64,000 bases of DNA from Thermincola carboxydiphila. Lineage in GTDB: Bacteria; Bacillota; Thermincolia; Thermincolales; UBA2595. This document shows positions 1-64,000 of the stretch, piece after piece; positions within the stretch are counted from its first letter, which is position 1, and each line of letters opens with the position of its first letter. The translations under genes were made by a program, and so were the position numbers. Location of the stretch: contig JAENYP010000001.1 of the NCBI GenBank assembly GCA_016841725.1, positions 124,001 through 188,000 of the forward strand, written 5' to 3'. Below the pieces are notes generated by a model that was not told where the DNA came from, did no database searches, and was given only the letters and a program-made list of their open reading frames with translations.

Positions 1-678
1 AACCGTCCGGTCAGCCTGTTCCAAAGCATCAGTGTATTTAAGGTTAACCTCAAACTGTCCGGGACCGTATTCCGTATTACAGGCCTCCAGTTCAATATTG
101 TACTGGTCCATACGGCGTCTGACTTCACCGATGATGTATTCTACCGCTGATGACCGGACAAGGTTGTAGCAGTGAATCCCTGGAAGCAAAACATTGGGAT
201 TAGAAAATTGTTTCTCATTCATGGTTTTGAGTGTTTCATCAAAAAGGTAAAACTCCAGTTCTGATGCTGAATAAGGCCGGAAACCAAGTTCATTGGCCTT
301 GGCGATAACTTTTTTCAGGACTGATCTGGGGGCAATATTCAAGGGTTCACCGTGTTCTGTGTAATAATCGCAGAGTACAGAGGCGGTTTTTTCCTGTCCG
401 GGCACTACCCGGAAGGTATTCAGATCCGGGACAGCAACAATATCACCATACCCGGTATCCCATCCGGTAAACTTCAGTGGAACTTCATAAATCTGATTCT
501 GGATATCCCAGCCAAAGAGCACGTCACAGAAACAAATCCCCTTGTCCCAGGCGGAACCCAAAAACTCTCTGACCGGTATTCTTTTGCCCCGGTATACTCC
601 GTCAATATCCACCCCGCCGATTTTGATGGTGTCAATTTGTTCCTTTTCAATAATTTCCCTTATCTGGTCAATGTTCAA
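1..678 (-). CDS. Glutamine synthetase-family protein (partial, C-terminus off the left edge)
   Basis: Ligase of the glutamine synthetase superfamily, which joins ammonia or an amine to a gamma-carboxylate using ATP. The reverse strand gives 226 codons from a TTG at 678 with a strong GGAGGAGG site 4 bases upstream. The visible part holds the N-terminal beta-grasp region (IKIGGVDIDGVYRGKRIP) and the start of the catalytic domain: SELEFYLFD near residue 140 carries the metal-binding Glu, and EYGPGQFEVNL near residue 208 is the family GPGQFE motif. The N-terminus resembles the GlnA4/PuuA-like branch more than housekeeping GlnA, so the substrate may be an amine or amino acid other than ammonia. 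The nucleotide-binding part lies outside the window. Confidence 0.88.
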   Translation of the reverse strand, partial: MNIDQIREIIEKEQIDTIKIGGVDIDGVYRGKRIPVREFLGSAWDKGICFCDVLFGWDIQNQIYEVPLKFTGWDTGYGDIVAVPDLNTFRVVPGQEKTASVLCDYYTEHGEPLNIAPRSVLKKVIAKANELGFRPYSASELEFYLFDETLKTMNEKQFSNPNVLLPGIHCYNLVRSSAVEYIIGEVRRRMDQYNIELEACNTEYGPGQFEVNLKYTDALEQADRTV

Positions 679-709
679 TTTTCCTCCTCCTTTCCGGTAT
701 TACAATTTT

Positions 710-751
710 TTATCCACTTAGGCTAAAGAAATAAGGCTCTATCCTGCACAT
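710..751 (-). CDS. Possible 13-residue leader peptide upstream of the glutamine synthetase-like gene
   Basis: A GGAAAGGAGG site lies about 10 bases before an ATG that opens a 13-codon frame (MCRIEPYFFSLSG, then TAA). It ends 31 bases before the synthetase start. The ribosome site is too good to be ignored, but a frame this short occurs by chance. It could be a translated leader or just a duplicated ribosome site. Confidence 0.3.
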   Translation of the reverse strand: MCRIEPYFFSLSG

Positions 752-977
752 GCAAATCTGGCCTCCTTTCCAAATGTCGAATTATCTGAACTATTACAAC
801 CATAGTAGCACACTAATATCAAGATAAAAGCAATTAATAGTAAAATACTACGAAAGTAATAATAAACTTTTGGACAACTTGCAGGAAATATCTATAACTA
901 CTCGAAGTTAACAATAAATATCAATAAGCGCTCAAAGTTAATTAGAACCAAATATTAAAAAGGAGGAACCAGCAGCG

Positions 978-1649
978 GTGAAAAGCTTTGTAACAGCTAA
1001 TGTAATTCCCTACCGGCCGTTCGCATGGAAAAATGAAATAACCGGTAAGTTAGAGGGTTTTGATGTCGACATAATTAAGGCGATCGGAAATGAAATAGAT
1101 ATTAGTGTTAGTGTTCAGGCAACGACCTGGGAAAAAATCTTCTTTAACCTGCTGGAAAAACAGTGCGACCTGGTAATCGCTGCACTCACAGTTACCAAGC
1201 AGAGACTGGAAACAATTATTTTCTCAGATTCATATCTGACAGCCGGACAAATAATTACTGTCCCCAAAAACAGTACCATTAAAGACCTGAATGACCTCGA
1301 GCAAAAAAAGGTCGGGGTCCTGAAAAACACCACCGGTGATTTTATTATGAAAGATATGAAGGAGCTGCATCCCCTAAAAATCAGAAAATATCCTTCAAAA
1401 ACCGAAGCCTTTACCAGCCTGCAGAAGGGTGAAACAGATGCACTTGTTATTGACCGGCCCCTGGCTCTTTATTTCATTAAAAACCATGCTGACCTTGAAT
1501 TAACCATTGCCTGTAACATGTTTACAACTGAAAATTACGCTATTGCCTTTCGCAAAGAAAGTCTGCAGTTAAGAGAAAACATAAATCAGGGGCTGAAGAA
1601 AATCAAAGAAAATGGCATCTACCAAGAGATTCTAGACAAGTTCTTTTAG
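978..1649 (+). CDS. Family 3 solute-binding protein without signal peptide
   Basis: Type II periplasmic-binding fold of the SBP_bac_3 family, which usually captures amino acids for an ABC importer. GTG start with AAGGAGG 12 bases upstream. Family features are visible: NVIPYRPFAWKNE, the GFDVDIIKAIG ligand-pocket motif near residue 28, DLVIAALTVTKQR near 63, and the second lobe around KVGVLKNTTGD. At 223 residues it is the length of the mature binding domain alone: the first residues (MKSFVTANVIPYRP) are already domain and no hydrophobic leader or lipobox Cys precedes them. No permease or ATPase lies beside it. It may therefore act in the cytoplasm as a ligand sensor, or be a truncated gene. 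The next gene is a response regulator 98 bases downstream. Confidence 0.85.
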   Translation: MKSFVTANVIPYRPFAWKNEITGKLEGFDVDIIKAIGNEIDISVSVQATTWEKIFFNLLEKQCDLVIAALTVTKQRLETIIFSDSYLTAGQIITVPKNSTIKDLNDLEQKKVGVLKNTTGDFIMKDMKELHPLKIRKYPSKTEAFTSLQKGETDALVIDRPLALYFIKNHADLELTIACNMFTTENYAIAFRKESLQLRENINQGLKKIKENGIYQEILDKFF

Positions 1650-1747
1650 ATGCGCTAAACCTGCACCCAGACCATAGATGACATTCCTAACGCCAAAATG
1701 GCAGTTCTTCAAATAGAGACCGCAAAATGGGCTAAGGGGGAAAAACA

Positions 1748-2443
1748 TTGATTGGCAAGGTTTTACTTATTGACAGTGAAGCTGAAAGCCGCGACCTGGT
1801 CACTATTTACCTGACCCGGGAGGGTTTTCTGGTAGTCACCCATGGTGAAGGGACAACCGCTCTTGATATATTCAATAAAATTAGCCCGGACGTGGTCATT
1901 CTGGAAGTTAACCTTTCCGGGCTGGATGGTTATGAAGTATGCCGAAGACTGCGCTATAACACACAGGTACCGATAATATTTCTTTCTCATCGTTCCGATT
2001 TAACAGATATAGTTCTTGGCCTGGGACTGGGAGCCAATGACTACGTGGCTAAACCGTTTAACCCAGTCGAATTGGCAGCCCGTGTCAGGGCCCACCTGCT
2101 GCGGTATAAGACCTTATCCGAACAATCCGTGGCAAAACCCAGTATCCTCAGATTCAAGGATCTCGAAATAGATATCAACGCTCGGGAAACAAAATTGAAC
2201 AACTCAAGAATTGACTTGTCTGCAAAGGAATTTGACCTTCTGGCTGAATTGGCCTCCTGTCCCAATAAAGTCTTCACCATAGAGGAGTTATTTGAAAAAA
2301 TCTGGGGATATGACAATGATGCTGACTGCAGGACAGTAACGGTCCACCTGGGAAAGCTCAGAAAAAAGATAGAACAGGACCCCTCCTCTCCGCATTATAT
2401 AGTTAATGTCCGCGGAGTAGGCTACAAACTGAAAACAAATTAA
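1748..2443 (+). CDS. Orphan OmpR/PhoB-type response regulator with Glu at the phospho-acceptor site
   Basis: Transcription factor with a receiver domain (about residues 4-118) and a C-terminal winged helix (about 135-230; RTVTVHLGKLRKKIE and VRGVGYKL are typical). TTG start preceded by AAGGGGG. The receiver is atypical: the phospho-acceptor Asp, normally in a LLDVMLP-like motif, is Glu53 (VILEVNLSG), and the usual acidic pair is Asp9-Ser10. Ser80 and Lys102 (DYVAKPF) remain. Glu often mimics phospho-Asp, so the protein may be constitutively active or regulated without phosphorylation. No histidine kinase is adjacent. The hairpin at 2443-2474 ends transcription. Confidence 0.92.
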   Translation: MIGKVLLIDSEAESRDLVTIYLTREGFLVVTHGEGTTALDIFNKISPDVVILEVNLSGLDGYEVCRRLRYNTQVPIIFLSHRSDLTDIVLGLGLGANDYVAKPFNPVELAARVRAHLLRYKTLSEQSVAKPSILRFKDLEIDINARETKLNNSRIDLSAKEFDLLAELASCPNKVFTIEELFEKIWGYDNDADCRTVTVHLGKLRKKIEQDPSSPHYIVNVRGVGYKLKTN

Positions 2444-2474
2444 AGAACTTCCCGGAACCTTCCTGGAAGTTCTT
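2443..2474. terminator. Bidirectional terminator between the response regulator and ytxC
   Basis: A perfect 10-bp stem (AAGAACTTCC / GGAAGTTCTT, 12-base loop) lies between two convergent genes, with short T/A runs on the outside. Confidence 0.75.
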
Positions 2475-2479
2475 AATTT

Positions 2480-3415
2480 TCACTGCTTTCTTTCCCTGTT
2501 ACCTCGGACCTTTCCGGCCTTGCCACAGATTTTACATCCATCACAAAACCTCACCCTGTCTCCAAACACACTCTTGATAGTTTCCGTAGCTCTGGCGGAA
2601 CTGATATCATTCTCCTTATAGTGTAGAATTACGCTGCTTGGCGCAATTGTGATCAATGCACTGATGAGCAAATCTTCATAATTTATCTCAGAATCTCCAG
2701 ATTCAATCAAAAACCCGTCAAGGTACTCACTACTGATATTTTTGTTATCTCCGTCAAGCAATTTAAAATATCCCGAAGGCAGCGCCAGTACCTGAACCGT
2801 TTCCAGCCTTGGTTCCTGTATTTCTACAAAGTACTTGAGGAGTTTTATGAATTCTTTATATTCCTTTTCCAGCATAAAATCGTCTACAGCCTTATCAGCT
2901 GCATTGTAAATTTCCTGAAGATAATCTTTAAGCCGGAAACGGATAAACCCCTCAATAATCAGGTGGTCATTTGTATGCAGATATTCAATAAGCTTTTGCA
3001 GAACCAGAGCCTTCCTGCTTAGGTAGTGTACAAATGCGTCATCATCAGGCTCAACACCGTGATTTAAATGTTTTAACGCAATATCGTAAATTACCTGCTG
3101 TTCCTCAGGCAAAAAGTAGTAGTAGTTGTTTTTGATTATATCCTTGAGCAGGCCCTTTTCCCAATAATTAAGGATTATTTCGGAAACCACATTGGCAATA
3201 TAATGTTTGAAAATTGACCGGGTTTCTTCCTCTGAATAACTTGAGTTTCCATAATCAGCAATATTATATCCTAAAAATGTTAAACCCCCAGTTGGGGGAG
3301 ACTCTTCCAGAGATACCTTGATACCATCGTTCTGCAGCATTGCAAATTCTGAATCCAGCTTACTTTTTAGCATCTCTATGTTCTCCCTGGCTCCAATAGA
3401 AAAGGATGCTTGCAT
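2480..3415 (-). CDS. ytxC: YtxC-like sporulation protein
   Basis: Matches the YtxC family of spore-forming Firmicutes, whose biochemical role is unknown. The overall length of just over 310 residues, the Tyr-rich YYYFLPEEQ region, the FIRFRLKDYLQEI segment and a C-terminal domain of alternating hydrophobic strands fit the family. The C-terminus has an extra Cys cluster (FCDGCKICGKAGK) that could bind metal. I chose the ATG at 3415 because GGGGGTGA sits 4 bases before it; an ATG 15 bases upstream overlaps that ribosome site. Monocistronic, ending at the shared hairpin with the regulator. Confidence 0.8.
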   Translation of the reverse strand: MQASFSIGARENIEMLKSKLDSEFAMLQNDGIKVSLEESPPTGGLTFLGYNIADYGNSSYSEEETRSIFKHYIANVVSEIILNYWEKGLLKDIIKNNYYYFLPEEQQVIYDIALKHLNHGVEPDDDAFVHYLSRKALVLQKLIEYLHTNDHLIIEGFIRFRLKDYLQEIYNAADKAVDDFMLEKEYKEFIKLLKYFVEIQEPRLETVQVLALPSGYFKLLDGDNKNISSEYLDGFLIESGDSEINYEDLLISALITIAPSSVILHYKENDISSARATETIKSVFGDRVRFCDGCKICGKAGKVRGNRERKQ

Positions 3416-3507
3416 TGTTTTCACCCCCATTTGCTAATAGTATATGAGAAATTATTTTTTTGTATACAATACATTAAAAGGTCTTGATTGTGCCTGTTTT
3501 TGCCCAT

Positions 3508-3537
3508 TAAAAAAGCTTGCGGAAGCAAACCGCAAGC
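3508..3537 (-). terminator. Original tRNA-Val terminator, now separated from its gene
   Basis: An 8-bp stem (GCTTGCGG / CCGCAAGC) is followed on the minus strand by a T run. It lies just beyond the left copy of the tRNA-Val 3' end, where the terminator of the uninterrupted tRNA gene would have been. Confidence 0.65.
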
Positions 3538-3545
3538 TCTGATAA

Positions 3546-3595
3546 TCAATTGGTGGGCGAGAGAAGAATTGAACTTCCGACCTCTTCCGTGTCAA
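3546..3595. repeat. Left attachment repeat (3' fragment of tRNA-Val)
   Basis: Identical over 50 bp to 17850-17899. Bases 3551-3595 correspond to the last 45 bases of tRNA-Val, from the 5' edge of the anticodon loop to CCA. Confidence 0.95.
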
Positions 3596-3705
3596 TTTCG
3601 GGATGTATCTCCTGTCCATTTCTGCCATTTCCTGAAACAACCTGTTTAGTAAGGCATCAGGGGCACTTGTAAACAATTTCTTCCTGCCTATTTCGGTGTG
3701 TTTCT

Positions 3706-3733
3706 GTCGTGGTTGTCGTATCTATTGTCGTAT
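3706..3733. repeat. GTCGTAT repeats, candidate integrase arm sites (left end)
   Basis: GTCGTAT occurs at 3715-3721 and 3727-3733, 12 bp apart, with a third imperfect copy (GTCGTGG) at 3706. The same pair recurs at the other end of the element (17786-17805), in the same orientation. Repeats of this kind inside both ends are expected for integrase arm-type binding sites. Confidence 0.6.
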
Positions 3734-3865
3734 GAACCTAACAATTCTTCCCCCTTCTCCCTCTTCTTGTACCGCAAAAACCTTACCACATAAGCCATTG
3801 GACAACCTTTTTAATGCGTTGAACAAGCACCCAAAACGAACGGGTAAACGAACGAATAAAAGGAA

Positions 3866-3888
3866 GCAGCGTATGGGGCAGCGTATGG
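3866..3888. repeat. Two tandem copies of GCAGCGTATGG
   Basis: Perfect 11-bp direct repeat at 12-bp spacing (3866-3876 and 3878-3888), about 130 bp inside the left arm sites. It may bind an excision or accessory factor. The rest of 3600-3950 shows no supported gene. Confidence 0.5.
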
Positions 3889-3955
3889 TTAAACCTCAAT
3901 TATCCTTTTTAACATACCAAAGTTACATTTCGCTGTAAACATGTGGTTTTATCTT

Positions 3956-3982
3956 ACAAAAAAGAAGGGGATCACTCCCCTT
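3956..3982 (-). terminator. Terminator of the leftmost element gene
   Basis: A 7-bp stem (AAGGGGA / TCCCCTT) with a minus-strand T run directly follows the gene ending at 3995. Confidence 0.7.
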
Positions 3983-3994
3983 TGCTTACTGCCT

Positions 3995-4198
3995 CTATCC
4001 GGCCTCCCTGGCCGATTTTTTCTCTACACTCAGCATCAACTCTGCCAGTTTTTTTCTCGCCTGTTCCGCTTCTTCCGCATTATCGTTAAATATGGTTGTG
4101 ATTTCACAGTTGCCGATTCGCGAATGAAGTACTGTACCGCAGCCTGGTTTAAGGTTTGGTTTATCGTAGAAGGACTCTTTAGTTTCCCCTGTTTTCAT
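3995..4198 (-). CDS. Small hypothetical element protein (67 aa)
   Basis: I do not recognise this protein. It has a mixed N-terminus with HSRIGNCEITTIFNDNAEEAEQARKKL and ends in a charged, probably helical segment (ARKKLAELMLSVEKKSAREAG). The ATG at 4198 is chosen because a GGGGG site lies 8 bases upstream; a GTG at 4207 overlaps that site. It is last in a row of small leftward genes (HTH protein, ImmA-like peptidase, this gene), and has its own terminator. Confidence 0.6.
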   Translation of the reverse strand: MKTGETKESFYDKPNLKPGCGTVLHSRIGNCEITTIFNDNAEEAEQARKKLAELMLSVEKKSAREAG

Positions 4199-4270
4199 GC
4201 GATCCACCCCCTTTCTTTATTATCTGCCCCTAGTATAACTGATTATAGGGCGGCCCCAATAGATGTCCAC

Positions 4271-4298
4271 AAAAAGGAAAGGGGATTGCTCCCCCTTT
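4271..4298 (-). terminator. Terminator after the ImmA-like gene
   Basis: A 7-bp stem (AAAGGGG / CCCCTTT) with a minus-strand T run lies immediately after the stop at 4301. Confidence 0.7.
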
Positions 4299-4300
4299 CT

Positions 4301-4753
4301 TTAAGCCGCCTTTTCCTTTGCTTCTGCAATTGCTGTTTCAGTCACCTTCTGCCCTTCCGGGCTTTTAATAGCACTTCTCATTGCATCTAAATCTAATTCC
4401 TTACCATTTTTGATTAGCTTAACTGCACAGTGACCGAAAAAGGTTGCCTCCCATTCTATTCTGTCATGATATTCCTCCTCATGGTCATAAGCTGCAAAAT
4501 CCATTTCGTCTCTATGTAATACTGAATGACCTAATTCATGGGCAAGAGTAAGATTCACGTCAGGACTTTCAATGTCAATTACTATGATTTCTTTGCCATT
4601 ATATTTAGTCCATGCACCGTTAATTTTTTTCCCTTTATTATTCCTTAGTCCACTGACCAAATAAGCCTCTATTCCTCTTTCTTGAATGGCATTAAATAAA
4701 ACGTCCCAAACGATATCACCGGTATTACCTTCAAGTTTGCCCAATAGTTCCAT
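4301..4753 (-). CDS. ImmA/IrrE-family metallopeptidase
   Basis: Zinc-dependent endopeptidase of the ImmA/IrrE type; in integrative elements such proteins cleave a phage-type repressor and trigger excision. The HExxH motif is present as LAHELGHSVLHRD near residue 75, and downstream acidic residues (EWEATFFGHCAVKL) sit where the third zinc ligand is expected. It is 150 residues long. Start ATG at 4753 has AAGGAGGGG 6-8 bases upstream; longer readings have no ribosome site. Its natural partner would be one of the XRE/HTH proteins of this element (15081 or 4872), but it lies at the opposite end from the XRE gene, which is unusual for an immA-immR pair. Confidence 0.85.
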   Translation of the reverse strand: MELLGKLEGNTGDIVWDVLFNAIQERGIEAYLVSGLRNNKGKKINGAWTKYNGKEIIVIDIESPDVNLTLAHELGHSVLHRDEMDFAAYDHEEEYHDRIEWEATFFGHCAVKLIKNGKELDLDAMRSAIKSPEGQKVTETAIAEAKEKAA

Positions 4754-4774
4754 ATTACCCCTCCTTGTTTTCTG

Positions 4775-4820
4775 GCCCACAAGGAGATATAATAAAAATA
4801 TCCATGGTCCCCTTGTGGGC
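4775..4820. repeat. Inverted repeat between the HTH gene and the ImmA-like gene
   Basis: Ten-base arms GCCCACAAGG / CCTTGTGGGC are separated by 26 bases. No T run follows, so an attenuator, processing site or operator is as likely as a terminator. Confidence 0.45.
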
Positions 4821-4871
4821 TTTGGTGTTCGAGTGGTAGTCTGTGCCGCCAAGCTAACGACTGCCACTCCT

Positions 4872-5045
4872 TTAATTTTCCTTGATGAATTTTTCAAGGT
4901 CACTTTCTTTTACTCGCCAATCTCCACGAGTACCAATTTTCACCCCTTTCAATTTTCCATCCCTTAACCATCCCTTGATAGTCCTTACCGACAAATTTAG
5001 TGCTTCTGCAACTTGAGCCGGTGTTAGAAGTTTTTCGGTAACCAT
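4872..5045 (-). CDS. Excisionase-like HTH protein (57 aa)
   Basis: Single MerR/HTH_17-type helix-turn-helix domain: LLTPAQVAEALNLSVRTIKG followed by the wing WLRDGKLKGVKIGTRGDWR and a C-terminal helix DLEKFIKEN. This size and fold is typical of excisionases and AlpA-like activators that control integrase direction. ATG at 5045 has AAGGAGG 9 bases upstream; a GTG three codons earlier overlaps the ribosome site. TATAAT-like boxes lie 20-40 bases upstream on the minus strand. It sits near the left end of the element, about 1.3 kb from the left arm sites. Confidence 0.85.
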   Translation of the reverse strand: MVTEKLLTPAQVAEALNLSVRTIKGWLRDGKLKGVKIGTRGDWRVKESDLEKFIKEN

Positions 5046-5174
5046 TTTTGACACCTCCTTACATATTATACTTTAACTATACATTTATTATACTGTTTTT
5101 ATACGTTAATTGTCAAGATATTTTATTTATGAATAAAAAAAGACATGGTTCCCCTTGGATTTACCAAGTAATAA

Positions 5175-5229
5175 GTACCCCACATGTACCCCACATGTAC
5201 CGTACTAATACCGTACAAGTACCGTACTA
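5175..5229. repeat. Five tandem 11-bp iterons
   Basis: Five head-to-tail units with no spacer: GTACCCCACAT twice, then GTACCGTACTA, ATACCGTACAA and GTACCGTACTA. The period equals about one helical turn, so bound proteins would line up on one face. They lie upstream of the excisionase-like gene and downstream of the late-type operon. The rest of 5046-5460 has no supported gene. Confidence 0.75.
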
Positions 5230-5460
5230 GCATTGTGAAAGAATATGCCACTTCAATATGTTTGCAATTGATATTATGGGTTTACCCCTTCTCTAGTTTT
5301 CCCTAGTAGAAACGGCCTATTTTATGCCCAAAAATGCAATATACCCCTCAGAAGCCATATTTTGCCCTGTATTGAGTTTGACCCCCTTTTGACTATAATC
5401 ACCTTGCCGAATACCTGTTCGCCATGCAGGAAATTAACCAGGCTGTCGTTAGGGTACAAA

Positions 5461-5495
5461 AATAAAAAACGGTCCTGGTTCATGTACCAGGACCG
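5461..5495 (-). terminator. Terminator of the small membrane protein gene and late-type operon
   Basis: Perfect 9-bp stem (CGGTCCTGG / CCAGGACCG, 8-base loop) followed on the minus strand by a T run. Confidence 0.85.
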
Positions 5496-5502
5496 CCTTA
5501 TT

Positions 5503-5682
5503 TTAGTGTTTTGGTTTTCTATCAGTCAATGAACAAAATAAGCCAGCAATTGCAGCTACCACAACTATTGCTAAAAGTCCATAAATTATAATTGCGTTAT
5601 CTGACTCCGTTAAATCACCAACATAAAACAAGGCCAACAATACCGCCAGGAAGTAGATGTACTTTAATACCCTTTTTAACAT
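5503..5682 (-). CDS. Small two-helix membrane protein (59 aa)
   Basis: Reverse-strand frame starting MLKRVLKYIYFLAVLLALFY, with GAGGTGG about 7 bases before the ATG. Two hydrophobic segments (about residues 8-21 and 31-50) are separated by an acidic turn (GDLTESD), and the tail is basic (TDRKPKH). The size and topology suit a phage holin-like or superinfection-type membrane protein, but no lysis enzyme is present, so function is unassigned. It has its own terminator on both sides. Confidence 0.75.
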   Translation of the reverse strand: MLKRVLKYIYFLAVLLALFYVGDLTESDNAIIIYGLLAIVVVAAIAGLFCSLTDRKPKH

Positions 5683-5735
5683 AGTAAACCACCTCGAATC
5701 ATTCTATTCAACGCATAAAGCAAAATACCTTCTAA

Positions 5736-5762
5736 AAAGAAAAAGACACCCCGGAGGGTGTC
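5736..5762 (-). terminator. Terminator after the large polyvalent-type gene
   Basis: Seven-bp stem (GACACCC / GGGTGTC, loop of 4) with a minus-strand T-rich run lies 2 bases past the stop codon. Confidence 0.8.
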
Positions 5763-5764
5763 AA

Positions 5765-8700
5765 TTATCTGTTCTGTATCTTTTGCAGTTCTTGGTTAAG
5801 TTCTGGTCGCAGTGCTTTTGGAACCCGTTTTAATGCTTCCATAAGTTGTTGTTCCTTGGTTTTTGGATTCTTAAGTTCGTTAATTGCATTGGTTATTTGC
5901 GTATCTGACAGTTTGGAGGCGGCCTTCTTTAACTTATCCATGTTCGCTGCTGTTTTGTTCGCCTCATACTGTTTGTAAGCTTCTATGAAATCATATCGTG
6001 CTTTGTTTCTGACTTCTTCACTCGTGTACTCATAAATCTTATTTTCTATTTCTTTCTGCTTGAGCTGTGCAGGATTTACGACCCTGCCACCAAGCGGCCT
6101 TAATGGTAAGGGCTTATTTGAAGCACCGTACTCCCTCTCATCCATCCACTGCATACCTTTACTCACCGGTGGTACAAGTGATTTTAATAAATGTTTCCCG
6201 CGTATCTTCACCGCTTCTGGAGTGCCTTCAAGTTCCCTCGGAACAATGGTATAACCCCTCCAATCTTTATTTCTAGCAAGTTCGAACGGCCCTCTGATAA
6301 ACGGTGTTGCTAAATCCCAGGCAGCTCCTGCGGGGCCCGTGGCAATGTCTTTACCTTGTTTCTTTAATGCTTCCCCGATTGTTAGTTCGCCTGAGAAATA
6401 CCTTGCCACAGTGTCAGGTACAGTATGTAATCCGACCATTGAAGCTGCTATTGCTCCGGAAAACGGTATTGGAATAATGACATGGCCACCGTCTTTAGTT
6501 TGTATCCCTGTTATAAGATGCGGGTTTTCCCGCCAGTAATCAGGCAAGTTTTTCTCCACTTCAGGAAACATCACCCTGTTCCATACCGTTAATGCAGCCA
6601 TTGGCATAAATACCCTTGCAAGGCCATATAAAGGCTTCTTAGCAACCATTGAGGCATAGCTCTTAAAGTTCTGCGTGTACCATGTAATAAACGGAAACCA
6701 GAACTTTTTAGCTGCTTCAGTGTTTTTACTTAGCATATTATAATCAACCATTGTTTCCCGGCCTATCTTCGCGATAGCTTCTTCAGGAAGTAAGCCTTCG
6801 ACATCAACCGCAAACCTATTTTTCAAGGTTTTACCTGCTTGCTGCCTTTCCTGGTTTAATAGGTGTGCAGCAATCCTTGGAACAGCTTCACGATAAACCC
6901 GCCACCGCTGATAAAGTGATAACGGGTTATAATAGGCCATTTTTCCCGCCGGTCCGGCAAGTTCCCTGAGTTTAGGAGAACTAAACTTGCCAGTGCTATA
7001 CATATATACTTCACTTGAGAAAACTCCTTGTTTTAATAACTCCTTCAATCCGGGGTCTTTGTCCTTAATCATTTTAATTGCTCTTACAACCATGCCCGGC
7101 ATTTCTTTAGTACCTAGGCCAGTTGTGAACCTGTCCAGATCACCAATAAGGTTAAACCAGTCATGCTTTAAGCCCGGCATTAATACGGCAACCTTTTTCC
7201 ACCACCTGGTATAGTCTTGCAGTACTTTGGAAATCTCAGTTTCTATATTGTTTTTCCGGAAGTTGTTTAACCTGTCAGCAACCTCGGCCGGCAGAACAAA
7301 TGTCGGTTTTTTCTTGCCTACTACTAACCCCTCTTTAGTAGCCTGCCCTATTATTGTTTGAACCTCCAAGGGTAATTGTTCGGCAAGAGCTTTCTGAATC
7401 CCGCTTTCTGTTATTGTCAGCGAAGGATAGAAATAATTGCCGGTATCCGGCTGCCATGCCTTATAGCTTTTCCCATTGTATGTTTGAGGCACTCCGGTTC
7501 TCCGGATTCGTTCAATTACTTCACCAGGTACACCTGCCTTTTTAGTGTAATCCTCACCTATCTTGGCAAGGTTCTCTATTGAATCATCAATAGCATTATC
7601 TATCTTGACCTTGGTTAAAAGGTTGTGCATAGAGTCAATGTAATCCGTAGCAATTGGTTTTGAGGATCCCTTACGCCTTTGCACATAACCTCTGAATGGA
7701 GTCTTTAATTTCTCCGGCAACCCCGGTATCCTCTCGTCTAACAATTGCCCGTATTCAAACAACACCTTATGAGGGAAGTAATTTTCTCTGATAGCCTTTT
7801 CGGACATTTTCCCACGGGTCACCAAGTCCTCTGCCATAGCGTTAACTACTTCCAAATGCCTTTCATAAGCCCGTTTAAGCTTAGGGGTCAAGTATTCACT
7901 TACATTATTAAGCTCTTTACTAACCTGCTCGGATGTTAAATCAAACGGAATTTTTTCTCCCCTTCGTAAACTTTCAAGCCAATCCTCATAAACAACTTTA
8001 CGCGTAAATAAATCCATGTCAGCCCGGTTAACATCACCCAGTATGCCTTCCAATGTTTCAGTAGCCTCCATGCGGGACATGCTAGGTATCTCCTTTGCAT
8101 ACCGTATATGCTCACGCACCCGGGGGTAGTCCTTTATGGTTGGCTCAATTTGGCTGTCAGCAACTAATTTGCTTATTCTTTGCCCTATGTTTTCCCATAC
8201 TGATAAAAAGGGCTTTTGACCTGCCTTTACCGCTTCTTCCACTTCAGATATAGCGGGTTTGTACTCTCTAAGGACATCTTTTCCCCCGATAACCTTAATC
8301 CCTTGGCCCAATACCGGCGTAGTGGATTCCTTCAGTCCATTTGTTACTTCATTTCGGTGCTTAGATGTTATTTCATTAAGATAACTCTGCTCTGTCATAG
8401 GTTTTACAATTGACTCTGAAGACCTTGGTACTTCGATTGTCTTTTTAAACTGCAACTGCGGCAGAGGAGGCTTTTGTTCTGGTAACTTCGGCTTTCCTAG
8501 CATCCAATCAACTTGTCCGATCGTTTTAGTCGGTACACTGGCAGGTTTTTGCAATTTTGGTCCAAGATAATTTCTTACCGCAGGGCCTAACCCTGCTTTC
8601 TTTGTTTGCAGTTCTCCTCTCAGTGTTTGAGCGGCTTTTTGTTCTGCCTGCTCTATCCTTGCGACCGCTCCTCTTAGATTAACGCCTGCTGCCCTTTCTG

Positions 8701-9817
8701 CCTGGGCTAATGCTTCTTCAATAGTGGTTCCCGGAGGAGATTTTGCCAATACGTCATAATGACCTAAATAATTCTGGATTGCTTCTACAGCGGAGTTATA
8801 ACCTTCTATAGCTTTCTGCAACTCATTTTGAACATCAGGTTTACTGAATTTCCGTGGTTTTGCTATGTTAGCCGAAGGACCCTCAGCAGGAGGCAATGGT
8901 AACGTTTCCACTGAAACTTCCAAAGGCTCGATTTTGCCCTTGGCAAGGCTAGACCTTATCCTTTTTGCTAATGGGGATAGTGCCTTTCCTATCAACCCGG
9001 CCCCAACGTCAAACCCGGCCCACAGTGCAGCTTCTTTTCCTGCTTCAAGTGGCACTTCACGCAGCGGTACATCATTTGCCAGTGCTTTACCGGTTCCGTA
9101 TGCCGCTCCCATAGATGCCCCCTGCAAAGCTCTTCCTCCCCATTCTGCAACTTTAGGAGAGGCTTTTGAAAATACCAGTGGGGTTAATCTGTCCCCGCCA
9201 ATTTTTCCCGCTCCAAGCAACGCTCCTGCAGGCCCGGGGCCTGATAACCCTGTGCGTCCCGGGCCAGCCATTAATCCCATAATAGTACCGGCTAATTCCC
9301 CGGTAATGTCAGCGGCCTTGTTTCCGGTTGTGGGTTTTGGTATGCTCTCCCATTCTTTAGGGTCCAACATCATAGTTTGGTGTATTGCCCTTTGTGCCAC
9401 ATCAGCAATATTTCCCTTTTCTCCTGGTGTTGACGGTGCAAGCCCTGTCCTTACCAAGCGATCCTGAATTTCTTCGGGTGACATTTGTAGTTTTCCGGCC
9501 TTAAAATCCTTCCGCGTATCTGTCCACGATTCTTTAATGGCCTTTAAGGGATGCCTGAAAAAGTTAGTAACTTCTTCACCATTAACTGTCCGGGTATCTG
9601 TAAGTAAAGAAGATTTGTCCACTGTGCTTTTAGGTTTTAGTGTCGGCAAAAAGTCCATTTTTCTTTTATTTGACGTACGGCTAGCATTCATGTAACTTGA
9701 AAAACTACCGCCACTAGAAGGTTTTTCATCTTGTATGCCCAACACTTCAAAATCTATATCAACCGTGGAAGTGTTTTTATTTCTATTCCTACCCATATAA
9801 CTTGAAAAACTGCCCAA
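5765..9817 (-). CDS. Very large phage-type polyvalent / ejection-type protein
   Basis: About 1350 residues. It resembles large polyvalent proteins of phages and mobile elements, thought to enter the host with the DNA. Visible parts: an N-terminus with GSFSSYM twice (first residues and about 34 residues later); a Gly/Ala-rich hydrophobic region near 180-285 (GELAGTIMGLMAGPG and following); a charged coiled-coil middle; and a C-terminal third with FWFPFITWYTQNFKSYASM and RVFMPMAALTVWNRVMFPEV, reminiscent of the LPD38-type domain. No nuclease or peptidase motif was recognised. TTG at 9817 (MGSFSSYM) has GGGGGTG six bases upstream; GTG at 9826 is the alternative. It follows the 9831 gene closely and ends a leftward operon beginning at the terS-like gene. 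Confidence 0.75.
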   Translation of the reverse strand: MGSFSSYMGRNRNKNTSTVDIDFEVLGIQDEKPSSGGSFSSYMNASRTSNKRKMDFLPTLKPKSTVDKSSLLTDTRTVNGEEVTNFFRHPLKAIKESWTDTRKDFKAGKLQMSPEEIQDRLVRTGLAPSTPGEKGNIADVAQRAIHQTMMLDPKEWESIPKPTTGNKAADITGELAGTIMGLMAGPGRTGLSGPGPAGALLGAGKIGGDRLTPLVFSKASPKVAEWGGRALQGASMGAAYGTGKALANDVPLREVPLEAGKEAALWAGFDVGAGLIGKALSPLAKRIRSSLAKGKIEPLEVSVETLPLPPAEGPSANIAKPRKFSKPDVQNELQKAIEGYNSAVEAIQNYLGHYDVLAKSPPGTTIEEALAQAERAAGVNLRGAVARIEQAEQKAAQTLRGELQTKKAGLGPAVRNYLGPKLQKPASVPTKTIGQVDWMLGKPKLPEQKPPLPQLQFKKTIEVPRSSESIVKPMTEQSYLNEITSKHRNEVTNGLKESTTPVLGQGIKVIGGKDVLREYKPAISEVEEAVKAGQKPFLSVWENIGQRISKLVADSQIEPTIKDYPRVREHIRYAKEIPSMSRMEATETLEGILGDVNRADMDLFTRKVVYEDWLESLRRGEKIPFDLTSEQVSKELNNVSEYLTPKLKRAYERHLEVVNAMAEDLVTRGKMSEKAIRENYFPHKVLFEYGQLLDERIPGLPEKLKTPFRGYVQRRKGSSKPIATDYIDSMHNLLTKVKIDNAIDDSIENLAKIGEDYTKKAGVPGEVIERIRRTGVPQTYNGKSYKAWQPDTGNYFYPSLTITESGIQKALAEQLPLEVQTIIGQATKEGLVVGKKKPTFVLPAEVADRLNNFRKNNIETEISKVLQDYTRWWKKVAVLMPGLKHDWFNLIGDLDRFTTGLGTKEMPGMVVRAIKMIKDKDPGLKELLKQGVFSSEVYMYSTGKFSSPKLRELAGPAGKMAYYNPLSLYQRWRVYREAVPRIAAHLLNQERQQAGKTLKNRFAVDVEGLLPEEAIAKIGRETMVDYNMLSKNTEAAKKFWFPFITWYTQNFKSYASMVAKKPLYGLARVFMPMAALTVWNRVMFPEVEKNLPDYWRENPHLITGIQTKDGGHVIIPIPFSGAIAASMVGLHTVPDTVARYFSGELTIGEALKKQGKDIATGPAGAAWDLATPFIRGPFELARNKDWRGYTIVPRELEGTPEAVKIRGKHLLKSLVPPVSKGMQWMDEREYGASNKPLPLRPLGGRVVNPAQLKQKEIENKIYEYTSEEVRNKARYDFIEAYKQYEANKTAANMDKLKKAASKLSDTQITNAINELKNPKTKEQQLMEALKRVPKALRPELNQELQKIQNR

Positions 9818-9830
9818 ACTGTACACCCCC

Positions 9831-10817
9831 TTAACTTGCCGGTTTAAATGGCCCTAAAGGCTCAAGGTACATTGTTTGTCCTGGGAATACCCTTTCTATT
9901 TCAGCCATCAAAGCATTATAAACATCGGGATAATTTCTGTATTTTTCGATTGCTGCAACAGCTTTTTCTTTGGTAATGTCACCCTTTTCAACTTCACCGT
10001 AAAAGTCATTGACTTCATCGGTAATAATGCTTATTGTTTGGTTTGGGGTTAGAGTATATCCGCTTGAATTCCCCCCACCCCCGCTTGACCGCTGCGTTAA
10101 TGATCTGTTGCGGTAGGCATTGTTAGCAGTCATTTCTTCACGGGCCATAGTAGGCTTTCTTTCGCCTGTTACAGGGTCAACATAGTACCCGCTTAATCCG
10201 GATTCCTGTAGGCCAATAGTTTTACCCCACCGTTCATTATCAATTTTACGTTCGTCAAGATACCTTTGGTCTCCTATTTGGTCACGGCCCACCTGATAAC
10301 CATAGCCCCTGTCTGATTCAAACGCTCCACGGTTAGCCTGCCATGCCTGAAGTGCCTGGCTGAATAGTCTTGACTGTTCTTCTGCGTTCCTTTGGCGAAT
10401 GGCCTCGGTTAAATCCGCAACCATCCTTTGCTTCTCCGCTTCTATCGTTCCGGCAGTGTCAGCAGAGTACTGGAGTTGTCCCGGTTGACCGAAGAAACCG
10501 GAGTTCATGGTTTCATTCTTTACCCTTGTAAGAGCTTGCTGAAGGTTCTGTCTGTAGATAGGATCAACCTGACTTTCTGCCTGTGTCCGGGCAGATTCGT
10601 AAGAGATGGGCCTTTGTTTTGGTGCATTAAAAGATGACGGTGATTTTAACGAAGAAATAGAGCTAACCTGAAACAGGTCGGGCCGGGCCGCTTTAAAGGC
10701 TGCGGCTTCGTTTGGGTTAGACAATCCCGCAGGGGAAGATTCTTTTGCTTTTATCATGTTGGCGTATTGCTGGGCATCACCCTTGAAGTAATTCTTTAAA
10801 ATATTTTGATAAGCCAT
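9831..10817 (-). CDS. Putative phage structural / ejection-associated protein (328 aa)
   Basis: Not assigned to a named family. ATG at 10817 with AAAGGGTGA upstream. Residues 85-200 are rich in Gln, Arg and Glu with repeated helical heptads (QALTRVKNETM, AEKQRMVADLTEAIRQRNAEEQSRL), like rod-shaped internal virion or tail-associated proteins. The segment ESGLSGYYVDPVTGERKPT is followed by a Ser/Gly linker (RSSGGGGNSSGY) and a small C-terminal helical domain. The gene sits directly before the giant polyvalent-type gene, so the two may act together in particle loading or DNA entry. Confidence 0.65.
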   Translation of the reverse strand: MAYQNILKNYFKGDAQQYANMIKAKESSPAGLSNPNEAAAFKAARPDLFQVSSISSLKSPSSFNAPKQRPISYESARTQAESQVDPIYRQNLQQALTRVKNETMNSGFFGQPGQLQYSADTAGTIEAEKQRMVADLTEAIRQRNAEEQSRLFSQALQAWQANRGAFESDRGYGYQVGRDQIGDQRYLDERKIDNERWGKTIGLQESGLSGYYVDPVTGERKPTMAREEMTANNAYRNRSLTQRSSGGGGNSSGYTLTPNQTISIITDEVNDFYGEVEKGDITKEKAVAAIEKYRNYPDVYNALMAEIERVFPGQTMYLEPLGPFKPAS

Positions 10818-10832
10818 TTTATATCACCCTTT

Positions 10833-11258
10833 CTAATTTACTAAAACGGTTTCTTCCGAAACCAGGTCTATTATTTTTAGCACATGATTTGTTATAATCT
10901 CACAAATGTCATTATCAGAGAAATTCAACATACATCCTTCTTGAACCATGTTTCTTATGATGGAGTTCAATGCGGCAATTCGTTCCGGATAGGCAATTTT
11001 AATATCTTCAATAAATTTAGGAGTCACAGCCTCTGCATACATTATTTCAGAGTTCTGTAACTCTTCAATGAGTGTTTCTATGTTGTCATCATTCATGGCA
11101 AGCCAAGTACATACAAGAGCATAAATTCTTAAAGTATCGCTCAGTATTTGAAGAAAGTCTTTTCTGCCATAAAAAAAGGGCCAAATATGGCCTCTTATTT
11201 CTTCCCTGAAATCCCTAATGTTTTCCTCTAAGTTAAACACGCTGCCAGCTACATTCAT
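10833..11258 (-). CDS. Hypothetical helical element protein (141 aa)
   Basis: I do not recognise a family. The protein is almost all helical with alternating hydrophobic and acidic stretches (DFLQILSDTLRIYALVCTWLAM, IETLIEELQNSEIMYAEAV) and no signal peptide. Its start overlaps the stop of the upstream paralogue by 4 bases (ATGA), so translation is probably coupled. It lies between the short paralogue array and the two large virion-type genes. Confidence 0.65.
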   Translation of the reverse strand: MNVAGSVFNLEENIRDFREEIRGHIWPFFYGRKDFLQILSDTLRIYALVCTWLAMNDDNIETLIEELQNSEIMYAEAVTPKFIEDIKIAYPERIAALNSIIRNMVQEGCMLNFSDNDICEIITNHVLKIIDLVSEETVLVN

Positions 11259-11515
11259 AGACTAACCTCCTTATTTTTGATGTCTCCGAACCGCTCCCCG
11301 TAAGCAATCATGTCTATCCACCTTTCACCCGAACCGTTACGGTTCTTTTTAAGTTCCTCAAATTCGGCTAACGTATATGAAACTCGCTCACTCTGTGACA
11401 TCCCGATAATATGTCCTGGATTCTCATAGTCCTTGATATATATGGTTAACCTGTTTTCTGCGTTATTGCCCCTTAAATTTTTTTCTATTTTAGCAAGTCT
11501 ACTTTTTAACTTCAT
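11255..11515 (-). CDS. Short paralogue 5 of the N-helix family
   Basis: Fifth member of a tandem family sharing an N-terminal amphipathic helix, here MKLKSRLAKIEKNLRG, followed by an unrelated C-terminal part (NRLTIYIKDYENPGHIIGMS ...). ATG at 11515 is preferred: AAAGG lies 10 bases upstream, while a TTG six bases earlier overlaps the preceding stop. The C-terminal half begins with a beta strand like those of paralogues 2 and 3 (TVVIVQMND, FCIVYKHNN). Function unknown. Confidence 0.7.
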   Translation of the reverse strand: MKLKSRLAKIEKNLRGNNAENRLTIYIKDYENPGHIIGMSQSERVSYTLAEFEELKKNRNGSGERWIDMIAYGERFGDIKNKEVSL

Positions 11516-11517
11516 AA

Positions 11518-11739
11518 TCAACTTACCTTTCCATGGATAAAGAAATCCTCCAGCTTATGCTTTGACTTCATTCGCTCAATTCGTTCTCTTACTTCCAATG
11601 GATATGACAAATATCTATTTAAACGCTCTTCCCAATCATCTTCGAAGAAATCCTCCAATAATAGTGGTTTTATGTCATTCGGCACTAACAACTTTTCGGC
11701 TTGCTTTTCCAGCTTATTGATCCGAGATTGTATATTCAT
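11518..11739 (-). CDS. Short paralogue 4 of the N-helix family
   Basis: N-terminus MNIQSRINKLEKQAEKL matches paralogues 1 and 2 closely. The rest is acidic and helical (LLLEDFFEDDWEERLNRYLS, LEVRERIERMKSKHKLEDFF) instead of beta-strand like its siblings. ATG overlaps the upstream stop by ATGA, and AGGGGG lies 7 bases before it. Function unknown; a coiled-coil docking helix with a variable body is the simplest reading. Confidence 0.7.
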   Translation of the reverse strand: MNIQSRINKLEKQAEKLLVPNDIKPLLLEDFFEDDWEERLNRYLSYPLEVRERIERMKSKHKLEDFFIHGKVS

Positions 11740-11963
11740 TCATTTTCCCCCCTTACATTATTGGGCCTGGGAATATCTATATTTATTATGAACGTGTTTT
11801 TACTATCAAGGTCAACCAACTTCATTCCTTCTTCGATTGGACCATTGAAGCCTAGTGAAGGAATATTCATCGTGTTATTGTGTTTATAGACAATGCAGAA
11901 AACCTCTTTACTGTCTACTCTCAATGATTTTTCAATATTATCAATTCTTTTTTTTAACTTCAT
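11736..11963 (-). CDS. Short paralogue 3 of the N-helix family
   Basis: N-terminus MKLKKRIDNIEKSLR, then a beta-rich body (EVFCIVYKHNNTMNIPSLGF, MKLVDLDSKNTFIINIDIPR). The ATG at 11963 overlaps the stop of the upstream gene (ATGA) and gives the family N-terminus at residue 1; a longer frame adds eight unrelated residues. Translationally coupled on both sides. Confidence 0.7.
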   Translation of the reverse strand: MKLKKRIDNIEKSLRVDSKEVFCIVYKHNNTMNIPSLGFNGPIEEGMKLVDLDSKNTFIINIDIPRPNNVRGENE

Positions 11964-12190
11964 CCGGCACACTCCAAATCGTCCCAAATGATTGTTGAGC
12001 CGCCTTCATAGAAAGGTGTTAGAAATGTCTCAATGTCTTTTAATATGCCGTCATATACAACCTTACCCGATTCTAGAACCTCCCATATTCCAGTTTTATC
12101 ATTCATTTGAACTATAACAACTGTATTGAAAGGTCTAAATATCTTCCCTGCATCTTTCTCCAATTTTCGTATTCGAGACTGAACATTCAC
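11960..12190 (-). CDS. Short paralogue 2 of the N-helix family
   Basis: Starts MNVQSRIRKLEKDAG with a GTG codon that shares one base with the upstream stop (TAGTG). The body is NTVVIVQMNDKTGIWEVLES and FYEGGSTIIWDDLECAG, predicted beta-rich. Ten of its first eleven residues are identical to paralogue 1, which is strong evidence for recent tandem duplication of the N-terminal part only. Confidence 0.72.
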   Translation of the reverse strand: MNVQSRIRKLEKDAGKIFRPFNTVVIVQMNDKTGIWEVLESGKVVYDGILKDIETFLTPFYEGGSTIIWDDLECAG

Positions 12191-12372
12191 TATGTCCTAC
12201 CCTCCAATTCATTCAAAGAATTTTCAAGTGCTTCACCAAACTCTGGTAAACATATAATTTCTTGTTCCATTTCCAAGGCTCCATAAACGTCTTCTATGCA
12301 GACACACCCTTGTTTATTTGTTTTGATGGCAATATTCTCTTCTAATTTGCGTATGCGAGACTGAACACTCAT
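12190..12372 (-). CDS. Short paralogue 1 of the N-helix family (60 aa)
   Basis: Begins MSVQSRIRKLEENIAIKTNK and continues with a short acidic body containing one Cys pair (GCVCIEDVYGALEMEQEII). The start overlaps the terS-like stop (TAATG). It is the first gene behind the small terminase, so the family may serve packaging or particle assembly; this is inferred from position only. Confidence 0.7.
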   Translation of the reverse strand: MSVQSRIRKLEENIAIKTNKQGCVCIEDVYGALEMEQEIICLPEFGEALENSLNELEGRT

Positions 12373-12770
12373 TATTTTCGGCCCTCCTTCTCAATGAATT
12401 CTTCAAGTTTCTCAATGCGTTCTATGATCTCTTCTTGTTCGTATGCCTTCCAACCCATTTCACAGATTGCCCTTGCCGCCGTTACCCTGGCCGTTGTAGG
12501 TGCTTCTTTGTCCTGGTGAATATCTTCCAAGGTTTTAAAAGCATCAGTAAACCCCTTCTGTGCCAAAGTAACAGCCTGCCGCATAACTTCTTTTCTTGAC
12601 TTACTCAACGCTTCTTTAAAATTATCCTGCCTCAACCACCGGTAAATGTTAGATTCAGCTATCCCAGACTCCTGAGAGGCCTCTCGAATTGTCTTGTTGT
12701 TGATAAGGGCAATAATGGCCTGGGTTTGTTCCGTTGTTAATCCCTCAAAAATCTCAGCATTGTCTGTCAT
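12372..12770 (-). CDS. Small terminase subunit-like HTH protein (phBC6A51 type)
   Basis: Resembles the phBC6A51-like HTH / small terminase family: LTTEQTQAIIALINNKTIRE, a helix-turn-helix ESGIAESNIYRWLRQDNFKE near residue 40, then helices with ALSKSRKEVMRQAV, ARVTAARAICEMGWK and a C-terminal coiled coil (IIERIEKLEEFIEKEG). Small terminases recognise the pac site and hand DNA to the large terminase, which is absent from the element. Satellites of the SaPI/PICI type use their own TerS to redirect a helper's terminase, and this gene could do that. ATG at 12770 with GGAGGCAGGTGAT upstream; first gene of the leftward operon. Confidence 0.72.
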   Translation of the reverse strand: MTDNAEIFEGLTTEQTQAIIALINNKTIREASQESGIAESNIYRWLRQDNFKEALSKSRKEVMRQAVTLAQKGFTDAFKTLEDIHQDKEAPTTARVTAARAICEMGWKAYEQEEIIERIEKLEEFIEKEGRK

Positions 12771-12855
12771 TTTCTATCACCTGCCTCCGTTTTTAAATGC
12801 GTTCACATTGCAGATGCAATGCAGGTGCATACATTTAATATTAGGTTCCCATGTT

Positions 12856-12874
12856 TTCCGGGAAGTTCCGGGAA
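12856..12874. promoter_or_regulatory. Tandem TTCCGGGAA sites upstream of the terS operon
   Basis: Two identical 9-bp near-palindromes (12856-12864, 12866-12874) at 10-bp spacing lie 86 bases before the small-terminase start. The helical-turn spacing suggests cooperative binding of an activator or repressor of the late-type operon. Confidence 0.5.
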
Positions 12875-13180
12875 TTTCATGTGTTCAACTATTGTTATAC
12901 TGTACCGCTTTTGTTTCCCTGGTTATTTTCCATAATGAGAACCTAATTATTGCTTACATTTCATTGGTTCATGTTAACATTAATCCCACTTCTGCAGCAG
13001 AAACCATGTTAGAAACCTTGTTACTCTGATTGTTAGCTTTTTTCTTCCGTCACTGTGAGCCGTTGATTATTGCCCATTCAGGCTATCCCTGTCTTTGTTA
13101 ATGCCTTTGTTAAGCATCCTGTTAGCTTTTTAGCTTACTGTCAGCGAATCCGTTGACACCCCCTCAACTAGTTGTATGAA

Positions 13181-13243
13181 TAAGGGGCCTGTGGTCAATT
13201 CCACCGCATAGAACTAAGTCTATACGCCCTGTGGAGCCCCTTA
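13181..13243. other. Complex inverted repeat, possible structured RNA or origin hairpin
   Basis: Outer arms TAAGGGGC (13181-13188) and GCCCCTTA (13236-13243) enclose a second dyad around ATAGAACT / AGTCTAT and a direct repeat CCTGTGG. It lies between the origin-like repeats and the late promoter region. Confidence 0.45.
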
Positions 13244-13416
13244 TAACCTCTTTTGACATGAATAATAATCTAATAAAGAAACCCATTAATAAACTATTGG
13301 GGATGGTATATATATAAAGGATGTACATTTTTAGCCCACTAAACGGAATTAATAAAAGTTGGTTATTTTGACCGTTCAAGTCCTGATTCTGTAAGGTTTA
13401 TTGACATTTTGTTGCT

Positions 13417-13514
13417 GGGCTATTTTTAGCCTACTAAAACTTAGTAATTATCAGGTTTTTAAGTGTTTTGTGGGCTAAATTTAGCCTACTTACTGGGCTA
13501 TTTTTAGCCTAGCC
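13417..13514. repeat. Origin-like iterons GGGCTAWWTTTAGCCTA
   Basis: Three direct copies start at 13417, 13472 and 13495. The middle one contains the perfect palindrome GGCTAAATTTAGCC. A fourth, partial copy (TTTTTAGCCCACTAAAC) is near 13328. The last copy overlaps the 3' end of the initiator-like gene, a usual arrangement for iterons and their Rep protein. Confidence 0.65.
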
Positions 13515-13924
13515 TTTTTATTTTTGGTTGCCGTAGAATCCCTTTTACGGCGGGGGTCTATCTTGAATTCTGGTGTTCCATACTTCTGCCACATAGAGCT
13601 AAACCCGTATATATTACACTCTCTGCTTGTCCAGGACTGCCGTATTACCTTTATGAAGCCATATTCTATTAGTTCATCTATGGCCTTTGTGAAGGTGTTC
13701 TTGTGCATTAGCTTTTGCCCCTCGGCGTAAGTAAGAGATATATCGTTTTCATTATTAAAGTTGTACTTTGATTTCATGTACATATAAACAACCATTGCAT
13801 GACAGCTTAACTTTTTCCAGGCAGCCGATTCTAGCATATTGTTAGTTATCCGCAAGTGTTTAGCGGTTTTTGTTTTACTCTCAAAGGGTTTAAACTCAAA
13901 ATCTTTCTTGCTCTTTTTAGCCAT
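13490..13924 (-). CDS. Winged-helix replication initiator-like protein (144 aa)
   Basis: Small basic protein with one winged-helix domain: RITNNMLESAAWKKLSCHAM, VYMYMKSKYNF, then a recognition region LMHKNTFTKAIDELIEYGFI and the wing KVIRQSWTSRECNIYGFS. This layout is common in replication or relaxosome proteins of Firmicute mobile elements. ATG at 13924 with GGGGGTGA 4 bases upstream. The adjacent iterons, one of which forms its last codons, support a role in origin recognition. A pure transcription regulator is the alternative. Confidence 0.65.
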   Translation of the reverse strand: MAKKSKKDFEFKPFESKTKTAKHLRITNNMLESAAWKKLSCHAMVVYMYMKSKYNFNNENDISLTYAEGQKLMHKNTFTKAIDELIEYGFIKVIRQSWTSRECNIYGFSSMWQKYGTPEFKIDPRRKRDSTATKNKKARLKIAQ

Positions 13925-14089
13925 TTCTTCACCCCCGCTCTGGGTTATAAAAAGGGGGACAGGAGAAAGAGCGGTTTTCCCCTGTTTTACGCCTGGCCGG
14001 GCAACCCCTTTTTACCATGTACTGCAAAATAAAAAAGCTCTCTGACATATGCCAAAGAACCTCTACTTTTGGGTTTCTTCTTTATTGAT

Positions 14090-14470
14090 TTACATTAACG
14101 TAAGTTGTACCGGTTTATCTTGTTTAGGAACTTCTGGCTGTTCCCAATATCGCAAAGGCACATACATTCGCCGCCCAAACCTACCAATTGAACGAATTAC
14201 CGCATACTTCTTGAAGGTGTCGGTATCAATAAAGTATTTTTCACCAGTATCTTTAACCCGCAATTCTATACGTTTACACCCTTGGGCAAATACGTCATCC
14301 ATATATGAGGTATCAAATCCGTAACTATCCAAGACTAGCAACTTGTCACGGCGTTCAACTATCTTCTTAAAGACCCCTCCAGGTGTTAGATTTCCTGCAA
14401 CGATTTTCCTACCTTTGTACGAAACATGAATCGGGATTGATTTTCCTTTAGATTTTGGTATACTGTTCAT
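14090..14470 (-). CDS. Hypothetical element protein (126 aa)
   Basis: Unrecognised. It is basic and beta-rich: SIPIHVSYKGRKIVAGNLTP, FKKIVERRDKLLVLDSYGFD, CKRIELRVKDTGEKYFID, and ends RMYVPLRYWEQPEVPKQDKP. No catalytic motif is clear. ATG at 14470 with AAAGGAG 13 bases upstream. It overlaps the upstream gene by 23 bases, so the two are co-transcribed, in the early leftward group with the HTH proteins. Confidence 0.65.
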   Translation of the reverse strand: MNSIPKSKGKSIPIHVSYKGRKIVAGNLTPGGVFKKIVERRDKLLVLDSYGFDTSYMDDVFAQGCKRIELRVKDTGEKYFIDTDTFKKYAVIRSIGRFGRRMYVPLRYWEQPEVPKQDKPVQLTLM

Positions 14471-14792
14471 AGGTAAATATTTCTCCTTTCGTTCCTCCAG
14501 TGCCAGCTGGGGGATTTTGTTTTTCTTCCATCGTTATATGTCTTATAGCAGCCTGCGGAGTTTTATCAGGGATCCCATATTTGTTCTTGCCATGAATAAA
14601 TGCCCCAGCTTCTTCAGCTAATTCTTTTAATCGTTTGTCGTTAAAAGTGGCTTCCACTTCTGATACTATTTGTGCTGTAGACTTTTCTATGTACCTCTTT
14701 TTGTTTTTCCCTCTATGTTTATTTTTCCGCATTTTGGGCAAACCGCTCCCTTTCAAAAACCCGAACAATCCACCATTATTGGTAACGTTCAA
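14448..14792 (-). CDS. Hypothetical basic element protein (up to 114 aa)
   Basis: Unrecognised. The N-terminal third is very basic (MRKNKHRGKNKKRYIEKS), followed by a helix IVSEVEATFNDKRLKELAEE and the stretch GKNKYGIPDKTPQAAIRHIT. The start is uncertain: the longest frame begins with a TTG at 14792 without a clear ribosome site; an ATG at 14732 would give the basic N-terminus directly. It overlaps the next gene, and the next upstream gene ends 15 bases away. Confidence 0.55.
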   Translation of the reverse strand: MNVTNNGGLFGFLKGSGLPKMRKNKHRGKNKKRYIEKSTAQIVSEVEATFNDKRLKELAEEAGAFIHGKNKYGIPDKTPQAAIRHITMEEKQNPPAGTGGTKGEIFTYEQYTKI

Positions 14793-14807
14793 AGGCGTAT
14801 TATTCTT

Positions 14808-15059
14808 TTATACTTCTTGCATCTCAAGCCATCTTCGAAGAGCATCTCGCCCAACAACTTTTTTTCTTCCAATCCGGAGACCGGGGAACCCTGGCATTTC
14901 CCATAAGCCATAAACATGATCCCGCCCGAGTGTCCCCTTCGGCAATATCTTTAATATCCACTCGGCATTCAACAGTAAGGGAAGACTCTCCCAATCAGTG
15001 ATTAACTCTTTTTTAAGCGGGACCACTTTTCCCGGTTGATTTTTTACAGCTAAATTCAT
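14808..15059 (-). CDS. HTH_17/excisionase-like DNA-binding protein (83 aa)
   Basis: Contains a MerR-like HTH with wing: LLLNAEWILKILPKGTLGRD, YGLWEMPGFPGLRIGRKKVV and DALRRWLEMQEV. The ATG at 15059 follows GGGGGG by 8 bases; a GTG nine bases upstream overlaps that site. The position right after the XRE gene is typical for the second early gene (Cro/Xis-like) of temperate elements. Confidence 0.75.
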   Translation of the reverse strand: MNLAVKNQPGKVVPLKKELITDWESLPLLLNAEWILKILPKGTLGRDHVYGLWEMPGFPGLRIGRKKVVGRDALRRWLEMQEV

Positions 15060-15080
15060 TTGTTCCACCCCCCGTGCCTT

Positions 15081-15311
15081 CTACATAGCCTCAGCATTAT
15101 TTTTTATAATATCTCCAACTGATATAGAAGCGAGCAATTCACTTATAGGTTTATTAAACTCTTTTTCTAAACGTTCTTTTACAGCCGCTGATGGAACAAG
15201 TCTACCGTTCTCTAATAACGAGTACCACGGTAAAGACATTTCTAATCTTCCTGCTACCTGACCCTGATTTTCTCCCCTCGCTAAGCGAATAGCTTTTAGA
15301 TTGGTAAGCAT
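15081..15311 (-). CDS. XRE-family repressor-like protein (76 aa)
   Basis: Cro/CI-type helix-turn-helix: LKAIRLARGENQGQVAGRLE, MSLPWYSLLENGRLVPSAAV and KERLEKEFNKPISELLA. It has only the DNA-binding domain, without a C-terminal cleavage or dimerisation domain, so it resembles Cro more than CI. ATG at 15311 with GGGAGGG 8 bases upstream. It is transcribed away from the 15473 gene across a 161-bp switch region with a repeated operator-like sequence. Confidence 0.85.
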   Translation of the reverse strand: MLTNLKAIRLARGENQGQVAGRLEMSLPWYSLLENGRLVPSAAVKERLEKEFNKPISELLASISVGDIIKNNAEAM

Positions 15312-15346
15312 TTAATACCCTCCCTCAAACATTATACTGTGTTGAC

Positions 15347-15436
15347 TAATAGATTATACTAAATTCTATTTGTCTTTATTGTAATATTCCTTGTAAAAAA
15401 TATCAAGTAGTGTATAATAGATAATAGATTATACTA
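15347..15436. promoter_or_regulatory. Divergent switch region with twin 15-bp operators
   Basis: TAATAGATTATACTA occurs at 15347-15361 and 15422-15436. The second copy is part of a dyad ATAATAG-N6-CTATTAT. Each copy overlaps or adjoins a TATAAT-like box of one of the two divergent promoters, as expected for repressor operators. Confidence 0.65.
15391..15418 (+). promoter_or_regulatory. Sigma-A promoter for the DUF6076-int operon
   Basis: TTGTAA (15391-15396), 16-base spacer and TATAAT (15413-15418) with a TG one base upstream of the -10. The repeated operator starts 4 bases after the -10 box. Confidence 0.6.
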
Positions 15437-15472
15437 TTATTCTATTAATACATTTGTCGGGAGGGGTTAAGT

Positions 15473-16534
15473 ATGAGCGGTATACAGGAATTGCCCAAAA
15501 TGGAAATTACGTTTATTGATGGAGATTTCGAAACGATCCAATCAGGGAAACTATCGAAAACTTCGTCTGAAGATGGTAGGTTTAACGGTGAATATATAAT
15601 ATCAGTTTATGGACCGGCTTATAAGAAACCTACTGGGACATTGTTAATAGAATTTCTGGAAATTGATTTCACGAAACATGATTCCTTCAACTTATTTATT
15701 AATAAGTGGGGCATTAGTGGATTAGCGGAACATTCAGCAACTGCAAAAGGAGTTTTATTAATAGAGTATAGTGAAAAAGAATATCAAAAAATGCTAAATG
15801 ATATTTGGATTGAATGTGGGTACATCCTTGAACAAATTCAAGAGAAATTTAAAAATGCCGTATATTACTGTCTCGATATTAATGGCCCCGAATGGTCAGA
15901 TAACCTTGACCCGCTCCAAAGGTTCTTTTTAATGCAGGAAAGAAATAGCTCATTATTTGACTTTAAAGAGTACGGCACTAATTTGAGTGTACAGTTTGAA
16001 GTTGAACCCAAAATTAATGCAATGACTTATAAACAATATCAAAACTTTTATAACACAATATCGGATGGTAATCAGTCTGAGGCCGCAGGAATAATTAAAG
16101 GTATAAATTTTAAAACATCGGAAACTTACTTAAGCCCGGATATAGCCGCAATTCTATATCTAGAATTTAAGCAAATGATTTTAAATAACAAACTTATCAA
16201 ATTATGCGATAATTGCCAGAGGTATTTTATTCCCCCGCGTTCTAATGCTAAGTATTGTGACAGACCTTTAAGCGAAGAAGATCAGCGTACCTGTAGAACT
16301 GTAGGAGCGGTACAAAAACATATGAGGCGGGTTGACAACGACCCTTTAAAAGTAGCTTATAGAAAAGCATATAAATCCGCACATGCCAGAATTCATAGTT
16401 CTAAAACAATACAATACGACGAACGTGAAAGTGTTTTTCGTGCCTGGGTGGACGAAGCCAAGGCAAGAATAAAGGAAGTTGAAAAAGGGGAAATTTCTCT
16501 TGAACAATTTAACAAATGGGCAAAGGAGGGTTAA
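15473..16534 (+). CDS. Cys-motif (DUF6076-like) protein preceding the integrase
   Basis: 353 residues, AT-rich relative to the chromosome. The C-terminal part carries a probable zinc site: LCDNCQRYFIPPRSNAKYCD then TCRTVGAVQKHMRR, the arrangement of the DUF6076 family found beside integrases of clostridial elements. The N-terminal 200 residues have no motif I recognise. ATG at 15473 with GGGAGGGG upstream. It is followed by the integrase after two bases, so both are expressed from the switch promoter; a role in integration or repression control is plausible but not shown. Family name is from memory of the Cys pattern. Confidence 0.7.
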   Translation: MSGIQELPKMEITFIDGDFETIQSGKLSKTSSEDGRFNGEYIISVYGPAYKKPTGTLLIEFLEIDFTKHDSFNLFINKWGISGLAEHSATAKGVLLIEYSEKEYQKMLNDIWIECGYILEQIQEKFKNAVYYCLDINGPEWSDNLDPLQRFFLMQERNSSLFDFKEYGTNLSVQFEVEPKINAMTYKQYQNFYNTISDGNQSEAAGIIKGINFKTSETYLSPDIAAILYLEFKQMILNNKLIKLCDNCQRYFIPPRSNAKYCDRPLSEEDQRTCRTVGAVQKHMRRVDNDPLKVAYRKAYKSAHARIHSSKTIQYDERESVFRAWVDEAKARIKEVEKGEISLEQFNKWAKEG

Positions 16535-16536
16535 TA

Positions 16537-17715
16537 ATGGCAAAGAAAAAAGGTAAACGTCCACAAGGTGAGGGTTCAGTGTACCAACGCAAAGATGGTA
16601 AATGGGAATGTAAAATACCTGTCGGTAAGGACCCATCAACCGGCAAACTGAAGCGTAAAAGTTTTTATGGTGCATCCCAGGAGGAAGTCCGGAAAAAGCG
16701 AGATGAATATTTAACCCAAAAAAGGACAGGCACATATATTGAGCCATCTAAATTGACCGTGGGGCCGTTTGTAGGTGACTGGTTGAAGGTATTTGTTAAG
16801 CCCAATAAAAAAGCGGCCACCTACGCCAAATATGAGAGTGTCTATCTTACCCATATCAATAAAGACCTAGGTAATATCGAATTACAGAAACTAACTACCA
16901 TGAAGGTTCAGGAGTTTTATAATACTAAGGCCGCTAAGTTGTCCAGCAGTGCAGTTTCAATAATTCACATTGTTTTGCATGGGGCTATGGAGTATGCAGT
17001 AGAGGAAAAACTAATTCCTAAGAATCCGACAAGCAAAACTAAGCGGCCATCCGTCAAGCATAAAGAAGTGGTTGTAATGACTGAAGAAGAACTGCAAAAA
17101 TACCTCCTGGCAGCTAAAGAATATAGAATGTTTGCAGCCTTCTTTACCGCCTTAACTACCGGCCTACGCCGTGGGGAATTGTGTGCTTTACGTTGGAAGC
17201 ATATCGACTTCAAAAAGGAAATTCTTAAGGTAAGGGAATCCCTTAATCGCGTCCAGGTTGAACGGGGCAAAACTGAATTAAGGATTGATACTTTAAAAAC
17301 TGACAACGCTAAACGGGACATACCCCTCCTGCCCGAGACCATCAAGATACTTAAAGACCATAGGGAAAAACAGAAGAAGGAGCGGCAGGATATCGAAGGA
17401 GAAAATAAAGTAGTTGAACTCAAAGATAATAGTTTAGTATTCTGCACCGAGGAAGGCAAATTCTACGAACCCCGTAACCTTCTGAGACTGCATAAGGTAA
17501 TATTGAAAAAAGCCGGCTTGCGAACGGATATAAAAATTCACACCTTACGGCACCAATTCGCCACAATGCTTCTAAAGAAGAATGTGAATCTTAAATACAT
17601 CATTGATCTCCTGGGACATGCGGACGAAAGAATGGTATTGAGGACATATGGCCACAGTGACGACCAAGACCTGAAAAACGCTATCCTTGAACTTAAAGAC
17701 GTGATAAAAGCCTAG
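16537..17715 (+). CDS. int: Tyrosine recombinase (integrase)
   Basis: Site-specific recombinase of the Tn916/phage Int class. Order: N-terminal arm-binding domain with the AP2-like repeat region (GEGSVYQRKDGKWECKIPVG), core-binding SAM-like domain (TVGPFVGDWLKVFVKP onward), and catalytic domain with Arg in TTGLRRGELCALRW, HTLRHQFAT (His and Arg), LLGHADERM and the nucleophile Tyr in LRTYGHS near the C-terminus. All catalytic residues seem intact. ATG at 16537 with AAAGGAGGG; a longer reading into the upstream gene lacks a ribosome site. It lies 135 bases from the attachment repeat, at the side with the intact tRNA. Confidence 0.95.
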   Translation: MAKKKGKRPQGEGSVYQRKDGKWECKIPVGKDPSTGKLKRKSFYGASQEEVRKKRDEYLTQKRTGTYIEPSKLTVGPFVGDWLKVFVKPNKKAATYAKYESVYLTHINKDLGNIELQKLTTMKVQEFYNTKAAKLSSSAVSIIHIVLHGAMEYAVEEKLIPKNPTSKTKRPSVKHKEVVVMTEEELQKYLLAAKEYRMFAAFFTALTTGLRRGELCALRWKHIDFKKEILKVRESLNRVQVERGKTELRIDTLKTDNAKRDIPLLPETIKILKDHREKQKKERQDIEGENKVVELKDNSLVFCTEEGKFYEPRNLLRLHKVILKKAGLRTDIKIHTLRHQFATMLLKKNVNLKYIIDLLGHADERMVLRTYGHSDDQDLKNAILELKDVIKA

Positions 17716-17738
17716 TGAAAAACTAGGCTTATTTTTTG
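17708..17738 (+). terminator. Integrase terminator
   Basis: An 8-bp stem (AAGCCTAG / CTAGGCTT) that includes the int stop codon is followed by a run of T. Confidence 0.8.
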
Positions 17739-17785
17739 CCCAAAATAAAAAAACCGGTCCATTTGGCCGGTAGAAAATGCTAGTT

Positions 17786-17805
17786 GTCGTATTTTAGTGT
17801 CGTAT
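17786..17805. repeat. GTCGTAT repeats, candidate integrase arm sites (right end)
   Basis: Two copies of GTCGTAT (17786-17792, 17799-17805), 13 bp apart and in the same orientation as the pair at 3715-3733. Confidence 0.6.
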
Positions 17806-17810
17806 AGAAA

Positions 17811-17840
17811 TAAAAAAAGCTCTCATGCAAAATTGAGAGC
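17811..17840 (-). terminator. Element-borne replacement terminator for tRNA-Val
   Basis: A 7-bp stem (GCTCTCA / TGAGAGC) followed on the minus strand by seven T. It sits inside the element just past the tRNA 3' end and differs from the displaced host terminator at 3508-3537. Confidence 0.75.
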
Positions 17841-17849
17841 CTTACTCTT

Positions 17850-17899
17850 TCAATTGGTGGGCGAGAGAAGAATTGAACTTCCGACCTCTTCCGTGTCAA
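17850..17899. repeat. Right attachment repeat within tRNA-Val
   Basis: Second copy of the 50-bp repeat, identical to 3546-3595, ending exactly at the 5' edge of the anticodon loop. Confidence 0.95.
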
Positions 17900-17929
17900 G
17901 GAAGCGTTCTCCCACTGAACTACTCGCCC
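17855..17929 (-). tRNA. tRNA-Val (anticodon GAC)
   Basis: 75 bases including encoded CCA. Acceptor GGGCGAG/CTCGCCC, anticodon stem CTTCC/GGAAG with loop TTGACAC, T arm containing GTTCAATTC. The 3' 45 bases come from the integrated element but preserve the sequence. Confidence 0.95.
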
Positions 17930-17961
17930 ACAAAAACCTATCTTATTTGTACCACAATATT

Positions 17962-17989
17962 ATTATATATATTTTAACTGTAATGTCAA
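17962..17989 (-). promoter_or_regulatory. Strong sigma-A promoter for tRNA-Val
   Basis: On the minus strand TTGACA, 16-base spacer and TATAAT, 33 bases before the tRNA 5' end. Both hexamers are consensus. Confidence 0.8.
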
Positions 17990-17993
17990 GGCA

Positions 17994-19217
17994 TCATTCG
18001 TACCTTAGGGCCTGAATGGGGTCCAGGCGCGCAGCCTTACGCGCAGGGTAAATCCCGAAGAACAGGCCCACTAGTAAAGCAAATATAAAAGCAGCTGCTA
18101 TCGACCAGGGAGAAATTACCGTCGGCAGCCTGGGAATGACCCGGTCAAGCAGCCGGGCCCCCAAAAACCCGGCTGCAATTCCCAGCATCCCGCCAAGGGC
18201 GCTGATGAATATTGATTCCAGTAAAAACTGGAACATGATATCTCTTTTTTTAGCTCCAACAGCCTTCCTGATTCCGATTTCGCGGGTCCTTTCCGTTACT
18301 GTCACCAGCATTATATTCATTATCCCTATTCCGCCTACCACAAGCGAAACCCCGGCAATCCCTCCCAGCATCCCGGTCAGGGTCCCCATAATACCCTGGA
18401 AGGTATTTAGGATATCTTCCTGTTCACTGACCACAAAATCATTTTTTCTATGCCTGGTTCCGATGATTTTCCTGGTTTCTGCAACTGCGGTGCTTACCAA
18501 ATCCGGCCCGCCGGCCTGGACAAACATCATATTCACCTGATTGGTATCAAGCATTTCTTCGGCTACGGTTATTGGTATAAATACCCTGTCATCATTATCA
18601 ATGGTAAGGGTAGGACCTTTTTTCTCCATTACCCCAATGACCTCAAAACCAACCTTATTTAGCATGATATTCTTGCCCACAGGGTTTTCCCGGCCAAATA
18701 TTTTCCGGCTCACGGTGTCACCGATTACTGCCACATGCCGGTAACCCCTAATATCTCCCGTGGTAAAAAATTCCCCGGCAGCCAATGGGGAATTACGGAC
18801 CTCTCCATAACTTTCTGTTGTCCCGCTTAAAAGAGTGGCTTTTGTCTCCCCCTGATATTCAACATTGGCTCCACTTTCGATCAGAGGGGCCACACTATTT
18901 ACCGCCTCTGAATTACGTTCCACAGCAAGGGCATCCTCATATGACAGCTCACTAACCGCGGCCCCCATAGAACTGGCATTCATGCCCACAGCGCCCTTCC
19001 CGGGAGTTACCAGGACCAGATTAGAGCCCAGGCCCTGGATTTGCTCAGAAATGGATGATTTGACACCCTCACCAATGGAAACCAGGGTAATAACTGAACC
19101 GACACCTATAATTACGCCCAGCATAGTTAAGAGTGACCTCATTTTATTGGAAACCAGGCCGCGCAAAGCAATCCTCAATGCTTCAAATATTTTCAAAAAC
19201 CATCCCTGCCATTCCAT
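17994..19217 (-). CDS. MacB/FtsX-type ABC transporter permease
   Basis: Membrane subunit of a type VII ABC exporter (mechanotransmission class). One N-terminal helix (about 22-48, TMLGVIIGVGSVITLVSIG), an extracytoplasmic MacB-PCD domain of roughly 230 residues, then three C-terminal helices with the signature GGIGIMNIMLVTVTERTREI and GIRKAVGAKKRDI. It ends YPARKAARLDPIQALRYE, the usual FtsX-family ending. It overlaps the ATPase gene by 25 bases. There is no adjacent membrane-fusion protein, so it may export peptides or lipids across the single membrane or act in envelope stress. Confidence 0.92.
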   Translation of the reverse strand: MEWQGWFLKIFEALRIALRGLVSNKMRSLLTMLGVIIGVGSVITLVSIGEGVKSSISEQIQGLGSNLVLVTPGKGAVGMNASSMGAAVSELSYEDALAVERNSEAVNSVAPLIESGANVEYQGETKATLLSGTTESYGEVRNSPLAAGEFFTTGDIRGYRHVAVIGDTVSRKIFGRENPVGKNIMLNKVGFEVIGVMEKKGPTLTIDNDDRVFIPITVAEEMLDTNQVNMMFVQAGGPDLVSTAVAETRKIIGTRHRKNDFVVSEQEDILNTFQGIMGTLTGMLGGIAGVSLVVGGIGIMNIMLVTVTERTREIGIRKAVGAKKRDIMFQFLLESIFISALGGMLGIAAGFLGARLLDRVIPRLPTVISPWSIAAAFIFALLVGLFFGIYPARKAARLDPIQALRYE

Positions 19218-19969
19218 TCATGAGGTTTATCAAAACCCAAAACTCCGGGTCTTATTTCATAAGGAAGTATCTTTTGATCCTTTTTAATGCTGCTGCCTGA
19301 AACATCAGAAACAATTTCCCCGTCTCTGATATAAACTATTCTCCGTGTCTGAACAGCCACATCACTGTCATGTGTCACTACAACCACTGTAACCCCGATA
19401 CTGTTCAGGGTATCAAAAAGCTTGATAACTTCAGTTCCGGACCGGGTGTCCAGGTTGCCCGTCGGCTCATCTGCAAGGAGTACTGCAGGATGATTGACCA
19501 AAGCCCTGGCAATAGCCACTCTCTGTTTCTGTCCTCCTGAGAGTTCATTGGGGTAGTGATTCATCCTATCCTTTAGACCTACAACATCCAGGAGTTCCCG
19601 AGCTATATTATGTCTTTTTCCGGCAGCGATTCCGGCATAAACCATGGGAAGCTCAACATTGGCGAGGGCTGTAGACCTGGAAAGCAGGTTAAAGTTTTGG
19701 AAAACAAATCCTATATACTGATTTCGCAAAACTGCCAGCTCATTATCATTGAGATTGCTAATATCCCTGCCCTTAAATTCATAAACCCCGGAGGTGGGGC
19801 GGTCCAGACATCCGAGAATATTCATCAGAGTAGATTTGCCTGAACCGGACGGTCCCATTATTGACAACATTTCACCTGAGGCTATATCCAGGCTGATGTG
19901 CTTCAAGGCCGAAACCCGGTTATTTTTGAGACCATAAAACTTGTACATATTTGATATGTGTATTATCAT
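19193..19969 (-). CDS. MacB/LolD-type ABC transporter ATP-binding protein
   Basis: Nucleotide-binding subunit with Walker A GPSGSGKSTLMNILG (about residues 39-53), Q-loop FVFQNFNLL, signature LSGGQKQRVAIARAL, Walker B AVLLADEPTGNLD and H-loop VVVVTHDSD. A tail of about 35 residues extends past the usual end and contains the start of the permease gene. The pair forms a two-gene operon. Start ATG at 19969 has GGGG 6 bases upstream. Confidence 0.93.
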   Translation of the reverse strand: MIIHISNMYKFYGLKNNRVSALKHISLDIASGEMLSIMGPSGSGKSTLMNILGCLDRPTSGVYEFKGRDISNLNDNELAVLRNQYIGFVFQNFNLLSRSTALANVELPMVYAGIAAGKRHNIARELLDVVGLKDRMNHYPNELSGGQKQRVAIARALVNHPAVLLADEPTGNLDTRSGTEVIKLFDTLNSIGVTVVVVTHDSDVAVQTRRIVYIRDGEIVSDVSGSSIKKDQKILPYEIRPGVLGFDKPHEWNGRDGF

Positions 19970-20064
19970 TTTTTACCCCGGTCTTTAGTTGATCTTTTAA
20001 ATTAGTTGTATTTTAGTTTAGTTTTACCTTAACCGGCACTCTTATTCAAGCCCGTTTAAGAGAA

Positions 20065-20096
20065 TAAAAAAACCTCATCCTTTTATTGGATGAAGG
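20065..20096 (-). terminator. Terminator after the small Cys-rich gene
   Basis: Hairpin CATCC / GGATG extended by flanking pairs, with a T run on the minus strand, 18 bases past the stop at 20114. Confidence 0.7.
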
Positions 20097-20113
20097 TAAA
20101 TGCAAAACAAATT

Positions 20114-20245
20114 CTAGCTGACTATTCTCTGTTCATCGATAATTGGCGTGGGGCACAGCTCATCATTAAAGCTGCCTATCTGACCGTGACATCCGTTCTT
20201 GTATTCCTCGCACTGTTGACAATTAATACAAGCCTCTTCACACAT
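20114..20245 (-). CDS. Small cysteine-rich protein (43 aa)
   Basis: Reverse-strand frame MCEEACINCQQCEEYKNGC followed by 24 residues, ending RIVS. Six Cys: C2-x3-C6-x2-C9-x2-C12-x6-C19, plus C31. ATG preceded by AAAGGAGGGG at 5 bases, and a proper terminator follows, so I consider it real. The spacing would suit a zinc or Fe-S site. No family recognised. A perfect 9-bp palindrome lies about 30 bases upstream of its start and may be an operator. Confidence 0.7.
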   Translation of the reverse strand: MCEEACINCQQCEEYKNGCHGQIGSFNDELCPTPIIDEQRIVS

Positions 20246-20273
20246 TTTTACCCCTCCTTTTTTGACGATGCGG

Positions 20274-20293
20274 TCCCACTTTGTAAAGTGGGA
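20274..20293. promoter_or_regulatory. Perfect palindrome upstream of the Cys-rich gene
   Basis: TCCCACTTT-gt-AAAGTGGGA, 9-bp arms with a two-base centre. The short centre suits an operator better than a terminator hairpin. Confidence 0.5.
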
Positions 20294-20321
20294 ATCCTAG
20301 CAGTAGTAGCTATTGAATACC

Positions 20322-20348
20322 AAAAGAGCCCTGAGACAGGGCTCTTTT
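20322..20348. terminator. Bidirectional terminator hairpin
   Basis: Perfect 12-bp stem AAAAGAGCCCTG / CAGGGCTCTTTT with loop AGA; T/A runs on both sides. Confidence 0.8.
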
Positions 20349-20424
20349 GGCCTGCAAACACAAACGCGATTCTTTTCACAATTCATTCTATTACATTCAA
20401 CTGAAAAAGTCAAAGCGGCAGAAA

Positions 20425-20449
20425 CAAAAAAACCACCCCTGGGGGGTGG
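20425..20449 (-). terminator. Second terminator downstream of the XRE gene
   Basis: Seven-bp stem CCACCCC / GGGGTGG with a seven-base T run on the minus strand. Confidence 0.75.
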
Positions 20450-20497
20450 AATTTAGGGATTTTAGAAGAATGAGATTCTCCTACTTATATTATCACC

Positions 20498-20526
20498 AAT
20501 TTCCAGTTAAGTATTAACTGGAAATT
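20498..20526. terminator. 13-bp perfect hairpin after the XRE gene
   Basis: AATTTCCAGTTAA-gta-TTAACTGGAAATT lies 12 bases past the XRE stop. It has a long stem but no T run; it may stabilise the transcript end or serve as a binding site. Confidence 0.5.
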
Positions 20527-20538
20527 TATCCCATTCCA

Positions 20539-20868
20539 TTAATCTTTTTTGTTATATTTTATTATCGTTTTGGTAACTTCAATAACTGTTCTAATTTCAT
20601 CTTCTGATTTCTCCCGCACCAGAAAAGCCAGTTCATCGACAAGAGATTTGGGGGCAATCTTATAGCTGTCTGATAATAACTGATCTACTGTAACACCCAA
20701 GGAATTAGCAATATTTACGACTGTTTCCAGACTCGGCTTTCGATCTCCTCTCTCAATCTGACCCAGAAAAGATACGGAAATATTGGCTTTCTCAGCCAGA
20801 TTTTCCTGGGTCATTTTGTTGGAAATCCTTTGTCTCCGGATCCGTTCGCCCATCATTCTATAATCCAT
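20539..20868 (-). CDS. XRE-family transcriptional regulator (109 aa)
   Basis: HTH_3 domain at residues 8-65: GERIRRQRISNKMTQENLAE, KANISVSFLGQIERGDRKPS and LETVVNIANSLGVTVDQLL, followed by a short helical tail (VREKSEDEIRTVIEVTKTII). AAGGAG lies 8 bases before the ATG. The tail is typical of SinR/SlrR-sized regulators in clostridia. It is monocistronic; its targets are unknown. Confidence 0.9.
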   Translation of the reverse strand: MDYRMMGERIRRQRISNKMTQENLAEKANISVSFLGQIERGDRKPSLETVVNIANSLGVTVDQLLSDSYKIAPKSLVDELAFLVREKSEDEIRTVIEVTKTIIKYNKKD

Positions 20869-21071
20869 GAGGTCAACTCCTTATCAAATCGCCAGAGTTC
20901 TTGCGTCAGATTAGCAATGGTTAGCTTTCGGGTTAAATATTACCATATAGGTTAATAATATCTTATACCCGCCAAGCGTTTTTCATACTTGCCATAAGCG
21001 TTAATTTGGTGTAAAATAGTTTTGTTGCTATTTTTGTAATTTATTACATTTTTAAGGAGTTGTTTTGGTTT

Positions 21072-21296
21072 ATGCAAAACTGTGATCCCACCTGGAGAAA
21101 ATTTAGACTGACAGTCTCCGGCTCTCAGGCAGGAGATTTGCTTGTCGAATATTTTGGCAGCGAAAAATACAGAAAATATAACAGGCGGCCCTGGAATTTT
21201 ACGTATTATAATGGTGACCGGGCTTTGATCAACCTGGATGAATTCAAAGAATTCTCCCTGAAATTTGAAGTTGAAATTAACTTCAATATAATATGA
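21072..21296 (+). CDS. Small hypothetical protein (74 aa)
   Basis: MQNCDPTWRKFRLTVSGSQA onward, aromatic-rich (KYRKYNRRPWNFTYYNGD) with a beta-type end (FSLKFEVEINFNII). AAGGAG lies 12 bases before the ATG, somewhat far; a TTG at 21060 directly abuts the site. No family recognised. Confidence 0.5.
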   Translation: MQNCDPTWRKFRLTVSGSQAGDLLVEYFGSEKYRKYNRRPWNFTYYNGDRALINLDEFKEFSLKFEVEINFNII

Positions 21297-21414
21297 AAAC
21301 CACCCCTAAAGTGTTTAATATTTTCCAGTATTCTACGAAATATTTAAGGAAAAGATAATATCGACTCAAAGCAACAGACTATCTCTGATCAAGAGAAATC
21401 AGGAGGTTATTTAT

Positions 21415-21636
21415 TTGACAGTGGGAGATAAAATGCATCAAACCCTGGCCAGCCTGGAAGGCGCTGCTGCCAATCTGAAGACATTTGCTCTGGAAACCAA
21501 TGACCAGAATGCCAAGCAAATGTACAACGACCTGAGCGGTCAAGTTGAGACAATCTCCAATTCCCTTAAAGGGCGTGTCAACTATGTGGAGCAGCAGGAA
21601 CCACAGTACAAAATCCAGCAGCAGAAGCAGCAGTGA
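21415..21636 (+). CDS. DUF1657 family protein
   Basis: 73 residues matching the DUF1657 family of spore-forming Firmicutes: MTVGDKMHQTLASLEGAAAN, LKTFALETNDQNAKQMYNDL and a Gln-rich tail. Members are often next to spoVA-type genes and are likely spore-related; that context is absent here. TTG start with AGGAGG 8 bases upstream. A strong terminator follows. Confidence 0.88.
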   Translation: MTVGDKMHQTLASLEGAAANLKTFALETNDQNAKQMYNDLSGQVETISNSLKGRVNYVEQQEPQYKIQQQKQQ

Positions 21637-21646
21637 CTCATAACCC

Positions 21647-21679
21647 AAAGAAGCCTTTGCCTTGTGTAAAGGCTTCTTT
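21647..21679 (+). terminator. Terminator of the DUF1657 gene
   Basis: Perfect 12-bp stem AAAGAAGCCTTT / AAAGGCTTCTTT, 9-base loop. Confidence 0.85.
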
Positions 21680-21763
21680 GACTTTACGGCAGCAAAAAAT
21701 AAAAGGAATCATCCTTATACCGTCGTATATGTTTAAAAAGGCTTGGAATAAAGTTCAGGGGGG

Positions 21764-22876
21764 ATGATTTTGCTCGAGAAACTGGATTTCCTGAAAACTA
21801 TTAACTATTGGTTTCTAAATAAAATGACACCCGGATTAACCGTGGATCTGGTGACAGCGGCTGCTATTTTAATTTTTTTTATGGTGTTCAAAAACACCCT
21901 TTCCGGCTTTATAATTCGTATTTTCACCCGTATGTCCGGTAAGACCAAAACCGCTTTTGATGACCATTTTGTTATTTCTTTTGAAAAACCGCTGCGCTGG
22001 TTATTGGTGCTATTGGGATTTTACCTGGCATTGGCTTACCTGCCCTTGAGTCCCCAATTTGACCTGATGCTGATAAAGATTTTCCGATCAGGGTTGATAA
22101 TCCTGGCTGCATCCGGATTCTATAATCTTGCAGGGAGCTATGACCTCCTGCAGGATGACCTGGAAAAGATATTTGGACTGGAAATTGACAAAATACTAAT
22201 GCCCTTCCTGTCAAAAGTCTTCAAGGTGGTTATTGCAGCACTGGCTCTGACTATTGTGGCTCGGGAATGGGATTATGACATCAACAGTTTTATCGCCGGT
22301 CTGGGACTGGGTGGCCTGGCCTTCGCCCTGGCCGCCAAAGATACGATATCCAACATATTCGGGGGAATAGTAATTATAACAGACAAACCCTTCTCTATGG
22401 GAGACTGGGTTCATACCCCAAGTGTTGAAGGAATAGTCGAAGACATCAATTTCAGAAGCACCAAAATAAGGACCTTCGCCCAAGCTCTGGTTACCGTCCC
22501 AAATGCCACTCTGGTTAATGAACCGGTAACCAACTGGACCCGAATGGGCATCAGGCGCATCACTTTTAAACTGGGAGTTACATATACCACTCCACGTGAA
22601 AAGCTGCAAAAATGTGTGCAAAACATCCGTTCTATGCTGGAATCCCATCCCGAAATATATAAAGATTTTATTCTGGTCAGGTTTGATTCTTTTAATGAAA
22701 GCAGTCTGGACATTTTCCTGTATTTCTTTACCAATACAACAAACTGGGCTGAATACCTGAAAGTTAAAGAAGACATCAACTTCAGAATAATGGAAATCCT
22801 GGAATCAGAGGGTGTATCTGTGGCCTTTCCCAGTACCAGTATCTACTTCGAAACACCTCTGGAAGGAACAAAATAA
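21764..22876 (+). CDS. MscS-family mechanosensitive ion channel
   Basis: Osmotic-release channel of the cytoplasmic membrane. Five hydrophobic helices (about 26-46, 72-93, 105-122, 150-170, 175-195), then the pore/beta-domain signature GLGLGGLAFALAAKDTISNI and GGIVIITDKPFSMGDWVHTP, followed by the MscS cytoplasmic domain. At 370 residues it resembles YnaI/YbdG-like members with extra N-terminal helices. ATG at 21764 directly abuts GGGGGG; a TTG at 21770 has better spacing. Confidence 0.93.
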   Translation: MILLEKLDFLKTINYWFLNKMTPGLTVDLVTAAAILIFFMVFKNTLSGFIIRIFTRMSGKTKTAFDDHFVISFEKPLRWLLVLLGFYLALAYLPLSPQFDLMLIKIFRSGLIILAASGFYNLAGSYDLLQDDLEKIFGLEIDKILMPFLSKVFKVVIAALALTIVAREWDYDINSFIAGLGLGGLAFALAAKDTISNIFGGIVIITDKPFSMGDWVHTPSVEGIVEDINFRSTKIRTFAQALVTVPNATLVNEPVTNWTRMGIRRITFKLGVTYTTPREKLQKCVQNIRSMLESHPEIYKDFILVRFDSFNESSLDIFLYFFTNTTNWAEYLKVKEDINFRIMEILESEGVSVAFPSTSIYFETPLEGTK

Positions 22877-22882
22877 ACAAAC

Positions 22883-22905
22883 AAGGCTGCCCCAGGGGCA
22901 GCCTT
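22883..22905. terminator. Bidirectional terminator between mscS-like and RHH genes
   Basis: AAGGCTGCCCC and GGGGCAGCCTT form a perfect stem with a minimal loop; it overlaps the last bases of the convergent gene ending at 22904. Confidence 0.8.
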
Positions 22906-23092
22906 AATTGTCTGGTTCTGTATCTTTTTCTTTAATATTCCCTTTCAGTCTTCCAGCCTTTTTGGCTGATTCACGAAGCAGGAATTCAATATGGGCATTT
23001 ACGCTGCGCAGTTCATCAGCAGCCCAGTGTTCCAGCGTTTCATATAGCATGGGGTCGATTCTGAGCGGAAAGCTCTTTTTTTTACCGGCCAT
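22904..23092 (-). CDS. Arc/HicB-like ribbon-helix-helix protein (62 aa)
   Basis: Short DNA-binding protein: [20 protein letters not shown] then [20 protein letters not shown], the pattern of a beta strand followed by two helices in Arc-type repressors. The gene follows the SPFH gene by 12 bases with only a weak ribosome site, suggesting translational coupling. It may autoregulate the operon through the TGATAT repeats upstream of the SPFH gene. Confidence 0.8.
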
Positions 23093-23104
23093 ATTCGCTG
23101 CCTG

Positions 23105-23950
23105 TCAGTAGAGGCTTCCTGTGTTTATGACAGGCTGTGCTGCCCGTTCAGAAACAATGGCTACCAGCAGGTTATTTATCATAGCAACTTTCCGCTCTTC
23201 ATCCAGTTCCACGATATCATCCCTAAGCAGCTGTTCTATAGCCATCTGAGCCATACCAACAGCCCCTTCGACAATTTTTTTCCTTGCTGAAACAATCGCT
23301 GATGCCTGCTGCCTCTGGAGCATAGCATGAGCAATCTCAGTTGCATAAGCCAGGTGGGTCAGCCGGGCCTCAATCACCTCAACCCCGGCCACTGAGAGAC
23401 GTACCTGCAGTTCAGTTCCAAGTTCGGCAGCAACTTCTTCTGCATTTCCCCGCAGCGAATAACCTCCGTCATCTTCAAAGCTGTCATACGGATACCGTGT
23501 CGCTACATGGCGTAATGCCGTTTCACTCTGTATCTCCACAAATTCCTCATAATCATCAACATCAAACAGGGCTTTTGCTGAATCCACTACTTTAAAAACA
23601 ACAACAGCAGCAATTTCGACAGGATTGCCCTCAACATCATTCACCTTCAGTTTAGCGCTGTTGAAATTGCGCACCCGGAGGGAAACCTTTTTCCTGATAC
23701 AGAGCGGTACTGTGAGCCACATCCCGCTGTCTCTGACAGAACCAAGATACCTTCCAAAAAAGGTCAGAGCCAAAGCCTGGTTTGGCTGGACCACAATTAT
23801 TCCCGAAGCTAGAATGGAAGCAACTAGCACAAACAGAACACCCGTTACCGGCTTAAAGGCTATGAATGCTGCAACTGCTGCCGCCATCAATGCTATAAAT
23901 ATGAACACTGCCAAAAAACCGTTAATCCTCCACGCCCTAATCTCATTCAT
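23105..23950 (-). CDS. SPFH (band 7/stomatin-like) membrane protein
   Basis: Two N-terminal membrane segments (about 10-32 and 36-54) lead into an SPFH domain: IIVVQPNQALALTFFGRYLG, RDSGMWLTVPL, then the strand NDVEGNPVEIAAVVVFKVVD and the helical part AYATEIAHAMLQRQQASAIV. Such proteins form membrane scaffolds or cages. It is shorter than flotillins and lacks their long coiled coil. ATG at 23950 with GGGGGG upstream. The ribbon-helix-helix gene follows in the same operon, a conserved pairing in Firmicutes as far as I recall. Confidence 0.92.
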   Translation of the reverse strand: MNEIRAWRINGFLAVFIFIALMAAAVAAFIAFKPVTGVLFVLVASILASGIIVVQPNQALALTFFGRYLGSVRDSGMWLTVPLCIRKKVSLRVRNFNSAKLKVNDVEGNPVEIAAVVVFKVVDSAKALFDVDDYEEFVEIQSETALRHVATRYPYDSFEDDGGYSLRGNAEEVAAELGTELQVRLSVAGVEVIEARLTHLAYATEIAHAMLQRQQASAIVSARKKIVEGAVGMAQMAIEQLLRDDIVELDEERKVAMINNLLVAIVSERAAQPVINTGSLY

Positions 23951-23981
23951 AGAATCCGCCCCCTATTACTTTATATGTTTT

Positions 23982-24009
23982 TGATATGTTTATGATATCA
24001 CTTTGATAT
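23982..24009. promoter_or_regulatory. Three TGATAT repeats at 11-bp spacing
   Basis: TGATAT at 23982, 23993 and 24004, exactly one helical turn apart, 32 bases upstream of the SPFH start. Short, phased direct repeats are typical operators for ribbon-helix-helix repressors such as the one encoded at 22904. Confidence 0.55.
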
Positions 24010-24092
24010 ATTTATTGTCAATGGGCAGGATTAAAATACCAGTCTTAGTCCCAATTCTCTTGCATGATTCAATACCTTATTATACTCTTGAT

Positions 24093-24854
24093 TTATTTAA
24101 TTCCTATCAGGGCCCGCATATTCCCGCCCAGGATTTTTTCCAGGTCACTTTCAGGCAGTTTCAGGAGTAATATTTTCTCCAACTCGACTTTGGGATGGCT
24201 TAGCGGAAATTCGGAACCAAACACAATTTTCCCGGCCCCGGCCCGCTTTACAGATTCCTTTATATGCAGAAAACTGCCTGTCGAGGTTTCCAGGTAAAAG
24301 TTATCCAGGGCTGCCGCCGCCTCAAGGCCTTCCGTATCAGCCGGCCCAAAGCCCATATGCCCGAGGATAAAGTTGGTTTTTGGAAACTGTCTGGCCAGGG
24401 TGACAAACCTAGCTGTTGAGGCGCCGGGACTATATACCACATGAGTATATACCGGGAAGCCATATTCCCCGCAGCAGGCTGACAGGTTAGCTGCGGTCCT
24501 GCCGGCAAAGGAAAACTGGTGACTCATGGGTGAGAGCTTAAGGCCCCGGTATCCTGATTTGAGGCCATTCTCCAGATCTGTCACGGCATCGTCATCATGC
24601 GGGTCAACACACATCAGGCCCAAAAGCGTCTCCTGATGAGCCTTACAGGATTGCTGCACATAGAAATTGTCCGGAACCGTATTTTCGGGTTGGGCACGAC
24701 CGGTAATATAATCGGTCATTTTCCTCACATCAAGCATTCCTCCGGGAACAACGACACCTTCCGCAATCCCGGCTTCTTTCAGCTGCTCAAAGTAAAGCTC
24801 CACATTCCCGTATGTAGTGTTAGAAATATGGGCATGGGCATCAGTAATTTTCAT
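24093..24854 (-). CDS. Amidohydrolase-superfamily protein (TIM barrel)
   Basis: Metal-dependent hydrolase or cyclase. Motifs in order: DAHAHIS at residue 5 (HxH), GLKLSPMSHQF near 105, VYTHVVYSP near 137, ILGHMGFG near 164, and VFGSEFPLSHP near 212. In most relatives the last motif has Asp (GSDYP); here it is Glu. The length of 253 residues fits the amidohydrolase_2 group. ATG at 24854 has GGGGG 9 bases upstream. It is third in an operon with two TPR genes, facing the 3-amino-4-hydroxybenzoate-type genes. NatAM-like amidohydrolases close benzoxazole rings in related pathways, so a cyclase role is possible; ordinary hydrolysis is the alternative. Confidence 0.85.
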   Translation of the reverse strand: MKITDAHAHISNTTYGNVELYFEQLKEAGIAEGVVVPGGMLDVRKMTDYITGRAQPENTVPDNFYVQQSCKAHQETLLGLMCVDPHDDDAVTDLENGLKSGYRGLKLSPMSHQFSFAGRTAANLSACCGEYGFPVYTHVVYSPGASTARFVTLARQFPKTNFILGHMGFGPADTEGLEAAAALDNFYLETSTGSFLHIKESVKRAGAGKIVFGSEFPLSHPKVELEKILLLKLPESDLEKILGGNMRALIGIK

Positions 24855-24882
24855 TTTAATCATCCCCCCAGACCTTTCCGCA

Positions 24883-26613
24883 TTATTTCTTGATCAAACC
24901 CCATACTTTCCGGGCCCGCCCGGTCTCACCAATCCTCTGATAGGCCGCTCCCAGGTCATAAAGGACCTGCCGGTAGAATTCTTTGGAAAAAATACTCTTA
25001 TCCTCTTTATAAGCCTGTATTAAAAACCTGAAGTCCTTGATAGCCACTCCGGTCATGTGAAAAAAGTTTTCCGGCAGGTGGTAAGCCAGGTAGCCGCGCA
25101 GAATTCGCAGCTGAGGGTTGTTGGGATCACGTTCGGCTGCCTCTTTGACAAGTTTGAAACCTTTAATGCCATTTCCGAACATATCTCCGGGATTTGAGGA
25201 ATACCATCCCGTTAAAGCCAGGCTGCTGCCATAATAAGCCTTGGCCAAAAGATTGCCGGGTTTGGCTTTATATACCCCTTCCAGTAAGGCTTTGGCTATT
25301 CCGGCAGCTTTTTTATTGCCTGCCGCCCCAAGGTTGTGAAGCCTGATTCCTTCCTGCAGCACCTGTTTCCAGTTCATGCCCTTGACTTTTTCCGCATTAA
25401 AATCAGTTTTCTCAGGACGCTGTTTGTGCAGGTATTTCTCCTCACCTGTCAGCTCATAGAGTTTCCCCCAGACCAATTTGGCTTCTTCCTTCATTTCCAG
25501 CCGTTCATAGACTTGGCCCAGATCTTCCTGAATCCTGAGCCAGGTTTTTTGGTCAAAGACGGTATTATCCTCCTGGTAACGCTGCAGCAAATACTCAAGA
25601 TCCCCCATAGCTGTAGCCGACCGCCGGAAGAACTGTTCCGGGAGCCTGCAGCTGTGGTTGGCTCGCAGCAGCCTGATTTCAATATTTTCCGGATTCGCGT
25701 TAACGGCTTTATCAAGATCAATCAGGGCTTTAATGGCATTCCCAAATAACAGGGCATGGTCACCGGATTCACGTCCCATCATTGACAAGCAATCAGCATG
25801 GTAAGCCATGAAAAGGTGGTTGCCGGGGTCTTCCCTGAGGGCTTTTTCAAAATAGGCAAAAACCGCAGCCACTTCCTCTTTACCCCCGGTCACTGCTTGA
25901 TGGTGCATTTCCCGGGCTTCTTCCAGCAGTTTTGAACCTTCAGGTGACACCAAATTGCCCGGCCTTTGTCCCGCTCTCTGTCCCGGTCTCTGTCCCATCC
26001 TGAGCCCCGGTCCCTGTGCCAGTCTTTGGCTGAAACCGGTCATCCATTGGGGAATATGGACCCCTTCCTGTCTGAGCCGGTTTAGATATTTGGGGTCCCT
26101 GGTCCGGAAGAGGAGTTTTTTCCATACTGCTTCAGCCTCCTCACTGCATCCCAGCTGCTTATATGCCGAACCCAAATTAAACATGGTTTCGAGATAAAAT
26201 TCCTTTGAAAAAACCCTCTTATTGTGCCGGTAACCGGAAATCAAAAACTCGAAGTCTTCAACTGCAGTGGCAAGCCGGTGAAAATACATCTCGGGGAGGT
26301 TGAAGCATACATGCCCCCGCAAGATACGAATCTCAACATTATTTTCATCCTTGGACACTGCGGAATCCAACAACTTTAGCCCTTCAACAGCCAGCCGGAA
26401 CTTTTCGTCAAGATTCGGGTGGTCTCTGCCCAGCAAAGCCGTGGCGCTCCCCAAATATGCCTCAGCCAGATGATGGTCCGGATTTTCCGACCATATTTCT
26501 TCAAACATCCGGCGAGCCTTTTGCACTGCTTCCTGATCCCCTTTAACCCCAAGGTCATGAAGGTTTACGGCTGCAGCAAAAAACTCACCCGGAGCTGTAC
26601 CTGTGTAGGTCAT
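24883..26613 (-). CDS. Large TPR-type protein with three homologous modules
   Basis: About 576 residues built from three copies of a 160-180-residue helical module; each has a LHDLG/LHNLG-type start, AKAYYGSSLALTG-like helices, IRILRG plus LPE(M/N)(Y/F)FH, and an AYKQLG...VWKKL end. Copies lie near residues 5-190, 225-400 and 415-576; a Gly/Gln/Arg linker (GLRMGQRPGQRAGQRPGN) separates the first two. No signal peptide. The ATG at 26613 follows AAGGGAGG by about 9 bases. It is probably a scaffold or protein-interaction factor. It lies between a one-module paralogue and the amidohydrolase. Confidence 0.8.
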   Translation of the reverse strand: MTYTGTAPGEFFAAAVNLHDLGVKGDQEAVQKARRMFEEIWSENPDHHLAEAYLGSATALLGRDHPNLDEKFRLAVEGLKLLDSAVSKDENNVEIRILRGHVCFNLPEMYFHRLATAVEDFEFLISGYRHNKRVFSKEFYLETMFNLGSAYKQLGCSEEAEAVWKKLLFRTRDPKYLNRLRQEGVHIPQWMTGFSQRLAQGPGLRMGQRPGQRAGQRPGNLVSPEGSKLLEEAREMHHQAVTGGKEEVAAVFAYFEKALREDPGNHLFMAYHADCLSMMGRESGDHALLFGNAIKALIDLDKAVNANPENIEIRLLRANHSCRLPEQFFRRSATAMGDLEYLLQRYQEDNTVFDQKTWLRIQEDLGQVYERLEMKEEAKLVWGKLYELTGEEKYLHKQRPEKTDFNAEKVKGMNWKQVLQEGIRLHNLGAAGNKKAAGIAKALLEGVYKAKPGNLLAKAYYGSSLALTGWYSSNPGDMFGNGIKGFKLVKEAAERDPNNPQLRILRGYLAYHLPENFFHMTGVAIKDFRFLIQAYKEDKSIFSKEFYRQVLYDLGAAYQRIGETGRARKVWGLIKK

Positions 26614-26651
26614 AATATCTGCCTCCCTTAGAATAGTAGTTACTCTGCCGG

Positions 26652-27269
26652 CTATCTCCATCTGAAGCCCCTGAACCTGGGTCTGCTCCCGGTCTCACGG
26701 CTGATCTCAAAACCTTCCTGTTTAAGCAGTTCCGCATACCTGGAGTCCCGGGTAACAGATAAGAGTTTTTGCCAGGTTAAATGTGCTTCCTCAAGGCGGT
26801 CCAGCTGCTTATAATCAAGACCCAGTTCAAAAAGAAGCTTCCAGTAAAAATCACGGCTCAATATATTTTTGTTTCTTGCATATCTGGAGATGACATATTC
26901 GAAGTCTTCTATGGCAGTCGCCAAACGGTGGAAATACATTTCCGGCAGCCTGTGGCAGACAAACCCCCGCAGGATGCGTATTTCGATGTTATCCGGCTCT
27001 TTGGAAACAGCGCGGTCCAATATCTTCAGGCCGTCCAGGGCCAATTTAAACCTTTTGTTAGGCTCTATTTCATCCCGTCCCAGCAAAGCCGTAGCGCTTC
27101 CCAGGTATGCTTCGGCCAAATTGTCCCCAGGGTTATCGGCACATATTTTCTTAAACATTTTGTGGGCTTTTTTTACTGCGTCCTTATCACCGTCAACACC
27201 GGCATTATGCAGATTTACCGCTGCGGCAAAAATTTCCGCCTCAGGTCGTTCATCATGTTTATCAGCCAC
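26652..27269 (-). CDS. Single-module TPR-type paralogue
   Basis: About 205 residues with one copy of the module repeated in the next gene: IFAAAVNLHNAGVDGDKDAV, AEAYLGSATALLGRDE, IEIRILRGFVCHRLPEMYFH and LGLDYKQLDRLEEAHLTWQK. GTG at 27269 has GGAGGAGG 7 bases upstream; longer readings have no ribosome site. First gene of the leftward operon, 182 bases from the divergent DHQ-synthase-II-like gene, suggesting shared control. Confidence 0.8.
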   Translation of the reverse strand: MADKHDERPEAEIFAAAVNLHNAGVDGDKDAVKKAHKMFKKICADNPGDNLAEAYLGSATALLGRDEIEPNKRFKLALDGLKILDRAVSKEPDNIEIRILRGFVCHRLPEMYFHRLATAIEDFEYVISRYARNKNILSRDFYWKLLFELGLDYKQLDRLEEAHLTWQKLLSVTRDSRYAELLKQEGFEISRETGSRPRFRGFRWR

Positions 27270-27371
27270 TGTTCTGCCTCCTCCATGAGAATTTAACAAT
27301 TTCGTTCTAATATAATATTTATTCGTTAACATAAGAAATGGTGAACGTCTGCGGCTGCTGTGAATAAAATA

Positions 27372-27390
27372 TTATGGAAAGTTACCATAA
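27372..27390. promoter_or_regulatory. Inverted repeat in the divergent promoter region
   Basis: TTATGG-N7-CCATAA lies between the two divergent operons and is the only clear dyad there. It may bind a regulator of both. Confidence 0.4.
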
Positions 27391-27451
27391 ATAATTTTTG
27401 AACTAATTTTTGGCAGGCTTTCCCTAACAACATTTTATGGAGTTGATACCA

Positions 27452-28561
27452 TTGGCTGATAAAAACAATCGTCAAATATGGTTTGATGGCCGCAAAGTTC
27501 CCCCGGAACGCCAGGACATTTGGAGCCTGATTAATAACTCCCCCATCCAAAAAATAGTTGTCCACAGCGAACAGCGCCGTTCCGAAAAATATCCTCTGAA
27601 AACAGAACTGATTATTGAGATTAAAACTGAGGAAGATTTGGATGTGGTCAAGAGCGGGGAAACAGCGCTCTCAACCGATCAGGGTCTGCTGGACCTGGCA
27701 AAAAAGCGGGGCTGCCAAACCTGTATTTGCATCTCTGTTTCAGGAAAGGAGGCCCTGGAACAGTCCTGGCAGGATGCCCTGAAATATGACTACCTCATTG
27801 TGGACTTTGACCTGCCCACCAATATTCCCCTGGAATTGATTATTGCCCGGCTGCAGGACAGCAGCACTGTTCTCCTGAAACAGGTAACCACCTTTACAGA
27901 AACTGAAGTGGTTTTCGGTGTTCTGGAAAAAGGCAGTGATGGCGTCCTGTTTGCCAATACCGACATTGACGAGATTATGAAGGTCAGTGCTTACCTGGCC
28001 GGTCAGGATGTGGGAAATATTGACCTCCACCCGCTGACTGTCATGGAAATCCGCAATATCGGCATGGGCTTAAGAGCCTGTATTGACACTACGGCAATGA
28101 TGGCACAAAACGAGGGGATGCTGGTAGGCTCAACTTCCCAGGGGGGAATATTTGTCTGTTCCGAAACCCATTACCTGCCATATATGAACCTGCGCCCTTT
28201 TAGGGTAAATGCCGGAGCCATCCACTCCTATATCTGGATGCCCGGTAATGCCGCAGAATACCTCAGTGACCTGGCCGCCGGAAGCAAAGTGCTGTGTGTG
28301 AACACAGAAGGGAAATCCCGTACCCTGACTGTGGGCCGGGTGAAAATGGAAGTCAGGCCCCTGCTGTTAATTAAGGGTGAAGCTGCCGGCAAAGAAATTA
28401 ATGTTATCGTTCAGGATGATTGGCATATCCGGGTCATGGGAGCTGACGGCAGCCCGAAGAATGCCAGCCTTATCCGGCCGGGGGATCAGCTTCTGGCCTA
28501 TGTCTGTGAACCGGGGCGTCATGTAGGTATCAAGGTTAATGAGACCATTATAGAAAAATAA
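27452..28561 (+). CDS. 3-dehydroquinate synthase II-like enzyme (GriH/AHBA-cyclase type)
   Basis: Family of archaeal DHQ synthase II (MJ1249) and of GriH, which cyclises the aldolase product to 3-amino-4-hydroxybenzoate. Diagnostic motifs: GMLVGSTSQGGIFVCSET near residue 225, YMNLRPFRVNAGAIHSYIW near 245, and VGRVKMEVRPLLLIKGEA near 300. TTG at 27452 is chosen because GGAG lies 9 bases before it; the ATG at 27437 has no site. It is followed after 28 bases by its expected partner, the MJ0400/GriI-type aldolase. Bacteria of this type normally use classical AroB/AroF, so the pair suggests a secondary pathway. A true alternative shikimate route remains possible. Confidence 0.92.
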   Translation: MADKNNRQIWFDGRKVPPERQDIWSLINNSPIQKIVVHSEQRRSEKYPLKTELIIEIKTEEDLDVVKSGETALSTDQGLLDLAKKRGCQTCICISVSGKEALEQSWQDALKYDYLIVDFDLPTNIPLELIIARLQDSSTVLLKQVTTFTETEVVFGVLEKGSDGVLFANTDIDEIMKVSAYLAGQDVGNIDLHPLTVMEIRNIGMGLRACIDTTAMMAQNEGMLVGSTSQGGIFVCSETHYLPYMNLRPFRVNAGAIHSYIWMPGNAAEYLSDLAAGSKVLCVNTEGKSRTLTVGRVKMEVRPLLLIKGEAAGKEINVIVQDDWHIRVMGADGSPKNASLIRPGDQLLAYVCEPGRHVGIKVNETIIEK

Positions 28562-28589
28562 TACCTTTTCCAAGGAGGCTGCTTTAAAG

Positions 28590-29390
28590 ATGACAGGAAA
28601 ACAAATCCGTATAAAACGTTTGTTCAAGCATTCGGACCGGCTTTTTATCGCACCAATGGACCACGGGGTTACGGTCGGCCCGGTACAAGGGCTAACTGAT
28701 ATGCCTTTAATGACAGGACTTATCCGGGCGGGAAGAGCCGATGCCGTTGTGGTCCACAAGGGGCTGGTGAACCAAATAACAGACAGCCTGGGAGCAGATG
28801 GCTGTGAATTGATTGTACACCTCTCAGCCTCAACATCCCTGGCCCCGGACCCCAACCGCAAAGAATTGGTATCCTCGGTTGAGCATGCCATCCGCCTGGG
28901 GGCCACAGCAGTATCAGTCCATGTCAACCTGGGTAGCGCCGGGGAACCGGCAATGCTGAAAGACCTGGGGATGATAGCAGACAGCTGTACCTCATGGGGT
29001 ATGCCGCTGCTGGCCATGATGTATGTGCGGGACGGCACTAAGGAAAGCGAATTCGATCCTGCCAAAATCAAGCATGCAGCCCGGTTGGCCGAAGAGGTCG
29101 GGGCTGATATTGTGAAGGTTAATTATACCGGTTCAGTAGATACTTTTGCCGAGGTTACCGGTGCGGTAAAAATTCCGGTGGTAGTCGCCGGAGGACCCAA
29201 AATGTCGTCAGTTAATGAACTCCTGGATATGATTGAAGAATCAGTTGCCGCCGGTGCCAGGGGTGTGGCCATCGGCCGAAACCTGTTTCAACATCCCGAC
29301 CCGGCCCGTTTAGCCCGGATAATCCGGCAAATTCTGGATCAAAGGCCCCTGAGACAGGGCAATGGGAAGATCAAGATTATTAACTTCTGA
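28590..29390 (+). CDS. MJ0400/GriI-type class I aldolase (ADH synthase-like)
   Basis: DeoC/LacD-fold aldolase that condenses aspartate semialdehyde with a C3 or C6 sugar phosphate to the precursor used by DHQ synthase II-like enzymes. Key residues are visible: Asp24 in APMDHGVTVGP, Tyr145 in MMYVRDG, and the Schiff-base Lys176 in GADIVKVNYTGS, then VVVAGGPKM and ARGVAIGRNLFQ phosphate-binding motifs. Length of 266 matches the family. AAGGAGG lies upstream of the ATG. Directly behind the cyclase gene and followed after 28 bases by a transporter operon. Confidence 0.93.
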   Translation: MTGKQIRIKRLFKHSDRLFIAPMDHGVTVGPVQGLTDMPLMTGLIRAGRADAVVVHKGLVNQITDSLGADGCELIVHLSASTSLAPDPNRKELVSSVEHAIRLGATAVSVHVNLGSAGEPAMLKDLGMIADSCTSWGMPLLAMMYVRDGTKESEFDPAKIKHAARLAEEVGADIVKVNYTGSVDTFAEVTGAVKIPVVVAGGPKMSSVNELLDMIEESVAAGARGVAIGRNLFQHPDPARLARIIRQILDQRPLRQGNGKIKIINF

Positions 29391-29418
29391 TTTACAGTGA
29401 AAGGAGTGTGTTGGGCAA

Positions 29419-30636
29419 ATGTTACGCTGCTTTCAGAGAGGCTGGTTATTTAAGCTTAGCGCATTGGCTGCTGCTGTGCTCCTGTCAGTTACAATCTTTG
29501 CCGGCTGTGGCCGCAATCAGTCAGACAACGACACTGCAGAACCGGTGAAAGTCGGTCTGCTTGTTCCTTACACCGGAGTATTCGCCAGCTGTGGCGAAAA
29601 CATCACCCGCGGGGCGGAACTGTATCTGGATCAAATCGGGTGGCATGCAGGCGGCCGGGACATAAAACTCATTAAGGAAGATACTGAAATGAACGGCCAG
29701 GTAGGGCTGCAAAAAGCCCGCAGGCTCGTAGAAAGTGATCAGGCCGACATCCTGACAGGAATTGTCAGCAGCACTGTAGCCTACGCCCTCAGGGATTATG
29801 TGGTCAGTAATGAAATCCCCCTGATAATTGCAAATGCGGGAGCTGCAGATTTGACCCGTGAGAAAGGGAGCCCCTATATCTTCAGGATTTCCTTTGCCAA
29901 TGGCCAGTATGAATACCCGGAAGGAATATATGCTTATGATAAGCTGAACTTTAGAAAGATTGTAGCATTGGCACCTGATTATGCCGCAGGGCATGAAAAA
30001 GCAGATGGGTTCATGGCCGGTTTTGAGGCTGCCGGCGGGGAAATTGTTCAGGAAATCTACCCCCAGCTGGGAACTTCTGATTATGGTCCATTTCTTACTC
30101 AGATTAAAGATGCCGATGCTGTCTGGGTACACTTTTCCGGAAATGATTCTATAGCATTCATCAAGCAATATGATGAGTATGGCCTGAAAGAAAAAATCCC
30201 CCTGCTCACTTCAGGGGACTGTGTTGATGAATCATCACTCCCGGCACAGGGAGATGCCGCGTTAGGTATCATCTCTGCACTACACTACAGCGCAGCATTG
30301 GACACTGCCGAAAACAAAGAATTTGTCAGTGCTTACATTGACGAGTACGGTGAAGAGCCCAATATGTTTGCGGAACAGGGCTATGTTGCCGCAAGAGTTA
30401 TTGCTGCCGGTCTGGAGGCTGTCAGGGGAGATTTAACAGACACAGACAGACTGCTGTCAGAAATAAGGAAAGTTGAATTTGCTGCCCCCCGGGGACCTTT
30501 TGAATTTGATCCTCAGACACAGAATGTAATCTTTAATACCTATATTCGCCGGGTGGAAAAAAAGGATGCTAAAATAGTCAACTCAGTTATTGAAACAATA
30601 CCTGATATAAAGGATCAGTGGACCCCGGCCAGGTAG
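29419..30636 (+). CDS. Branched-chain-type ABC transporter solute-binding lipoprotein (LivK-like)
   Basis: Type I periplasmic-binding fold of the Periplasmic_binding_6 / LivK group. A signal peptide with lipobox (VTIFAGC, Cys at about 30) anchors it outside the membrane. Core motifs: KVGLLVPYTGVFASCGENIT, GAELYLDQIGW, LVESDQADILTGIVSSTVAY and LAPDYAAGHEKADGFMAGFE. AAAGGAG upstream of the ATG. Members of this group also bind aromatic acids such as benzoates, which would fit the surrounding genes. First of a complete liv-type set (K-H-M-G-F). Confidence 0.92.
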   Translation: MLRCFQRGWLFKLSALAAAVLLSVTIFAGCGRNQSDNDTAEPVKVGLLVPYTGVFASCGENITRGAELYLDQIGWHAGGRDIKLIKEDTEMNGQVGLQKARRLVESDQADILTGIVSSTVAYALRDYVVSNEIPLIIANAGAADLTREKGSPYIFRISFANGQYEYPEGIYAYDKLNFRKIVALAPDYAAGHEKADGFMAGFEAAGGEIVQEIYPQLGTSDYGPFLTQIKDADAVWVHFSGNDSIAFIKQYDEYGLKEKIPLLTSGDCVDESSLPAQGDAALGIISALHYSAALDTAENKEFVSAYIDEYGEEPNMFAEQGYVAARVIAAGLEAVRGDLTDTDRLLSEIRKVEFAAPRGPFEFDPQTQNVIFNTYIRRVEKKDAKIVNSVIETIPDIKDQWTPAR

Positions 30637-30662
30637 TTTAATTAAATGGGGAGGTTAAGGGA

Positions 30663-31532
30663 ATGGAAGGATCGCAATTATTCAATCTCGCCTTAAATGG
30701 GTTATCATACGGGCTCTTACTGTTCCTGTCAGCCGCCGGCCTCTCCCTGATCTTTGGTTTAATGGGTGTTGTCAACATGGCCCATGGCTCTTACTACATG
30801 CTGGGGGCCTATATCGGCATAACCATATTCCGGTTAACAGGGAACTTTTGCCTCAGTGTGCTGGGCGCCTCTTTAACCGTTGCCTTGATAGGTGTGTTTA
30901 TGGAACACGTTTTTTTCCGGAAATTTTATCAGCAGGAGTTGGAACAGGTCCTCCTGAGTTTCGGGTTTGCCTAAATTTTCATGGACCTGTCCAAATGGCT
31001 CTGGGGAGGCTTCCCTCTTTCCCTCCCCAAGCCCGCCCTATTCCAGGATTCGATAAATATTCTGGGCCAGGCTTTTCCCTCCTACCGTATTCTGGTAATC
31101 CTGATTGGGCTGGTCACAGCTCTGGCCCTTTGGCTTTTCCTGGAACGAACCCGGACCGGAACCATCATCAGAGCAGGAGTAGATGACAAGGAAATGGTTA
31201 CCGGCATGGGAATAAATATCAAGCTGTATTTCACCCTGATATTTGCCTTTGGAGCTTTCCTGGCTGCTTTTGGGGGTGTTATCGGCGGGCCCATAATCGG
31301 CGCCTATCCGGGCCTGGACTTTGATATTCTGGCATTAGCCCTGGCAGTGGTTGTCGTGGGCGGTCTGGGAACTCTCAGGGGGGCATTCTGGGGCAGCATC
31401 CTGATTGGCTTTATGGAGACCTTCGGCAAGGCATTATGCCCCAATTATGCCGTCTTTGTGATCTATGTTGTCATGGTCCTGGTATTGATTTTTAAACCGG
31501 CCGGATTGATGGGAAGGGGGAAACCATCATGA
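30663..31532 (+). pseudogene. livH: livH-type permease interrupted by an in-frame TAA
   Basis: The reading frame gives a full LivH-like permease but is broken by TAA at 30972-30974 after EQVLLSFGFA; the same frame resumes as IFMDLSKWLWGG and runs to 31532 with the family motifs LFLERTRTGTIIRAG and VVVVGGLGTLRGAFWGS. No frameshift is needed: one base change (for example TAT or TAC to TAA) explains it. The first part encodes 103 residues with the start ATG after GGGGAGG, the second 183. Either this is a real nonsense mutation that disables the importer, a sequencing error, or readthrough. Downstream genes overlap normally. Confidence 0.85.
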
Positions 31533-32512
31533 ATTTAATCAGAAAATTTATCTCCTGTCAAAAACCTCCCGGTTTTTGGTGGGGTGTAATCACTGTTACC
31601 TTACTGCTGCTGCCCTTTGGCACAAATTCTTATGGCCTCAGTCTCCTGACCCAGGCGCTCATTTTCGGGATTCTGGCTATGGGCCTTGATATTTTAATCG
31701 GATATACAGGTCAGGTCTCTTTTAATCACGCCACCTTTTTTGGGGTCAGCGCATATACGACAGGGATCCTCTTTTACGGCGGCTGTAAAAATTTCTGGCT
31801 GGCTTTAGGCTCCGGTATCGCTGTTTCCGTAGTGCTGGCAATTGTGCTGGGATTACTGGTCTTAAGGAGTGGCGGGCCCTATTTCTTAATGATTACTCTG
31901 GCCTTCGGGCAGATGATTTTTGCTTTGGCCTGGCGCTGGCGCAGCCTCACAGGAGGTGATGACGGGCTGCCGGGCATTGCCCGGCCGGAATCGGGGCTTC
32001 CGGCTGCCATGGAAAATAACCTTTACTTCTATTACCTGGTATTAATCTTTTTCCTGGCAGTACTCCTGGCACTATGGAAGTTTGTCCACTCTCCTTTAGG
32101 CAGGTCCATTGTCGGGATTAAGGAAAGCGAGTCCAGAATGCAGGCCCTGGGTTATAATACCTTTGGCCTGAAGCTGATGGCTTATGCATTGGCAGCAGGG
32201 GTCTCAGGCCTGGCAGGGGTACTCTACGTTTATTTCACAGGTTTTATCAGCCCCCAGGAACTTAATTGGACTATGTCAGGTTTGATAATCTTAATGGTCA
32301 TCATCGGAGGCGCCGGAACCCTGTTGGGGCCTGTAATTGGCGCGGCAGTTATCCTGGTACTCCAGAATCTGATCAGTTCCTATACAGACAGGTGGCCTCT
32401 TTTCATGGGGATAATATTTGTCCTCTGTGTGATGTACGCCAGAAACGGTATCTTCGGATATTTTCTGAAACTTTACAAAGGTGGCAAAAACCATGAAGGC
32501 AATAGAAGTTAA
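31529..32512 (+). CDS. livM: LivM-like ABC transporter permease
   Basis: Second membrane subunit of the branched-chain-type importer. About nine hydrophobic helices; typical motifs are AMGLDILIGYTGQVSFNHAT near residue 50, GPYFLMITLAFGQM near 113, SPLGRSIVGIKESESRMQAL near 190 and IIGGAGTLLGPVIGAAVI near 255. Start ATG overlaps the livH stop by ATGA. At 327 residues it is full length. Confidence 0.92.
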   Translation: MNLIRKFISCQKPPGFWWGVITVTLLLLPFGTNSYGLSLLTQALIFGILAMGLDILIGYTGQVSFNHATFFGVSAYTTGILFYGGCKNFWLALGSGIAVSVVLAIVLGLLVLRSGGPYFLMITLAFGQMIFALAWRWRSLTGGDDGLPGIARPESGLPAAMENNLYFYYLVLIFFLAVLLALWKFVHSPLGRSIVGIKESESRMQALGYNTFGLKLMAYALAAGVSGLAGVLYVYFTGFISPQELNWTMSGLIILMVIIGGAGTLLGPVIGAAVILVLQNLISSYTDRWPLFMGIIFVLCVMYARNGIFGYFLKLYKGGKNHEGNRS

Positions 32513-33203
32513 GGATATCACCAAAAAATACGGCGGCCTGAAGGTGCTGCGCCATTTATCTCTTTCCATCGCACCCGGGGAAAGGAGAGCTATTATCGGA
32601 CCTAACGGCACCGGTAAAACAACCCTGTTTAATATCATTACCGGAGTAACCAAACCGGATTCCGGGAAGATTTATGTCTTTGGCAAAAATGTCACCCGGC
32701 TGTCACCTTATCACCGTGCCAGACTGGGCCTGGCCCGGACCTTTCAGAGGAACAACCTTTTTTTTAACCTCTCCCTGCTGGACAATATTAACCTGGCCCT
32801 TCAGGTTAACCGCTCTCAGTTGAAGGCAAAGGATTTTCTTGAAAATTGGGCCTTGTATCACAGGAAGAATGTTAAGGTTAAAGAGCTTTCTTACGGAGAA
32901 CAAAGGCAGGTTGAACTCCTGCTGGCTTTAGTCCAGTCTCCCAGGTTGATGCTGCTGGATGAACCAACTGCCGGAGTTTCTCAGGGAGAATCCCGGGTTA
33001 TTACCGAGATGATTCAAAGACTTCCCCGGGAAGTTACCGTGGTAATAATTGAACATGACATGGAAGTTGTCTTTAACCTCGCCGACAGGATTACTGTACT
33101 CAACCGCGGCCAGGTTTTGTATGAGGGAAACAGAGAAGAAGTAAGAACTCATCCCACAGTAAAAGATATTTACCTGGGCGCAGCCGAAGAGGAGGATATT
33201 TGA
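32493..33203 (+). CDS. livG: LivG-like ABC transporter ATPase
   Basis: Walker A GPNGTGKTTLFNIITG, Q-loop RTFQRNNLF, signature LSYGEQRQVELLLAL, Walker B LMLLDEPTAGVS, H-loop VVIIEHDMEVV. It is shorter than typical LivG (about 255 aa) because the region between Q-loop and signature is contracted. The ATG at 32493 has AAAGGTGG at 8 bases; a GTG twelve bases earlier overlaps the site. It overlaps livM by 20 bases. Confidence 0.92.
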   Translation: MKAIEVKDITKKYGGLKVLRHLSLSIAPGERRAIIGPNGTGKTTLFNIITGVTKPDSGKIYVFGKNVTRLSPYHRARLGLARTFQRNNLFFNLSLLDNINLALQVNRSQLKAKDFLENWALYHRKNVKVKELSYGEQRQVELLLALVQSPRLMLLDEPTAGVSQGESRVITEMIQRLPREVTVVIIEHDMEVVFNLADRITVLNRGQVLYEGNREEVRTHPTVKDIYLGAAEEEDI

Positions 33204-33901
33204 TGCTGCAATTATGTGATGTCCATACCTATTACGGCGAAAGCCATATCCTTCAGGGTGTTTCCATGGAAGTAAAACAAGGCGGCATTGTCGCCTTATT
33301 GGGCCGCAACGGCATGGGAAAAACTACTGCTATTCATACAATTATCGGTTTTCAACAGCCTGCTGCCGGCAGCATAATATTTAAAGGCCAAAATATCGGC
33401 GGCCTTCCGGCCCATGAAATTGCCCAAATGGGTATGGCCCTTGTGCCACAAGGGAGAAGAATATTTTCTTCCCTGACGGTCAGAGAAAACCTGACCATCG
33501 GAGGGCGGAAAAAGTCCGGACCTGTACAGGGCTATAATTTAGATAAAATTTATGACCTCTTCCCAGTATTAGAGCATCGCACCAAACACCTCGGAAACCA
33601 GTTGAGCGGCGGTGAGCAACAGATGCTTGCCATCGGCCGCTGCTTAATGACCAACCCCGATTTTCTCCTTTTGGATGAGCCTTTTGAAGGACTGGCCCCT
33701 GCAGTTATCTTGGAGATCAGCCGTAAAATAGAAGAACTAAAAAATTCGGGACTTTCCCTTCTGCTGGTAGAACAAAACGTACGTGTCGCCTGCCGGCTGG
33801 CTGATTATATTTATATTATGAACAAGGGAAAAATTATCTTCGGCGGAAATGCTGCAGAGCCTCAAATTGAAAAAAACATACAACAACTTATTGCACTTTA
33901 A
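33203..33901 (+). CDS. livF: LivF-like ABC transporter ATPase
   Basis: Walker A GRNGMGKTTAIHTIIG, the LivF motif GMALVPQGRRIFSSLTVREN, signature LSGGEQQMLAIGRCL, Walker B FLLLDEPFEGLAP, H-loop LLLVEQNVRVA. Start ATG shares one base with the livG stop (TGATG) and has GGAGG seven bases upstream. Last gene of the importer set. Confidence 0.93.
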   Translation: MLQLCDVHTYYGESHILQGVSMEVKQGGIVALLGRNGMGKTTAIHTIIGFQQPAAGSIIFKGQNIGGLPAHEIAQMGMALVPQGRRIFSSLTVRENLTIGGRKKSGPVQGYNLDKIYDLFPVLEHRTKHLGNQLSGGEQQMLAIGRCLMTNPDFLLLDEPFEGLAPAVILEISRKIEELKNSGLSLLLVEQNVRVACRLADYIYIMNKGKIIFGGNAAEPQIEKNIQQLIAL

Positions 33902-34025
33902 AATCACACTTTTCAGGGGTCTTTAATATTATGTAACATAATTATGTAGCATGATAATGTAACTATGCAATACTGATATTCGGCATACCGTTACATCAGA
34001 AATTGTTTGAAAGGAGAAATTCAGA

Positions 34026-34577
34026 ATGCCGAAAAAGAAAAAGCCGGAATTTCCCATTCCTAACCCAGGCGAATGGCAAACCATGTTTACCGGAATGAAT
34101 ATGCCAAAAAATGGCAAAAAATATTTCAAACCAACAAAAGATGGCTGGAGTAAGATTTTCGGTGACATTGATCTTGTTTCCTCCCATAATGAAACAGATA
34201 AAGTTGAAGCAGAAGGTGTTAAGAAGAATTATTTAGCCCGCTTCTTATCGCCGATGTCAGGAGTGATACAAATAACCGAAATGGAAATTAAACCTGATCA
34301 AAGGTATGAGGTCAGCTATCAGGCTGCTACCAATTCCAGCGCCGGTTTCCTGGCAACAACGGTAACATTCCTGAACAGTAATAATACACCACTGGGAATC
34401 CCTTCTTCCGGCGGGGTGAAATTAAGTACCCTGGAAACAGGTTCTTATACCCCGGTGTCTTTTGTTAGCGGACCGGCGCCCGAAGGAGCTGCCAAAGTCC
34501 AGCTGGCTTTTGTAGTATTCGGTGCGGAACAAAATAAATCTGTGGACTTAGATAAAGTCTCATTTAAGAGTATCTAA
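34026..34577 (+). CDS. Hypothetical beta-sandwich-like protein (183 aa)
   Basis: Unrecognised. After a basic N-terminus (MPKKKKPEFPIPNPGEWQTM) comes a region of alternating strands with IKPDQRYEVSYQAATNSSAG, LATTVTFLNSNNTPLG and AAKVQLAFVVFG, ending VDLDKVSFKSI. This resembles carbohydrate-binding-module-type jelly rolls. No signal peptide or membrane helix. AAAGGAG lies 9 bases before the ATG. It and the next gene sit between the importer and the first ligase gene. Confidence 0.7.
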   Translation: MPKKKKPEFPIPNPGEWQTMFTGMNMPKNGKKYFKPTKDGWSKIFGDIDLVSSHNETDKVEAEGVKKNYLARFLSPMSGVIQITEMEIKPDQRYEVSYQAATNSSAGFLATTVTFLNSNNTPLGIPSSGGVKLSTLETGSYTPVSFVSGPAPEGAAKVQLAFVVFGAEQNKSVDLDKVSFKSI

Positions 34578-34628
34578 AGGAAATTCTATTTCCGGGAGAC
34601 TTATTAGAACGAAAGGAGGTATTTCAAA

Positions 34629-35036
34629 ATGAGGGTAATGTTTTCCATCAATTCAAAAAAAGACGACGCCTTAGAGGCAGAAAAACTGAAAAACAGGATT
34701 GTAGACCTCTTTAATGAATTTGAACTGACGGGAACTGTTCAAGGGGATAAATTCCCTTCGGGCGCTTCCTACATCTGTAACTATCAAAAACGAAAGAAGA
34801 AGGCTGCCAAACCGAAGCCTGATCCTAAGTACGATCCCGGGCAATATTATAAGGGACCATGGGACGGAAAAAAAGATGACAAAAAAGATGACAAAAAAGA
34901 TGACAAAAAACACGACAAAAAACGCAAAAAACGTGACAAAAAACGGGACAAACGAGATGACAAAAAAGACGACAAAAGAGATGACAAAAAAGACGTGAAA
35001 ACAGAATCAATAACCGAAGAGCAAAATGCCGATTAA
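34629..35036 (+). CDS. Low-complexity Lys/Asp-repeat protein (135 aa)
   Basis: Unrecognised. The N-terminal 60 residues look folded (KLKNRIVDLFNEFELTGTVQ, KFPSGASYICNYQKRKKKA). The C-terminal half is a charged repeat of KKDD and KKRDKK type, encoded by copies of a 12-base unit around AAAAAAGATGAC (about 34866-34995). Such polyampholyte tails are disordered and can bind nucleic acid, metal or surfaces. AAAGGAGG lies 9 bases before the ATG. It follows the 34026 gene closely and is ended by a hairpin. Confidence 0.7.
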   Translation: MRVMFSINSKKDDALEAEKLKNRIVDLFNEFELTGTVQGDKFPSGASYICNYQKRKKKAAKPKPDPKYDPGQYYKGPWDGKKDDKKDDKKDDKKHDKKRKKRDKKRDKRDDKKDDKRDDKKDVKTESITEEQNAD

Positions 35037-35046
35037 CCATGATACC

Positions 35047-35074
35047 AAAGCCCCTACTTAAGGTTAGGGGCTTT
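35047..35074 (+). terminator. Terminator after the KKDD-repeat gene
   Basis: Ten-bp stem AAAGCCCCTA / TAGGGGCTTT with T-rich sequence after it. The ligase genes that follow may need read-through or their own promoter. Confidence 0.75.
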
Positions 35075-35131
35075 TAATTAAATTTTTTGGCCTATCCAGC
35101 ACACCGGTACAACCTGAGAGGTGAATATAAA

Positions 35132-36460
35132 TTGACTTCTGATTTTGAAAAAAGGCTCAGGGAAGAGTCCTTATCACCCGTGATAAGACGTTACTTTTCT
35201 GAGTCGTTATTTCCAGACCATATGCCTACAAAAAGGCTGCTCAAATTCCAAAAAGAAGCATTACGCGAAGCAGTAACCCGGGCCTATGATAAATCGCCTT
35301 TTTACCGGCATAAGATGACTGAGGCGGGAGTTAAACCCCGGGATATCAAAAATCTGAATGATTTATTTAAAATGCCTTTTACCACCAAGGCCGAATTGCG
35401 CCAGGACCCATGGGCGCTCCTGACCTGTGATAAAAAAGAGGTCAGCATGGTCCATGTTTCCACAGGAACCACGGGAGGGCAGCCAATCTATACTATGCAA
35501 ACCTGGAAGGAATATTATCTAAACACATCCATTAATTATCCCCGGCTGCAGCCTATTGAACAAGTCGATTTATGCTTTATTGCGTTACCCTACGAAATGA
35601 GCGCCGCCGGCCTGGACTTTCATACCAGGTTTCTGGCCGGTCACCAGGCAGCCGTTGTCGCAGTCGGTAAAGGCGGCGCTTACTCAACACCGGAAAAAAC
35701 CATCAAATTAATACGCGATTTAAGACCTGCCATTTTAGTCACCTCCCCTTCTTATGCCATTACTCTGGCTGAGACGGCTGCTGCAGCATCTTTGGATCTC
35801 CCCGGCCTTTGCCTGAAAAAAATCTGGCTGGCGGGTGAAGGATGTTCCCCGGCATTCCGGAACCGAATCCAAAAAATCTGGGGAACACCGGTGAATTTCA
35901 ATTACGGTGCTACGGAATGCGGTATTATCGGTATTGAATGTGATGCTCATAATGGTTATCACATCGCTCAGGGCCATGTCCTGATGGAAATCGTTGACCC
36001 CAAAACTGAACAGGTACTGGAACCGGGACAAATTGGTGAACTCGTGATTACCTGTTTACTGCGCTTTGATACACCTTTAATCCGCTATCGAACTCAGGAT
36101 CTAGGTTGCCTCGACCTCCAGCCCTGCCCCTGTGGGGTAACCCTGGAACGATTCCACTTACGGGGGCGGCTGAATGACCAAATAGTTCTGCAGGGAAGAT
36201 CATATTCACCGGTGTACTTGGAAAACTTCCTGATGCAGCTGCCCGAAGTGGGAAACTGGTATGAATTTGTCGTCAAGCCGGATGAAAATCAACGCTTGAA
36301 GATTCGTACCGAACTTGCAGGCGGCATTAAACCCACTCCGGAATTGGCGGAAAAACTTGCTGCGGAAATGGAAAATGCTATTAATGTCCCCTGCGAATTT
36401 GAAATAGTCAGCAAACTACCCAGGCCGAGCAAAAAAGCCGTCCGGGTTGTTTATGAGTAA
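35132..36460 (+). CDS. PaaK-like adenylate-forming ligase 1
   Basis: Activates an aromatic acid as its AMP ester, normally then transferring it to CoA. PaaK-type motifs: VSTGTTGGQPIYTMQTWKEY with the P-loop-like STGTTGG near residue 110, NFNYGATECGIIGIECDAHN near 267, TPLIRYRTQDLG near 330, PCPCG, and RLKIRTELAGGIKPTPEL. TTG at 35132 follows AGAGGTG by 9 bases; the longer frame has no ribosome site. The ECDAHNGYH block and C-terminal ARFC_N-like region are shared with ligase 2, its close tandem paralogue. Substrate is likely 3-amino-4-hydroxybenzoate or a related acid, by context. Confidence 0.88.
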   Translation: MTSDFEKRLREESLSPVIRRYFSESLFPDHMPTKRLLKFQKEALREAVTRAYDKSPFYRHKMTEAGVKPRDIKNLNDLFKMPFTTKAELRQDPWALLTCDKKEVSMVHVSTGTTGGQPIYTMQTWKEYYLNTSINYPRLQPIEQVDLCFIALPYEMSAAGLDFHTRFLAGHQAAVVAVGKGGAYSTPEKTIKLIRDLRPAILVTSPSYAITLAETAAAASLDLPGLCLKKIWLAGEGCSPAFRNRIQKIWGTPVNFNYGATECGIIGIECDAHNGYHIAQGHVLMEIVDPKTEQVLEPGQIGELVITCLLRFDTPLIRYRTQDLGCLDLQPCPCGVTLERFHLRGRLNDQIVLQGRSYSPVYLENFLMQLPEVGNWYEFVVKPDENQRLKIRTELAGGIKPTPELAEKLAAEMENAINVPCEFEIVSKLPRPSKKAVRVVYE

Positions 36461-36474
36461 AGGAAGTGTAAGGT

Positions 36475-37800
36475 ATGGAAATTCTTTTTCAAAAACATCT
36501 GCAGCATTCCGCCCAGGAGCCTGTGCTTAGCCGCTTTGCCTCACTCACGGATGATAACCTGTCCCTGACTGCCCTGACCGAGTTTCAAACAGAAGCTTTG
36601 CAGGCAATTACAGCCAGGGCTTATCAACACAACTCTTTTTACCGCAAAAAAATGATCCGGGCAGGGGTTAAGCCCCAAGACATAAAAAGCCTGGCTGACC
36701 TGGTAAAATTGCCTTTTACCGCCAAAGAGGAACTGCGCGGTCAACCATGGGCGCTGTTGGCGGCAGATAAAAAAGATATCAGCCTGATTAATGTTTCCAC
36801 CGGCACTACCGGAGGCGAAGAGATCTATATCATGCAAACCTGGAGAGATCACTTCCTCAACGAATTCTCTGCCGGATACAGAAAACTGGTCGATGTCGAG
36901 GATGGCGACATTGTCATTAATGCCCTTCCTTATGAGATGAGTTCGGCCGGTCTGGCCTTTCACAAGGTATTTATGGACTCTTCCCATGCAACGGTGGTCA
37001 ATGTCGGTAAAGGCGGGGCTTATTCAACACCGGAAAAAACCGCCCAAGTCATGCGCGATTTACAGCCAACCGTTGTCATAACTACTCCTTCCTATGCTGT
37101 CACTATTGCCGAAGCGGCTGCTGAAATCAGTTTTGACCTGACCGGCCTGCCCTTAAAGAAAATGTTTCTCACCGGTGAGGGCTGCTCCCCTGCCTTCCGG
37201 CAGCGGGTCGAGGAAATTTGGGGTACTAAAGCCAATTTTTACTACGGTTCCCTGGAATGCGGCCCACTTGGCATCGAATGTGATGCCCATAACGGGTACC
37301 ATATCCCCATGGGGCATGTGGCTTTTGAAATAGTCGATCCCAAGACCGGAGAAGCCCTTGAGCCCGGAGAAATTGGCGAAGTTGTGGCTACTACCCTGAC
37401 GCGTTTTGACAGTCCTTTGTTCCGCTATCATACCCAGGATTTGGGCTATATCGACCCTGACCCCTGCAAGTGCGGCAATATCTTCCCACGGTTTTTTATG
37501 CGGGGGCGCCTGGTAGACCACATCACTATCATGGAAACAGATTTTTCTCCGTTCTATCTTGAGGAGTTCCTGATGCGGCTTCCGGAAGTGGGCAACTGGT
37601 ATCAATTCGTGGCTGCTCCCAACAACAATGACCGGTTAAAAATCCGCACTGAACTGGCCCCAGGTGTCAAACCTACTCCGGAGCTGACCGATAAATTATC
37701 CAGCAAAATGGAATTTGCCATAGGTATTCCCTGTGAATTTGAATTCGTAACCAAACTGCCCCGACCCGGTTCAAAAACAGTCCGGGTTGTCCGTGAATAG
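36475..37800 (+). CDS. PaaK-like adenylate-forming ligase 2
   Basis: Tandem paralogue of the preceding enzyme, similar along its full 441 residues: VSTGTTGGEEIYIMQTWRDH, ALPYEMSSAGLAFH, YYGSLECGPLGIECDAHNGY, DSPLFRYHTQDLG, and RLVDHITIMETDFSPFYLEE. AGGAAG lies before the ATG, 14 bases after the previous stop. Two near-duplicates suggest activation of two different acids or a heterodimer. No acyl carrier protein is present in the locus, so the acyl acceptor is CoA or the amine of a second molecule. Confidence 0.9.
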   Translation: MEILFQKHLQHSAQEPVLSRFASLTDDNLSLTALTEFQTEALQAITARAYQHNSFYRKKMIRAGVKPQDIKSLADLVKLPFTAKEELRGQPWALLAADKKDISLINVSTGTTGGEEIYIMQTWRDHFLNEFSAGYRKLVDVEDGDIVINALPYEMSSAGLAFHKVFMDSSHATVVNVGKGGAYSTPEKTAQVMRDLQPTVVITTPSYAVTIAEAAAEISFDLTGLPLKKMFLTGEGCSPAFRQRVEEIWGTKANFYYGSLECGPLGIECDAHNGYHIPMGHVAFEIVDPKTGEALEPGEIGEVVATTLTRFDSPLFRYHTQDLGYIDPDPCKCGNIFPRFFMRGRLVDHITIMETDFSPFYLEEFLMRLPEVGNWYQFVAAPNNNDRLKIRTELAPGVKPTPELTDKLSSKMEFAIGIPCEFEFVTKLPRPGSKTVRVVRE

Positions 37801-37820
37801 ATTAACAAGGGGAGATTACA

Positions 37821-38786
37821 ATGAAAAAGCTGCTACTATTGGGTGTTCTTATACTGTCCCTGGTTTTTTCAGGCTGCGGTAAAGGAGGAGGTCCGGTTAA
37901 GGATACATCTGCAAAAGCCCAGCCATTAAAGATTGGCGTAATGTTTGTCGAAGATAATCTTCCACTGTTTTTGGCTGAAGCTGAAAACAGGTTTGCAAAA
38001 GAAGGTCTTGATGTTGAACTGATACCGTTTCCGAGCGCTGTAGAAAGAGATGCCGCCCTTCAGGCCGGGCAGATTGATGGGGAAGCAGCAGATATTATAG
38101 CTGCCTGCCTGCTCAAAAAAGGCGGCACCGATATCCGGATTTCCAACATAACTCTGGGAGCAACCCCTCAGGAAGGAAGGTTTGTCCTGCTGGGTTCACC
38201 GGATTCCGCCTTTAAGACCGCCCAGGACCTGAAAAATGTAACCATCGCTATTTCGGAAAACACAATTATAGAGTACATCACAGATACGCTTTTGACTAAA
38301 GAGGGCCTTAAAAGAGACGAAATTCAGAAGCTTAACATACCCAAAATGCCTATAAGACTGCAAATGCTCATCAACAATCAGGTGAAGGCAGCCGTACTCG
38401 CGGACCCGTTTGCAGCTTTGGCTGAAAAGCAGGGGGCCAGGGTAATTCTTGATGATACCAAGTCCAGTGTCAATGTATCTCAGGTGGTTTTACTCTTCAG
38501 AAAAGACTCCATTGAAACAAAAAAACAGGAAATAAGGAAATTAATAAAAATCTACGGACAGGCAGCAGATGACTTGAACAGATTCCCTGATAAGTATGAA
38601 GACCTTGTTTTTGAAAAAGCAAAAATTCCCGCCCTTTTAAAAGGCAGCTATAAATCACCAATGTACTCACCGCCTCAGGCCCCTCACCAGATAGAAATCC
38701 GGAATGTGGTTAATTGGATGGTGGAAAAAAAGCTCTTAGAAAAAGCTTATACTTACGAGGAAATTGTTGACAGTTCATTAATCTAA
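37821..38786 (+). CDS. SsuA/TauA/NMT1-type solute-binding lipoprotein
   Basis: Lipoprotein with lipobox (LSLVFSGC, Cys near residue 20) and an NMT1-type binding domain: QPLKIGVMFVEDNLPLFLAE, ENRFAKEGLDVELIPFPSAV, AALQAGQIDGEAADIIAACL. These proteins bind sulfonates, nitrate, thiamine precursors or aromatic compounds. AAGGGGAG precedes the ATG. It forms an importer set with the two following genes. Confidence 0.9.
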   Translation: MKKLLLLGVLILSLVFSGCGKGGGPVKDTSAKAQPLKIGVMFVEDNLPLFLAEAENRFAKEGLDVELIPFPSAVERDAALQAGQIDGEAADIIAACLLKKGGTDIRISNITLGATPQEGRFVLLGSPDSAFKTAQDLKNVTIAISENTIIEYITDTLLTKEGLKRDEIQKLNIPKMPIRLQMLINNQVKAAVLADPFAALAEKQGARVILDDTKSSVNVSQVVLLFRKDSIETKKQEIRKLIKIYGQAADDLNRFPDKYEDLVFEKAKIPALLKGSYKSPMYSPPQAPHQIEIRNVVNWMVEKKLLEKAYTYEEIVDSSLI

Positions 38787-38830
38787 GAATCATTAATCTG
38801 AGAAAAGGATGAAAATGAGAAAGGGATACA

Positions 38831-39577
38831 ATGATTGCGGCGGAAAAATTATCACTGACATATGAAAAAGATAATACCCGGGTTGAGGCCCTTGCAGATA
38901 TCACTTTCAACCTCCGCAAAGGTTCCAGTCTTTCTGTAATCGGACCTTCCGGCTGCGGAAAGAGCTCTTTGCTATTTGTTATTGCCGGTCTGATTAAGCC
39001 AACTGCCGGGAAGATAGCCATTGATGGACGCGTGCCTGACAGGACCAACCCTGATACTGCACTAATCTTACAGGATTACGGGCTGTTTCCCTGGAAGACT
39101 GTTTATGAGAATGCAAGCCTTGGTTTAAGGGTACGTGGTTATAATAAAAGAGCACAGCGGGATATAGTTATGCCCATTTTGGAAAAGCTTGGGCTGGCTG
39201 AGTTCGCCCGCCATTTCCCCACCCAGCTCAGTGGGGGCCAGAAACAGCGGGTAGCCATCGCCCGTTCTCTGGCCTTAAGCCCAAAACTGCTGCTCATGGA
39301 CGAACCTTTGTCCTCACTTGATGCCCTGACTCGGGAAAATCTGCAAAAATTTATCCTGGATATCTGGTTCAGACACAGCCTGACCCTGGTCCTGGTAACT
39401 CACAACATCGAAGAGGCAGTTTTTCTAGGCAGTCACATTCTGGTGATGTCGGAAAGGCCGGGCCGGGTAATCGATATTATTGAAAACCCCCTGGTTGGCA
39501 CCCCGGGTTTCCGGCAGAGTTCCGGGTATCATCAGTTGTGTTCCAGGCTGCGCGGCTTGCTGGGGGTGGTAAATTGA
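38831..39577 (+). CDS. SsuB/TauB-type ABC transporter ATPase
   Basis: Walker A GPSGCGKSSLLFVIAG, Q-loop LILQDYGLFPWKTVYEN, signature LSGGQKQRVAIARSLALSP, Walker B LLLMDEPLSSLD, H-loop LVLVTHNIEEA. The FPWKTV motif is diagnostic of the SsuB/TauB/NrtD group. Its stop overlaps the permease start. Confidence 0.93.
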   Translation: MIAAEKLSLTYEKDNTRVEALADITFNLRKGSSLSVIGPSGCGKSSLLFVIAGLIKPTAGKIAIDGRVPDRTNPDTALILQDYGLFPWKTVYENASLGLRVRGYNKRAQRDIVMPILEKLGLAEFARHFPTQLSGGQKQRVAIARSLALSPKLLLMDEPLSSLDALTRENLQKFILDIWFRHSLTLVLVTHNIEEAVFLGSHILVMSERPGRVIDIIENPLVGTPGFRQSSGYHQLCSRLRGLLGVVN

Positions 39578-40332
39578 TTCAGGGTGACAGGATCTTGAAG
39601 AAATCGGCGGAAATGTTAGCTGCAGTATTCATCATAATTGCATTATGGCACATTCTTGCTGTCTTTGTGAAAAATCAAATGCTGCCAACACCGTGGCAGG
39701 CCGTTTCAGAGTTTTTTGGAATTTTCCGCTCAACTCTCTGGATGCATTTTAATGCAAGTACCTCCAGGGTAGCAGTAAGCCTTTTACTGGCAGCGGCTAT
39801 AGGAGTACCGGCAGGTTTAGTTACCGGGAGGGAAGAAATTCTTGACCGGTTCCTGTCACCGGTAATTTATCTCATTTATCCAATTCCAAAGATAGTCTTT
39901 TTACCAATCATATTTCTGTTTTTCGGACTGGGGGACTTTCCCAAAGTATTTATGATAAGCCTTATTGTGACTTTTCAGATACTCGTTACAGCCCGGGATG
40001 CCGCCAAAGGGATACCGGCCCAGAATGTATACTCCATGACCTCATTGGGTGCCAACAGATGGCATATTTATTATCACGTGATATGGCCTGCCTGTCTGCC
40101 TAAAATATTGACATCACTGAGAATAAGCCTGGGAACGGCTATTGCAGTTTTGTTTTTTGTGGAATCCTTTGCCACCACGGAAGGGTTAGGCTATTTCATC
40201 ATGGATTCATGGAGCAGGTCAGAGTTCAGTGAGATGTTTGCCGGTATTATTGGTATGAGTGTCCTGGGTCTGATGCTTTATATCCTTGTTGACATTATAG
40301 AAACCAGATGGTGCAGGTGGCAGAACTTATAG
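39574..40332 (+). CDS. SsuC/TauC-type ABC transporter permease
   Basis: About six membrane helices with the group motif SLGANRWHIYYHVIWPACLP and LRISLGTAIAVLFFVE, and GLGYFIMDS near residue 205. TTG at 39574 has GGGGGTGG four bases upstream and overlaps the ATPase stop (TTGA); a longer frame lacks a site. Completes a three-gene importer between ligases 2 and 3. Confidence 0.92.
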   Translation: MIQGDRILKKSAEMLAAVFIIIALWHILAVFVKNQMLPTPWQAVSEFFGIFRSTLWMHFNASTSRVAVSLLLAAAIGVPAGLVTGREEILDRFLSPVIYLIYPIPKIVFLPIIFLFFGLGDFPKVFMISLIVTFQILVTARDAAKGIPAQNVYSMTSLGANRWHIYYHVIWPACLPKILTSLRISLGTAIAVLFFVESFATTEGLGYFIMDSWSRSEFSEMFAGIIGMSVLGLMLYILVDIIETRWCRWQNL

Positions 40333-40396
40333 ATTTTAAAGGATTTGTATCTTAGAAGAATAATATTTTTAATGGCTTAAAAAAGAGGGAGTTAAA

Positions 40397-41728
40397 ATGG
40401 TAAATTCTCTGCAGAATATGTTCCTGAGTACCCGGCAGTTAAATGAATTACAACTGAGGCGTTTGAATAATACATTACAAAAATGCCGGGAATCAATACT
40501 ATACCGGGAGAAACACGCCGGGTATCCTTTAAAAACAGAAAATCTTGAAGATATCAGTCTGTTTCCTGTTACTACCAAGGAGGAACTCAGACAATATGCT
40601 CCCCTGGGTACTTTGGCTGTACCGCCGGAACAAGTTGTGGAATATCATGAGTCTTTTGGAACGACCGGGGAACCGATTTCTGTTTGGCTGACAGCTGCTG
40701 ATTTTGCCCAGTGGACTCAGCAGATCGAATACTGTGCCATTGGTTTTAACCCCGGGGATACAGTACTGGTCCGCTTCCCCTATGCCATATCAGACCCGGC
40801 ACACATTGTCCAGTCTGCTGCCAAAAAACGGGGGGCATGTGTCGTTCCGGTCAGCAGCCGTACTGTCGTCAGCCCACACACCAGGGTAATCAAGCTCCTG
40901 CTGAAACTCAGGGCGACAGTGATTGGCTGCCTGCCCCTTGAGGCCATATTGCTCGCCGAAACCGCCAAACTCATGGGATATGATCCTGCCAGGGATTTTC
41001 CCCATCTCCGGGGTTTTTGTGTGGCCGGTGAAATGCTGACAGATTCCCGAAAAAAACTGATTGAGAAACTCTGGAGTGCCAGGGTCTATAATATGTATGG
41101 GACAACCGAAAACGGGAACATTGCTGCTGACTGCTCCGAGGGCTGTCTCCATGCCGCCGAAGACCATTTTCTTCTGGAGGTTTTGCATCCAATAACATTT
41201 AAACCTGTGCCCCCGGGTGAAAGAGGCATCTTAGCCGTTACCACCCTGACCCTGGAAGCCTGTCCCCTGGTCCGATATGTGACCGGAGATATGGTAACCC
41301 TTAACCCCTCCGGCTCCTGTTCCTGTGGCCGCACCGGTCAAATTGTGCAGCACCTGGGACGCTATAACGACAGATTGGAGATTAACGGCACCACGATAAT
41401 TCCGGGAGATTTGCAGGAAGCTGTCCTGCAAACTCCGGATAACCTTATTTCTTCACTGTGGATGATTGGGGTCACCGGGAACGGTCTGGTTATCAGGGCG
41501 GAAAGTGAACAACCGGGCGCTGATACCGCTTCTGCCCGGGCCTTTTTGTCCGACAAATTGAAGATACCGGTAAAACTTGAACTCGTACCCATTGGGGAGA
41601 TGTTTGACAGGAACAAGCTGTTGGAAGTGTCACCGGTCATCAAGCCCAAATATGTGGCCAACTGGGCGGCCGGAAACCGTAATCCCAGGACCCTGGACCG
41701 GCTGCTCAGCGGATACCATACTTTTTAA
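40397..41728 (+). CDS. PaaK-like adenylate-forming ligase 3
   Basis: More distant member of the family than ligases 1 and 2. Motifs: EYHESFGTTGEPISVWLTAA near residue 83, VYNMYGTTENGNIAADCSEG near 232, CPLVRYVTGDMVTL near 290, SCSCGRTGQIVQHLGRYNDR near 305. AGAGGGAG precedes the ATG. The FGTTGEP loop and NMYGTTE motif resemble ligases that couple or load hydroxy-/amino-benzoates, so this may be the enzyme that joins two building blocks. Its stop overlaps the convergent CPBP gene in a shared TTAA. Confidence 0.88.
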   Translation: MVNSLQNMFLSTRQLNELQLRRLNNTLQKCRESILYREKHAGYPLKTENLEDISLFPVTTKEELRQYAPLGTLAVPPEQVVEYHESFGTTGEPISVWLTAADFAQWTQQIEYCAIGFNPGDTVLVRFPYAISDPAHIVQSAAKKRGACVVPVSSRTVVSPHTRVIKLLLKLRATVIGCLPLEAILLAETAKLMGYDPARDFPHLRGFCVAGEMLTDSRKKLIEKLWSARVYNMYGTTENGNIAADCSEGCLHAAEDHFLLEVLHPITFKPVPPGERGILAVTTLTLEACPLVRYVTGDMVTLNPSGSCSCGRTGQIVQHLGRYNDRLEINGTTIIPGDLQEAVLQTPDNLISSLWMIGVTGNGLVIRAESEQPGADTASARAFLSDKLKIPVKLELVPIGEMFDRNKLLEVSPVIKPKYVANWAAGNRNPRTLDRLLSGYHTF

Positions 41729-42453
41729 CCGGAAGAGTTGTATCCTCGCGACTTAAGCCATACCCAGGCAGGAATCAATATGACAAATACGGATAAGTAC
41801 ATTAAGCGAATCCCAGGGTACATAATAGCTGCCACTTCCCCGGACTGGATTAAAACATTATATGAAGCTCCAACCCCCCAAAAGAATGGATATATCAGCA
41901 ATACACTGCTGCCGGCCCGGTAAACCAAAGCATACATTATGCCAACAAAGAAAAGCAATAGAAATTCAGGCTGGAAACCGATATGGTGAAAGGAATAGAA
42001 CAAAGCAGTCAACAATACTGCCGGAATTACTCCAAAGGCCTGTTCAAACAGGGTCCTCAAAAAGCCGTAAAAGAAGATTACTTCAAAAACACCGGTACAC
42101 AATATTAACAGCATTGTCAGCGCCGTATCAAGGTCAAATTCGAAACCCTCCGGCGGCACCCAATAAACAAATATGCCCAGCAGAAACAGTCCGAGTATAA
42201 GGTTTACGGGCATAAATAAATGCCACCTGTGAAGAGTCAGGCCAAACTCAGTAAAACTGCGGCCTGACCTTTGTATGTATAACAGGGGAAACAGGATTCC
42301 GGCCAGACCGACCATGCCAATATCGTGAATTACAATACGAATCCAGCTGGCGGCGCTGAAAGGAAGCATTAATACAGACAAAAAAATAATCACGAGTCCT
42401 GCCGTGACAGCGACAAGGGTTTCCTTTGCAGGCTGCCATTTAAATAGCTGCAT
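41725..42453 (-). CDS. CPBP-family integral membrane protein (degenerate protease motif)
   Basis: Six to eight membrane helices with a CAAX-protease/bacteriocin-processing domain. The usual EExxxR motif is reduced: the segment reads FEVIFFYGFLRTLFE, with only one Glu and no Arg at the canonical place; the second motif SFHHIG keeps His. It may be an inactive or divergent member. Such proteins often serve self-immunity or peptide maturation next to natural product genes, but here only its position argues for that. Weak ribosome site (GGAGG about 8 bases upstream of ATG at 42453). Confidence 0.8.
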   Translation of the reverse strand: MQLFKWQPAKETLVAVTAGLVIIFLSVLMLPFSAASWIRIVIHDIGMVGLAGILFPLLYIQRSGRSFTEFGLTLHRWHLFMPVNLILGLFLLGIFVYWVPPEGFEFDLDTALTMLLILCTGVFEVIFFYGFLRTLFEQAFGVIPAVLLTALFYSFHHIGFQPEFLLLFFVGIMYALVYRAGSSVLLIYPFFWGVGASYNVLIQSGEVAAIMYPGIRLMYLSVFVILIPAWVWLKSRGYNSSG

Positions 42454-42706
42454 ATGATAACCTCCTAGAAGAAAAGGTAAACTTCAGGTTATATATGAAT
42501 ATATGCAGCACAGCCGGGAAAAGTCACTCAAAAAGGCAAAATTATAGTCCGTATATCAACCTTTCCAGTCCTGATAAATTCGGAACAAAGCATTTGCTCT
42601 CTGTTCTCATGGGCAAATTTCAGAGCCAGGTTCATCTAAGTGAAACCCGTTTATGTACAAAGGGAAGATTGGCTAAGTTCATTGCCTGTTTCAGGCATCC
42701 TCTGAA

Positions 42707-42853
42707 TTAATTTGCATCGATTTTCATTCTGATTACTCCGTCCGGGAATACTATAAACACCTCTGTTTTGGTTTCTTTTAATATAAATCCAAGGTTAGGG
42801 ATGATTTTTTCAGTATTCCCGAGACGATTTTTGACTGTTGTTTTTTTCAACAT
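42707..42853 (-). CDS. Small hypothetical protein (48 aa)
   Basis: Frame MLKKTTVKNRLGNTEKIIPN, then LGFILKETKTEVFIVFPDGV and IRMKIDAN. GGAGGA lies 7 bases before the ATG. The sequence has regular strand and turn spacing and a normal composition. No family recognised. The stretch 42454-42706 between it and the CPBP gene shows no supported feature. Confidence 0.55.
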   Translation of the reverse strand: MLKKTTVKNRLGNTEKIIPNLGFILKETKTEVFIVFPDGVIRMKIDAN

Positions 42854-42994
42854 CTAAAATTCCTCCCAGGAATGTTTTTTTTAACGATTTTGCGGCAACG
42901 AAAAGGACTCCCCCGGAATTAAACACTCCAAGACAGTCCTTGTGTTCCTAACTAACCTGATAAAAATTCTAAAAAGTTATGCAGGAAACCAAAA

Positions 42995-43033
42995 ACCCTG
43001 TCTTGGAAGCTCTCGCAAGCCTCAAGACAGGGT
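42995..43033 (-). terminator. Terminator of the 43053 gene
   Basis: Eleven-bp stem ACCCTGTCTTG / CAAGACAGGGT with a minus-strand T run. A weaker hairpin (AAGGACT / AGTCCTT, 42903-42941) follows further on. Confidence 0.75.
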
Positions 43034-43052
43034 GTTAATACTAAGTGATAAC

Positions 43053-43223
43053 CTAGCTAAATTTACCCAATAAGACTTGCACCAACCGGTTCCTTCTCTG
43101 ATTTATTCGCTTCAGGAAAAGGCCATGGAGAACCAAACTCTGTTCATTACCACAATCTATGGCTGCAGCGTTATTAATATTAGTCACTATACAGTTTTGC
43201 GGTCTAAGCATAATTGAAGTCAC
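43053..43223 (-). CDS. Small hypothetical protein (56 aa)
   Basis: Frame MTSIMLRPQNCIVTNINNAA, AIDCGNEQSLVLHGLFLKRI, ending VQVLLGKFS. GTG at 43223 has GGAGG 8 bases upstream, and an ATG four codons in is an alternative. Followed by a terminator, which supports its reality. Unrecognised. Confidence 0.5.
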   Translation of the reverse strand: MTSIMLRPQNCIVTNINNAAAIDCGNEQSLVLHGLFLKRINQRRNRLVQVLLGKFS

Positions 43224-43326
43224 GGGCGGTTCCTCCTTTTTCCATATTAGTGCAATGTATTAATGTTGTACAGTGTATACAATATACCATGATTGGAATT
43301 TGATGTCAATAGTAAACAAAACAAGG

Positions 43327-43356
43327 TTGACATCTGCACACACTTAGTCTTATAAT
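43327..43356 (+). promoter_or_regulatory. Consensus sigma-A promoter of the nrtR-pncB operon
   Basis: TTGACA (43327-43332), 18-base spacer, TATAAT (43351-43356). Both boxes are perfect. Confidence 0.85.
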
Positions 43357-43369
43357 GAATAAAAGCATA

Positions 43370-43394
43370 ACATATTCTTACATTAAGAATATGT
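43370..43394. promoter_or_regulatory. Perfect 11-bp palindrome, likely NrtR operator
   Basis: ACATATTCTTA-cat-TAAGAATATGT begins 13 bases after the -10 box and ends 22 bases before the regulator gene. A repressor bound here would block the promoter. Autoregulation of this kind is known for NrtR. Confidence 0.75.
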
Positions 43395-43416
43395 CCCTCG
43401 GAAACGGAGTGGTTAT

Positions 43417-44274
43417 ATGACCGCCAAAAAAAACAAATTCGAAAGGCCTTCAGTGACAGTCGATACCCTCATCTTTAGCGTGGCAAACAGCTATGAAGAT
43501 GACATCAGGAAACTGCCCCCAAAGGAACTCCGCCTTTTAATGGTTAAAAGAGCCGACCACCCCTATATCGGGATGTGGGCTCTCCCCGGTGGGTTCGTCA
43601 GGATGAACGAAAACCTTGAGGCTGCCGCGTACCGCGAACTGGAGGAAGAGACAAATATCAGCAGCATATACATGGAACAGTTGTTCACCTGGGGTGACGT
43701 TGGCCGTGACCCCAGGGCCCGGGTTATCAGCGTTTCGTACCTGGCCCTTGTAGATACAAGTGGTTTGGATGTCAGGGCAGGCGACAATGCTGTCGAAGCC
43801 AGGTGGTTCAAGGTCATCTGCAGTACCTTCTCGCGAAACAAAGTAAAAACTGATGCCGGTTACGAAGTGGTTGAAATGCGGAAACTCACCCTTTCCAATG
43901 ATGGAACTGAACTTACTGCAGATATAAAAATAACCAGGCTAACTGAAGGAAATATCACCCGGGTAACCAGGGAAATAACCGCAGCCTCCGGAATTGCCTT
44001 TGACCATGGCAAAATTATCGAGTACGGCATAGAAAGGCTCCGAAACAAGATCGAGTGGACAGATATAGCCTTTTCCATGATGCCACTCCTCTTCACCCTT
44101 AGCGAACTACAGCAGGTATATGAAGTTATCCTCGACAGGAAACTAAACAAGGGCAACTTTCGCAGAAAAATTGCCCGAATGGTTAGGGAGACGGACAGGA
44201 TTCAGCAAGATGTCGGCCATCGACCCTCTGCCCTCTTCCGTTTTAACCCAAACTGGGCTGAAGAAGTTTTTTAA
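43417..44274 (+). CDS. nrtR: NrtR-type Nudix-related transcriptional regulator of NAD metabolism
   Basis: N-terminal Nudix domain (residues 14-150) with box GGFVRMNENLEAAAYRELEE plus ETNI, where the usual Gly near the end is Asn, and a C-terminal winged helix (about 210-285; LFTLSELQQVYEVILDRKLN, KGNFRRKIARMV). NrtR proteins repress NAD-salvage genes and respond to ADP-ribose. The next gene is nicotinate phosphoribosyltransferase, 30 bases downstream, which confirms the assignment. GGAAACGGAG precedes the ATG. Confidence 0.88.
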   Translation: MTAKKNKFERPSVTVDTLIFSVANSYEDDIRKLPPKELRLLMVKRADHPYIGMWALPGGFVRMNENLEAAAYRELEEETNISSIYMEQLFTWGDVGRDPRARVISVSYLALVDTSGLDVRAGDNAVEARWFKVICSTFSRNKVKTDAGYEVVEMRKLTLSNDGTELTADIKITRLTEGNITRVTREITAASGIAFDHGKIIEYGIERLRNKIEWTDIAFSMMPLLFTLSELQQVYEVILDRKLNKGNFRRKIARMVRETDRIQQDVGHRPSALFRFNPNWAEEVF

Positions 44275-44304
44275 GCCTAACCGTCAAAAAAAGGAGATGG
44301 CAAC

Positions 44305-45645
44305 ATGAGCGTATTTGACAATAAACGACTACCCAAGGAACTGTTCCAGATTGATGTCGACCGGATGCGCAAGGGCTGGTACAGTGATGCATATTTCGCC
44401 AATACAGTTATGGTTTTGGATGCGCTGGCATCCGAGCCGGGTTACAGGTTCACCGGAAACGCTGATATCCCGGTCAGCGAAATCAATAACGGGAATGTCA
44501 TTGTAGAGATGCAGTTTTTTACCCGCCGGAAACCATTCAGCGTGGTTGCCGGTGTTGATGAGGCCCTGGCCATCCTTGAAGAATGCACCGGATACTGTGA
44601 CAACGAGGGCAACTTTATTAATACATACAGCCAACTTGAAGTAGAAGCGGTCCATGATGGAACCTTTGCCTACTATAGTGGAAACCCGCTCGAAGTACAG
44701 CCGGTACTTAAGGTCCGTGGCCGTTACCGTGATTTTGCAATCCTGGAAACCCCCATCCTGGGTGTGCTAACCGAGGCCACTAGGGTAGCAACCAATGTAT
44801 ATAACGTAATGGCTGCCACCCGCGGTAAGGATATCCTGTTCTTCCCGGCCAGATTTGCCCACTATAAACTGCAAGCCTTGCATGGTTATGCATATGCCCT
44901 GGCAATCCAGGTATATAACCATAAATTCGCGAAGAATTCCCGGGCATCTGTATCCACTGATGAACAGGGCATATGGTGGGGCGCCGGCGGCGGGGGTACC
45001 ATGGCTCACGCAAGTATCGCCTGTTTCTTTGGGGATACTGCGGAAACCACACTGCAGTTTGCCAGAAACCTTCCTGTGGACGTAAAGCGGGTTGCCCTGG
45101 TGGACTTCCACAACGACTGTATCGGGGAAACCTTAAAGGTAATGCTGGTCATGTGGGATAAATACTGGGAATTCTACAAAACCGGTGATAGAGAAGAGGC
45201 AGAAAAATACAGGCTTTTTGGAGTAAGGCCTGACACTTCCGGGAATATGCGTGATGTTTCGCTCCCGCCATTAGGTGATAAAAAACTGGACTGTGGCGTG
45301 AACCCCCGGCTTGTTTTGGCGCTCAGAGAAGCAATTGATAAAGCCTGGAAGGGCTTCGAACTCAACCTCCAGGCACAGGAAGCAGCGAAAAGATGGTGTA
45401 AGGCTGTCAAAATAATAGTTACCGGTGGTTTCAATGTTCGGAAGATCAATGAGTTTGAGAATCTTGGAGTACCGGTTGATATCTACGGAGTGGGCTCATC
45501 TCTCCTGGAGAACTCCAATGGGACCGGGACCAACAACGATTTTACCGCAGACATAGTCAGGGTTAAAATTAACGGTGAATGGCAAAAACTGTGCAAGGTC
45601 GGCAGGCAGCCATGTGACAACCCAAATTTGGAACAACTTCAATAG
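44305..45645 (+). CDS. pncB: Nicotinate phosphoribosyltransferase-like enzyme
   Basis: NAD-salvage enzyme that joins nicotinate and PRPP. 446 residues with DVDRMRKGWYSDAYFANTVM near the start (Tyr/Asp substrate site), MAATRGKDILFFPARFAHYK, SVSTDEQGIWWGAGGGGTMA with the active-site turn, and the C-terminal VDIYGVGSSLLENSNGTGTN phosphate-binding motif. AAAGGAGATG precedes the ATG. Regulated with nrtR. Confidence 0.88.
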   Translation: MSVFDNKRLPKELFQIDVDRMRKGWYSDAYFANTVMVLDALASEPGYRFTGNADIPVSEINNGNVIVEMQFFTRRKPFSVVAGVDEALAILEECTGYCDNEGNFINTYSQLEVEAVHDGTFAYYSGNPLEVQPVLKVRGRYRDFAILETPILGVLTEATRVATNVYNVMAATRGKDILFFPARFAHYKLQALHGYAYALAIQVYNHKFAKNSRASVSTDEQGIWWGAGGGGTMAHASIACFFGDTAETTLQFARNLPVDVKRVALVDFHNDCIGETLKVMLVMWDKYWEFYKTGDREEAEKYRLFGVRPDTSGNMRDVSLPPLGDKKLDCGVNPRLVLALREAIDKAWKGFELNLQAQEAAKRWCKAVKIIVTGGFNVRKINEFENLGVPVDIYGVGSSLLENSNGTGTNNDFTADIVRVKINGEWQKLCKVGRQPCDNPNLEQLQ

Positions 45646-45651
45646 CTTGAT

Positions 45652-46368
45652 CTATAGCCCGAATATATCTGATATATCCTTATCTGCAATTTCTCGCTTG
45701 CTTTTCTTACTTGCATTTTTCAGCATGCTTTCCAGTTTTCGTTCTATTGATTTTCTGACAAGTTCTTGCCCATCCAAACCCCTGAGCTCGAAAAAGAGCA
45801 TGGGATTCAAATCTAACCTGGCGCCTATGCCATATAATACCGCGGTCACATGCTTGCACATACTGGCCCAGTCAGGACAGCTACATTCAAAATGGATTTC
45901 TTTAGGTGATGGAAACATACCATACTTTCTCTCTGTAAATAAAACCGCTAATTCCTGAGGAAATTTCCCCGCAACCAGTTGTTCGAGTGAATCGATTCTA
46001 TGATTGCATAATGCCGTGACCTGCTCCCATTTCTCACTGCTTAAAGTATCGATTCGGATATTTACATCATAGGGCTTTGCTCTGCTGCCATGTACCTTAG
46101 CCGCTGCCTTCCCTTCAGATAACTTCAAATCCAGGACGGTATTGTTGCGAACATAGCTTTTACCCCTGGCGATTCGGTTTCCATAGTCTGCATAGCTCTC
46201 CAGATTCAAATTCCACGCCTTGCCCCACCAGCTTCTGGCCAGTGTTCTCCCTTCTATGATTACCGGTTCAATCTCGGGATTTTTCTTTTTAAGTTTCTCC
46301 AGCGCCTTAAGCGCCCTTGCTTTCTTTTCTGTTACCGATTCATACCTTGGGAATCCATAATAACCCAT
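45652..46368 (-). CDS. SWIM zinc-finger protein
   Basis: 238 residues with a C-terminal SWIM motif, HFECSCPDWASMCKHVTAVL (CxCx(n)CxH) near residue 165. The N-terminus (ARSWWGKAWNLNLESYADYG) is typical of SWIM proteins paired with bacterial SNF2 helicases. Its ATG overlaps the helicase stop (TAATG), so the two are coupled. Likely DNA-binding partner of the helicase. A defence or repair role is possible. Confidence 0.9.
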   Translation of the reverse strand: MGYYGFPRYESVTEKKARALKALEKLKKKNPEIEPVIIEGRTLARSWWGKAWNLNLESYADYGNRIARGKSYVRNNTVLDLKLSEGKAAAKVHGSRAKPYDVNIRIDTLSSEKWEQVTALCNHRIDSLEQLVAGKFPQELAVLFTERKYGMFPSPKEIHFECSCPDWASMCKHVTAVLYGIGARLDLNPMLFFELRGLDGQELVRKSIERKLESMLKNASKKSKREIADKDISDIFGL

Positions 46369-49019
46369 TATACATCACCGCCCAAAGCAAACATTTTCAT
46401 CAATTCTTCATTATTGTATTCTGTGATCCACTGTTCTCCACCGGAGCTTAAGATATCTCCTGATAATTTCTGTTTTTCTTGAATCATAGCATCTATCTTT
46501 TCTTCTATGGTGCCTTTTGTAACAAATTTGTGCACCATGACATTCTTTGTCTGGCCAATACGGAAAGCCCGGTCTGTGGCCTGGTTTTCAACAGCCGGAT
46601 TCCACCATCTGTCAAAATGAATGACATGATTGGCCGCTGTCAGATTAAGTCCAACACCGCCCGCCTTAAGAGAGAGCACCATATAAGGTACATAATGCTC
46701 ACTATTAAACTCTTTCACCATTTCATTTCGCCTTTTCACAGGCGTCCCACCGTGAAGCACGAATCCCTCTTTGGAAAATATGCCACTTAAAAAATCCGAA
46801 ATTGGTTCAGTCATCTCCCTAAATTGGGTGAAAATAAGAACTCGTTCCCTTTTCTCGTATATCGTTTTACATATTTCTCTCAATTGTTCAAACTTGCCGC
46901 TTTGTTCTGATTTATATTCTTCTCTGCCCAGATATTGATCCGGGTGATTACAGATTTGCTTGAATTTCATAATGCTGGCTAAGACAAGCCCCTTTCGCTC
47001 AATCCCTTCAGCCTTTTCCAATTTTTTTGAAATCTGTTCAATCAGCTGCTTATAAAGGGCAATTTGTTTCTTGGACAAGGTAGTATAAGCGTTAATTTCA
47101 AGTTTATCCGGCAGGTCCGCGATGATACTTTTATCGGTTTTCAGCCTTCTCAATATGAAGGGTTGGATCATCTTGCGTAACTTGGCATATCCGCTTATGT
47201 TTTCAGCAAGCCCCTTCGTAAAGTCAGTAAATTCTTTGGTTGTTCCCAGCAGCCCCTGATTAAGAAAATCGAATATTGACCATAGGTCGCTTAATCGGTT
47301 TTCAATCGGTGTTCCAGTCATTGCAATTCGCATTTTAGCGGGGATCGCTTTGATGGCTTTTGTCTGCTTGGTTCCTGGATTCTTGATGGCTTGTGCTTCA
47401 TCCAAAATCAAACATTCCCATTGTCTGGTTATTAGCGCTTCTAACCTGACCGCCATTCCATAAGTGGTAATATATAAAAATTTCCCCTCCCTGATCTGAA
47501 GCGTTTCTGAGCTTTTCAAATCACTTTTATGCAGTATCTGATAAGGCATTTCGGGAGCGAATTTTTCGATTTCCTTCTGCCAGTTTCCAATCAGGGAGGC
47601 TGGCAGGATAAGAAGCGCCGGTCCACCATTATGGATTCTGCGATATTCTAAAAAGGCAATCATCTGAACCGTTTTGCCCAGTCCCATGTCATCTGCCAAG
47701 CAGGCGCCAAATCCCAATTGGGACATCAGATTGAGCCAATGATATCCAGTTTCCTGATATGCCCGTAAATTTGCATGAAATGAAGGCACAGCGCTGACTT
47801 TTTTATTTACAGCGGGATAAATCAGACTTTCCTTCATCCTTCTGAGCCATTGACCGTTAGAAACTGATATATCAATCTCATCCGTTGAAATAGCCAATAG
47901 CTGATTCATATTTAATTCCAGTCTCATGGCATCTCCAAGAGACAAGATTTCATCTTTTGTCAGGTCCTTTACCTTGTCAAAGGCCTGAAGCACAGCTTCC
48001 AATTTTCTTTTGTTAACTTCAACCCATTTTCCCTTATATTGAACCAGCCCCTCCGCCATGTCCAAAAATGCTCTTAATTCCTGCTCTGTGATTACCTCAT
48101 CTCCTATATTTAGAGAAGGTAAAAAATCCATAATGGCATCTAAGCCAACCTTGGATGGCTCTTTTTCTCCCACTGCAACCGACAGCCGGATGGAATTGTT
48201 TCTTTTACGCCACCAATCTGGCACTCTGCACATAATTCCAGCTTCTTCATAAATCACTATCTCCTTTAAAACTGTATACGCCTCTTCTGCTGTAAGCTTT
48301 AGAGGCGAGAACAGTTCACCACTTTCCAGCAGTTCCGAGATGAAGCTGCTCTTTTCAGACGCCTTGATAACCGTTGAAATAAGCGAAAGTAATTTCTTTT
48401 CGTCCCCTTCAAATTCTGCTAATGCATTTTTCAGGGGTGTGTGTACCGCGCGCTTGCTTTTCACCGGTTTTGTTGAATAGGTAGCCATAAAGGCAAAGGG
48501 ATACTGCTCTTCCTTATTTTCAACCAAGTGAAAAAATACCCTTCCGACTACATTGATATTAGCGTTATGCTCGGCGAAATACCTGGCAACCGTACCGTCA
48601 TAATTCCTAATTTCCAGCTTGAAAACATTCAATAACGCTTCCCATACCGTTCGAATCCAATCATCATTAACATATTCCATCCCAATGACAAATGGGAGAT
48701 CTTCCTTAAGCTGATATAGCTCATCTTCCAACAAATCAACTTGTACGGCACCCCGGTTAAATTCAATTTCTGACTGTTGGCTTAGTTTTTTTATCAGCAT
48801 TTCTGCAATATGATGGAGATATTCAATCGAAGGTGAAAACCATTTCTCTTTCTGTAAAAAACCAAGATGAAATAAGGCCCTGTATCTATCAGTTTCAAAT
48901 GCCCGTATCCATGTACTTAGTGCATCCACTGGTTGATTTGGGATGTCCTCGATCACAAAGCCTTTCGGTAAAAAGCAGGCATTTAATTCTGGTACTTTTT
49001 GTGTTTTTAGTCGTGTCAT
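46368..49019 (-). CDS. SNF2-family DEAD/DEAH helicase-like ATPase
   Basis: About 880 residues. N-terminal half is the SNF2-associated bacterial domain; the motor starts near residue 430 with CLADDMGLGKTVQMIAFLEY (motif I), LILDEAQAIKNPGTKQTKAI (motif II), MTGTPIENRLSDLWSIFDFL (III), then lobe 2 with VLIFTQFREM, HGGTPVKRR, VLSLKAGGVGLNLTAANHVI and HFDRWWNPAVENQATDRAFR (V-VI). The start is uncertain: ATG at 49019 has GGGAG at 12 bases, and ATG at 49037 is an alternative. Forms an operon with the SWIM protein. Such pairs occur in defence islands and this one borders a tRNA-linked accessory region. Confidence 0.92.
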   Translation of the reverse strand: MTRLKTQKVPELNACFLPKGFVIEDIPNQPVDALSTWIRAFETDRYRALFHLGFLQKEKWFSPSIEYLHHIAEMLIKKLSQQSEIEFNRGAVQVDLLEDELYQLKEDLPFVIGMEYVNDDWIRTVWEALLNVFKLEIRNYDGTVARYFAEHNANINVVGRVFFHLVENKEEQYPFAFMATYSTKPVKSKRAVHTPLKNALAEFEGDEKKLLSLISTVIKASEKSSFISELLESGELFSPLKLTAEEAYTVLKEIVIYEEAGIMCRVPDWWRKRNNSIRLSVAVGEKEPSKVGLDAIMDFLPSLNIGDEVITEQELRAFLDMAEGLVQYKGKWVEVNKRKLEAVLQAFDKVKDLTKDEILSLGDAMRLELNMNQLLAISTDEIDISVSNGQWLRRMKESLIYPAVNKKVSAVPSFHANLRAYQETGYHWLNLMSQLGFGACLADDMGLGKTVQMIAFLEYRRIHNGGPALLILPASLIGNWQKEIEKFAPEMPYQILHKSDLKSSETLQIREGKFLYITTYGMAVRLEALITRQWECLILDEAQAIKNPGTKQTKAIKAIPAKMRIAMTGTPIENRLSDLWSIFDFLNQGLLGTTKEFTDFTKGLAENISGYAKLRKMIQPFILRRLKTDKSIIADLPDKLEINAYTTLSKKQIALYKQLIEQISKKLEKAEGIERKGLVLASIMKFKQICNHPDQYLGREEYKSEQSGKFEQLREICKTIYEKRERVLIFTQFREMTEPISDFLSGIFSKEGFVLHGGTPVKRRNEMVKEFNSEHYVPYMVLSLKAGGVGLNLTAANHVIHFDRWWNPAVENQATDRAFRIGQTKNVMVHKFVTKGTIEEKIDAMIQEKQKLSGDILSSGGEQWITEYNNEELMKMFALGGDV

Positions 49020-49129
49020 AATATAATAATCTCCCATTTTTGAATATCTCACTTGCACCAGCAATAGATTCACCCCAGGCTAGACTTCATGGTGCTCTGC
49101 CCCAAACCCCATTAAATTATTAGTTTGAA

Positions 49130-49173
49130 CAAAAAAAATCAAGACCCTGGGATTTTAGCGCAAGTTCTTGATT
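49130..49173 (-). terminator. Terminator of the nucleotidyltransferase cassette
   Basis: Arms AATCAAGA / TCTTGATT with a T run on the minus strand. It resembles the tRNA-Leu downstream region in part. Confidence 0.6.
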
Positions 49174-49184
49174 CTCAGTCTTAA

Positions 49185-49204
49185 AGTGGTGCCCAAGACC
49201 GAGA
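49185..49204. repeat. Decayed tRNA-Leu 3'-end copy 1
   Basis: AGTGGTGCCCAAGACCG matches the tRNA-Leu(UAA) 3' end (AGTGGTGCCCGAGACCG, from 52405) with one mismatch, then diverges. It marks the left edge of the cassette 49.2-50.2 kb. Confidence 0.65.
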
Positions 49205-49783
49205 TTATTTTGCATCCATCTGCCTTTTTATTTTCTTTGCTTCTTTCTGTATTTCTTCAAGCTTATCTCTACAACCAAATTTGCTGGCATTTTTATGACA
49301 ATAACTCCAATCGATATCATCATAATGAGCTACCATTAACGTTCTGGCCCATTCCTTTGAGCCCGTATCTTTCCAGTGTTTCGCTTCCTGGACTCGGTTA
49401 AGAATTAAATCGTCTATTCCTATGTAGTAAGCTTGCTGTCCATTGTGTTCGACCGGCTGAACTTTATCCATTGATCCAACCAACTTGTCTGAGGGAAACT
49501 CAACCATAATGTCTGTGCCAGGTATTCTCCAGTAGCGACCTTCCCTTTCAAATCCCAAGCTCGCCATTACTTCTTTCATTTCGTTGTTAATAGTCCCAAC
49601 AAAATCTATATCCATAGTTGCATACTGCCCTAAAGTATAAAATTCAACTGCAGCTCCGCCTACAACAACCGGAATGATGCCCAAAGGTTCAAGGGATTTT
49701 GTTATGATACCCGCAATACTAATCTGCCGTTTATTTTTGTCTTGTATTTGCAAACATGCTAAGAGATCATCTTTTAAACTCAT
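49205..49783 (-). CDS. Nucleotidyltransferase-fold protein (DUF6036-like)
   Basis: 192 residues with IPVVVGGAAVEFYTLGQYAT followed by MDIDFVG, the GG...DxD pattern of minimal nucleotidyltransferases, then TDIMVEFPSDKLVGSMDKVQ and GIDDLILNRVQEAKHWKDTG. Proteins of this class occur as toxins or antitoxins (MNT, AbiEii-like). It overlaps the small upstream gene by 4 bases (ATGA), a typical toxin-antitoxin layout. Which one is the toxin cannot be told from sequence alone. Confidence 0.8.
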   Translation of the reverse strand: MSLKDDLLACLQIQDKNKRQISIAGIITKSLEPLGIIPVVVGGAAVEFYTLGQYATMDIDFVGTINNEMKEVMASLGFEREGRYWRIPGTDIMVEFPSDKLVGSMDKVQPVEHNGQQAYYIGIDDLILNRVQEAKHWKDTGSKEWARTLMVAHYDDIDWSYCHKNASKFGCRDKLEEIQKEAKKIKRQMDAK

Positions 49784-49998
49784 TTAAGAACAAATCCTTT
49801 TGGAGTTTTCTTAACCAGGCGTCCTGTATCATAAGCATTCCGAACTATTTCCGCAGTGGCAATGGTAATACCAATGCTCTCTTCAGCACTGCGCGGCTTG
49901 CGTCGGGGTTTACGTGAACCAGCTACATAAGGGAGAGCTGCAAGAAACTTAGCCTTGTTTTCTGTCGCCGTTTTTTCAAAATCAACAGGCTTTTTCAT
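49780..49998 (-). CDS. Small basic partner of the nucleotidyltransferase (72 aa)
   Basis: MKKPVDFEKTATENKAKFLA, a basic stretch SRKPRRKPRSAEESIGITIA and a C-terminal TAEIVRNAYDTGRLVKKTPK. No named family. Its stop overlaps the next start. Likely the regulatory or antitoxin part of a two-gene module. Confidence 0.7.
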   Translation of the reverse strand: MKKPVDFEKTATENKAKFLAALPYVAGSRKPRRKPRSAEESIGITIATAEIVRNAYDTGRLVKKTPKGFVLK

Positions 49999-50158
49999 AA
50001 TGATTCACATCCTTTGATTATATATTACTGTTAAAAGGGCCTGTTTGCAAGGAATACAAATGTCGAATAAATATTTTTATAGTCAACTGAATATATTTTG
50101 TAGTCAGGATGTCAAACGGGATGCAATTTCATTTTTTCTGCATCCATGGCGCAAAATA

Positions 50159-50207
50159 AAAAAGCCCCTAAAGTCTTGATTTCAAGTGGTATCCTAGACC
50201 GGGATTG
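50159..50207. repeat. Decayed tRNA-Leu 3'-end copy 2, with terminator
   Basis: About 49 bases align with 52380-52427: shared AAAGCCCCTAAAG, CTTGATTTC, GTGGT and AGACCGG blocks with one inserted base and about eight mismatches. This covers both the tRNA 3' end and its terminator. A hairpin CCCACC / GGTGGG lies at 50246-50262. No gene is visible in 49999-50323. Confidence 0.75.
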
Positions 50208-50323
50208 GTCAGAAATGTGTGTTGAAATAGGTTATAAAAATAGGCCCACCGCGATGGTGGGATTTGCATTTATCCCAGAAAAATCATTTTACTGGTAGCC
50301 TATTATGTCAACAAACAATAACT

Positions 50324-50791
50324 TTACCGGCGGGTGCCGACAAGATTATCCCAGTCAACTAAATTCATTTTTTCTCGGTGCCTCAGCATCTTAAATGGTG
50401 TAAAAACTCTATTTGCAACAAAATAACTGTTTAGTACCCTTGAGTAACCTTCTAATTCCCATTCTTCCATTACGACATTGTCACTTGGCAATGACATCCC
50501 GGCTACATTGGCCAAGTGTCCAAGTAACCTTTTCATTCCGAATGATTTCGTATTTTTGTTTCTTTCTAAAGTCTTCACGGTCATACGAGCATGTGCAACA
50601 AGTTTCCTGGCAAATGAATCTCTATTTGCTAATTCCAACATGCTATTAAAGGTGTCTTTATCTTTCAATACGTAGATGGGCAATAGTTTTTGTACTCTGT
50701 GGTTCTGCTTCGCTTCTTGGAGTAGTTCCTCAAGAGTAGATGAATCTGTTAAATTTTTTCGATATTCTTCCATGAATTCGGCAAACCTCAT
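50324..50791 (-). CDS. Hypothetical protein (155 aa) in a tRNA-Leu-bounded cassette
   Basis: Mostly helical: MRFAEFMEEYRKNLTDSSTL, EELLQEAKQNHRVQKLLPIY, SFARKLVAHARMTVKTLERN, ending REKMNLVDWDNLVGTRR. No motif recognised. The only gene between tRNA-Leu remnants 2 and 3. The ribosome site is modest (GGGGGGC near 50803). Confidence 0.65.
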   Translation of the reverse strand: MRFAEFMEEYRKNLTDSSTLEELLQEAKQNHRVQKLLPIYVLKDKDTFNSMLELANRDSFARKLVAHARMTVKTLERNKNTKSFGMKRLLGHLANVAGMSLPSDNVVMEEWELEGYSRVLNSYFVANRVFTPFKMLRHREKMNLVDWDNLVGTRR

Positions 50792-51023
50792 TACTAATGC
50801 CCCCCTTCATCACGCAGCATTTTAAGATATTCAATGTCACCCCATATACGTAGGCTAGTCCATATCGAAGATAGATTGTTAAAGGTAGAATAAGCCTATT
50901 ATTTATTGATAAGTCTGGTTAAATTGACCAATATATACATATTTTATAAATCCGTCAAAATTCCTCTTTTTCAGGGTTAAGTTGCTGCTTTTCGAGGTTG
51001 AAGTGTAACCTGAATAGATAGTT

Positions 51024-51060
51024 GGCTTTGAATTAGGTGCCCGGAGCCCAAATCACGACC
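51024..51060. repeat. Decayed tRNA-Leu 3'-end copy 3 (weaker)
   Basis: GGCTTTGAATTAGGTGCCCG followed by GAGCCCAAATCACGACC aligns with 52394-52431 if a few indels are allowed. It is weaker than the other copies, but its position between cassettes fits. The rest of 50792-51023 shows no supported gene. Confidence 0.45.
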
Positions 51061-51122
51061 ACCTGCTCAGCGGGTGGTTTGGTTTTCGTTATACAAAAAA
51101 TAGACCGGGGATAACCCGGTCT
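51058..51122. terminator. Two terminator hairpins after the toxin-like gene
   Basis: ACCACC / GGTGGT (51058-51078) with a T-rich stretch on the plus strand, then AGACCGGG / CCCGGTCT (51102-51122) with T runs on both strands. The second ends the leftward operon starting at 52007. Confidence 0.75.
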
Positions 51123-51130
51123 TTTGCCTT

Positions 51131-51556
51131 TTAATTTCTCTTTTGTTTATGATAAGGAACAACTTCATGAAGACGGTCAAACCACAATATTCGAAACACC
51201 TGACCTGCCCTATACCCCCATAACCTTTTCTTCTCACAGACTTTAACCCGGCATACATCCACCTCAGGTGACACTGGCGGTGGCAACGATTTGGTATAAT
51301 TGTCCTCTTTCCTAAAATCGAGGCCTTTATGGCGATTTGTCACCAATTGGTTCCACGTGAGAGATTCCATCAATTTAAATGTACCCAGAAGCTCAGTCAA
51401 CTCACCGGCTTGCCAAGCAGATAAAAGGCAGTGATTCTCACAAACATGCCTAAAAGAAAACACAGGGTTATTATTCCCTGTATCAATGTTGTGGGCAATA
51501 ATAGCCTTTTCAGTTATTTTGCTCTGTTTAGGCTTAGGCCTTTTTATATTACGCAT
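51131..51556 (-). CDS. Putative toxin partner of the Panacea-domain protein
   Basis: 141 residues. The N-terminus is basic (MRNIKRPKPKQSKITEKAII); the middle has FSFRHVCENHCLLSAWQAGE; the C-terminus reads CEKKRLWGYRAGQVFRILWF then DRLHEVVPYHKQKRN, a pattern seen at the end of RelE-like small domains. No exact family recognised. Its start overlaps the Panacea gene by 8 bases, the standard order antitoxin-toxin in PanAT systems. Confidence 0.7.
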   Translation of the reverse strand: MRNIKRPKPKQSKITEKAIIAHNIDTGNNNPVFSFRHVCENHCLLSAWQAGELTELLGTFKLMESLTWNQLVTNRHKGLDFRKEDNYTKSLPPPVSPEVDVCRVKVCEKKRLWGYRAGQVFRILWFDRLHEVVPYHKQKRN

Positions 51557-52007
51557 TTTGCAGCCTTGTATAATACTCTTTCATAGATTTCCAACAGATA
51601 ACGTTTTCACATTTCTCTCCCGGCGGGCAGTCCCCTCGCGCCATTATCCAAGGATCTTCCTGGTGAGTTAAATCCTCAAGGTACTTGCCATCAAACTGAC
51701 CATATGCTTCCCAAACCGCCTCAATAGTTTCAATCTCCGTACCGCTAAAAATAGATGAATCGAATTCATCCGGTGGCGGTATAGGGTTCCATCTATAATC
51801 CTTGAATTTGCTAAACAGTTCCGGGCAAGCTGGTCCGTGAGCCCAGGCTTGAAACTTCTCTTCAAACATCGGGTTATCTTCAAAAACTAAATGCCAAGCT
51901 TGAACGTAATAGCATAATTTTTGAAGTTTCAAATGGGTCATTACACTCCCGGAATCAAGTTCAACACGGGAAAGAAAGTAGTCGGCTACATCAAATACTG
52001 TAACCAT
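51549..52007 (-). CDS. Panacea-domain (DUF4065, SocA/GepA-like) protein, probable antitoxin
   Basis: Matches the DUF4065 family: VFDVADYFLSRVELDSGSVM, THLKLQKLCYYVQAWHLVFE, EKFQAWAHGPACPELFSKFK, and GKYLEDLTHQEDPWIMARGD. Panacea proteins neutralise diverse toxins encoded next to them, and SocA acts as a proteolytic adaptor. The ATG at 52007 follows AAGGAGGA by 7 bases; a longer frame has no site. First gene of the two-gene module. Confidence 0.88.
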   Translation of the reverse strand: MVTVFDVADYFLSRVELDSGSVMTHLKLQKLCYYVQAWHLVFEDNPMFEEKFQAWAHGPACPELFSKFKDYRWNPIPPPDEFDSSIFSGTEIETIEAVWEAYGQFDGKYLEDLTHQEDPWIMARGDCPPGEKCENVICWKSMKEYYTRLQNA

Positions 52008-52406
52008 TTTTAATTCCTCCTTAGCTTTAAAGCGATAAACTTTTGCCACCTGACTCATCACCCCATTTCAATGCCTTCACTAAGACATCACCCAGGCAAA
52101 ACTGACAAATCAATGCAAAAGTTACTGTTACAGTCAAATTATACCATAAGTTGGCGCAGGATGTATGTCGAATTTTGTCGATGTGGGCAATTTTCCCAAA
52201 CCGGCGAATACCCTTAGAGAATATTGGGTTTTATTTTAAATTATTGCCAGAAAAATCAAAAAAAAATACTTACACTATTATCTATTTTATGAGCATATTT
52301 AATTTTTATTTACTATCGGAACATCTTCTGTCACTAATTTATCACCAATCCACTATTTCAGGCTTTTACCCGAAAGTAATAAAAGCCCCTAAAGGCTTGA
52401 TTTCAG
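52008..52406. other. 399-bp gap between the PanAT-like module and tRNA-Leu
   Basis: No gene is visible. On the minus strand the first 100 bases upstream of 52007 would hold the module promoter. The tRNA-Leu terminator (stem AAGCC / GGCTT, then TTTTATT on the minus strand) is at about 52376-52396. Confidence 0.6.
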
Positions 52407-52495
52407 TGGTGCCCGAGACCGGAATCGAACCGGTACGAGGGTTGAGCCTCGCAGGATTTTAAGTCCTGTGCGTCTGCCAGTTCCGCCACTCGGGC
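52407..52495 (-). tRNA. tRNA-Leu (anticodon UAA)
   Basis: 89 bases with encoded CCA and a long variable arm. Acceptor GCCCGAG/CTCGGGC, anticodon stem CAGGA/TCCTG with loop CTTAAAA. Its 3' end is the source of the decayed copies at 49.2, 50.2 and 51.0 kb. Confidence 0.95.
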
Positions 52496-52519
52496 ATGAT
52501 TTGTTTTTAAATATAAAAT

Positions 52520-52594
52520 TGGAGGCGGCACCCGGATTCGAACCGGGGATGAAGGATTTGCAGTCCTCTGCCTTAGCCACTTGGCCATGCCGCC
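52520..52594 (-). tRNA. tRNA-Cys (anticodon GCA)
   Basis: 75 bases with encoded CCA. Acceptor GGCGGCA/TGCCGCC, anticodon loop CTGCAAA. Confidence 0.95.
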
Positions 52595-52721
52595 TCGTAA
52601 AAATATCACCTTTTTTTGTCCTATCTGTCCCGGTGACAACTAATATATTAACATAAACAAAATATCAAGTCAACTAGGTTATAACTGAAATTGAATGGCA
52701 CCGGTGGTAAATAAGTACATG

Positions 52722-54467
52722 TTATTCCGGGCAGGTAGAACACCCTGCAGGCAATGTACCTTTCTCCATGTCTTTGGAGGCAAATTTCAGTACCTGGTTT
52801 GACCGGGAACCGTTCCTGTATATGGTCAGCCCTTTAAGCCCATATCTCCAGGCCATAAGATATGCCGACCTGATATCCCTTACAGCTGCCCCGGCAGGGA
52901 AGTTAATTGTCTTGGAAACCGCATTGTCTACATGTTTTTGAAAAGCCGCCTGGACCTTTAGATGCCATTGGGGAGGTATCTCAAATGCAGTGGCAAATAC
53001 CCCGCGCACATCTTCAGGAATACCCTTTATCCCTTCAAGGCTTCCTGTATGGGCTAGCTCCTGAACCAGATCCTCTGACCAGAAACCACCCTTCCTGGCC
53101 GCCTCCTCAAAGCTTCTGCTGGTAACGTAAAATTTCCTGCCTTCAAGAACTTCCTTAACGAAGCTGAGACCGAACAGGGGCTCTATTCCACTGGACGTAC
53201 CGGCCAGCATTGACAGCGTCCCTGTTGGCGCTATTGTGGTCACAGTTGCATTCCGAATCTTCTCTCCTCTGTATACACTTTTGTCAATATTGGGGAACGG
53301 CCCCTTTTCACGGCCCAGTATTGCAGTGGCCTCCATTGCTTTTGTCCTGATAAACCCCATCAGGATCTCAATCAGTTCAAGAGCCTCATTAGACGCATAT
53401 GGTATCCCGAGTTCAACCAGCAAATCAGCAAAACCCATGACCCCAAGGCCTATTTTCCGGTTACCTTTGGTAACCCTTTCAATTTCGGGGAAAATATATT
53501 TGTTGACATCAATAATATTATCCAGGAAACGCACTGCAGCAGCAGTATCCTCAGCCAGCCGGCTCCAGTTTATCCTTCGGTAGCCCTCCCCCGCCTCATT
53601 AAGGAAGGCTGTCAGGTTAAGGCTCCCCAGGTTGCAGCTTTCATAGTCCAACAGAGGCTGTTCGCCACACGGATTGGTGGCTTTCATCGGGCCACACCCG
53701 GGAACGGTATTGGCCTTATTTATATGGTCAAAAAACAGTATTCCCGGTTCACCATTAGCCCAGGCAGCACGAGTCATCGCATCAAATACCGTGGCTGCCG
53801 GTATGGTCCTGCCGTTCATTTTGCCGGTGCGCGGGTTTATCTGGTCAATATCTCCTCTATTCACAACCTGATCCATAAACCTGTTATCAACACCTATAGA
53901 AATGTTGAAGTTGGTGAGGACATCCTCCTCTTCCTTCATATTAATAAATTCCAGGATATCCGGATGCCAGTAGTCCAGTACGGCCATGTTCGCCCCCCGG
54001 CGCATTCCTCCCTGTTTGACCGCATCTGTGGCAGAGTTAAATGCCCTGATAAAGGGAACCGGGCCTGATGCCACCCCACCGGTGGAAGAAACAATATCAT
54101 CTTTGGGACGTATATTGGAAAAAGAAAAGCCCGTGCCGCCTCCGGTTTTATGAATCAGTGCGGCTCTTTTCATGGTTTCAAATATACCTTCAATAGAATC
54201 AGGCACAGGCAGGACAAAACATGCCGCCATCTGCCCATTGGGTTTGCCGGCATTAGCCAGAGTTGGGCTGTTGGGCAAAAACCGCAGGCCTGCCATTAAT
54301 TCAAAAAAACGTTCCTCCCAATGCGTCTGATTTTCTTCCGGAAGAGCAGCAAATTTTGCTGCACGGTTAAGCATACCTTCAGGAGTCTCAATGACTTCTC
54401 CAAAAGAGTCTTTGATGAGATAACGTCTCTCTAAAACATGAAGGGAATCACTACTGAAAATTTCCAT
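52722..54467 (-). CDS. nrdJ: Class II (adenosylcobalamin-dependent) ribonucleotide reductase
   Basis: Makes deoxyribonucleotides with B12. 581 residues without an N-terminal ATP-cone. Motifs: LRFLPNSPTLANAGKPNGQM, KTGGGTGFSFSNIRP, AVKQGGMRRGANMAVLDYWH, the thiyl/active-site NPCGEQPLLDYESCNLGSLN near residue 250, TIAPTGTLSMLAGTSSGIEP near 400, and the C-terminal redox pair CSTCPE. ATG at 54467 just after a GGAGG-type site. Not linked to a repressor in this window. Confidence 0.95.
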   Translation of the reverse strand: MEIFSSDSLHVLERRYLIKDSFGEVIETPEGMLNRAAKFAALPEENQTHWEERFFELMAGLRFLPNSPTLANAGKPNGQMAACFVLPVPDSIEGIFETMKRAALIHKTGGGTGFSFSNIRPKDDIVSSTGGVASGPVPFIRAFNSATDAVKQGGMRRGANMAVLDYWHPDILEFINMKEEEDVLTNFNISIGVDNRFMDQVVNRGDIDQINPRTGKMNGRTIPAATVFDAMTRAAWANGEPGILFFDHINKANTVPGCGPMKATNPCGEQPLLDYESCNLGSLNLTAFLNEAGEGYRRINWSRLAEDTAAAVRFLDNIIDVNKYIFPEIERVTKGNRKIGLGVMGFADLLVELGIPYASNEALELIEILMGFIRTKAMEATAILGREKGPFPNIDKSVYRGEKIRNATVTTIAPTGTLSMLAGTSSGIEPLFGLSFVKEVLEGRKFYVTSRSFEEAARKGGFWSEDLVQELAHTGSLEGIKGIPEDVRGVFATAFEIPPQWHLKVQAAFQKHVDNAVSKTINFPAGAAVRDIRSAYLMAWRYGLKGLTIYRNGSRSNQVLKFASKDMEKGTLPAGCSTCPE

Positions 54468-54588
54468 AGCGCCTCCAGCGCCTCCATTTCAGAAAATATC
54501 TGCACAAGCTTTTATCTGGCATTAGTATACTTATATATTATACTTAATTAGTCAAATAATATAGGCCCAACCCTTCATTAAGAAACAA

Positions 54589-54617
54589 CAAAAAACACCT
54601 TTGCTTCAACAAAGGTG
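54589..54617 (-). terminator. Terminator of tRNA-Gly
   Basis: Eight-bp stem CACCTTTG / CAAAGGTG with a minus-strand T run, 14 bases past the tRNA. Confidence 0.85.
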
Positions 54618-54631
54618 CAATCAACATCTTA

Positions 54632-54706
54632 TGGAGCGGAAGACGGGATTCGAACCCGCGACCCTCGCCTTGGCAAGGCGATGCTCTACCACTGAGCTAC
54701 TTCCGC
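54632..54706 (-). tRNA. tRNA-Gly (anticodon GCC)
   Basis: 75 bases with encoded CCA. Acceptor GCGGAAG/CTTCCGC, anticodon stem TCGCC/GGCGA with loop TTGCCAA. Confidence 0.95.
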
Positions 54707-54892
54707 ACAATATCGCGGCAACATATGCTGTCTTTTCTGGCACTGTCGACAAAGACAATTTTAACAGAAACAACCCTCATTGTCAAACATATTCGGCTGG
54801 TAGTTTCTGCCCCCTCTGGACCAAGGCGCTGTCAGAAATCAACCGGGAAATCCCCGGGGTAATCTCCTGGGTAATCCCGCCTGCTATATAGC

Positions 54893-54916
54893 AAAAAATC
54901 CTGTGGCAATCCACAG
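54893..54916 (-). terminator. Terminator after the Val-Asp-Phe tRNA group
   Basis: CTGTGG / CCACAG hairpin with a loop of four and a minus-strand T run. Confidence 0.8.
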
Positions 54917-54935
54917 AATTCAGATATATCATATA

Positions 54936-55011
<76 letters not shown>

Positions 55012-55020
55012 AAATTAAAA

Positions 55021-55098
55021 TGGCGGAGCAGACGGGAATCGAACCCGCGACCTCCGGCGTGACAGGCCGGCATCCTAGACCAGCTAGACCACTGCTCC
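55021..55098 (-). tRNA. tRNA-Asp (anticodon GUC)
   Basis: 78 bases with encoded CCA. Acceptor GGAGCAG/CTGCTCC, discriminator G, anticodon stem CCGGC/GCCGG with loop CTGTCAC. Confidence 0.95.
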
Positions 55099-55121
55099 GC
55101 AAAATATGAAACTGATTAAAT

Positions 55122-55197
<76 letters not shown>

Positions 55198-55345
55198 ATT
55201 TCGTCGCACCGACAAAAATAAGTATACACAATCTTAATCCAGAAGTCAAATGAATTTTTTGGTTAGGAAATTTTTTTGTTTCACCTTCAAACAGAGAAAG
55301 TACTCAGTAAGTTTCCTTTATATTAGCTTAACCATGTTCCCTTTG

Positions 55346-56176
55346 TCAAGGGTTAATAAGCCCTTCCACAAATTTCGGGAGTACAAAAGAACACTTGTGA
55401 AGGTTTGGAGTATAATACCTTGTGGCATAATCAGGCACAGCCAAAACATCAACCGCCTCCGGGTCATATTTTTTGGAGCCCATTGTAAATGACCACAGGC
55501 CGCTGGGATAAGTGGGTATACTGGCCAGATAAAGCTTGGTAACGGGGAAAACCTCAGATATTTTTTGGTAACAGTCTGAGATAAGATCAGAATTAAAAAA
55601 CGGCGATTCAGTCTGGGCGACGAAGAGACCGTCCTCCTTTAGTGACTCGAATATTGACTTGTAAAAACTTGAGGAAAACAGCTCTACAGCAGGTCCCACA
55701 GGTTCAGTTGAATCAACTATGATGACATCATAGAAATCTTTATGGTCAGCCACATGTTTAATACCGTCATCACAAATTACTGAGACCCTGGGATCATCAA
55801 GCCCACAGCTGATTTCAGGAAAATATTCCCGGGAAATCTCCACAACCCGGCGGTCAATTTCAACCAGGGTCGCTTTTTGCACGGCAGGGTGCTTGATAAC
55901 TTCCCTTATGGCCCCACCGTCTCCTCCTCCGATTACCAGGACATTTTGGGGGTTAGGATGAGTATTCAGGGGAACATGTGTTATCATTTCATGGTATACA
56001 AATTCATCTACTATTGTTGTCTGAACCATTCCATCAAGAACCAGCATTCTGCCAAACTGCATGGTATCAATAACAGCCATGCTTTGAAACTCGGTCTGCT
56101 CAACATGCAGAGTTTTTTCAGTCTTACAGGTTATCCCGACATTTTCGGTTTGTTTTTCTGTATACCACAGTTCCAT
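55346..56176 (-). CDS. speE: Spermidine synthase
   Basis: Transfers an aminopropyl group to putrescine. Starts [20 protein letters not shown], with [20 protein letters not shown], the Rossmann motif [20 protein letters not shown] near residue 80, [16 protein letters not shown], and the catalytic segment [20 protein letters not shown] with Asp near 155. ATG at 56176 follows AAGGAGG by 9 bases; longer readings have no site. Monocistronic. Confidence 0.95.
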
Positions 56177-56381
56177 CTGAATTGCCTCCTTAAAATTAAC
56201 AGGCTTAGCTGGTGCCAAATCCCCCAGAGACACCCAAAACACAAGCACATGAATATTATAACAAAATTTCTAAAAAAATAAATACTTTTTTTATTGCCTG
56301 GGCTTGTAAGGCTTTGTATATTACATTACATAAAGTGAAAAAATAAACAAGTAGTTTATTTCTGTTCAAGGAGGTAAAGTG

Positions 56382-56864
56382 ATGTCCAAAACAGTTATTG
56401 GTGTATTTAATTCACGGGATCAGGCTGAAAAAGCTGTGTCTGACCTAAGGAACAAGGGTTTTGAAAATGAAATTTCAATTGTTGCCAAAGACGAAAGCGG
56501 TGGAGCCCGGGCAGACAAGAATTCGGAAATGTTCGGCGGTGACTCCATCACAGACGGGACCACAACCGGCGGAGTGTTGGGAGGCATAGCCGGTCTGGCA
56601 ATAGGAGCAGGCGCCCTGGCTATTCCCGGCCTTGGCCCCATCATCGCTGCCGGCCCTATCGCAGGGCTGCTTTCCGGAGCTGCCACTGGCGGCATAGCCG
56701 GAGGACTGACCGACTGGGGAATTCCGGAAGAACGCGGCAAGTATTATGAAGGTAAGGTCAAAGAGGGTAATATTATCGCTGCCGTTAAAACCGATGACAA
56801 CAAAATCGATTCTGCGGCCGGAGTCCTGCGCAATTACGGAGCTCAGGACGTGGAGACCCACTGA
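56382..56864 (+). CDS. YflT-like general stress protein with Gly-rich hydrophobic region
   Basis: Starts MSKTVIGVFNSRDQAEKAVS and DLRNKGFENEISIVAKDE, the YflT/heat-induced stress domain, then a Gly/Ala/Ile-rich segment (residues 55-112, GGVLGGIAGLAIGAGALAIP) that may insert into membrane, then YYEGKVKEGNIIAAVKTDDN. AAGGAGG lies 8 bases before the ATG. Role in general stress is by analogy only. Confidence 0.85.
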   Translation: MSKTVIGVFNSRDQAEKAVSDLRNKGFENEISIVAKDESGGARADKNSEMFGGDSITDGTTTGGVLGGIAGLAIGAGALAIPGLGPIIAAGPIAGLLSGAATGGIAGGLTDWGIPEERGKYYEGKVKEGNIIAAVKTDDNKIDSAAGVLRNYGAQDVETH

Positions 56865-56886
56865 TTGATATCCTGATTTAAGAAAA

Positions 56887-56923
56887 GGCATCTTTTCCCC
56901 TGTGGGAAGGGATGTTTTTTTTT
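56887..56923 (+). terminator. Terminator of the stress protein gene
   Basis: Hairpin pairing GCATC...TTCCC with GGGAA...GGATG, followed by nine T. Confidence 0.8.
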
Positions 56924-57001
56924 GCCCAGCATCAATGGCAATTGGCAGTTTAAAATAACCCGGACATATGGTAAAATTAAGGAAAAAGGGGGTGTCAGCT
57001 T

Positions 57002-58057
57002 ATGAGTGAAAAAATATCCGGGCTTATGAATACCCAGAGTTTAATTGGCAGACCCGTTATCTCCCTGCAGGGCGAAGAACTGGGCAGCATCGCACGGGTT
57101 ATTGTAAACCCTGATAGTGGTGCTGTGACCGGCCTGGCCATGAGTGTCAAGGGTTGGTTTAAGGGAGAAAAAGTCCTTGAGTTTGACTCGGTTAAATCAT
57201 TTGGAACCTATGCCGTAACCATTGACCGCAGCAGCCAGGTAGTGACACTTGACAGCCTGCCGGTGCTTAAGAAACTGGCCGAAGAGTGCGATCTGTATAA
57301 TATGCGTATAATTACTCCTGAAGGCCAGCTAGTCGGCACAATTGACGATTTCTATTTTGACACGGCAACCGGAAAAGTTGAAAAATATATTCTCAGCGGG
57401 GGAACCATTAAAACCCTTTTTAAGGGACGTGCCAGCATTCCCGCATCCAGTATTGAGAGCATCGGAAAAGATGTCATCATTGCAGTAAGCAATGTTACCG
57501 AAGAAATTCAAAAAGAAGAACCAGGCCTTAGTGATAATATTGACCAGTGGAAAGAAGACCTCGGCCAGTGGAAAGGCGACCTGGAACACTGGAAGGATGA
57601 TTTTGAAAAATTGTGGGAAAAGACCCGCAGTAAAACACTGGACTTTTCTAAAACCGCCGGTGAAAATATTAAAGGAGCTGCCGCAAATAGCACCGGTAAA
57701 GGCATCGAACTTATTTCCAAGACAGGCGAAGTTTTATCTGAGAAAAAGGCATTCCTTAAGAGCTCATATGAACAATGGATGGACCGGCTGCAGGTAATCA
57801 AAAATAAACCGGAAACCCCCCTGTCCGAAGCTGAAATTAATTCTATCCTGGGCCTAAGAGCTGCCAAAACCCTTACAGATGATGACGGAAACATTATAAT
57901 AGAACAAGACGGAGAGGTTTTCCGGGAAACCATCGACAAGGCTCAACAGGCCGGTAAAGTGAAGGAACTGCTCATATCGGTAGCGGCCAAAGACCTTGAG
58001 GAACAGATGGAGTCAATCCAAACTGAGTCCAAGCTGCTAGAGGAAGAAGATATTTAG
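57002..58057 (+). CDS. PRC-barrel domain protein
   Basis: Two PRC-barrels at about residues 8-85 (SLIGRPVISLQGEELGSIAR) and 98-170 (MRIITPEGQLVGTIDDFYFD), then an amphipathic helical region with repeats of QWKEDLGQWKGDLEHWKDDF (near 188-206) and a C-terminal helical segment. PRC-barrels bind partners at the membrane or ribosome; in this group they often relate to sporulation or cell-envelope functions. GGGGGTG precedes the ATG. Single gene, ended by a perfect hairpin. Confidence 0.88.
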   Translation: MSEKISGLMNTQSLIGRPVISLQGEELGSIARVIVNPDSGAVTGLAMSVKGWFKGEKVLEFDSVKSFGTYAVTIDRSSQVVTLDSLPVLKKLAEECDLYNMRIITPEGQLVGTIDDFYFDTATGKVEKYILSGGTIKTLFKGRASIPASSIESIGKDVIIAVSNVTEEIQKEEPGLSDNIDQWKEDLGQWKGDLEHWKDDFEKLWEKTRSKTLDFSKTAGENIKGAAANSTGKGIELISKTGEVLSEKKAFLKSSYEQWMDRLQVIKNKPETPLSEAEINSILGLRAAKTLTDDDGNIIIEQDGEVFRETIDKAQQAGKVKELLISVAAKDLEEQMESIQTESKLLEEEDI

Positions 58058-58062
58058 CAACC

Positions 58063-58093
58063 AAAAAAGGCTGTTACATTAACAGCCTTTTTT
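58063..58093. terminator. Bidirectional terminator between PRC-barrel and FlhB-like genes
   Basis: Perfect 14-bp stem AAAAAAGGCTGTTA / TAACAGCCTTTTTT with loop CAT. The stop codon of the convergent FlhB-like gene lies inside it. Confidence 0.9.
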
Positions 58094-58372
58094 ATGTCTC
58101 TTATCTGCCTCCATGATAAAAACAAGCACTTCAGCAACAACCTGGTAAAGTTCCGGCGGAATCTCCTGACCCGGGTCCAGACACGATAAAGCCTCAGCCA
58201 AAACGGGGTCCTTTTCCACCGGGATATTATTTTCCTCTGCCATTTCAAGTATTTTTTTGGCAATATAACCCTGTCCGGCAGCCAATACCCGCGGTGCGTT
58301 CATATTTTCCCTGTCATATCCCAGCGCAATGGCCTTTTTCTCTCTGTCTACGGGCATCTTTGGCTTCTCCAT
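58079..58372 (-). CDS. FlhB C-terminal-domain-like protein (YlqH type)
   Basis: 97 residues corresponding to the cytoplasmic domain of FlhB: KKAIALGYDRENMNAPRVLA, AAGQGYIAKKILEMAEENNI, PVEKDPVLAEALSCLDPGQE and IPPELYQVVAEVLVFIMEAD. The autocleavage motif NPTH of true FlhB is absent (NMNAPRVLA here), as in other stand-alone homologues. ATG at 58372 has a GGGAAGG-type site six bases upstream. It follows the FliK-like gene, the same order as ylqG-ylqH in Bacillus subtilis. Possible role in substrate switching of the flagellar export apparatus. Confidence 0.88.
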   Translation of the reverse strand: MEKPKMPVDREKKAIALGYDRENMNAPRVLAAGQGYIAKKILEMAEENNIPVEKDPVLAEALSCLDPGQEIPPELYQVVAEVLVFIMEADKRHKKGC

Positions 58373-58477
58373 CTCATCCCTTCCCCTTTCAGGATTACCG
58401 CTTCTTTTATTGTATCTTTCTGTAAAACTCAACTTCTATGTTCCTGTAAAACTTAATTTACTATGTTCCTGTTAATC

Positions 58478-60397
58478 TCAAACCCTCAGGTTAACCTGAA
58501 ACATCCCTGACATATCGTTATCATCCTGCATAAACAGGTCCTGTTCCTGCTTATCAACCCTGCTGTCAAGCATCTTTACAGTATAGCTCATATCCTCCAA
58601 ACGCCTGGCCAGAATGCCTTTTAACTTATCGATGGTATTACAGGATTGCTCGTCCCGAGTCACAAAACCAAGGGTAAGGCTCCTTTCAGCAACCTGTATT
58701 TCACACCTGACCAACCCCATACTCAGAGTATTAAGCTTGACTTCCACCCTGCACGACGTAAAATCCTGCTTCCGGTTTTTCTTGTCATAACGGTAGTTGA
58801 CCAGCAGCCTCAGGGGTTCCTGTCTATCCTCAAAGTTAATGGTGGAATACATCAGCAGGGTATTATCCCTGTTCACCTCTACCCTGCTATTAAAATCCCT
58901 GATAAACTCCAGCCTGTCAGTAATACTTTTGGTAAGCTGCAGCAATTCGCTGTGTTCAGGCCCACCTTTTTCAGCTAACAGCTCTGACAGTTTTTCGGCC
59001 AGTGAGGTAATCAGCGCTTTTTGCCCCTGACCCCCTGCCTCTCTAAGCACCGCCAGTATCTGAGAATAAACCTGCTCAGTTTTTGTGCCTAAATCCGGCA
59101 TTTCACCTTGAGCCACTCCTGAACCCGCCACCTCATTTGGAGCCAATCCAATCTGTGGTGTTCCGCTTGGTGCTGTGCTGTTTGGCATTGTTCCACTTGG
59201 CGCCGTTGGGTTTTGCTGCATCCCCGGTTGTTGGACCTCGCTTTGGGCCATTTCACCCTGCAGCGTTGTTCCTTGTGGCGCACCGGCCTGTGGCACACTG
59301 GTTTGCGCCGTTCCTGGCTGAGGCGCTCCACTTTGCGCTGTCCCTGGCTGCTGCGCTCCGGTTTGGACTGTCCCTGACTGTGCAGTCCCGCTTTGCACCG
59401 TTTCAGTTTGCGCCGTCCCTGGCTGCTGCGCTCCGGTTTGCACCGTCCCGGTTTGGACTGTCCCTGGTTGTGTTGTCCCTGGCTGTATTGTCCCTGGCTG
59501 TACTGTCCCTGGCTGTATTGTCCCTGGCTGTACTGTCCCTGGCTGTGCTGTCCCTGGCTGTGCCGACCCTGGCTGTGCTGCCACAGACTGCTGAATGCCG
59601 CTTTGACCGGCACTCTGTTGATTCTGCTGCAGCGGATACTGCAGTTCCGACGTTCCCGGACGGCTGGCGGCTGGGTTTCCGGAACGGCCGGCCTGAAGGG
59701 AAAAAAGATCGGCCAGCTTAGCAGCAATGGTCTCCGGACCGTCTGCAGAATTCAACACAAAATTTCTGAGAACCTGGTGCAATGCTTCGGCGAGCCTGGC
59801 TAGCTGTGTTCCGGGACCGGCTCCTGCAGCCAGCTTCTGGTTGTAAACTGACATCTGAAGCAGTTCATCCGACAGGAACCTGATATCTGTCAGCAGTTCC
59901 CTGGTAAACCGGTACATTTCCCTGTTAAGCGGTATGCCGTTATGATGCATAAATACCGGAACCCTCATATCACCTTCCGGAATGCCCTGCGAACCTGCAA
60001 ATGCCGCCAGTTTCCTTACAGTCTCCGGTGTAAGTGGCATTTCCTGTCTGATCATTTCAGTAACCAGGCGGATATTGGCTTCATTAACTTGAAGTCCCAA
60101 ATCCCTAAGGACCTTACTGAGAAATTCGGCATTCCCCTGACTGCTGTCCAGCAGCTTTAGGACAATCCGCCCGTTTTTCTCCCCTTCAACCAGGCACTTA
60201 ATATTAACCCCAGGCGGCACTTCCGATTCCAGACGGGCAATTAGTTCCTTGCCCTGATATGACAATACAGCCATATTATCCCTGACTTCTTTTACCAAAA
60301 CACTGATAACCTGCCCGGGAATCAGTTGAATTGAATCGGCTCTGCCTGTTTCATGAAGCAGTTTAAAAATCACCTGACCGATATCAAAAGCCTTCAT
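58478..60397 (-). CDS. FliK-like / YlqG-type protein with QPGT minisatellite
   Basis: 639 residues. N-terminal domain (about 1-235) with IQLIPGQVISVLVKEVRDNM and NGIPLNREMYRFTRELLTDI; then a long low-complexity region (about 265-430) of five-residue QPGT(A/V/I) and QTGT(V/A) repeats; then a C-terminal domain (about 520-639) with EPLRLLVNYRYDKKNRKQDF and LGFVTRDEQS that resembles FliK/flagellar hook-length control C-termini. Stop is followed by spacing without clear hairpin. The pairing with an FlhB-C-like gene supports a link to flagellar export; the repeat could act as a molecular ruler or a flexible tether. Confidence 0.8.
   Translation of the reverse strand: MKAFDIGQVIFKLLHETGRADSIQLIPGQVISVLVKEVRDNMAVLSYQGKELIARLESEVPPGVNIKCLVEGEKNGRIVLKLLDSSQGNAEFLSKVLRDLGLQVNEANIRLVTEMIRQEMPLTPETVRKLAAFAGSQGIPEGDMRVPVFMHHNGIPLNREMYRFTRELLTDIRFLSDELLQMSVYNQKLAAGAGPGTQLARLAEALHQVLRNFVLNSADGPETIAAKLADLFSLQAGRSGNPAASRPGTSELQYPLQQNQQSAGQSGIQQSVAAQPGSAQPGTAQPGTVQPGTIQPGTVQPGTIQPGTTQPGTVQTGTVQTGAQQPGTAQTETVQSGTAQSGTVQTGAQQPGTAQSGAPQPGTAQTSVPQAGAPQGTTLQGEMAQSEVQQPGMQQNPTAPSGTMPNSTAPSGTPQIGLAPNEVAGSGVAQGEMPDLGTKTEQVYSQILAVLREAGGQGQKALITSLAEKLSELLAEKGGPEHSELLQLTKSITDRLEFIRDFNSRVEVNRDNTLLMYSTINFEDRQEPLRLLVNYRYDKKNRKQDFTSCRVEVKLNTLSMGLVRCEIQVAERSLTLGFVTRDEQSCNTIDKLKGILARRLEDMSYTVKMLDSRVDKQEQDLFMQDDNDMSGMFQVNLRV
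59435..59583. repeat. Coding minisatellite of about 15-bp units
   Basis: On the minus strand each unit encodes QPGTx or QTGTx. The purest tract repeats CCAGGGACA with a six-base variable part. Decayed units extend to about 59100. Since the unit is a multiple of three, copy changes keep frame. Confidence 0.85.
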
Positions 60398-60440
60398 CTG
60401 CCGTCACCGCCTGACAAAGTATGTTATAAACCAACTTCCC

Positions 60441-60737
60441 CTAAACACGCCAGTGAATTACCCTGGACCTCTGGTAAAATTCGTCTCCCCGGAGACATTT
60501 CAGATAATAAAGCAGTTCTTCCGTTTCGGGATAGAACTGAACCATAAATGGTTCGGTATCGTGAAAATAATGCAGAGACCTGAGCACATCTGCCAGCAGC
60601 CGTTCACATCCCGGCTCATATTCAAGCCCTTCTTCCAGCATCAGGTCATAGGCCCACCATCCGGTATCCTCCCGGGAAGCCTCACCTGCAAGCATTTTTT
60701 CTAATTGTTCCACGACTAACTTCCTGGTCACCTTCAC
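60441..60737 (-). CDS. Hypothetical protein (98 aa)
   Basis: Unrecognised. Acidic and helical: VKVTRKLVVEQLEKMLAGEA, SREDTGWWAYDLMLEEGLEY, EPGCERLLADVLRSLHYFHD and an end YLKCLRGDEFYQRSRVIHWR. The pattern resembles colicin-immunity-like small proteins. A GTG at 60737 has GGGGTG seven bases before it; an ATG five codons upstream is too near its site. Confidence 0.65.
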   Translation of the reverse strand: MKVTRKLVVEQLEKMLAGEASREDTGWWAYDLMLEEGLEYEPGCERLLADVLRSLHYFHDTEPFMVQFYPETEELLYYLKCLRGDEFYQRSRVIHWRV

Positions 60738-60773
60738 AAGCAAACACCCCATGCTCCTATTACCGTACCCCTA

Positions 60774-61349
60774 TTACCGGCTAATCCCCAGGTAAAGGCT
60801 AATAAAGAAAAAAATAACCAAGGCCACACCGATAACAAAAAATGACAACATATAATTACTCTTCCAGGACAATAATTTTTTGTCATATTCCAACAGCGTA
60901 TTTTGGGTAACATCATCGGTTTTTACACCCTCAACAAGCTCTAAAACCCTGTTAATGGTATCACGGTTCTCAACCCTTAATGGATTGATATCAAAGTCTA
61001 CCCCCATCGTCTTATCCTCCTGTGCAAAACGCGCAGTCATCAGGTATCCGGCCCGGGTCGACTGCAAGCTGATCCCTCTTACAAGTTCCAGAGGAATCTC
61101 CAATTCTGTTACCCGAATTGCCGGAAAAGTGAAGTAAAGCTGTTTCCTTGAAAGTTTCAGATTACTCCCTAAAATTTCAAGCCTCTGGGTATGTATTTTG
61201 GTAACCTGGCTGGCTACAGACCACAATACCACCGACATCAGGGCAAAATTAAGCGAATAAAGCACCCCCAGCGGCATTGTATAATCCAGAACATAGGCGC
61301 CACCGAGGAATAAAACAAACGGAAAAACAATTAAAATCACCAACAGCAC
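60774..61349 (-). CDS. Hypothetical membrane protein (191 aa)
   Basis: Two N-terminal helices (about 2-20 and 27-46), a soluble domain with strands (QLYFTFPAIRVTELEIPLEL, AGYLMTARFAQEDKTMGVDF) and one C-terminal helix (SFFVIGVALVIFFFISLYLG). The central domain looks like a bacterial PH-type domain (YdbT-like). GTG at 61349 has GGAGGG eight bases upstream. Confidence 0.7.
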   Translation of the reverse strand: MLLVILIVFPFVLFLGGAYVLDYTMPLGVLYSLNFALMSVVLWSVASQVTKIHTQRLEILGSNLKLSRKQLYFTFPAIRVTELEIPLELVRGISLQSTRAGYLMTARFAQEDKTMGVDFDINPLRVENRDTINRVLELVEGVKTDDVTQNTLLEYDKKLLSWKSNYMLSFFVIGVALVIFFFISLYLGISR

Positions 61350-61565
61350 TTATAAATCCCTCCTGACCAACTAACCCCTGCTTAGTATATTTTAGCACCC
61401 TAATACAAGTTAGTAAAAATTATTTTAAAAATTTTTAAAAATTTTTATCACCCATGACACCTTTCGACATGCTTTTTACCATATATTGTATATAATTAAA
61501 AATGCCTTCCGTTTTACCATTTTTGTACTGTTTTTATATTTTTATCCTTTGGAGGTGTTTTGTTC

Positions 61566-62300
61566 TTGTTTTTCCGTAATAAACCATCTGCCTGTCCGGA
61601 AGTCAGGAGACAGACCATAGCTGTCTGGAGCCCTGGAGGAAACAATACGTCAGTTGTCAGCCTTTCCCTTGCCAAAAACATATCTGCATATACAGGCACA
61701 GTTCTGGTGGAACTCCCCTGCCTGGGAATCCCTCACCTTGCTATTGAATCGGGCCTGATGGACCGGAGCAAGCATGTTGACGCCGCTCTTCTGGAATATG
61801 AACGGAAAGGAAACAGCCCCATAGATTTTTGTATCGACGCCGGTCAAAACCTGGCCCTTCTTGCAGCAAATCCCTATGCCCTTCCGGATCACCCTGTGGT
61901 ACATAAAATTAGCGCTCCCGAAACGCTGCAGAATTTTCCCGAATTCTGTGTCACCCAAGCCCGCAAAAACAGTTACCGGGTAGTCATTTTTGACTGTCAG
62001 GGAGTGCTGGCATCACCAATGACCTTCTATGCGCTCAGGCTGGCAGACACAATTATTCTGGTTGTCGAGCGGCCCTCAGACATCGCCTGGACACTGTTAA
62101 ATAAGAAACGGCTCACTGAAGGTTACAATATTGCTGCCAATGCCTTTGTTGCCTCTGCCATGGATGACAGGTATCTGGGGGAAATCAGCGAGGTTCTGGA
62201 ATGTCCCGTGCTTCCTGTTGCCAAATTAGCCAATCTTGTTGTATCGGAAAAGGCGGGCACCTCCACTGTCCTGCCTAGGAAGGAGGTGGCCGCGACATGA
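61566..62300 (+). CDS. CpaE/TadZ-like protein with degenerate Walker A
   Basis: ParA/MinD-fold protein of Tad/Flp pilus operons, which positions the pilus machine. The deviant Walker A motif should read KGGxGKT; here it is AVWSPGGNNTSVVSLSLAKN, with no Lys, so ATP hydrolysis is doubtful. The Walker A' strand VVIFDCQGVLASP and the switch region RLADTIILVVERPSD remain. TTG at 61566 has GGAGGTG eight bases upstream. Overlaps the CpaF gene by 4 bases. Confidence 0.8.
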   Translation: MFFRNKPSACPEVRRQTIAVWSPGGNNTSVVSLSLAKNISAYTGTVLVELPCLGIPHLAIESGLMDRSKHVDAALLEYERKGNSPIDFCIDAGQNLALLAANPYALPDHPVVHKISAPETLQNFPEFCVTQARKNSYRVVIFDCQGVLASPMTFYALRLADTIILVVERPSDIAWTLLNKKRLTEGYNIAANAFVASAMDDRYLGEISEVLECPVLPVAKLANLVVSEKAGTSTVLPRKEVAAT

Positions 62301-63673
62301 CCCTTGTCCCTTTTAAGCCTTATGAACACCGGCCGGCCGCTCCGGAACCCTCCGGTGAGCATGATATCCCCTATGCAGAGGCTTTTTTCAAGACTGCAGA
62401 CCAGGTCAGGCATTACCTCCGGGATAGCCATTCACATCTTTTCGCCAAATCCCTGATGTCCCGGGAGAGCCGCCAGGAGTTAATGCTCATTATAGCAGAC
62501 TATATCAGGGAAAATAACGATCTCCACATACCGGGCATTCCCCTGGAAAAAACGGTCCAGGCCCTGCAAAATGAGATTGTTTACATCGGACCGGTACAGG
62601 CAGCCCTTGATGATCCCTCTGTGTCTAATATTGAAATCAATGGGCCCTATGATATTTATTTGGAGACAAACGGTGAGGAAGTGTACCGGCCCGACCTTGC
62701 CTTCAGGGATGAAGACCACCTATACCGGGTAATTGACAAAATGCTGCTGCCAATGGGCAAAAGCCTGACTGCTAATGAACCTCACATTGATTCACAGTTT
62801 GAGGGTTTCCGAATCTGTGCCATATTGGGCAGGGACAAGGGAGGTATTTCCAGCAACGGGCCTGCGGTTTCAATACGCAAATTCTCCCCGGACATCCTTA
62901 CAGATGAGCATTTGATTGAAAGCGGTTCCCTAAGTCCGGAAATAATCGACTTTTTACGTGATGCCGTTCCCGGGGGAAGTAACATTATTATCGGCGGCTC
63001 CACCAATTCCGGCAAGACAACTACCCTGATCAGGCTGCCTCTTTACCTGGACCAGCACGAACGGATAATTACCATTGAAGACTCACCTGAGATGATGCTC
63101 CGCAGCAAACGGGCTTACAGGGAATACCGGAATATAGTAGCCCTGGAAACCAAGTATCATGAAAAACCCGCCAGGAGGTATGACATTGCCAAACTGACAG
63201 GTGTAAGCCTGCGCATGCGCCCTTTTAAAATAATCATCGGGGAAGTCCGCTTCAGTGAAGCCGCCAGACAGGCCCATGAAGCCATGAACACCGGGCACGC
63301 CCTTTATATGACCATCCACTGCAGTTCAGCCCGTCATGCCGCTATCAGGATTGTCCAGCTGGCAGGTGACGGGTACAATGACGACGTTATCGCCGCTCAA
63401 CTGGCAGACAATGTGGATCTGATTATGTTCCAGCAGAAAATCAGGACACAGAGAATAATTACCGAGATTTGTGAACTGGTCGGGTATGACGGCGCAAAAA
63501 AACCATTGGTCAACTCGCTCTTCCGGTGGCAGAAAACCGGTGAAAAAGACGGCAGGGTAACCGGAGTCCACCAAAGGACAGGAGTAATCTCGGCAACCCT
63601 GGCAGAGAAATGGCGGAACAACCTGATTCCTGAAAGTAATATCAGCAAATGGCTGACCTTTCCGGAGACCTGA
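62297..63673 (+). CDS. cpaF: CpaF/TadA-type pilus assembly ATPase
   Basis: 458 residues. N-terminal domain (EKTVQALQNEIVYIGPVQAA), then the motor with Walker A IIGGSTNSGKTTTLIRLP near residue 240, the Asp box ERIITIEDSPEMMLRSK, Walker B PFKIIIGEVRFSEAARQAHE and the His box MTIHCSSARHAAIR. Powers Tad/Flp pilus assembly. The start overlaps the CpaE-like stop (ATGA), so translation is coupled. Confidence 0.93.
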   Translation: MTLVPFKPYEHRPAAPEPSGEHDIPYAEAFFKTADQVRHYLRDSHSHLFAKSLMSRESRQELMLIIADYIRENNDLHIPGIPLEKTVQALQNEIVYIGPVQAALDDPSVSNIEINGPYDIYLETNGEEVYRPDLAFRDEDHLYRVIDKMLLPMGKSLTANEPHIDSQFEGFRICAILGRDKGGISSNGPAVSIRKFSPDILTDEHLIESGSLSPEIIDFLRDAVPGGSNIIIGGSTNSGKTTTLIRLPLYLDQHERIITIEDSPEMMLRSKRAYREYRNIVALETKYHEKPARRYDIAKLTGVSLRMRPFKIIIGEVRFSEAARQAHEAMNTGHALYMTIHCSSARHAAIRIVQLAGDGYNDDVIAAQLADNVDLIMFQQKIRTQRIITEICELVGYDGAKKPLVNSLFRWQKTGEKDGRVTGVHQRTGVISATLAEKWRNNLIPESNISKWLTFPET

Positions 63674-63733
63674 CCGGAATATGCATTTGGCAAAGCAAAT
63701 CTTTACCGCGAAAATCTTTTCGGAGGTGATTAC

Positions 63734-64000
63734 ATGCTGCTACTGCCGCCTGTTTTGGTACTAAGCTGGTTAGGCCTGGTTTACTGGCTTTTTATAAAGA
63801 AAAATAATGACGACAAATTAAATATCAGGCACAGGCTAAACCGCCTGATGGGATACCACAACATCAGCGCTTATGCCGGCACAGCAGGCTGGAATATAAC
63901 ATCACGGGAATTCTGGGGAATAGTGATATTTGCTGTTACCACCGGATTATTGCTCTCCGCAGCTTTTAGAAATCCCCTGATAATCCTGGCCGGAATTCTG
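63734..64000 (+). CDS. TadB-like pilus membrane protein (partial, runs off the right edge)
   Basis: ATG at 63734 with GGAGGTG six bases upstream. Begins MLLLPPVLVLSWLGLVYWLF (membrane helix) then KLNIRHRLNRLMGYHNISAY and a second helix (FWGIVIFAVTTGLLLSAAF). The layout and position after cpaF match the TadB/GspF-type inner-membrane component. 89 residues are visible. Confidence 0.75.
   Translation, partial: MLLLPPVLVLSWLGLVYWLFIKKNNDDKLNIRHRLNRLMGYHNISAYAGTAGWNITSREFWGIVIFAVTTGLLLSAAFRNPLIILAGIL

Follow-up and report, generated by a model that had tools for sequence, protein, structure and literature searches.

A duplicated N-terminal GSFSSYM motif, a candidate docking tag, in an LPD38-like giant protein of a satellite-like island

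The window analyzed here, a 64,000-nucleotide stretch of a Thermincola carboxydiphila contig (JAENYP010000001.1, positions 124,001 to 188,000), contains a 14.4-kb island bounded by exact 50-bp direct repeats at a tRNA-Val gene (Table 1). The island combines an integrase with flanking att repeats at a tRNA, as expected of a PICI-like phage satellite. Searches of 19 of its proteins (all 19 against PHROG, 9 against Pfam, 7 against NCBIfam) revealed neither a large terminase nor portal or capsid genes. By its gene content the island is satellite-like, and a candidate helper-type prophage is present in a genome of the same genus. It resembles phage-inducible chromosomal islands and related satellites in its tRNA integrase, its att repeats, its excisionase-, repressor- and small-terminase-like genes and the lack of detected capsid genes. 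The island differs from PICI-type satellites in having an ejection-type gene pair of its own.

Table 1. Features of the island and of the giant gene (positions in the window)
Feature	Position	Strand	Basis or remark
attL-like 50-bp repeat copy, left end of island	3546..3595		exact identity checked
ImmA/IrrE-like (M78) peptidase	4301..4903	-	PF06114, 22.2 bits (cut-off 22)
Excisionase-like HTH protein	4872..5054	-	TIGR01764, 44.5 bits, above cut-off; phrog_66
Giant LPD38-like, ejection-type protein	5765..9826	-	1353 aa from GTG at 9826; likely start TTG 9817
LPD38-like stretch, aa 1092-1205	6212..6553	-	Pfam PF18857, E 2.6e-4, 21.6 bits, cut-off 27
Tag copy 2, GSFSSYM	9689..9709	-	aa 40-46
Tag copy 1, GSFSSYM	9794..9814	-	aa 5-11
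Partner protein (328 aa), immediately upstream of giant	9831..10817	-	sequence comparison with ejection-cassette proteins
Small-terminase-like protein, 132 aa	12372..12770	-	phrog_3218, E 2.8e-9
Replication-initiator-like protein (DnaD / RepA_N-like)	13490..13924	-	weak matches
Phage-repressor-like HTH protein	15081..15311	-	phrog_3, E 6.9e-7
DUF6076 protein	15473..16534	+	PF19553, E 5.3e-15
Tyrosine integrase	16516..17715	+	PF00589, E 8.6e-26; phrog_1
attR-like 50-bp repeat copy	17850..17899		overlaps 3' part of tRNA-Val (17855-17929, minus)

Examination of the start of the giant gene indicated that the TTG at 9815-9817 is a better initiation codon than the GTG. A strong AAGGGGGTG ribosome-binding site, judged by eye, lies six bases upstream, and the protein therefore probably begins with MGSFSSYM. 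The motif recurs at a spacing of 35 residues; a sequence-only reading of this DNA had put the spacing at about 34. The duplication noticed in that reading is real. Scored for self-repeats, the first 100 residues gave a z of 5.6, a value reached in 0/200 shuffles, and an exact 6-mer repeat arose in 5/50,000 shuffles of the first 60 residues (the repeat scripts read the giant from 9814, which turns the first G into M and leaves SFSSYM unaffected). A degenerate pattern coding for GSFSSYM matched just the two tag sites in the whole genome, and nothing in the genomes of nine relatives, some of them incomplete. The DNA of the two copies differs at two sites, both synonymous. As the copies use the same codon at 4/5 positions, a fairly recent duplication in the window giant is possible.

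The giant was the sole match when this genome was searched with the LPD38 profile. Its score lies below the PF18857 gathering cut-off of 27 bits, at 21.6 bits for the window giant and 22.9 bits in the genome search, and 148 residues separate the LPD38-like stretch from the C-terminus, compared with 100-207 in eight other prophage loci. Judged by these profile matches, the window giant is a divergent LPD38-type protein. It shares with the large polyvalent proteins of that type (PF18857; Iyer et al. 2017, PMC5512222) an LPD38-like domain near the C-terminus and a phage-type neighborhood but differs in its sub-threshold score and its tag; the part of that source available to us mentions no duplicated N-terminal tag. 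The long, membrane-entering hydrophobic region claimed earlier was only weakly borne out, the highest 19-residue Kyte-Doolittle mean being 1.66 at aa 1115-1133 and the remaining maxima at most 1.12. AlphaFold2 gave no usable model for the C-terminal 874 residues (mean pLDDT 35.6), and a PDB sequence search returned two chance-level matches only (E 0.42 and 0.51).

Searches with the full-length giant found few relatives. There were no matches in the annotated phage collection or in a peptide-pattern search of IMG/VR; the genome-contig collection yielded one relative, and a giant profile run across 398 genomes of the phylum matched three. One of these three, G337, aligns over no more than roughly 100 positions in the variable middle region and was set aside. 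A single close homologue emerged, L005, which is about 75-76% identical over the C-terminal body (window aa 481-1353) and 46% identical over aa 63-308. Its N-terminus reads MAWKLTSQLQ...FKLTSQLQ, a duplicated tag of its own (KLTSQLQ), with neither GSFSSYM copy present. For the GSFSSYM sequence itself L005 is the refuting case named in the earlier reading, provided that it is packaged; for the possession of a duplicated tag it is not. The earlier idea of a recognition tag thus holds in outline, given this replacement and the LPD38 enrichment and codon evidence described below, but the exact GSFSSYM sequence is not conserved. Residues 2-49 of the upstream partner are 52% identical to residues 81-126 of a protein from a prophage's ejection cassette, and a 29-residue central stretch is common to the partner of the other island, the C-terminal tails being unlike. 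On sequence comparison the partner resembles ejection-cassette genes in prophages of related bacteria.

Self-repeats in the first 100 residues (p ≤ 0.01) were found in 27/81 non-redundant LPD38 giants, compared with 43/1622 internal windows. The first set gave 15/38 giants against 23/853 internal windows; a new set, taken from the best 80 of 405 IMG/VR relatives, 16/48 against 23/870; and a later, separate set, from the best 80 of 201, 19/32 against 10/412. The pooled 81 giants omit five redundant members of the first 38. The new set was reached by dropping 10/74 loci with an open 5' end and then 16/64 redundant ones; the later set by dropping 11/67 on contigs already seen, 8/56 that were open or had no partner end, and 16/48 that were redundant or like the earlier set. 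Among non-giant ORFs of at least 220 aa in the same loci, 15/211 had a repeat (15/174 without the window's genes; 100 shuffles). The first copy begins at residues 1-16 in all 16 significant repeats of the new set. Cultured phages with a tandem tag include Vibrio phage vB_ValP_FGH, Pelagibacter phage HTVC034P (of the 21-residue-repeat class) and coliphage PTXU04, in which the repeat falls below the threshold (p 0.02). A significant repeat is lacking in 54/81 giants, so LPD38 giants do not in general need a duplicated tag.

The proportion of giants without a repeat, like the codon agreement of the window's own copies, would fit a motif duplicated by chance or neutrally within an N-terminus that is disordered and evolves fast. 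This explanation does not account for the N-terminal excess, whether over internal windows (unmatched for disorder) or over other N-termini. It also conflicts with the pooled codon usage of 25 tagged giants (L118 left out), in which the synonymous sites are randomized and the peptide is kept: 81 of 171 identical-residue degenerate codon pairs use the same codon, where about 77 are expected if the choices were independent. Because the codons of the pooled copies behave as independently chosen, the tag peptide seems to be selected, and we regard a neutral origin as very unlikely.

Cleavage had also been suggested as the function of the motif, and prohead proteases are described as cutting propeptides from the N-termini of head proteins in T4, SPN3US and P1. 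No support for a protease site was found here, however. The tags vary widely, and the one common core tried, an FxxY/L-type pattern formulated post hoc, was rejected, with matches in 9/113 N-termini and 302/4131 internal windows; two or more matches to this post hoc core occurred in 7/113 N-termini and 32/3431 windows. That the duplicated motif is a cleavage site strikes us as scarcely credible.

Comparison of closely related phages revealed that tags are also replaced between near-identical giants. Unrelated tags are present on giant bodies that are 94% and 95% identical over their aligned parts, and in these swap pairs the C-terminal end of the partner differs as well. In L111/L131, block-wise identity is 78-100% over the first 300 aligned columns of the partner and 9-35% over the remainder. 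L111 and L123 have tag and tail in common in spite of giant bodies that have diverged further than in the pair L111/L131. In total, the partner tail differs together with the giant's tag in three pairs, which fits a docking pair whose two halves have to agree. Other observations from these comparisons run counter to docking. L099 and L105 have giant N-termini that are 60% identical and partner tails that are 87% identical, and the swap pairs differ in many genes besides tag and tail. Of the genes compared in L107/L118, 8/22 are at least 87% identical, 8/22 are 41-75% identical and 6/22 have no match (two of the six probably lie outside the stretch compared), and the partner's middle differs too; the corresponding figures for L111/L131 are 8/16 at 90% or more, 3/16 at 81-88% and 5/16 at 47-73%.

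A tag of this kind could instead be a capsid-targeting sequence that binds scaffold, capsid or portal during head assembly, and not the neighboring ejection protein. The T4 capsid targeting sequence is common to several cargo proteins of one phage. In the 26 loci surveyed (11-24 kb per non-window locus, much of it the giant) we found no convincing tag copies in other proteins, and one loose match in L027. The tags studied here resemble the targeting sequences of T4 IPIII and P1 DarB in being short N-terminal stretches on a protein that is, or in our case would be, carried in the head, and their start within the first 16 residues, seen in all 16 significant cases of the new set, suits such a role. 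They differ in being often tandem, in having a separate sequence per phage and in being completely different on near-identical bodies, and their part in loading is a prediction. In the available text on P1, DarB (250 kDa, believed to be injected) is loaded via its first 30 residues, which target a reporter to the capsid and in which residues 6-10 are implicated; this giant and the other Dar proteins have no common N-terminal consensus, as is the case here (PMC9024508). That lack of consensus weakens one argument against capsid targeting and slightly lowers our confidence in docking. Such targeting nonetheless gives no prediction of pairing with the partner tail, and the capsid-like proteins, identified by eye, barely change in the swap pairs (L107/L118: a 310-aa protein 96% and a 329-aa scaffold-like protein 93% identical, the portal being outside the comparison; L111/L131: a 375-aa protein 99% identical). 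We consider capsid targeting unlikely, if a serious contender.

Pairing of tag and tail was observed in one class of giants. Where the giant has AGFxxxEI 21-residue repeats, 13/14 partners end with a motif of the GE[ST]..Y[LM]KR type, against 0/59 otherwise. The patterns for this class and its tail were written after the first set, and the independent test consists only of 32 hold-out phages, fetched with the LPD38 domains of class B giants. Applied unchanged to these unseen phages (from the best 80 of 201 relatives), the patterns found the tail motif in 7/16 versus 0/16; clear variants in L172, L178, L192, L194 and L216 were missed, and L188, L200, L207 and L215 have a tail of a second type. 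Tag similarity in the hold-out set correlated with similarity of the partner's last 45 residues (r 0.33, 0/500 permutations), was less correlated with giant aa 60-110 (r 0.12), and was uncorrelated with other partner segments (residues -110 to -60, r -0.04) and with the giant's C-terminus. In the first set the tag correlated with other segments too: the value for the tail was 0.163, compared with 0.071 for partner residues -110 to -60, 0.070 for the partner N-terminus, 0.074 for giant aa 60-110 and 0.120 for the giant C-terminus. Since tag and tail adjoin in the genome, it is possible that they are exchanged as one block without contact.

We propose that the GSFSSYM pair is a tandem docking tag that assembles the giant into an ejection complex. 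The satellite-like island would thereby bring a giant internal virion protein into helper-phage particles. The two copies at the giant's start would form a tandem binding tag by which it joins the other ejected proteins in their complex within the head, most likely by binding the C-terminal tail of the partner encoded just before it, possibly with two partner molecules per giant. Across LPD38 giants, unrelated duplicated tags take its place, and in the three pairs above the tail changes as well. The tags resemble address labels by which giants would be loaded into virus particles, and with P1 DarB as an experimental precedent it is plausible that the giant is loaded. What the data show is the duplication and its generality, pooled selection on the peptide, replacement of tags, and pairing with the tail in one tag class; packaging, the receptor, ejection and dependence on a helper are inferred from these. 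We hold the full proposal tentatively, with its prospects falling slightly short of even. A broader version, which we think conceivable but doubtful, is that LPD38 phages have a portable docking code of tandem giant N-terminal modules matching the preceding protein's tail and swapped as a cassette; satellite islands would employ this code too, each with a partner and a tagged giant of its own, and island cargo instead of that of the helper would then fill the particle.

A close parallel for docking comes from T7, in which the gp15 and gp16 genes are adjacent. There the largest ejection protein touches, through its N-terminal part, a second ejection protein at the C-terminal region: in the available text, gp16-N stabilizes the C-terminal domain of gp15, with gp15 octameric and four gp16 copies visible (PMC8954989). 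The gp16-N region differs in carrying a transglycosylase domain and not a tandem short tag. The T7 contact is described in the post-ejection tunnel, which would also agree with a tag that holds the giant in the ejectosome, or binds a host factor, after ejection and has no role in loading. A host target would leave the pairing with the partner tail unexplained and, unless hosts differ, the different tags on near-identical bodies as well; we view a purely post-ejection role as improbable.

To our knowledge, little is understood about how giant proteins are selected for podovirus heads. Judged by title or abstract start, the open-access literature searched yielded no account of N-terminal tag duplication in ejection giants, or of satellites with ejection proteins of their own. 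If true, the pairing of a short exchangeable tag to a predictable partner would make the loading question testable on a few residues, would help explain the shuffling of ejection cassettes between phages, and would suggest a route for satellites' own proteins into helper particles.

In the window's own tag class the coupling of tag and tail is weak. Outside the 21-residue-repeat class, to which the window giant does not belong, the tag-tail correlation across unrelated phages was 0.054 versus 0.052 for the neighboring giant segment in one comparison and 0.071 versus 0.067 in another. The tail of the window's partner resembles that of the L082 partner (VYxALMxEIxxxFP; family-wise p 1/301), a likeness that is no more than suggestive, given that a segment outside the tail scores nearly as high in another partner (51 against 55). 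Among unrelated class A pairs, the 20 with the most similar tails had an only slightly higher tag similarity, 0.093 versus 0.083 (p 0.018; p 0.078 for the top 10).

The minus-strand frame that the sequence-only reading had assigned to a giant protein was borne out, with 1353 aa counted from its GTG. A strong ribosome-binding site precedes a TTG further downstream, and translation therefore more probably begins at the latter. The N-terminal duplication of GSFSSYM also stood, with two copies forming a repeat above chance level. A degenerate GSFSSYM pattern had no match elsewhere in the organism's own genome and none in nine relatives. A weak match to the LPD38 domain (PF18857; 21.6 bits against a cut-off of 27) lies towards the C-terminal end of the giant, and PHROG and NCBIfam scans returned no match. 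The long hydrophobic region thought able to enter membranes found little support in hydropathy, the best 19-aa mean being 1.66.

Coordinates of the features discussed, in window positions unless a locus (L-number) or residue (aa) is indicated
Feature	Position	Strand	Remark
50-bp direct repeat, first copy	3546-3595
50-bp direct repeat, second copy	17850-17899
Giant, open reading frame	5765-9826	minus	GTG at 9826
Giant, preferred TTG start	9815-9817	minus
GSFSSYM copies in giant	aa 5-11, aa 40-46
Partner gene	9831-10817	minus	328 aa
Five successive small genes	11255-12372	minus	SRIxKLEK-like N-terminal start
Third tag copy, L044 giant	aa 608
Third tag copy, L136 giant	aa 579
Third tag copy, L144 giant	aa 231
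L035 gene slightly upstream of giant	3879-5234		~35-aa N-terminal module present twice
L031 gene slightly upstream of giant	11180-12265		duplicated N-terminal module
L050 gene slightly upstream of giant	6143-7396		duplicated N-terminal module

LPD38 giants were gathered by their C-terminal domain from prophages, phage records and IMG/VR contigs (the best 80 of 405 and the best 80 of 201 relatives). Selection of the first two sets took no account of the N-terminus, the two island proteins excepted. The best ungapped self-repeat in each 100-aa window was compared with shuffles of the same window, at p<=0.01. In the first set, 15/38 N-terminal windows contained a self-repeat versus 23/853 internal ones, and 48 new non-redundant giants gave 16/48 versus 23/870 (Fisher 3.6e-12). 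Pooling these sets left 81 non-redundant giants, with 27/81 positive in window 1, 3 to 7/81 in each of the following five windows and 17/1217 in later ones. A later set, fetched with the LPD38 domains of giants bearing a 21-aa repeat, yielded 19/32 N-terminal versus 10/412 internal windows; outside the 21-aa class, 6/16 giants had a significant N-terminal repeat. Among other ORFs of at least 220 aa in the same loci, 15/211 had an N-terminal repeat (15/174 excluding the window's own genes). Since these include several neighbouring genes of the ejection cassette, the repeat may not be restricted to the giant.

The repeats fall into two classes. Class A, that of the window, comprises short linear tags, each with its own sequence, such as GSFSSYM, KLTSQLQ, [DN]PFADLP, RVLYEDPDE and SLFDLYSxPLPGV, some of the examples named here being sub-threshold in the repeat test. 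Members with three copies include DEWAxFPPV (third copy looser), W[VI]DVP and IDLSDLPP (one copy varied). Class B consists of two copies of a 21-aa repeat, LxxAGFxxxEIxxW, with Pelagibacter phage HTVC034P among its carriers. A third in-frame copy of the tag lies deep within three giants, as if separately tagged proteins had been fused. Across 25 tagged giants, with the mis-set L118 row left out, 81/171 degenerate codon pairs for identical residues used the same codon, where independent choice predicts ~77. Most copies therefore lack the look of a recent DNA duplication, and it is the peptide that appears to be kept by selection. In the window's own pair 4/5 codons are identical, so that this duplication may be recent.

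The only close homologue found, in the related island L005, has a C-terminal body 75-76% identical to that of the window giant and KLTSQLQ twice in place of GSFSSYM, the copies having 2/7 codons in common. Of the proposed recognition tag, this homologue keeps the doubling and not the exact GSFSSYM. Between these islands the giant bodies are alike, the tags and partner tails are unrelated, and the partners, encoded directly upstream of the giants, are alike only around a central stretch. Two further pairs of giants, with bodies 94% and 95% identical over aligned parts, bear unrelated tags: SNFFDQFDE/SNFFDKFDD in L107 versus NPFADLPD/DPFADLPD in L118, and IDPFTKKE/IDPFAEEQ in L111 versus LTEANKRGIL/YDEAVKRGLI in L131. 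Past the tag, identity of the giants is 98% soon after in L107/L118, where the L118 giant is 370 aa longer; in L111/L131 it is 95% from alignment column 120 onward. The C-terminal end of the partner differs too in both pairs. The L111/L131 partners are 78-100% identical per block over the first 300 aligned columns and 9-35% over the remainder; those of L107/L118 differ in the middle as well. Other genes also vary, so the swap extends beyond tag and tail: in L107/L118, 8/22 genes are at least 87% identical, including capsid-like (96%) and scaffold-like (93%) genes assigned by eye, 8 are at 41-75% and 6 lack a match, and in L111/L131, 8/16 are at least 90% identical, 3 at 81-88% and 5 at 47-73%. 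L099/L105 is, however, a counter-example, with differing giant N-termini (60% identity) and partner tails 87% identical.

Among unrelated giants, the tag and the C-terminal tail of the partner co-vary. Class B partners end in the motif [ED][STGA]x(2-4)[YFV][LM]x[RK] in 13/14 cases versus 0/59 others, and fixed patterns applied to 32 unseen phages found the tail motif in 7/16 versus 0/16. In these phages tag and tail similarity correlated given the body (r 0.33, 0/500 permutations), compared with r -0.04 for the part of the partner immediately preceding the tail and r 0.12 (11/500) for the giant segment that follows the tag. The tail likewise had the highest correlation with the tag in the first set (0.163), all the other segments tried except giant aa 110-160 also being above the null (0.070 to 0.120). 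Within class A the coupling is weak, with r 0.054 no stronger than that to the neighbouring giant segment (0.052).

L188, L200, L207 and L215 (also L138, L187, L202 and L208) carry a second type of tail, with GMSxxEYxxSxxYxxW or a sequence like it, which by eye goes with a variant 21-aa repeat, often YR for W, hinting at sub-specificity. In L077 and L144, otherwise unrelated phages, the partner tail ends in ALTWIP and the tags are LDDF/LDSF. By eye, the duplicated tag of the L049 giant (EAVEYLKSNPDTWSQFKSTFGTLP) resembles the C-terminal tail of the L107 partner (AIQALRQDPSLADEFKAKYNYLP).

We propose the tag as a docking handle by which the giant is incorporated into the ejection complex, most likely at the partner's tail; speculatively, two tags would suit two partners per giant. 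Packaging of the giant, tag binding, ejection and helper use are likewise proposed. Given the weak class A coupling, support for docking by the window's own tag comes from analogy and from the swap pairs. T7 gp15/gp16 offers a precedent for both contact and stoichiometry: the largest ejection protein contacts, through its N-terminal portion, the partner's C-terminal region, and the partner is in excess, octameric gp15 versus four visible gp16 (PMC8954989). P1 DarB shows an N-terminal stretch that can direct loading into the capsid (PMC9024508). Ejection complexes and capsid-targeting sequences at the N-terminus have been described before; searches of the open-access literature listed neither tandem tags that are phage-specific, swappable and coupled to a partner tail nor a satellite-like island with its own ejection pair.

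The giant lies on a 14.4-kb island between exact 50-bp direct repeats that take in part of tRNA-Val. The island also encodes a tyrosine integrase, DUF6076, repressor-like and excisionase-like HTH proteins, replication-initiator-like and small-terminase-like proteins and the partner; no large terminase, portal or capsid gene was found among the 19 island proteins scanned. In L005, which comes from a Firmicutes metagenome-assembled genome, 45-bp repeats at tRNA-Pro enclose a similar set of genes. Both partners resemble ejection-cassette proteins of prophages in related bacteria, podovirus-like by eye: over 48 aa, the N-terminus of the window partner shares 52% identity with one prophage protein, and the L005 partner matches the protein immediately preceding the giant in each of two prophages (43% identity over 162 aa, 32% over 199 aa). 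We infer that the island is a satellite with such a phage as helper. The window partner resembles a hybrid in which the N-module of one prophage ejection-cassette protein is joined to a central stretch also present in relatives of the next, so a cassette of three proteins may be condensed to two in the island. The five successive small genes that separate the small-terminase-like gene from the partner share their start and diverge afterwards; three have matches in L005.

Follow-up and report, generated by a model that had tools for sequence, protein, structure and literature searches.

The window, a 64,000-nucleotide stretch of the Thermincola carboxydiphila genome, includes a satellite-like element flanked by direct repeats at positions 3546-3595 and 17850-17899, the latter of which falls in the 3' part of a tRNA-Val (gac) gene (Table 1). 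These att repeats were located by direct-repeat search, and an att search with a guessed tRNA pattern gave no match. The gene content comprises an integrase, regulators, a replication-type gene and a small terminase (TerS) gene, and no capsid, portal, tail or TerL gene was recognised in a family search of the main ORFs. By its genes and repeats, the element would class as a complete phage satellite of the PICI type. A syntenic element occurs in another genus (G009, HGW-Firmicutes-14; loci L006/L011), with the TerS protein of locus L006 sharing 61 % identity with that of the window.

The TerS-like protein can be assigned by sequence to the terminase small subunits (PHROG 3218 match), and it recovered Streptococcus satellites in a tblastn search (E 2e-10). 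Directly 3' of its gene, on the minus strand, five short genes follow in tandem in the transcription order p1 to p5. On the far side of this array two larger proteins are encoded, a 1353-aa LPD38-type protein and a 328-aa protein, which may be carried inside the virion or injected, an unusual satellite cargo. Scans of viral contigs with these two proteins and with TerS found no relatives. The phage-like cluster of genome G005 that matches the 328-aa protein includes a giant ORF and a TerL gene as well. The slot between the array and the 328-aa gene is occupied by different, unnamed proteins in the two elements (window 10833-11258; L006 9606-9821). Two sets of repeats were further observed in the window: a 22-nt palindromic-looking repeat (TTGCTGGGCTATTTTTAGCCTA) present three times within 13412-13511, near the 3' end of the replication-type gene, and a perfect 15-nt repeat (TAATAGATTATACTA) at 15347-15361 and 15422-15436, between divergent repressor-like and DUF6076 genes, which is a possible operator.

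Table 1. Features of the satellite-like element and its gene array (window coordinates; L006, syntenic element in G009)
Feature	Position	Strand	Description
Integrated satellite-like element	3546..17899		14.3 kb between 50-nt perfect direct repeats
1353-aa protein	5765..9826	-	Weak LPD38 match; 65 % identical in L006; outside array
328-aa protein	9831..10817	-	N-terminal ~48 residues match protein in G005 phage-like cluster; outside array
p5	11255..11515	-	86 aa; N-helix + body; start MKLKSRLAKIE
p5 N-helix	11474..11512	-	Codons 2-14
p4	11518..11739	-	73 aa; N-helix + acidic LEDFF-type body; start MNIQSRINKLE
p4 N-helix	11698..11736	-	Codons 2-14
p3	11736..11963	-	75 aa; N-helix + predicted bbbab body; start MKLKKRIDNIE
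p3 N-helix	11922..11960	-	Codons 2-14
p2	11960..12190	-	76 aa; GTG start; N-helix + predicted bbbab body; start MNVQSRIRKLE
p2 N-helix	12149..12187	-	Codons 2-14
p1	12190..12372	-	60 aa; N-helix + GCVCIED body; start MSVQSRIRKLE
p1 N-helix	12331..12369	-	Codons 2-14
TerS-like small terminase	12372..12770	-	132 aa; PHROG 3218 terminase small subunit, E 2.8e-9
TerS C-terminal tail	12387..12428	-	Residues 115-128, IIERIEKLEEFIEK; R-hxxhE in same register as N-helices
Tyrosine integrase	16516..17715	+	PF00589, E 8.6e-26

Five genes with a common N-terminal helix

A preliminary description of this locus had read the five genes as a tandem series behind the TerS-like gene with a common N-terminal helix, and their starts indeed read as it described. 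The overlaps of one to four bases that it reported hold from TerS to p4 (TerS/p1 and p1/p2, 1 nt each; p2/p3 and p3/p4, 4 nt each) but not for p4/p5, which are separated by a 2-nt gap with the ATG start at 11515 and would overlap, by 4 nt, only with a start at the TTG upstream of it (11521). The segment common to p1-p5 is limited to the first ~14 residues, and in all five helices it forms the coiled-coil motif R-hxxhE with a/d (d-a-d-a) spacing. The strict form of the motif, R-[ILVM]-x-x-[ILV]-E within the first 20 residues, a count that does not depend on weight-matrix training, is present in 5/5 array proteins. Among window ORFs that lie outside the element and encode 110 aa or more it occurs in 0/73, and among Streptococcus-satellite CDS in 2/299, these two being neighbours of TerS. 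With a helix weight matrix the starts of p1-p5 outrank every other start position of the window ORFs, a ranking that shows separation only, as the matrix was trained partly on p1-p5.

Pfam and PHROGs searches returned no convincing family for p1-p5, phage records yielded no believable relatives of p2, p4 and p5, and phylum samples searched with p1 and p4 gave no convincing match beyond G009. In the latter genome, orthologues of p1 (L006:9186-9356; 48 % identity), p3 (L006:9353-9589; 32 %) and p4 (GTG start near 8967; 53 %) were found, while p2 and p5 had no orthologue in L006. The orthologues are arranged directly 3' of TerS in the order p4, p1, p3, which differs from the order in the window.

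The bodies (residue 16 onwards) of p1, p3 and p4 align with their L006 orthologues (z 21.3, 11.1 and 27.0, respectively), whereas every pair of paralogues within the array scores between z -1.3 and 1.4 against shuffles. The helices show the reverse pattern. The helix DNA of p1 and p2 is 78 % identical over 36 nt, compared to 44 % between p1 and its own orthologue, and that of p3 and p5 is 75 % identical over 36 nt, compared to 44 % between p3 and its orthologue. As the p1/p2 and p3/p5 helices are thus closer to each other than those of p1 and p3 are to their orthologues, there is a strong case, though not an overwhelming one given the shortness of the helix stretch, that helix and body are modules which evolve separately. 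Copying of helices onto bodies would account for this, as would the exchange of bodies behind a duplicated helix, and in both cases the evolution is separate. The constant helix on differing bodies that the preliminary description proposed is consequently upheld, as a segment of coiled-coil type which appears to move separately from the bodies.

The same description held that the five bodies all differ, which is borne out in that they share no sequence similarity with one another, but is overstated with regard to predicted structure. The AlphaFold (AF2) models of p2 (pLDDT 62; H3-14 E24-30 E35-40 E43-48 H50-62 E66-69) and p3 (pLDDT 71; H2-13 E21-26 E31-34 E39-42 H43-49 E57-62) agree, at modest confidence, in an H-bbbab order of structural elements; the alignment from which p2 was modelled includes a Streptococcus protein of unproven homology. 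Given this common order, p2 and p3 at a minimum may have distantly related bodies that share a fold. Both also have the same weak best BFVD match, a KTSC-domain protein; neither has a Pfam KTSC match, the Foldseek E-values (1.7e-3 and 0.21) do not fall below 0.001, and Foldseek of p3 against the PDB gave no match. In the p5 body, strand- and helix-like stretches alternate when judged by eye.

These observations bear on two simpler accounts of the array. Ordinary paralogy would hold that one family was duplicated repeatedly and that the bodies diverged past recognition while the helix stayed. The predicted order and weak BFVD match common to p2 and p3 would agree with this, but the p1 and p4 bodies look unlike the p2/p3 type by eye, and the helices resemble others of the same locus more than those of their orthologues, the opposite of what the bodies show. 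Since the bodies align to the L006 orthologues and not mutually, ordinary paralogy in the simple sense, which the preliminary description had named as the finding that would undo its proposal, is very unlikely. It is also conceivable that the 5' segment is conserved at the nucleic-acid level, through a role in translation or regulation, rather than as protein, given that two DNA repeats, D1 in the p1/p2 helices (58 nt, 76 %) and D5 in the p3/p5 helices (36 nt, 83 %), cover the start codons, and D1 the ribosome-binding site as well. This account is hardly credible, as the core codons 4-11 of p1 and p2 differ by four synonymous and no non-synonymous changes, which indicates that the protein sequence is what is kept and argues that the p1 and p2 frames are translated. 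A strong synonymous bias is likewise seen in the p2/p4 and p1/p4 helix cores, while the p3/p5 comparison is uninformative; in the orthologue comparisons pN is lower than pS, with pS near saturation.

Helices and TerS tails in other elements

The search for the N-terminal motif elsewhere that the preliminary description called for showed that the helix recurs beside TerS in distant satellites. In Streptococcus satellites, the genes touching TerS often start with a basic helix of the p1-p5 kind. When a matrix built from the window and L006 helices only was applied to sixteen Streptococcus satellites with a cut-off of >6 bits, matches were obtained for 10/47 TerS-adjacent genes and 3/236 others (Fisher 1.3e-6), or 8/42 against 3/236 (p 1.7e-5) without the ORFs added by the analyst; these satellites are akin, so that the counts and p-values overstate independence, and the adjacent matches represent around five kinds by eye. 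Shuffled TerS-adjacent N-termini produced a mean of 0.6 and a maximum of three matches in 1000 rounds. Examples are found in Javan294, 479, 147, 733 and 586. As in p1-p5, the helix occurs on at least two kinds of body in these satellites, which carry one or two such genes, annotated as hypothetical, compared to five in the window. Similar layouts therefore exist, and the claim that no described system shares this one was too strong; the literature searched, which was thin on subscription journals, held no description of such a helix and TerS-tail kit. Homology between the bodies of p1-p5 and those of the Streptococcus proteins was considered and is not established, with profile comparison probabilities of 0.6-8 %, aligned mostly over the helix, and p2 ranking second with E 0.27 for a body-only HMM.

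With a TerS profile, four more TerS genes were identified as strong matches in further families of the phylum (Firmicutes), and three of these have tails with the strict R-hxxhE motif. Beside or near these TerS genes lie helix-type genes (MTIKSKIERLEKKL, 15.2 bits; TEKRLAKIEENY; INKRLDEMD), the helix gene not being the immediate TerS neighbour at locus L077 and the neighbour being ambiguous at L080. The phrog_3218 TerS loci, which are mostly too distant, showed no helix-type neighbours. At three loci (L012, L029 and L033) a second, helical family of small proteins, hypothetical or unannotated, was observed beside TerS with a similar N-helix.

The TerS of the window itself ends in a tail with the R-hxxhE motif, and the strict form is present in 7/21 TerS tails examined. 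Tails and neighbouring helices were paired in a register chosen charge-blind, by hydrophobic spacing only. TerS tails in which the motif ends with E are paired with helices that have R, K or H as their first motif residue, the one exception being N in L074. Where the tail motif ends with R or K, the partner provides E at its first position unambiguously in L037, L039 and L042, as one of two ties in L036 and as one of three ties in L080; for the L038 partner, a homologue of the L036 one, the blind rule nevertheless yields K. The blind register of L037 and L042 lies three residues beyond that of the class alignment, with E in both registers. On the TerS tree, built without the tail, the two basic-tail groups stand apart, which implies at least two charge-change events on the TerS side; as the L038 and L080 registers are ambiguous, only one of these has unambiguous partners. 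Covariation of opposite charges between tail and helix, in at most two independent events, is thus suggested by these sequences.

A parallel is provided by TerL. The C-terminus of TerS binds TerL in lambda and P22, in the latter at a site within TerL residues 1-58 (PMC9611059). At locus L041, where the TerS tail reads ERLTALEE, the gene following TerS encodes a TerL (PF04466, E 2.1e-34) with the N-terminus KLEQRIAALEMAEK; this is a single case, and translation may in fact begin at an internal ATG. The L041 TerL (489-1871), from an unannotated gut phage record (MT836267), has an N-terminal extension of ~25 residues with R-hxxhE. An N-terminal helix of this kind was absent from TerL in eight other phages examined.

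Proposed docking role and comparison with known systems

Taken together, the motif, its recurrence beside TerS, the matching tail, the charge covariation and the TerL parallel favour an interpretation in which the N-terminal segment is a TerL-like docking segment. The R-hxxhE segment would act as a short coiled coil that binds the C-terminal helical tail of TerS, that of the satellite itself and possibly also that of a helper phage, so that p1-p5 would present a segment imitating the TerL N-terminus. They would then represent alternative TerS partners, packaging adaptors or competitors through which the assembly of the terminase would be altered, redirected or blocked, and the different bodies would perform different jobs. 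We assign this reading, in which the binding, its target and the packaging role are inferred from sequence, a probability of roughly 0.45. The loading of small proteins into particles, which the preliminary description had put forward, is unsupported; gene position, motif and charges are all indicative of TerS.

The main rival of docking is self-trimerisation, by which p1-p5 would form homo- or heterotrimers through R-hxxhE in a manner unrelated to TerS. The motif specifies parallel trimers and is chiefly a homotrimer motif (PMC3653964), all five helices carry complete R...E motifs that could pair mutually, and the genes are co-expressed in one overlapping array. Self-assembly nevertheless leaves the motif in the TerS tail and the recurrence beside TerS unexplained, and in many Streptococcus helices the charged pair is R..R or K..K, so that the homotypic salt bridge is missing, with E available in the TerS tail. 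It can be considered possible but somewhat unlikely as the sole explanation, and the two are not exclusive. The helix may alternatively bind the TerS, TerL or portal of the helper and hinder helper packaging, its likeness to the satellite TerS tail being incidental. Satellites are known to encode such interference proteins, including Ppi (PMC6893505) and Rpp, which binds helper TerS (PMC6739421). A helper target nonetheless appears quite unlikely, considering that the charges covary with the satellite's own TerS and that a helper search via TerL in 21 genomes found no PF04466 or PF03237 match in the element's own genome (G000).

A wider and more tentative proposal, which we would not favour over its negation, is that satellites in several lineages of Firmicutes use a charge-coded pairing of TerS tail and helix, with the helix traded among unrelated bodies to give plug-in terminase kits. 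If true, many unnamed small genes beside satellite TerS would gain a function, the comparison of tail and helix charges would give a testable rule as to which protein joins which terminase, and the kit would be a natural example of exchangeable parts built on a single docking helix.

The proposed docking resembles lambda and P22, where TerL is bound at its N-terminal residues by the C-terminus of TerS (PMC9611059), but in the window the N-terminal segment sits on small non-TerL proteins. The window helices have the exact R-hxxhE motif and g-a-d-e spacing of the trimerisation motif defined in PMC3653964, here as a sequence likeness. Ppi, CpmA and CpmB of the SaPIs are small proteins affecting helper packaging or capsid size, and the elements that carry them have their own TerS, like the window element (PMC6893505). 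They are set apart by description, in that the passages of that source consulted describe no shared N-helix, and no Pfam or PHROG family named for Ppi or CpmAB matched p1-p5. Rpp of the Gram-negative PICIs is similar in being a small satellite protein that contacts TerS and redirects packaging (PMC6739421). It differs in combining an N-terminal wHTH fold, which is absent from the predicted models of p2 and p3 (the two modelled), with a C-terminal dimerisation part, in binding the N-terminal domain of helper TerS and in not forming a tandem array, whereas the window proteins carry a 14-residue N-helix before unrelated bodies, with the TerS C-tail as proposed target. By analogy, the array possibly works like the Rpp- and Ppi-type packaging proteins.
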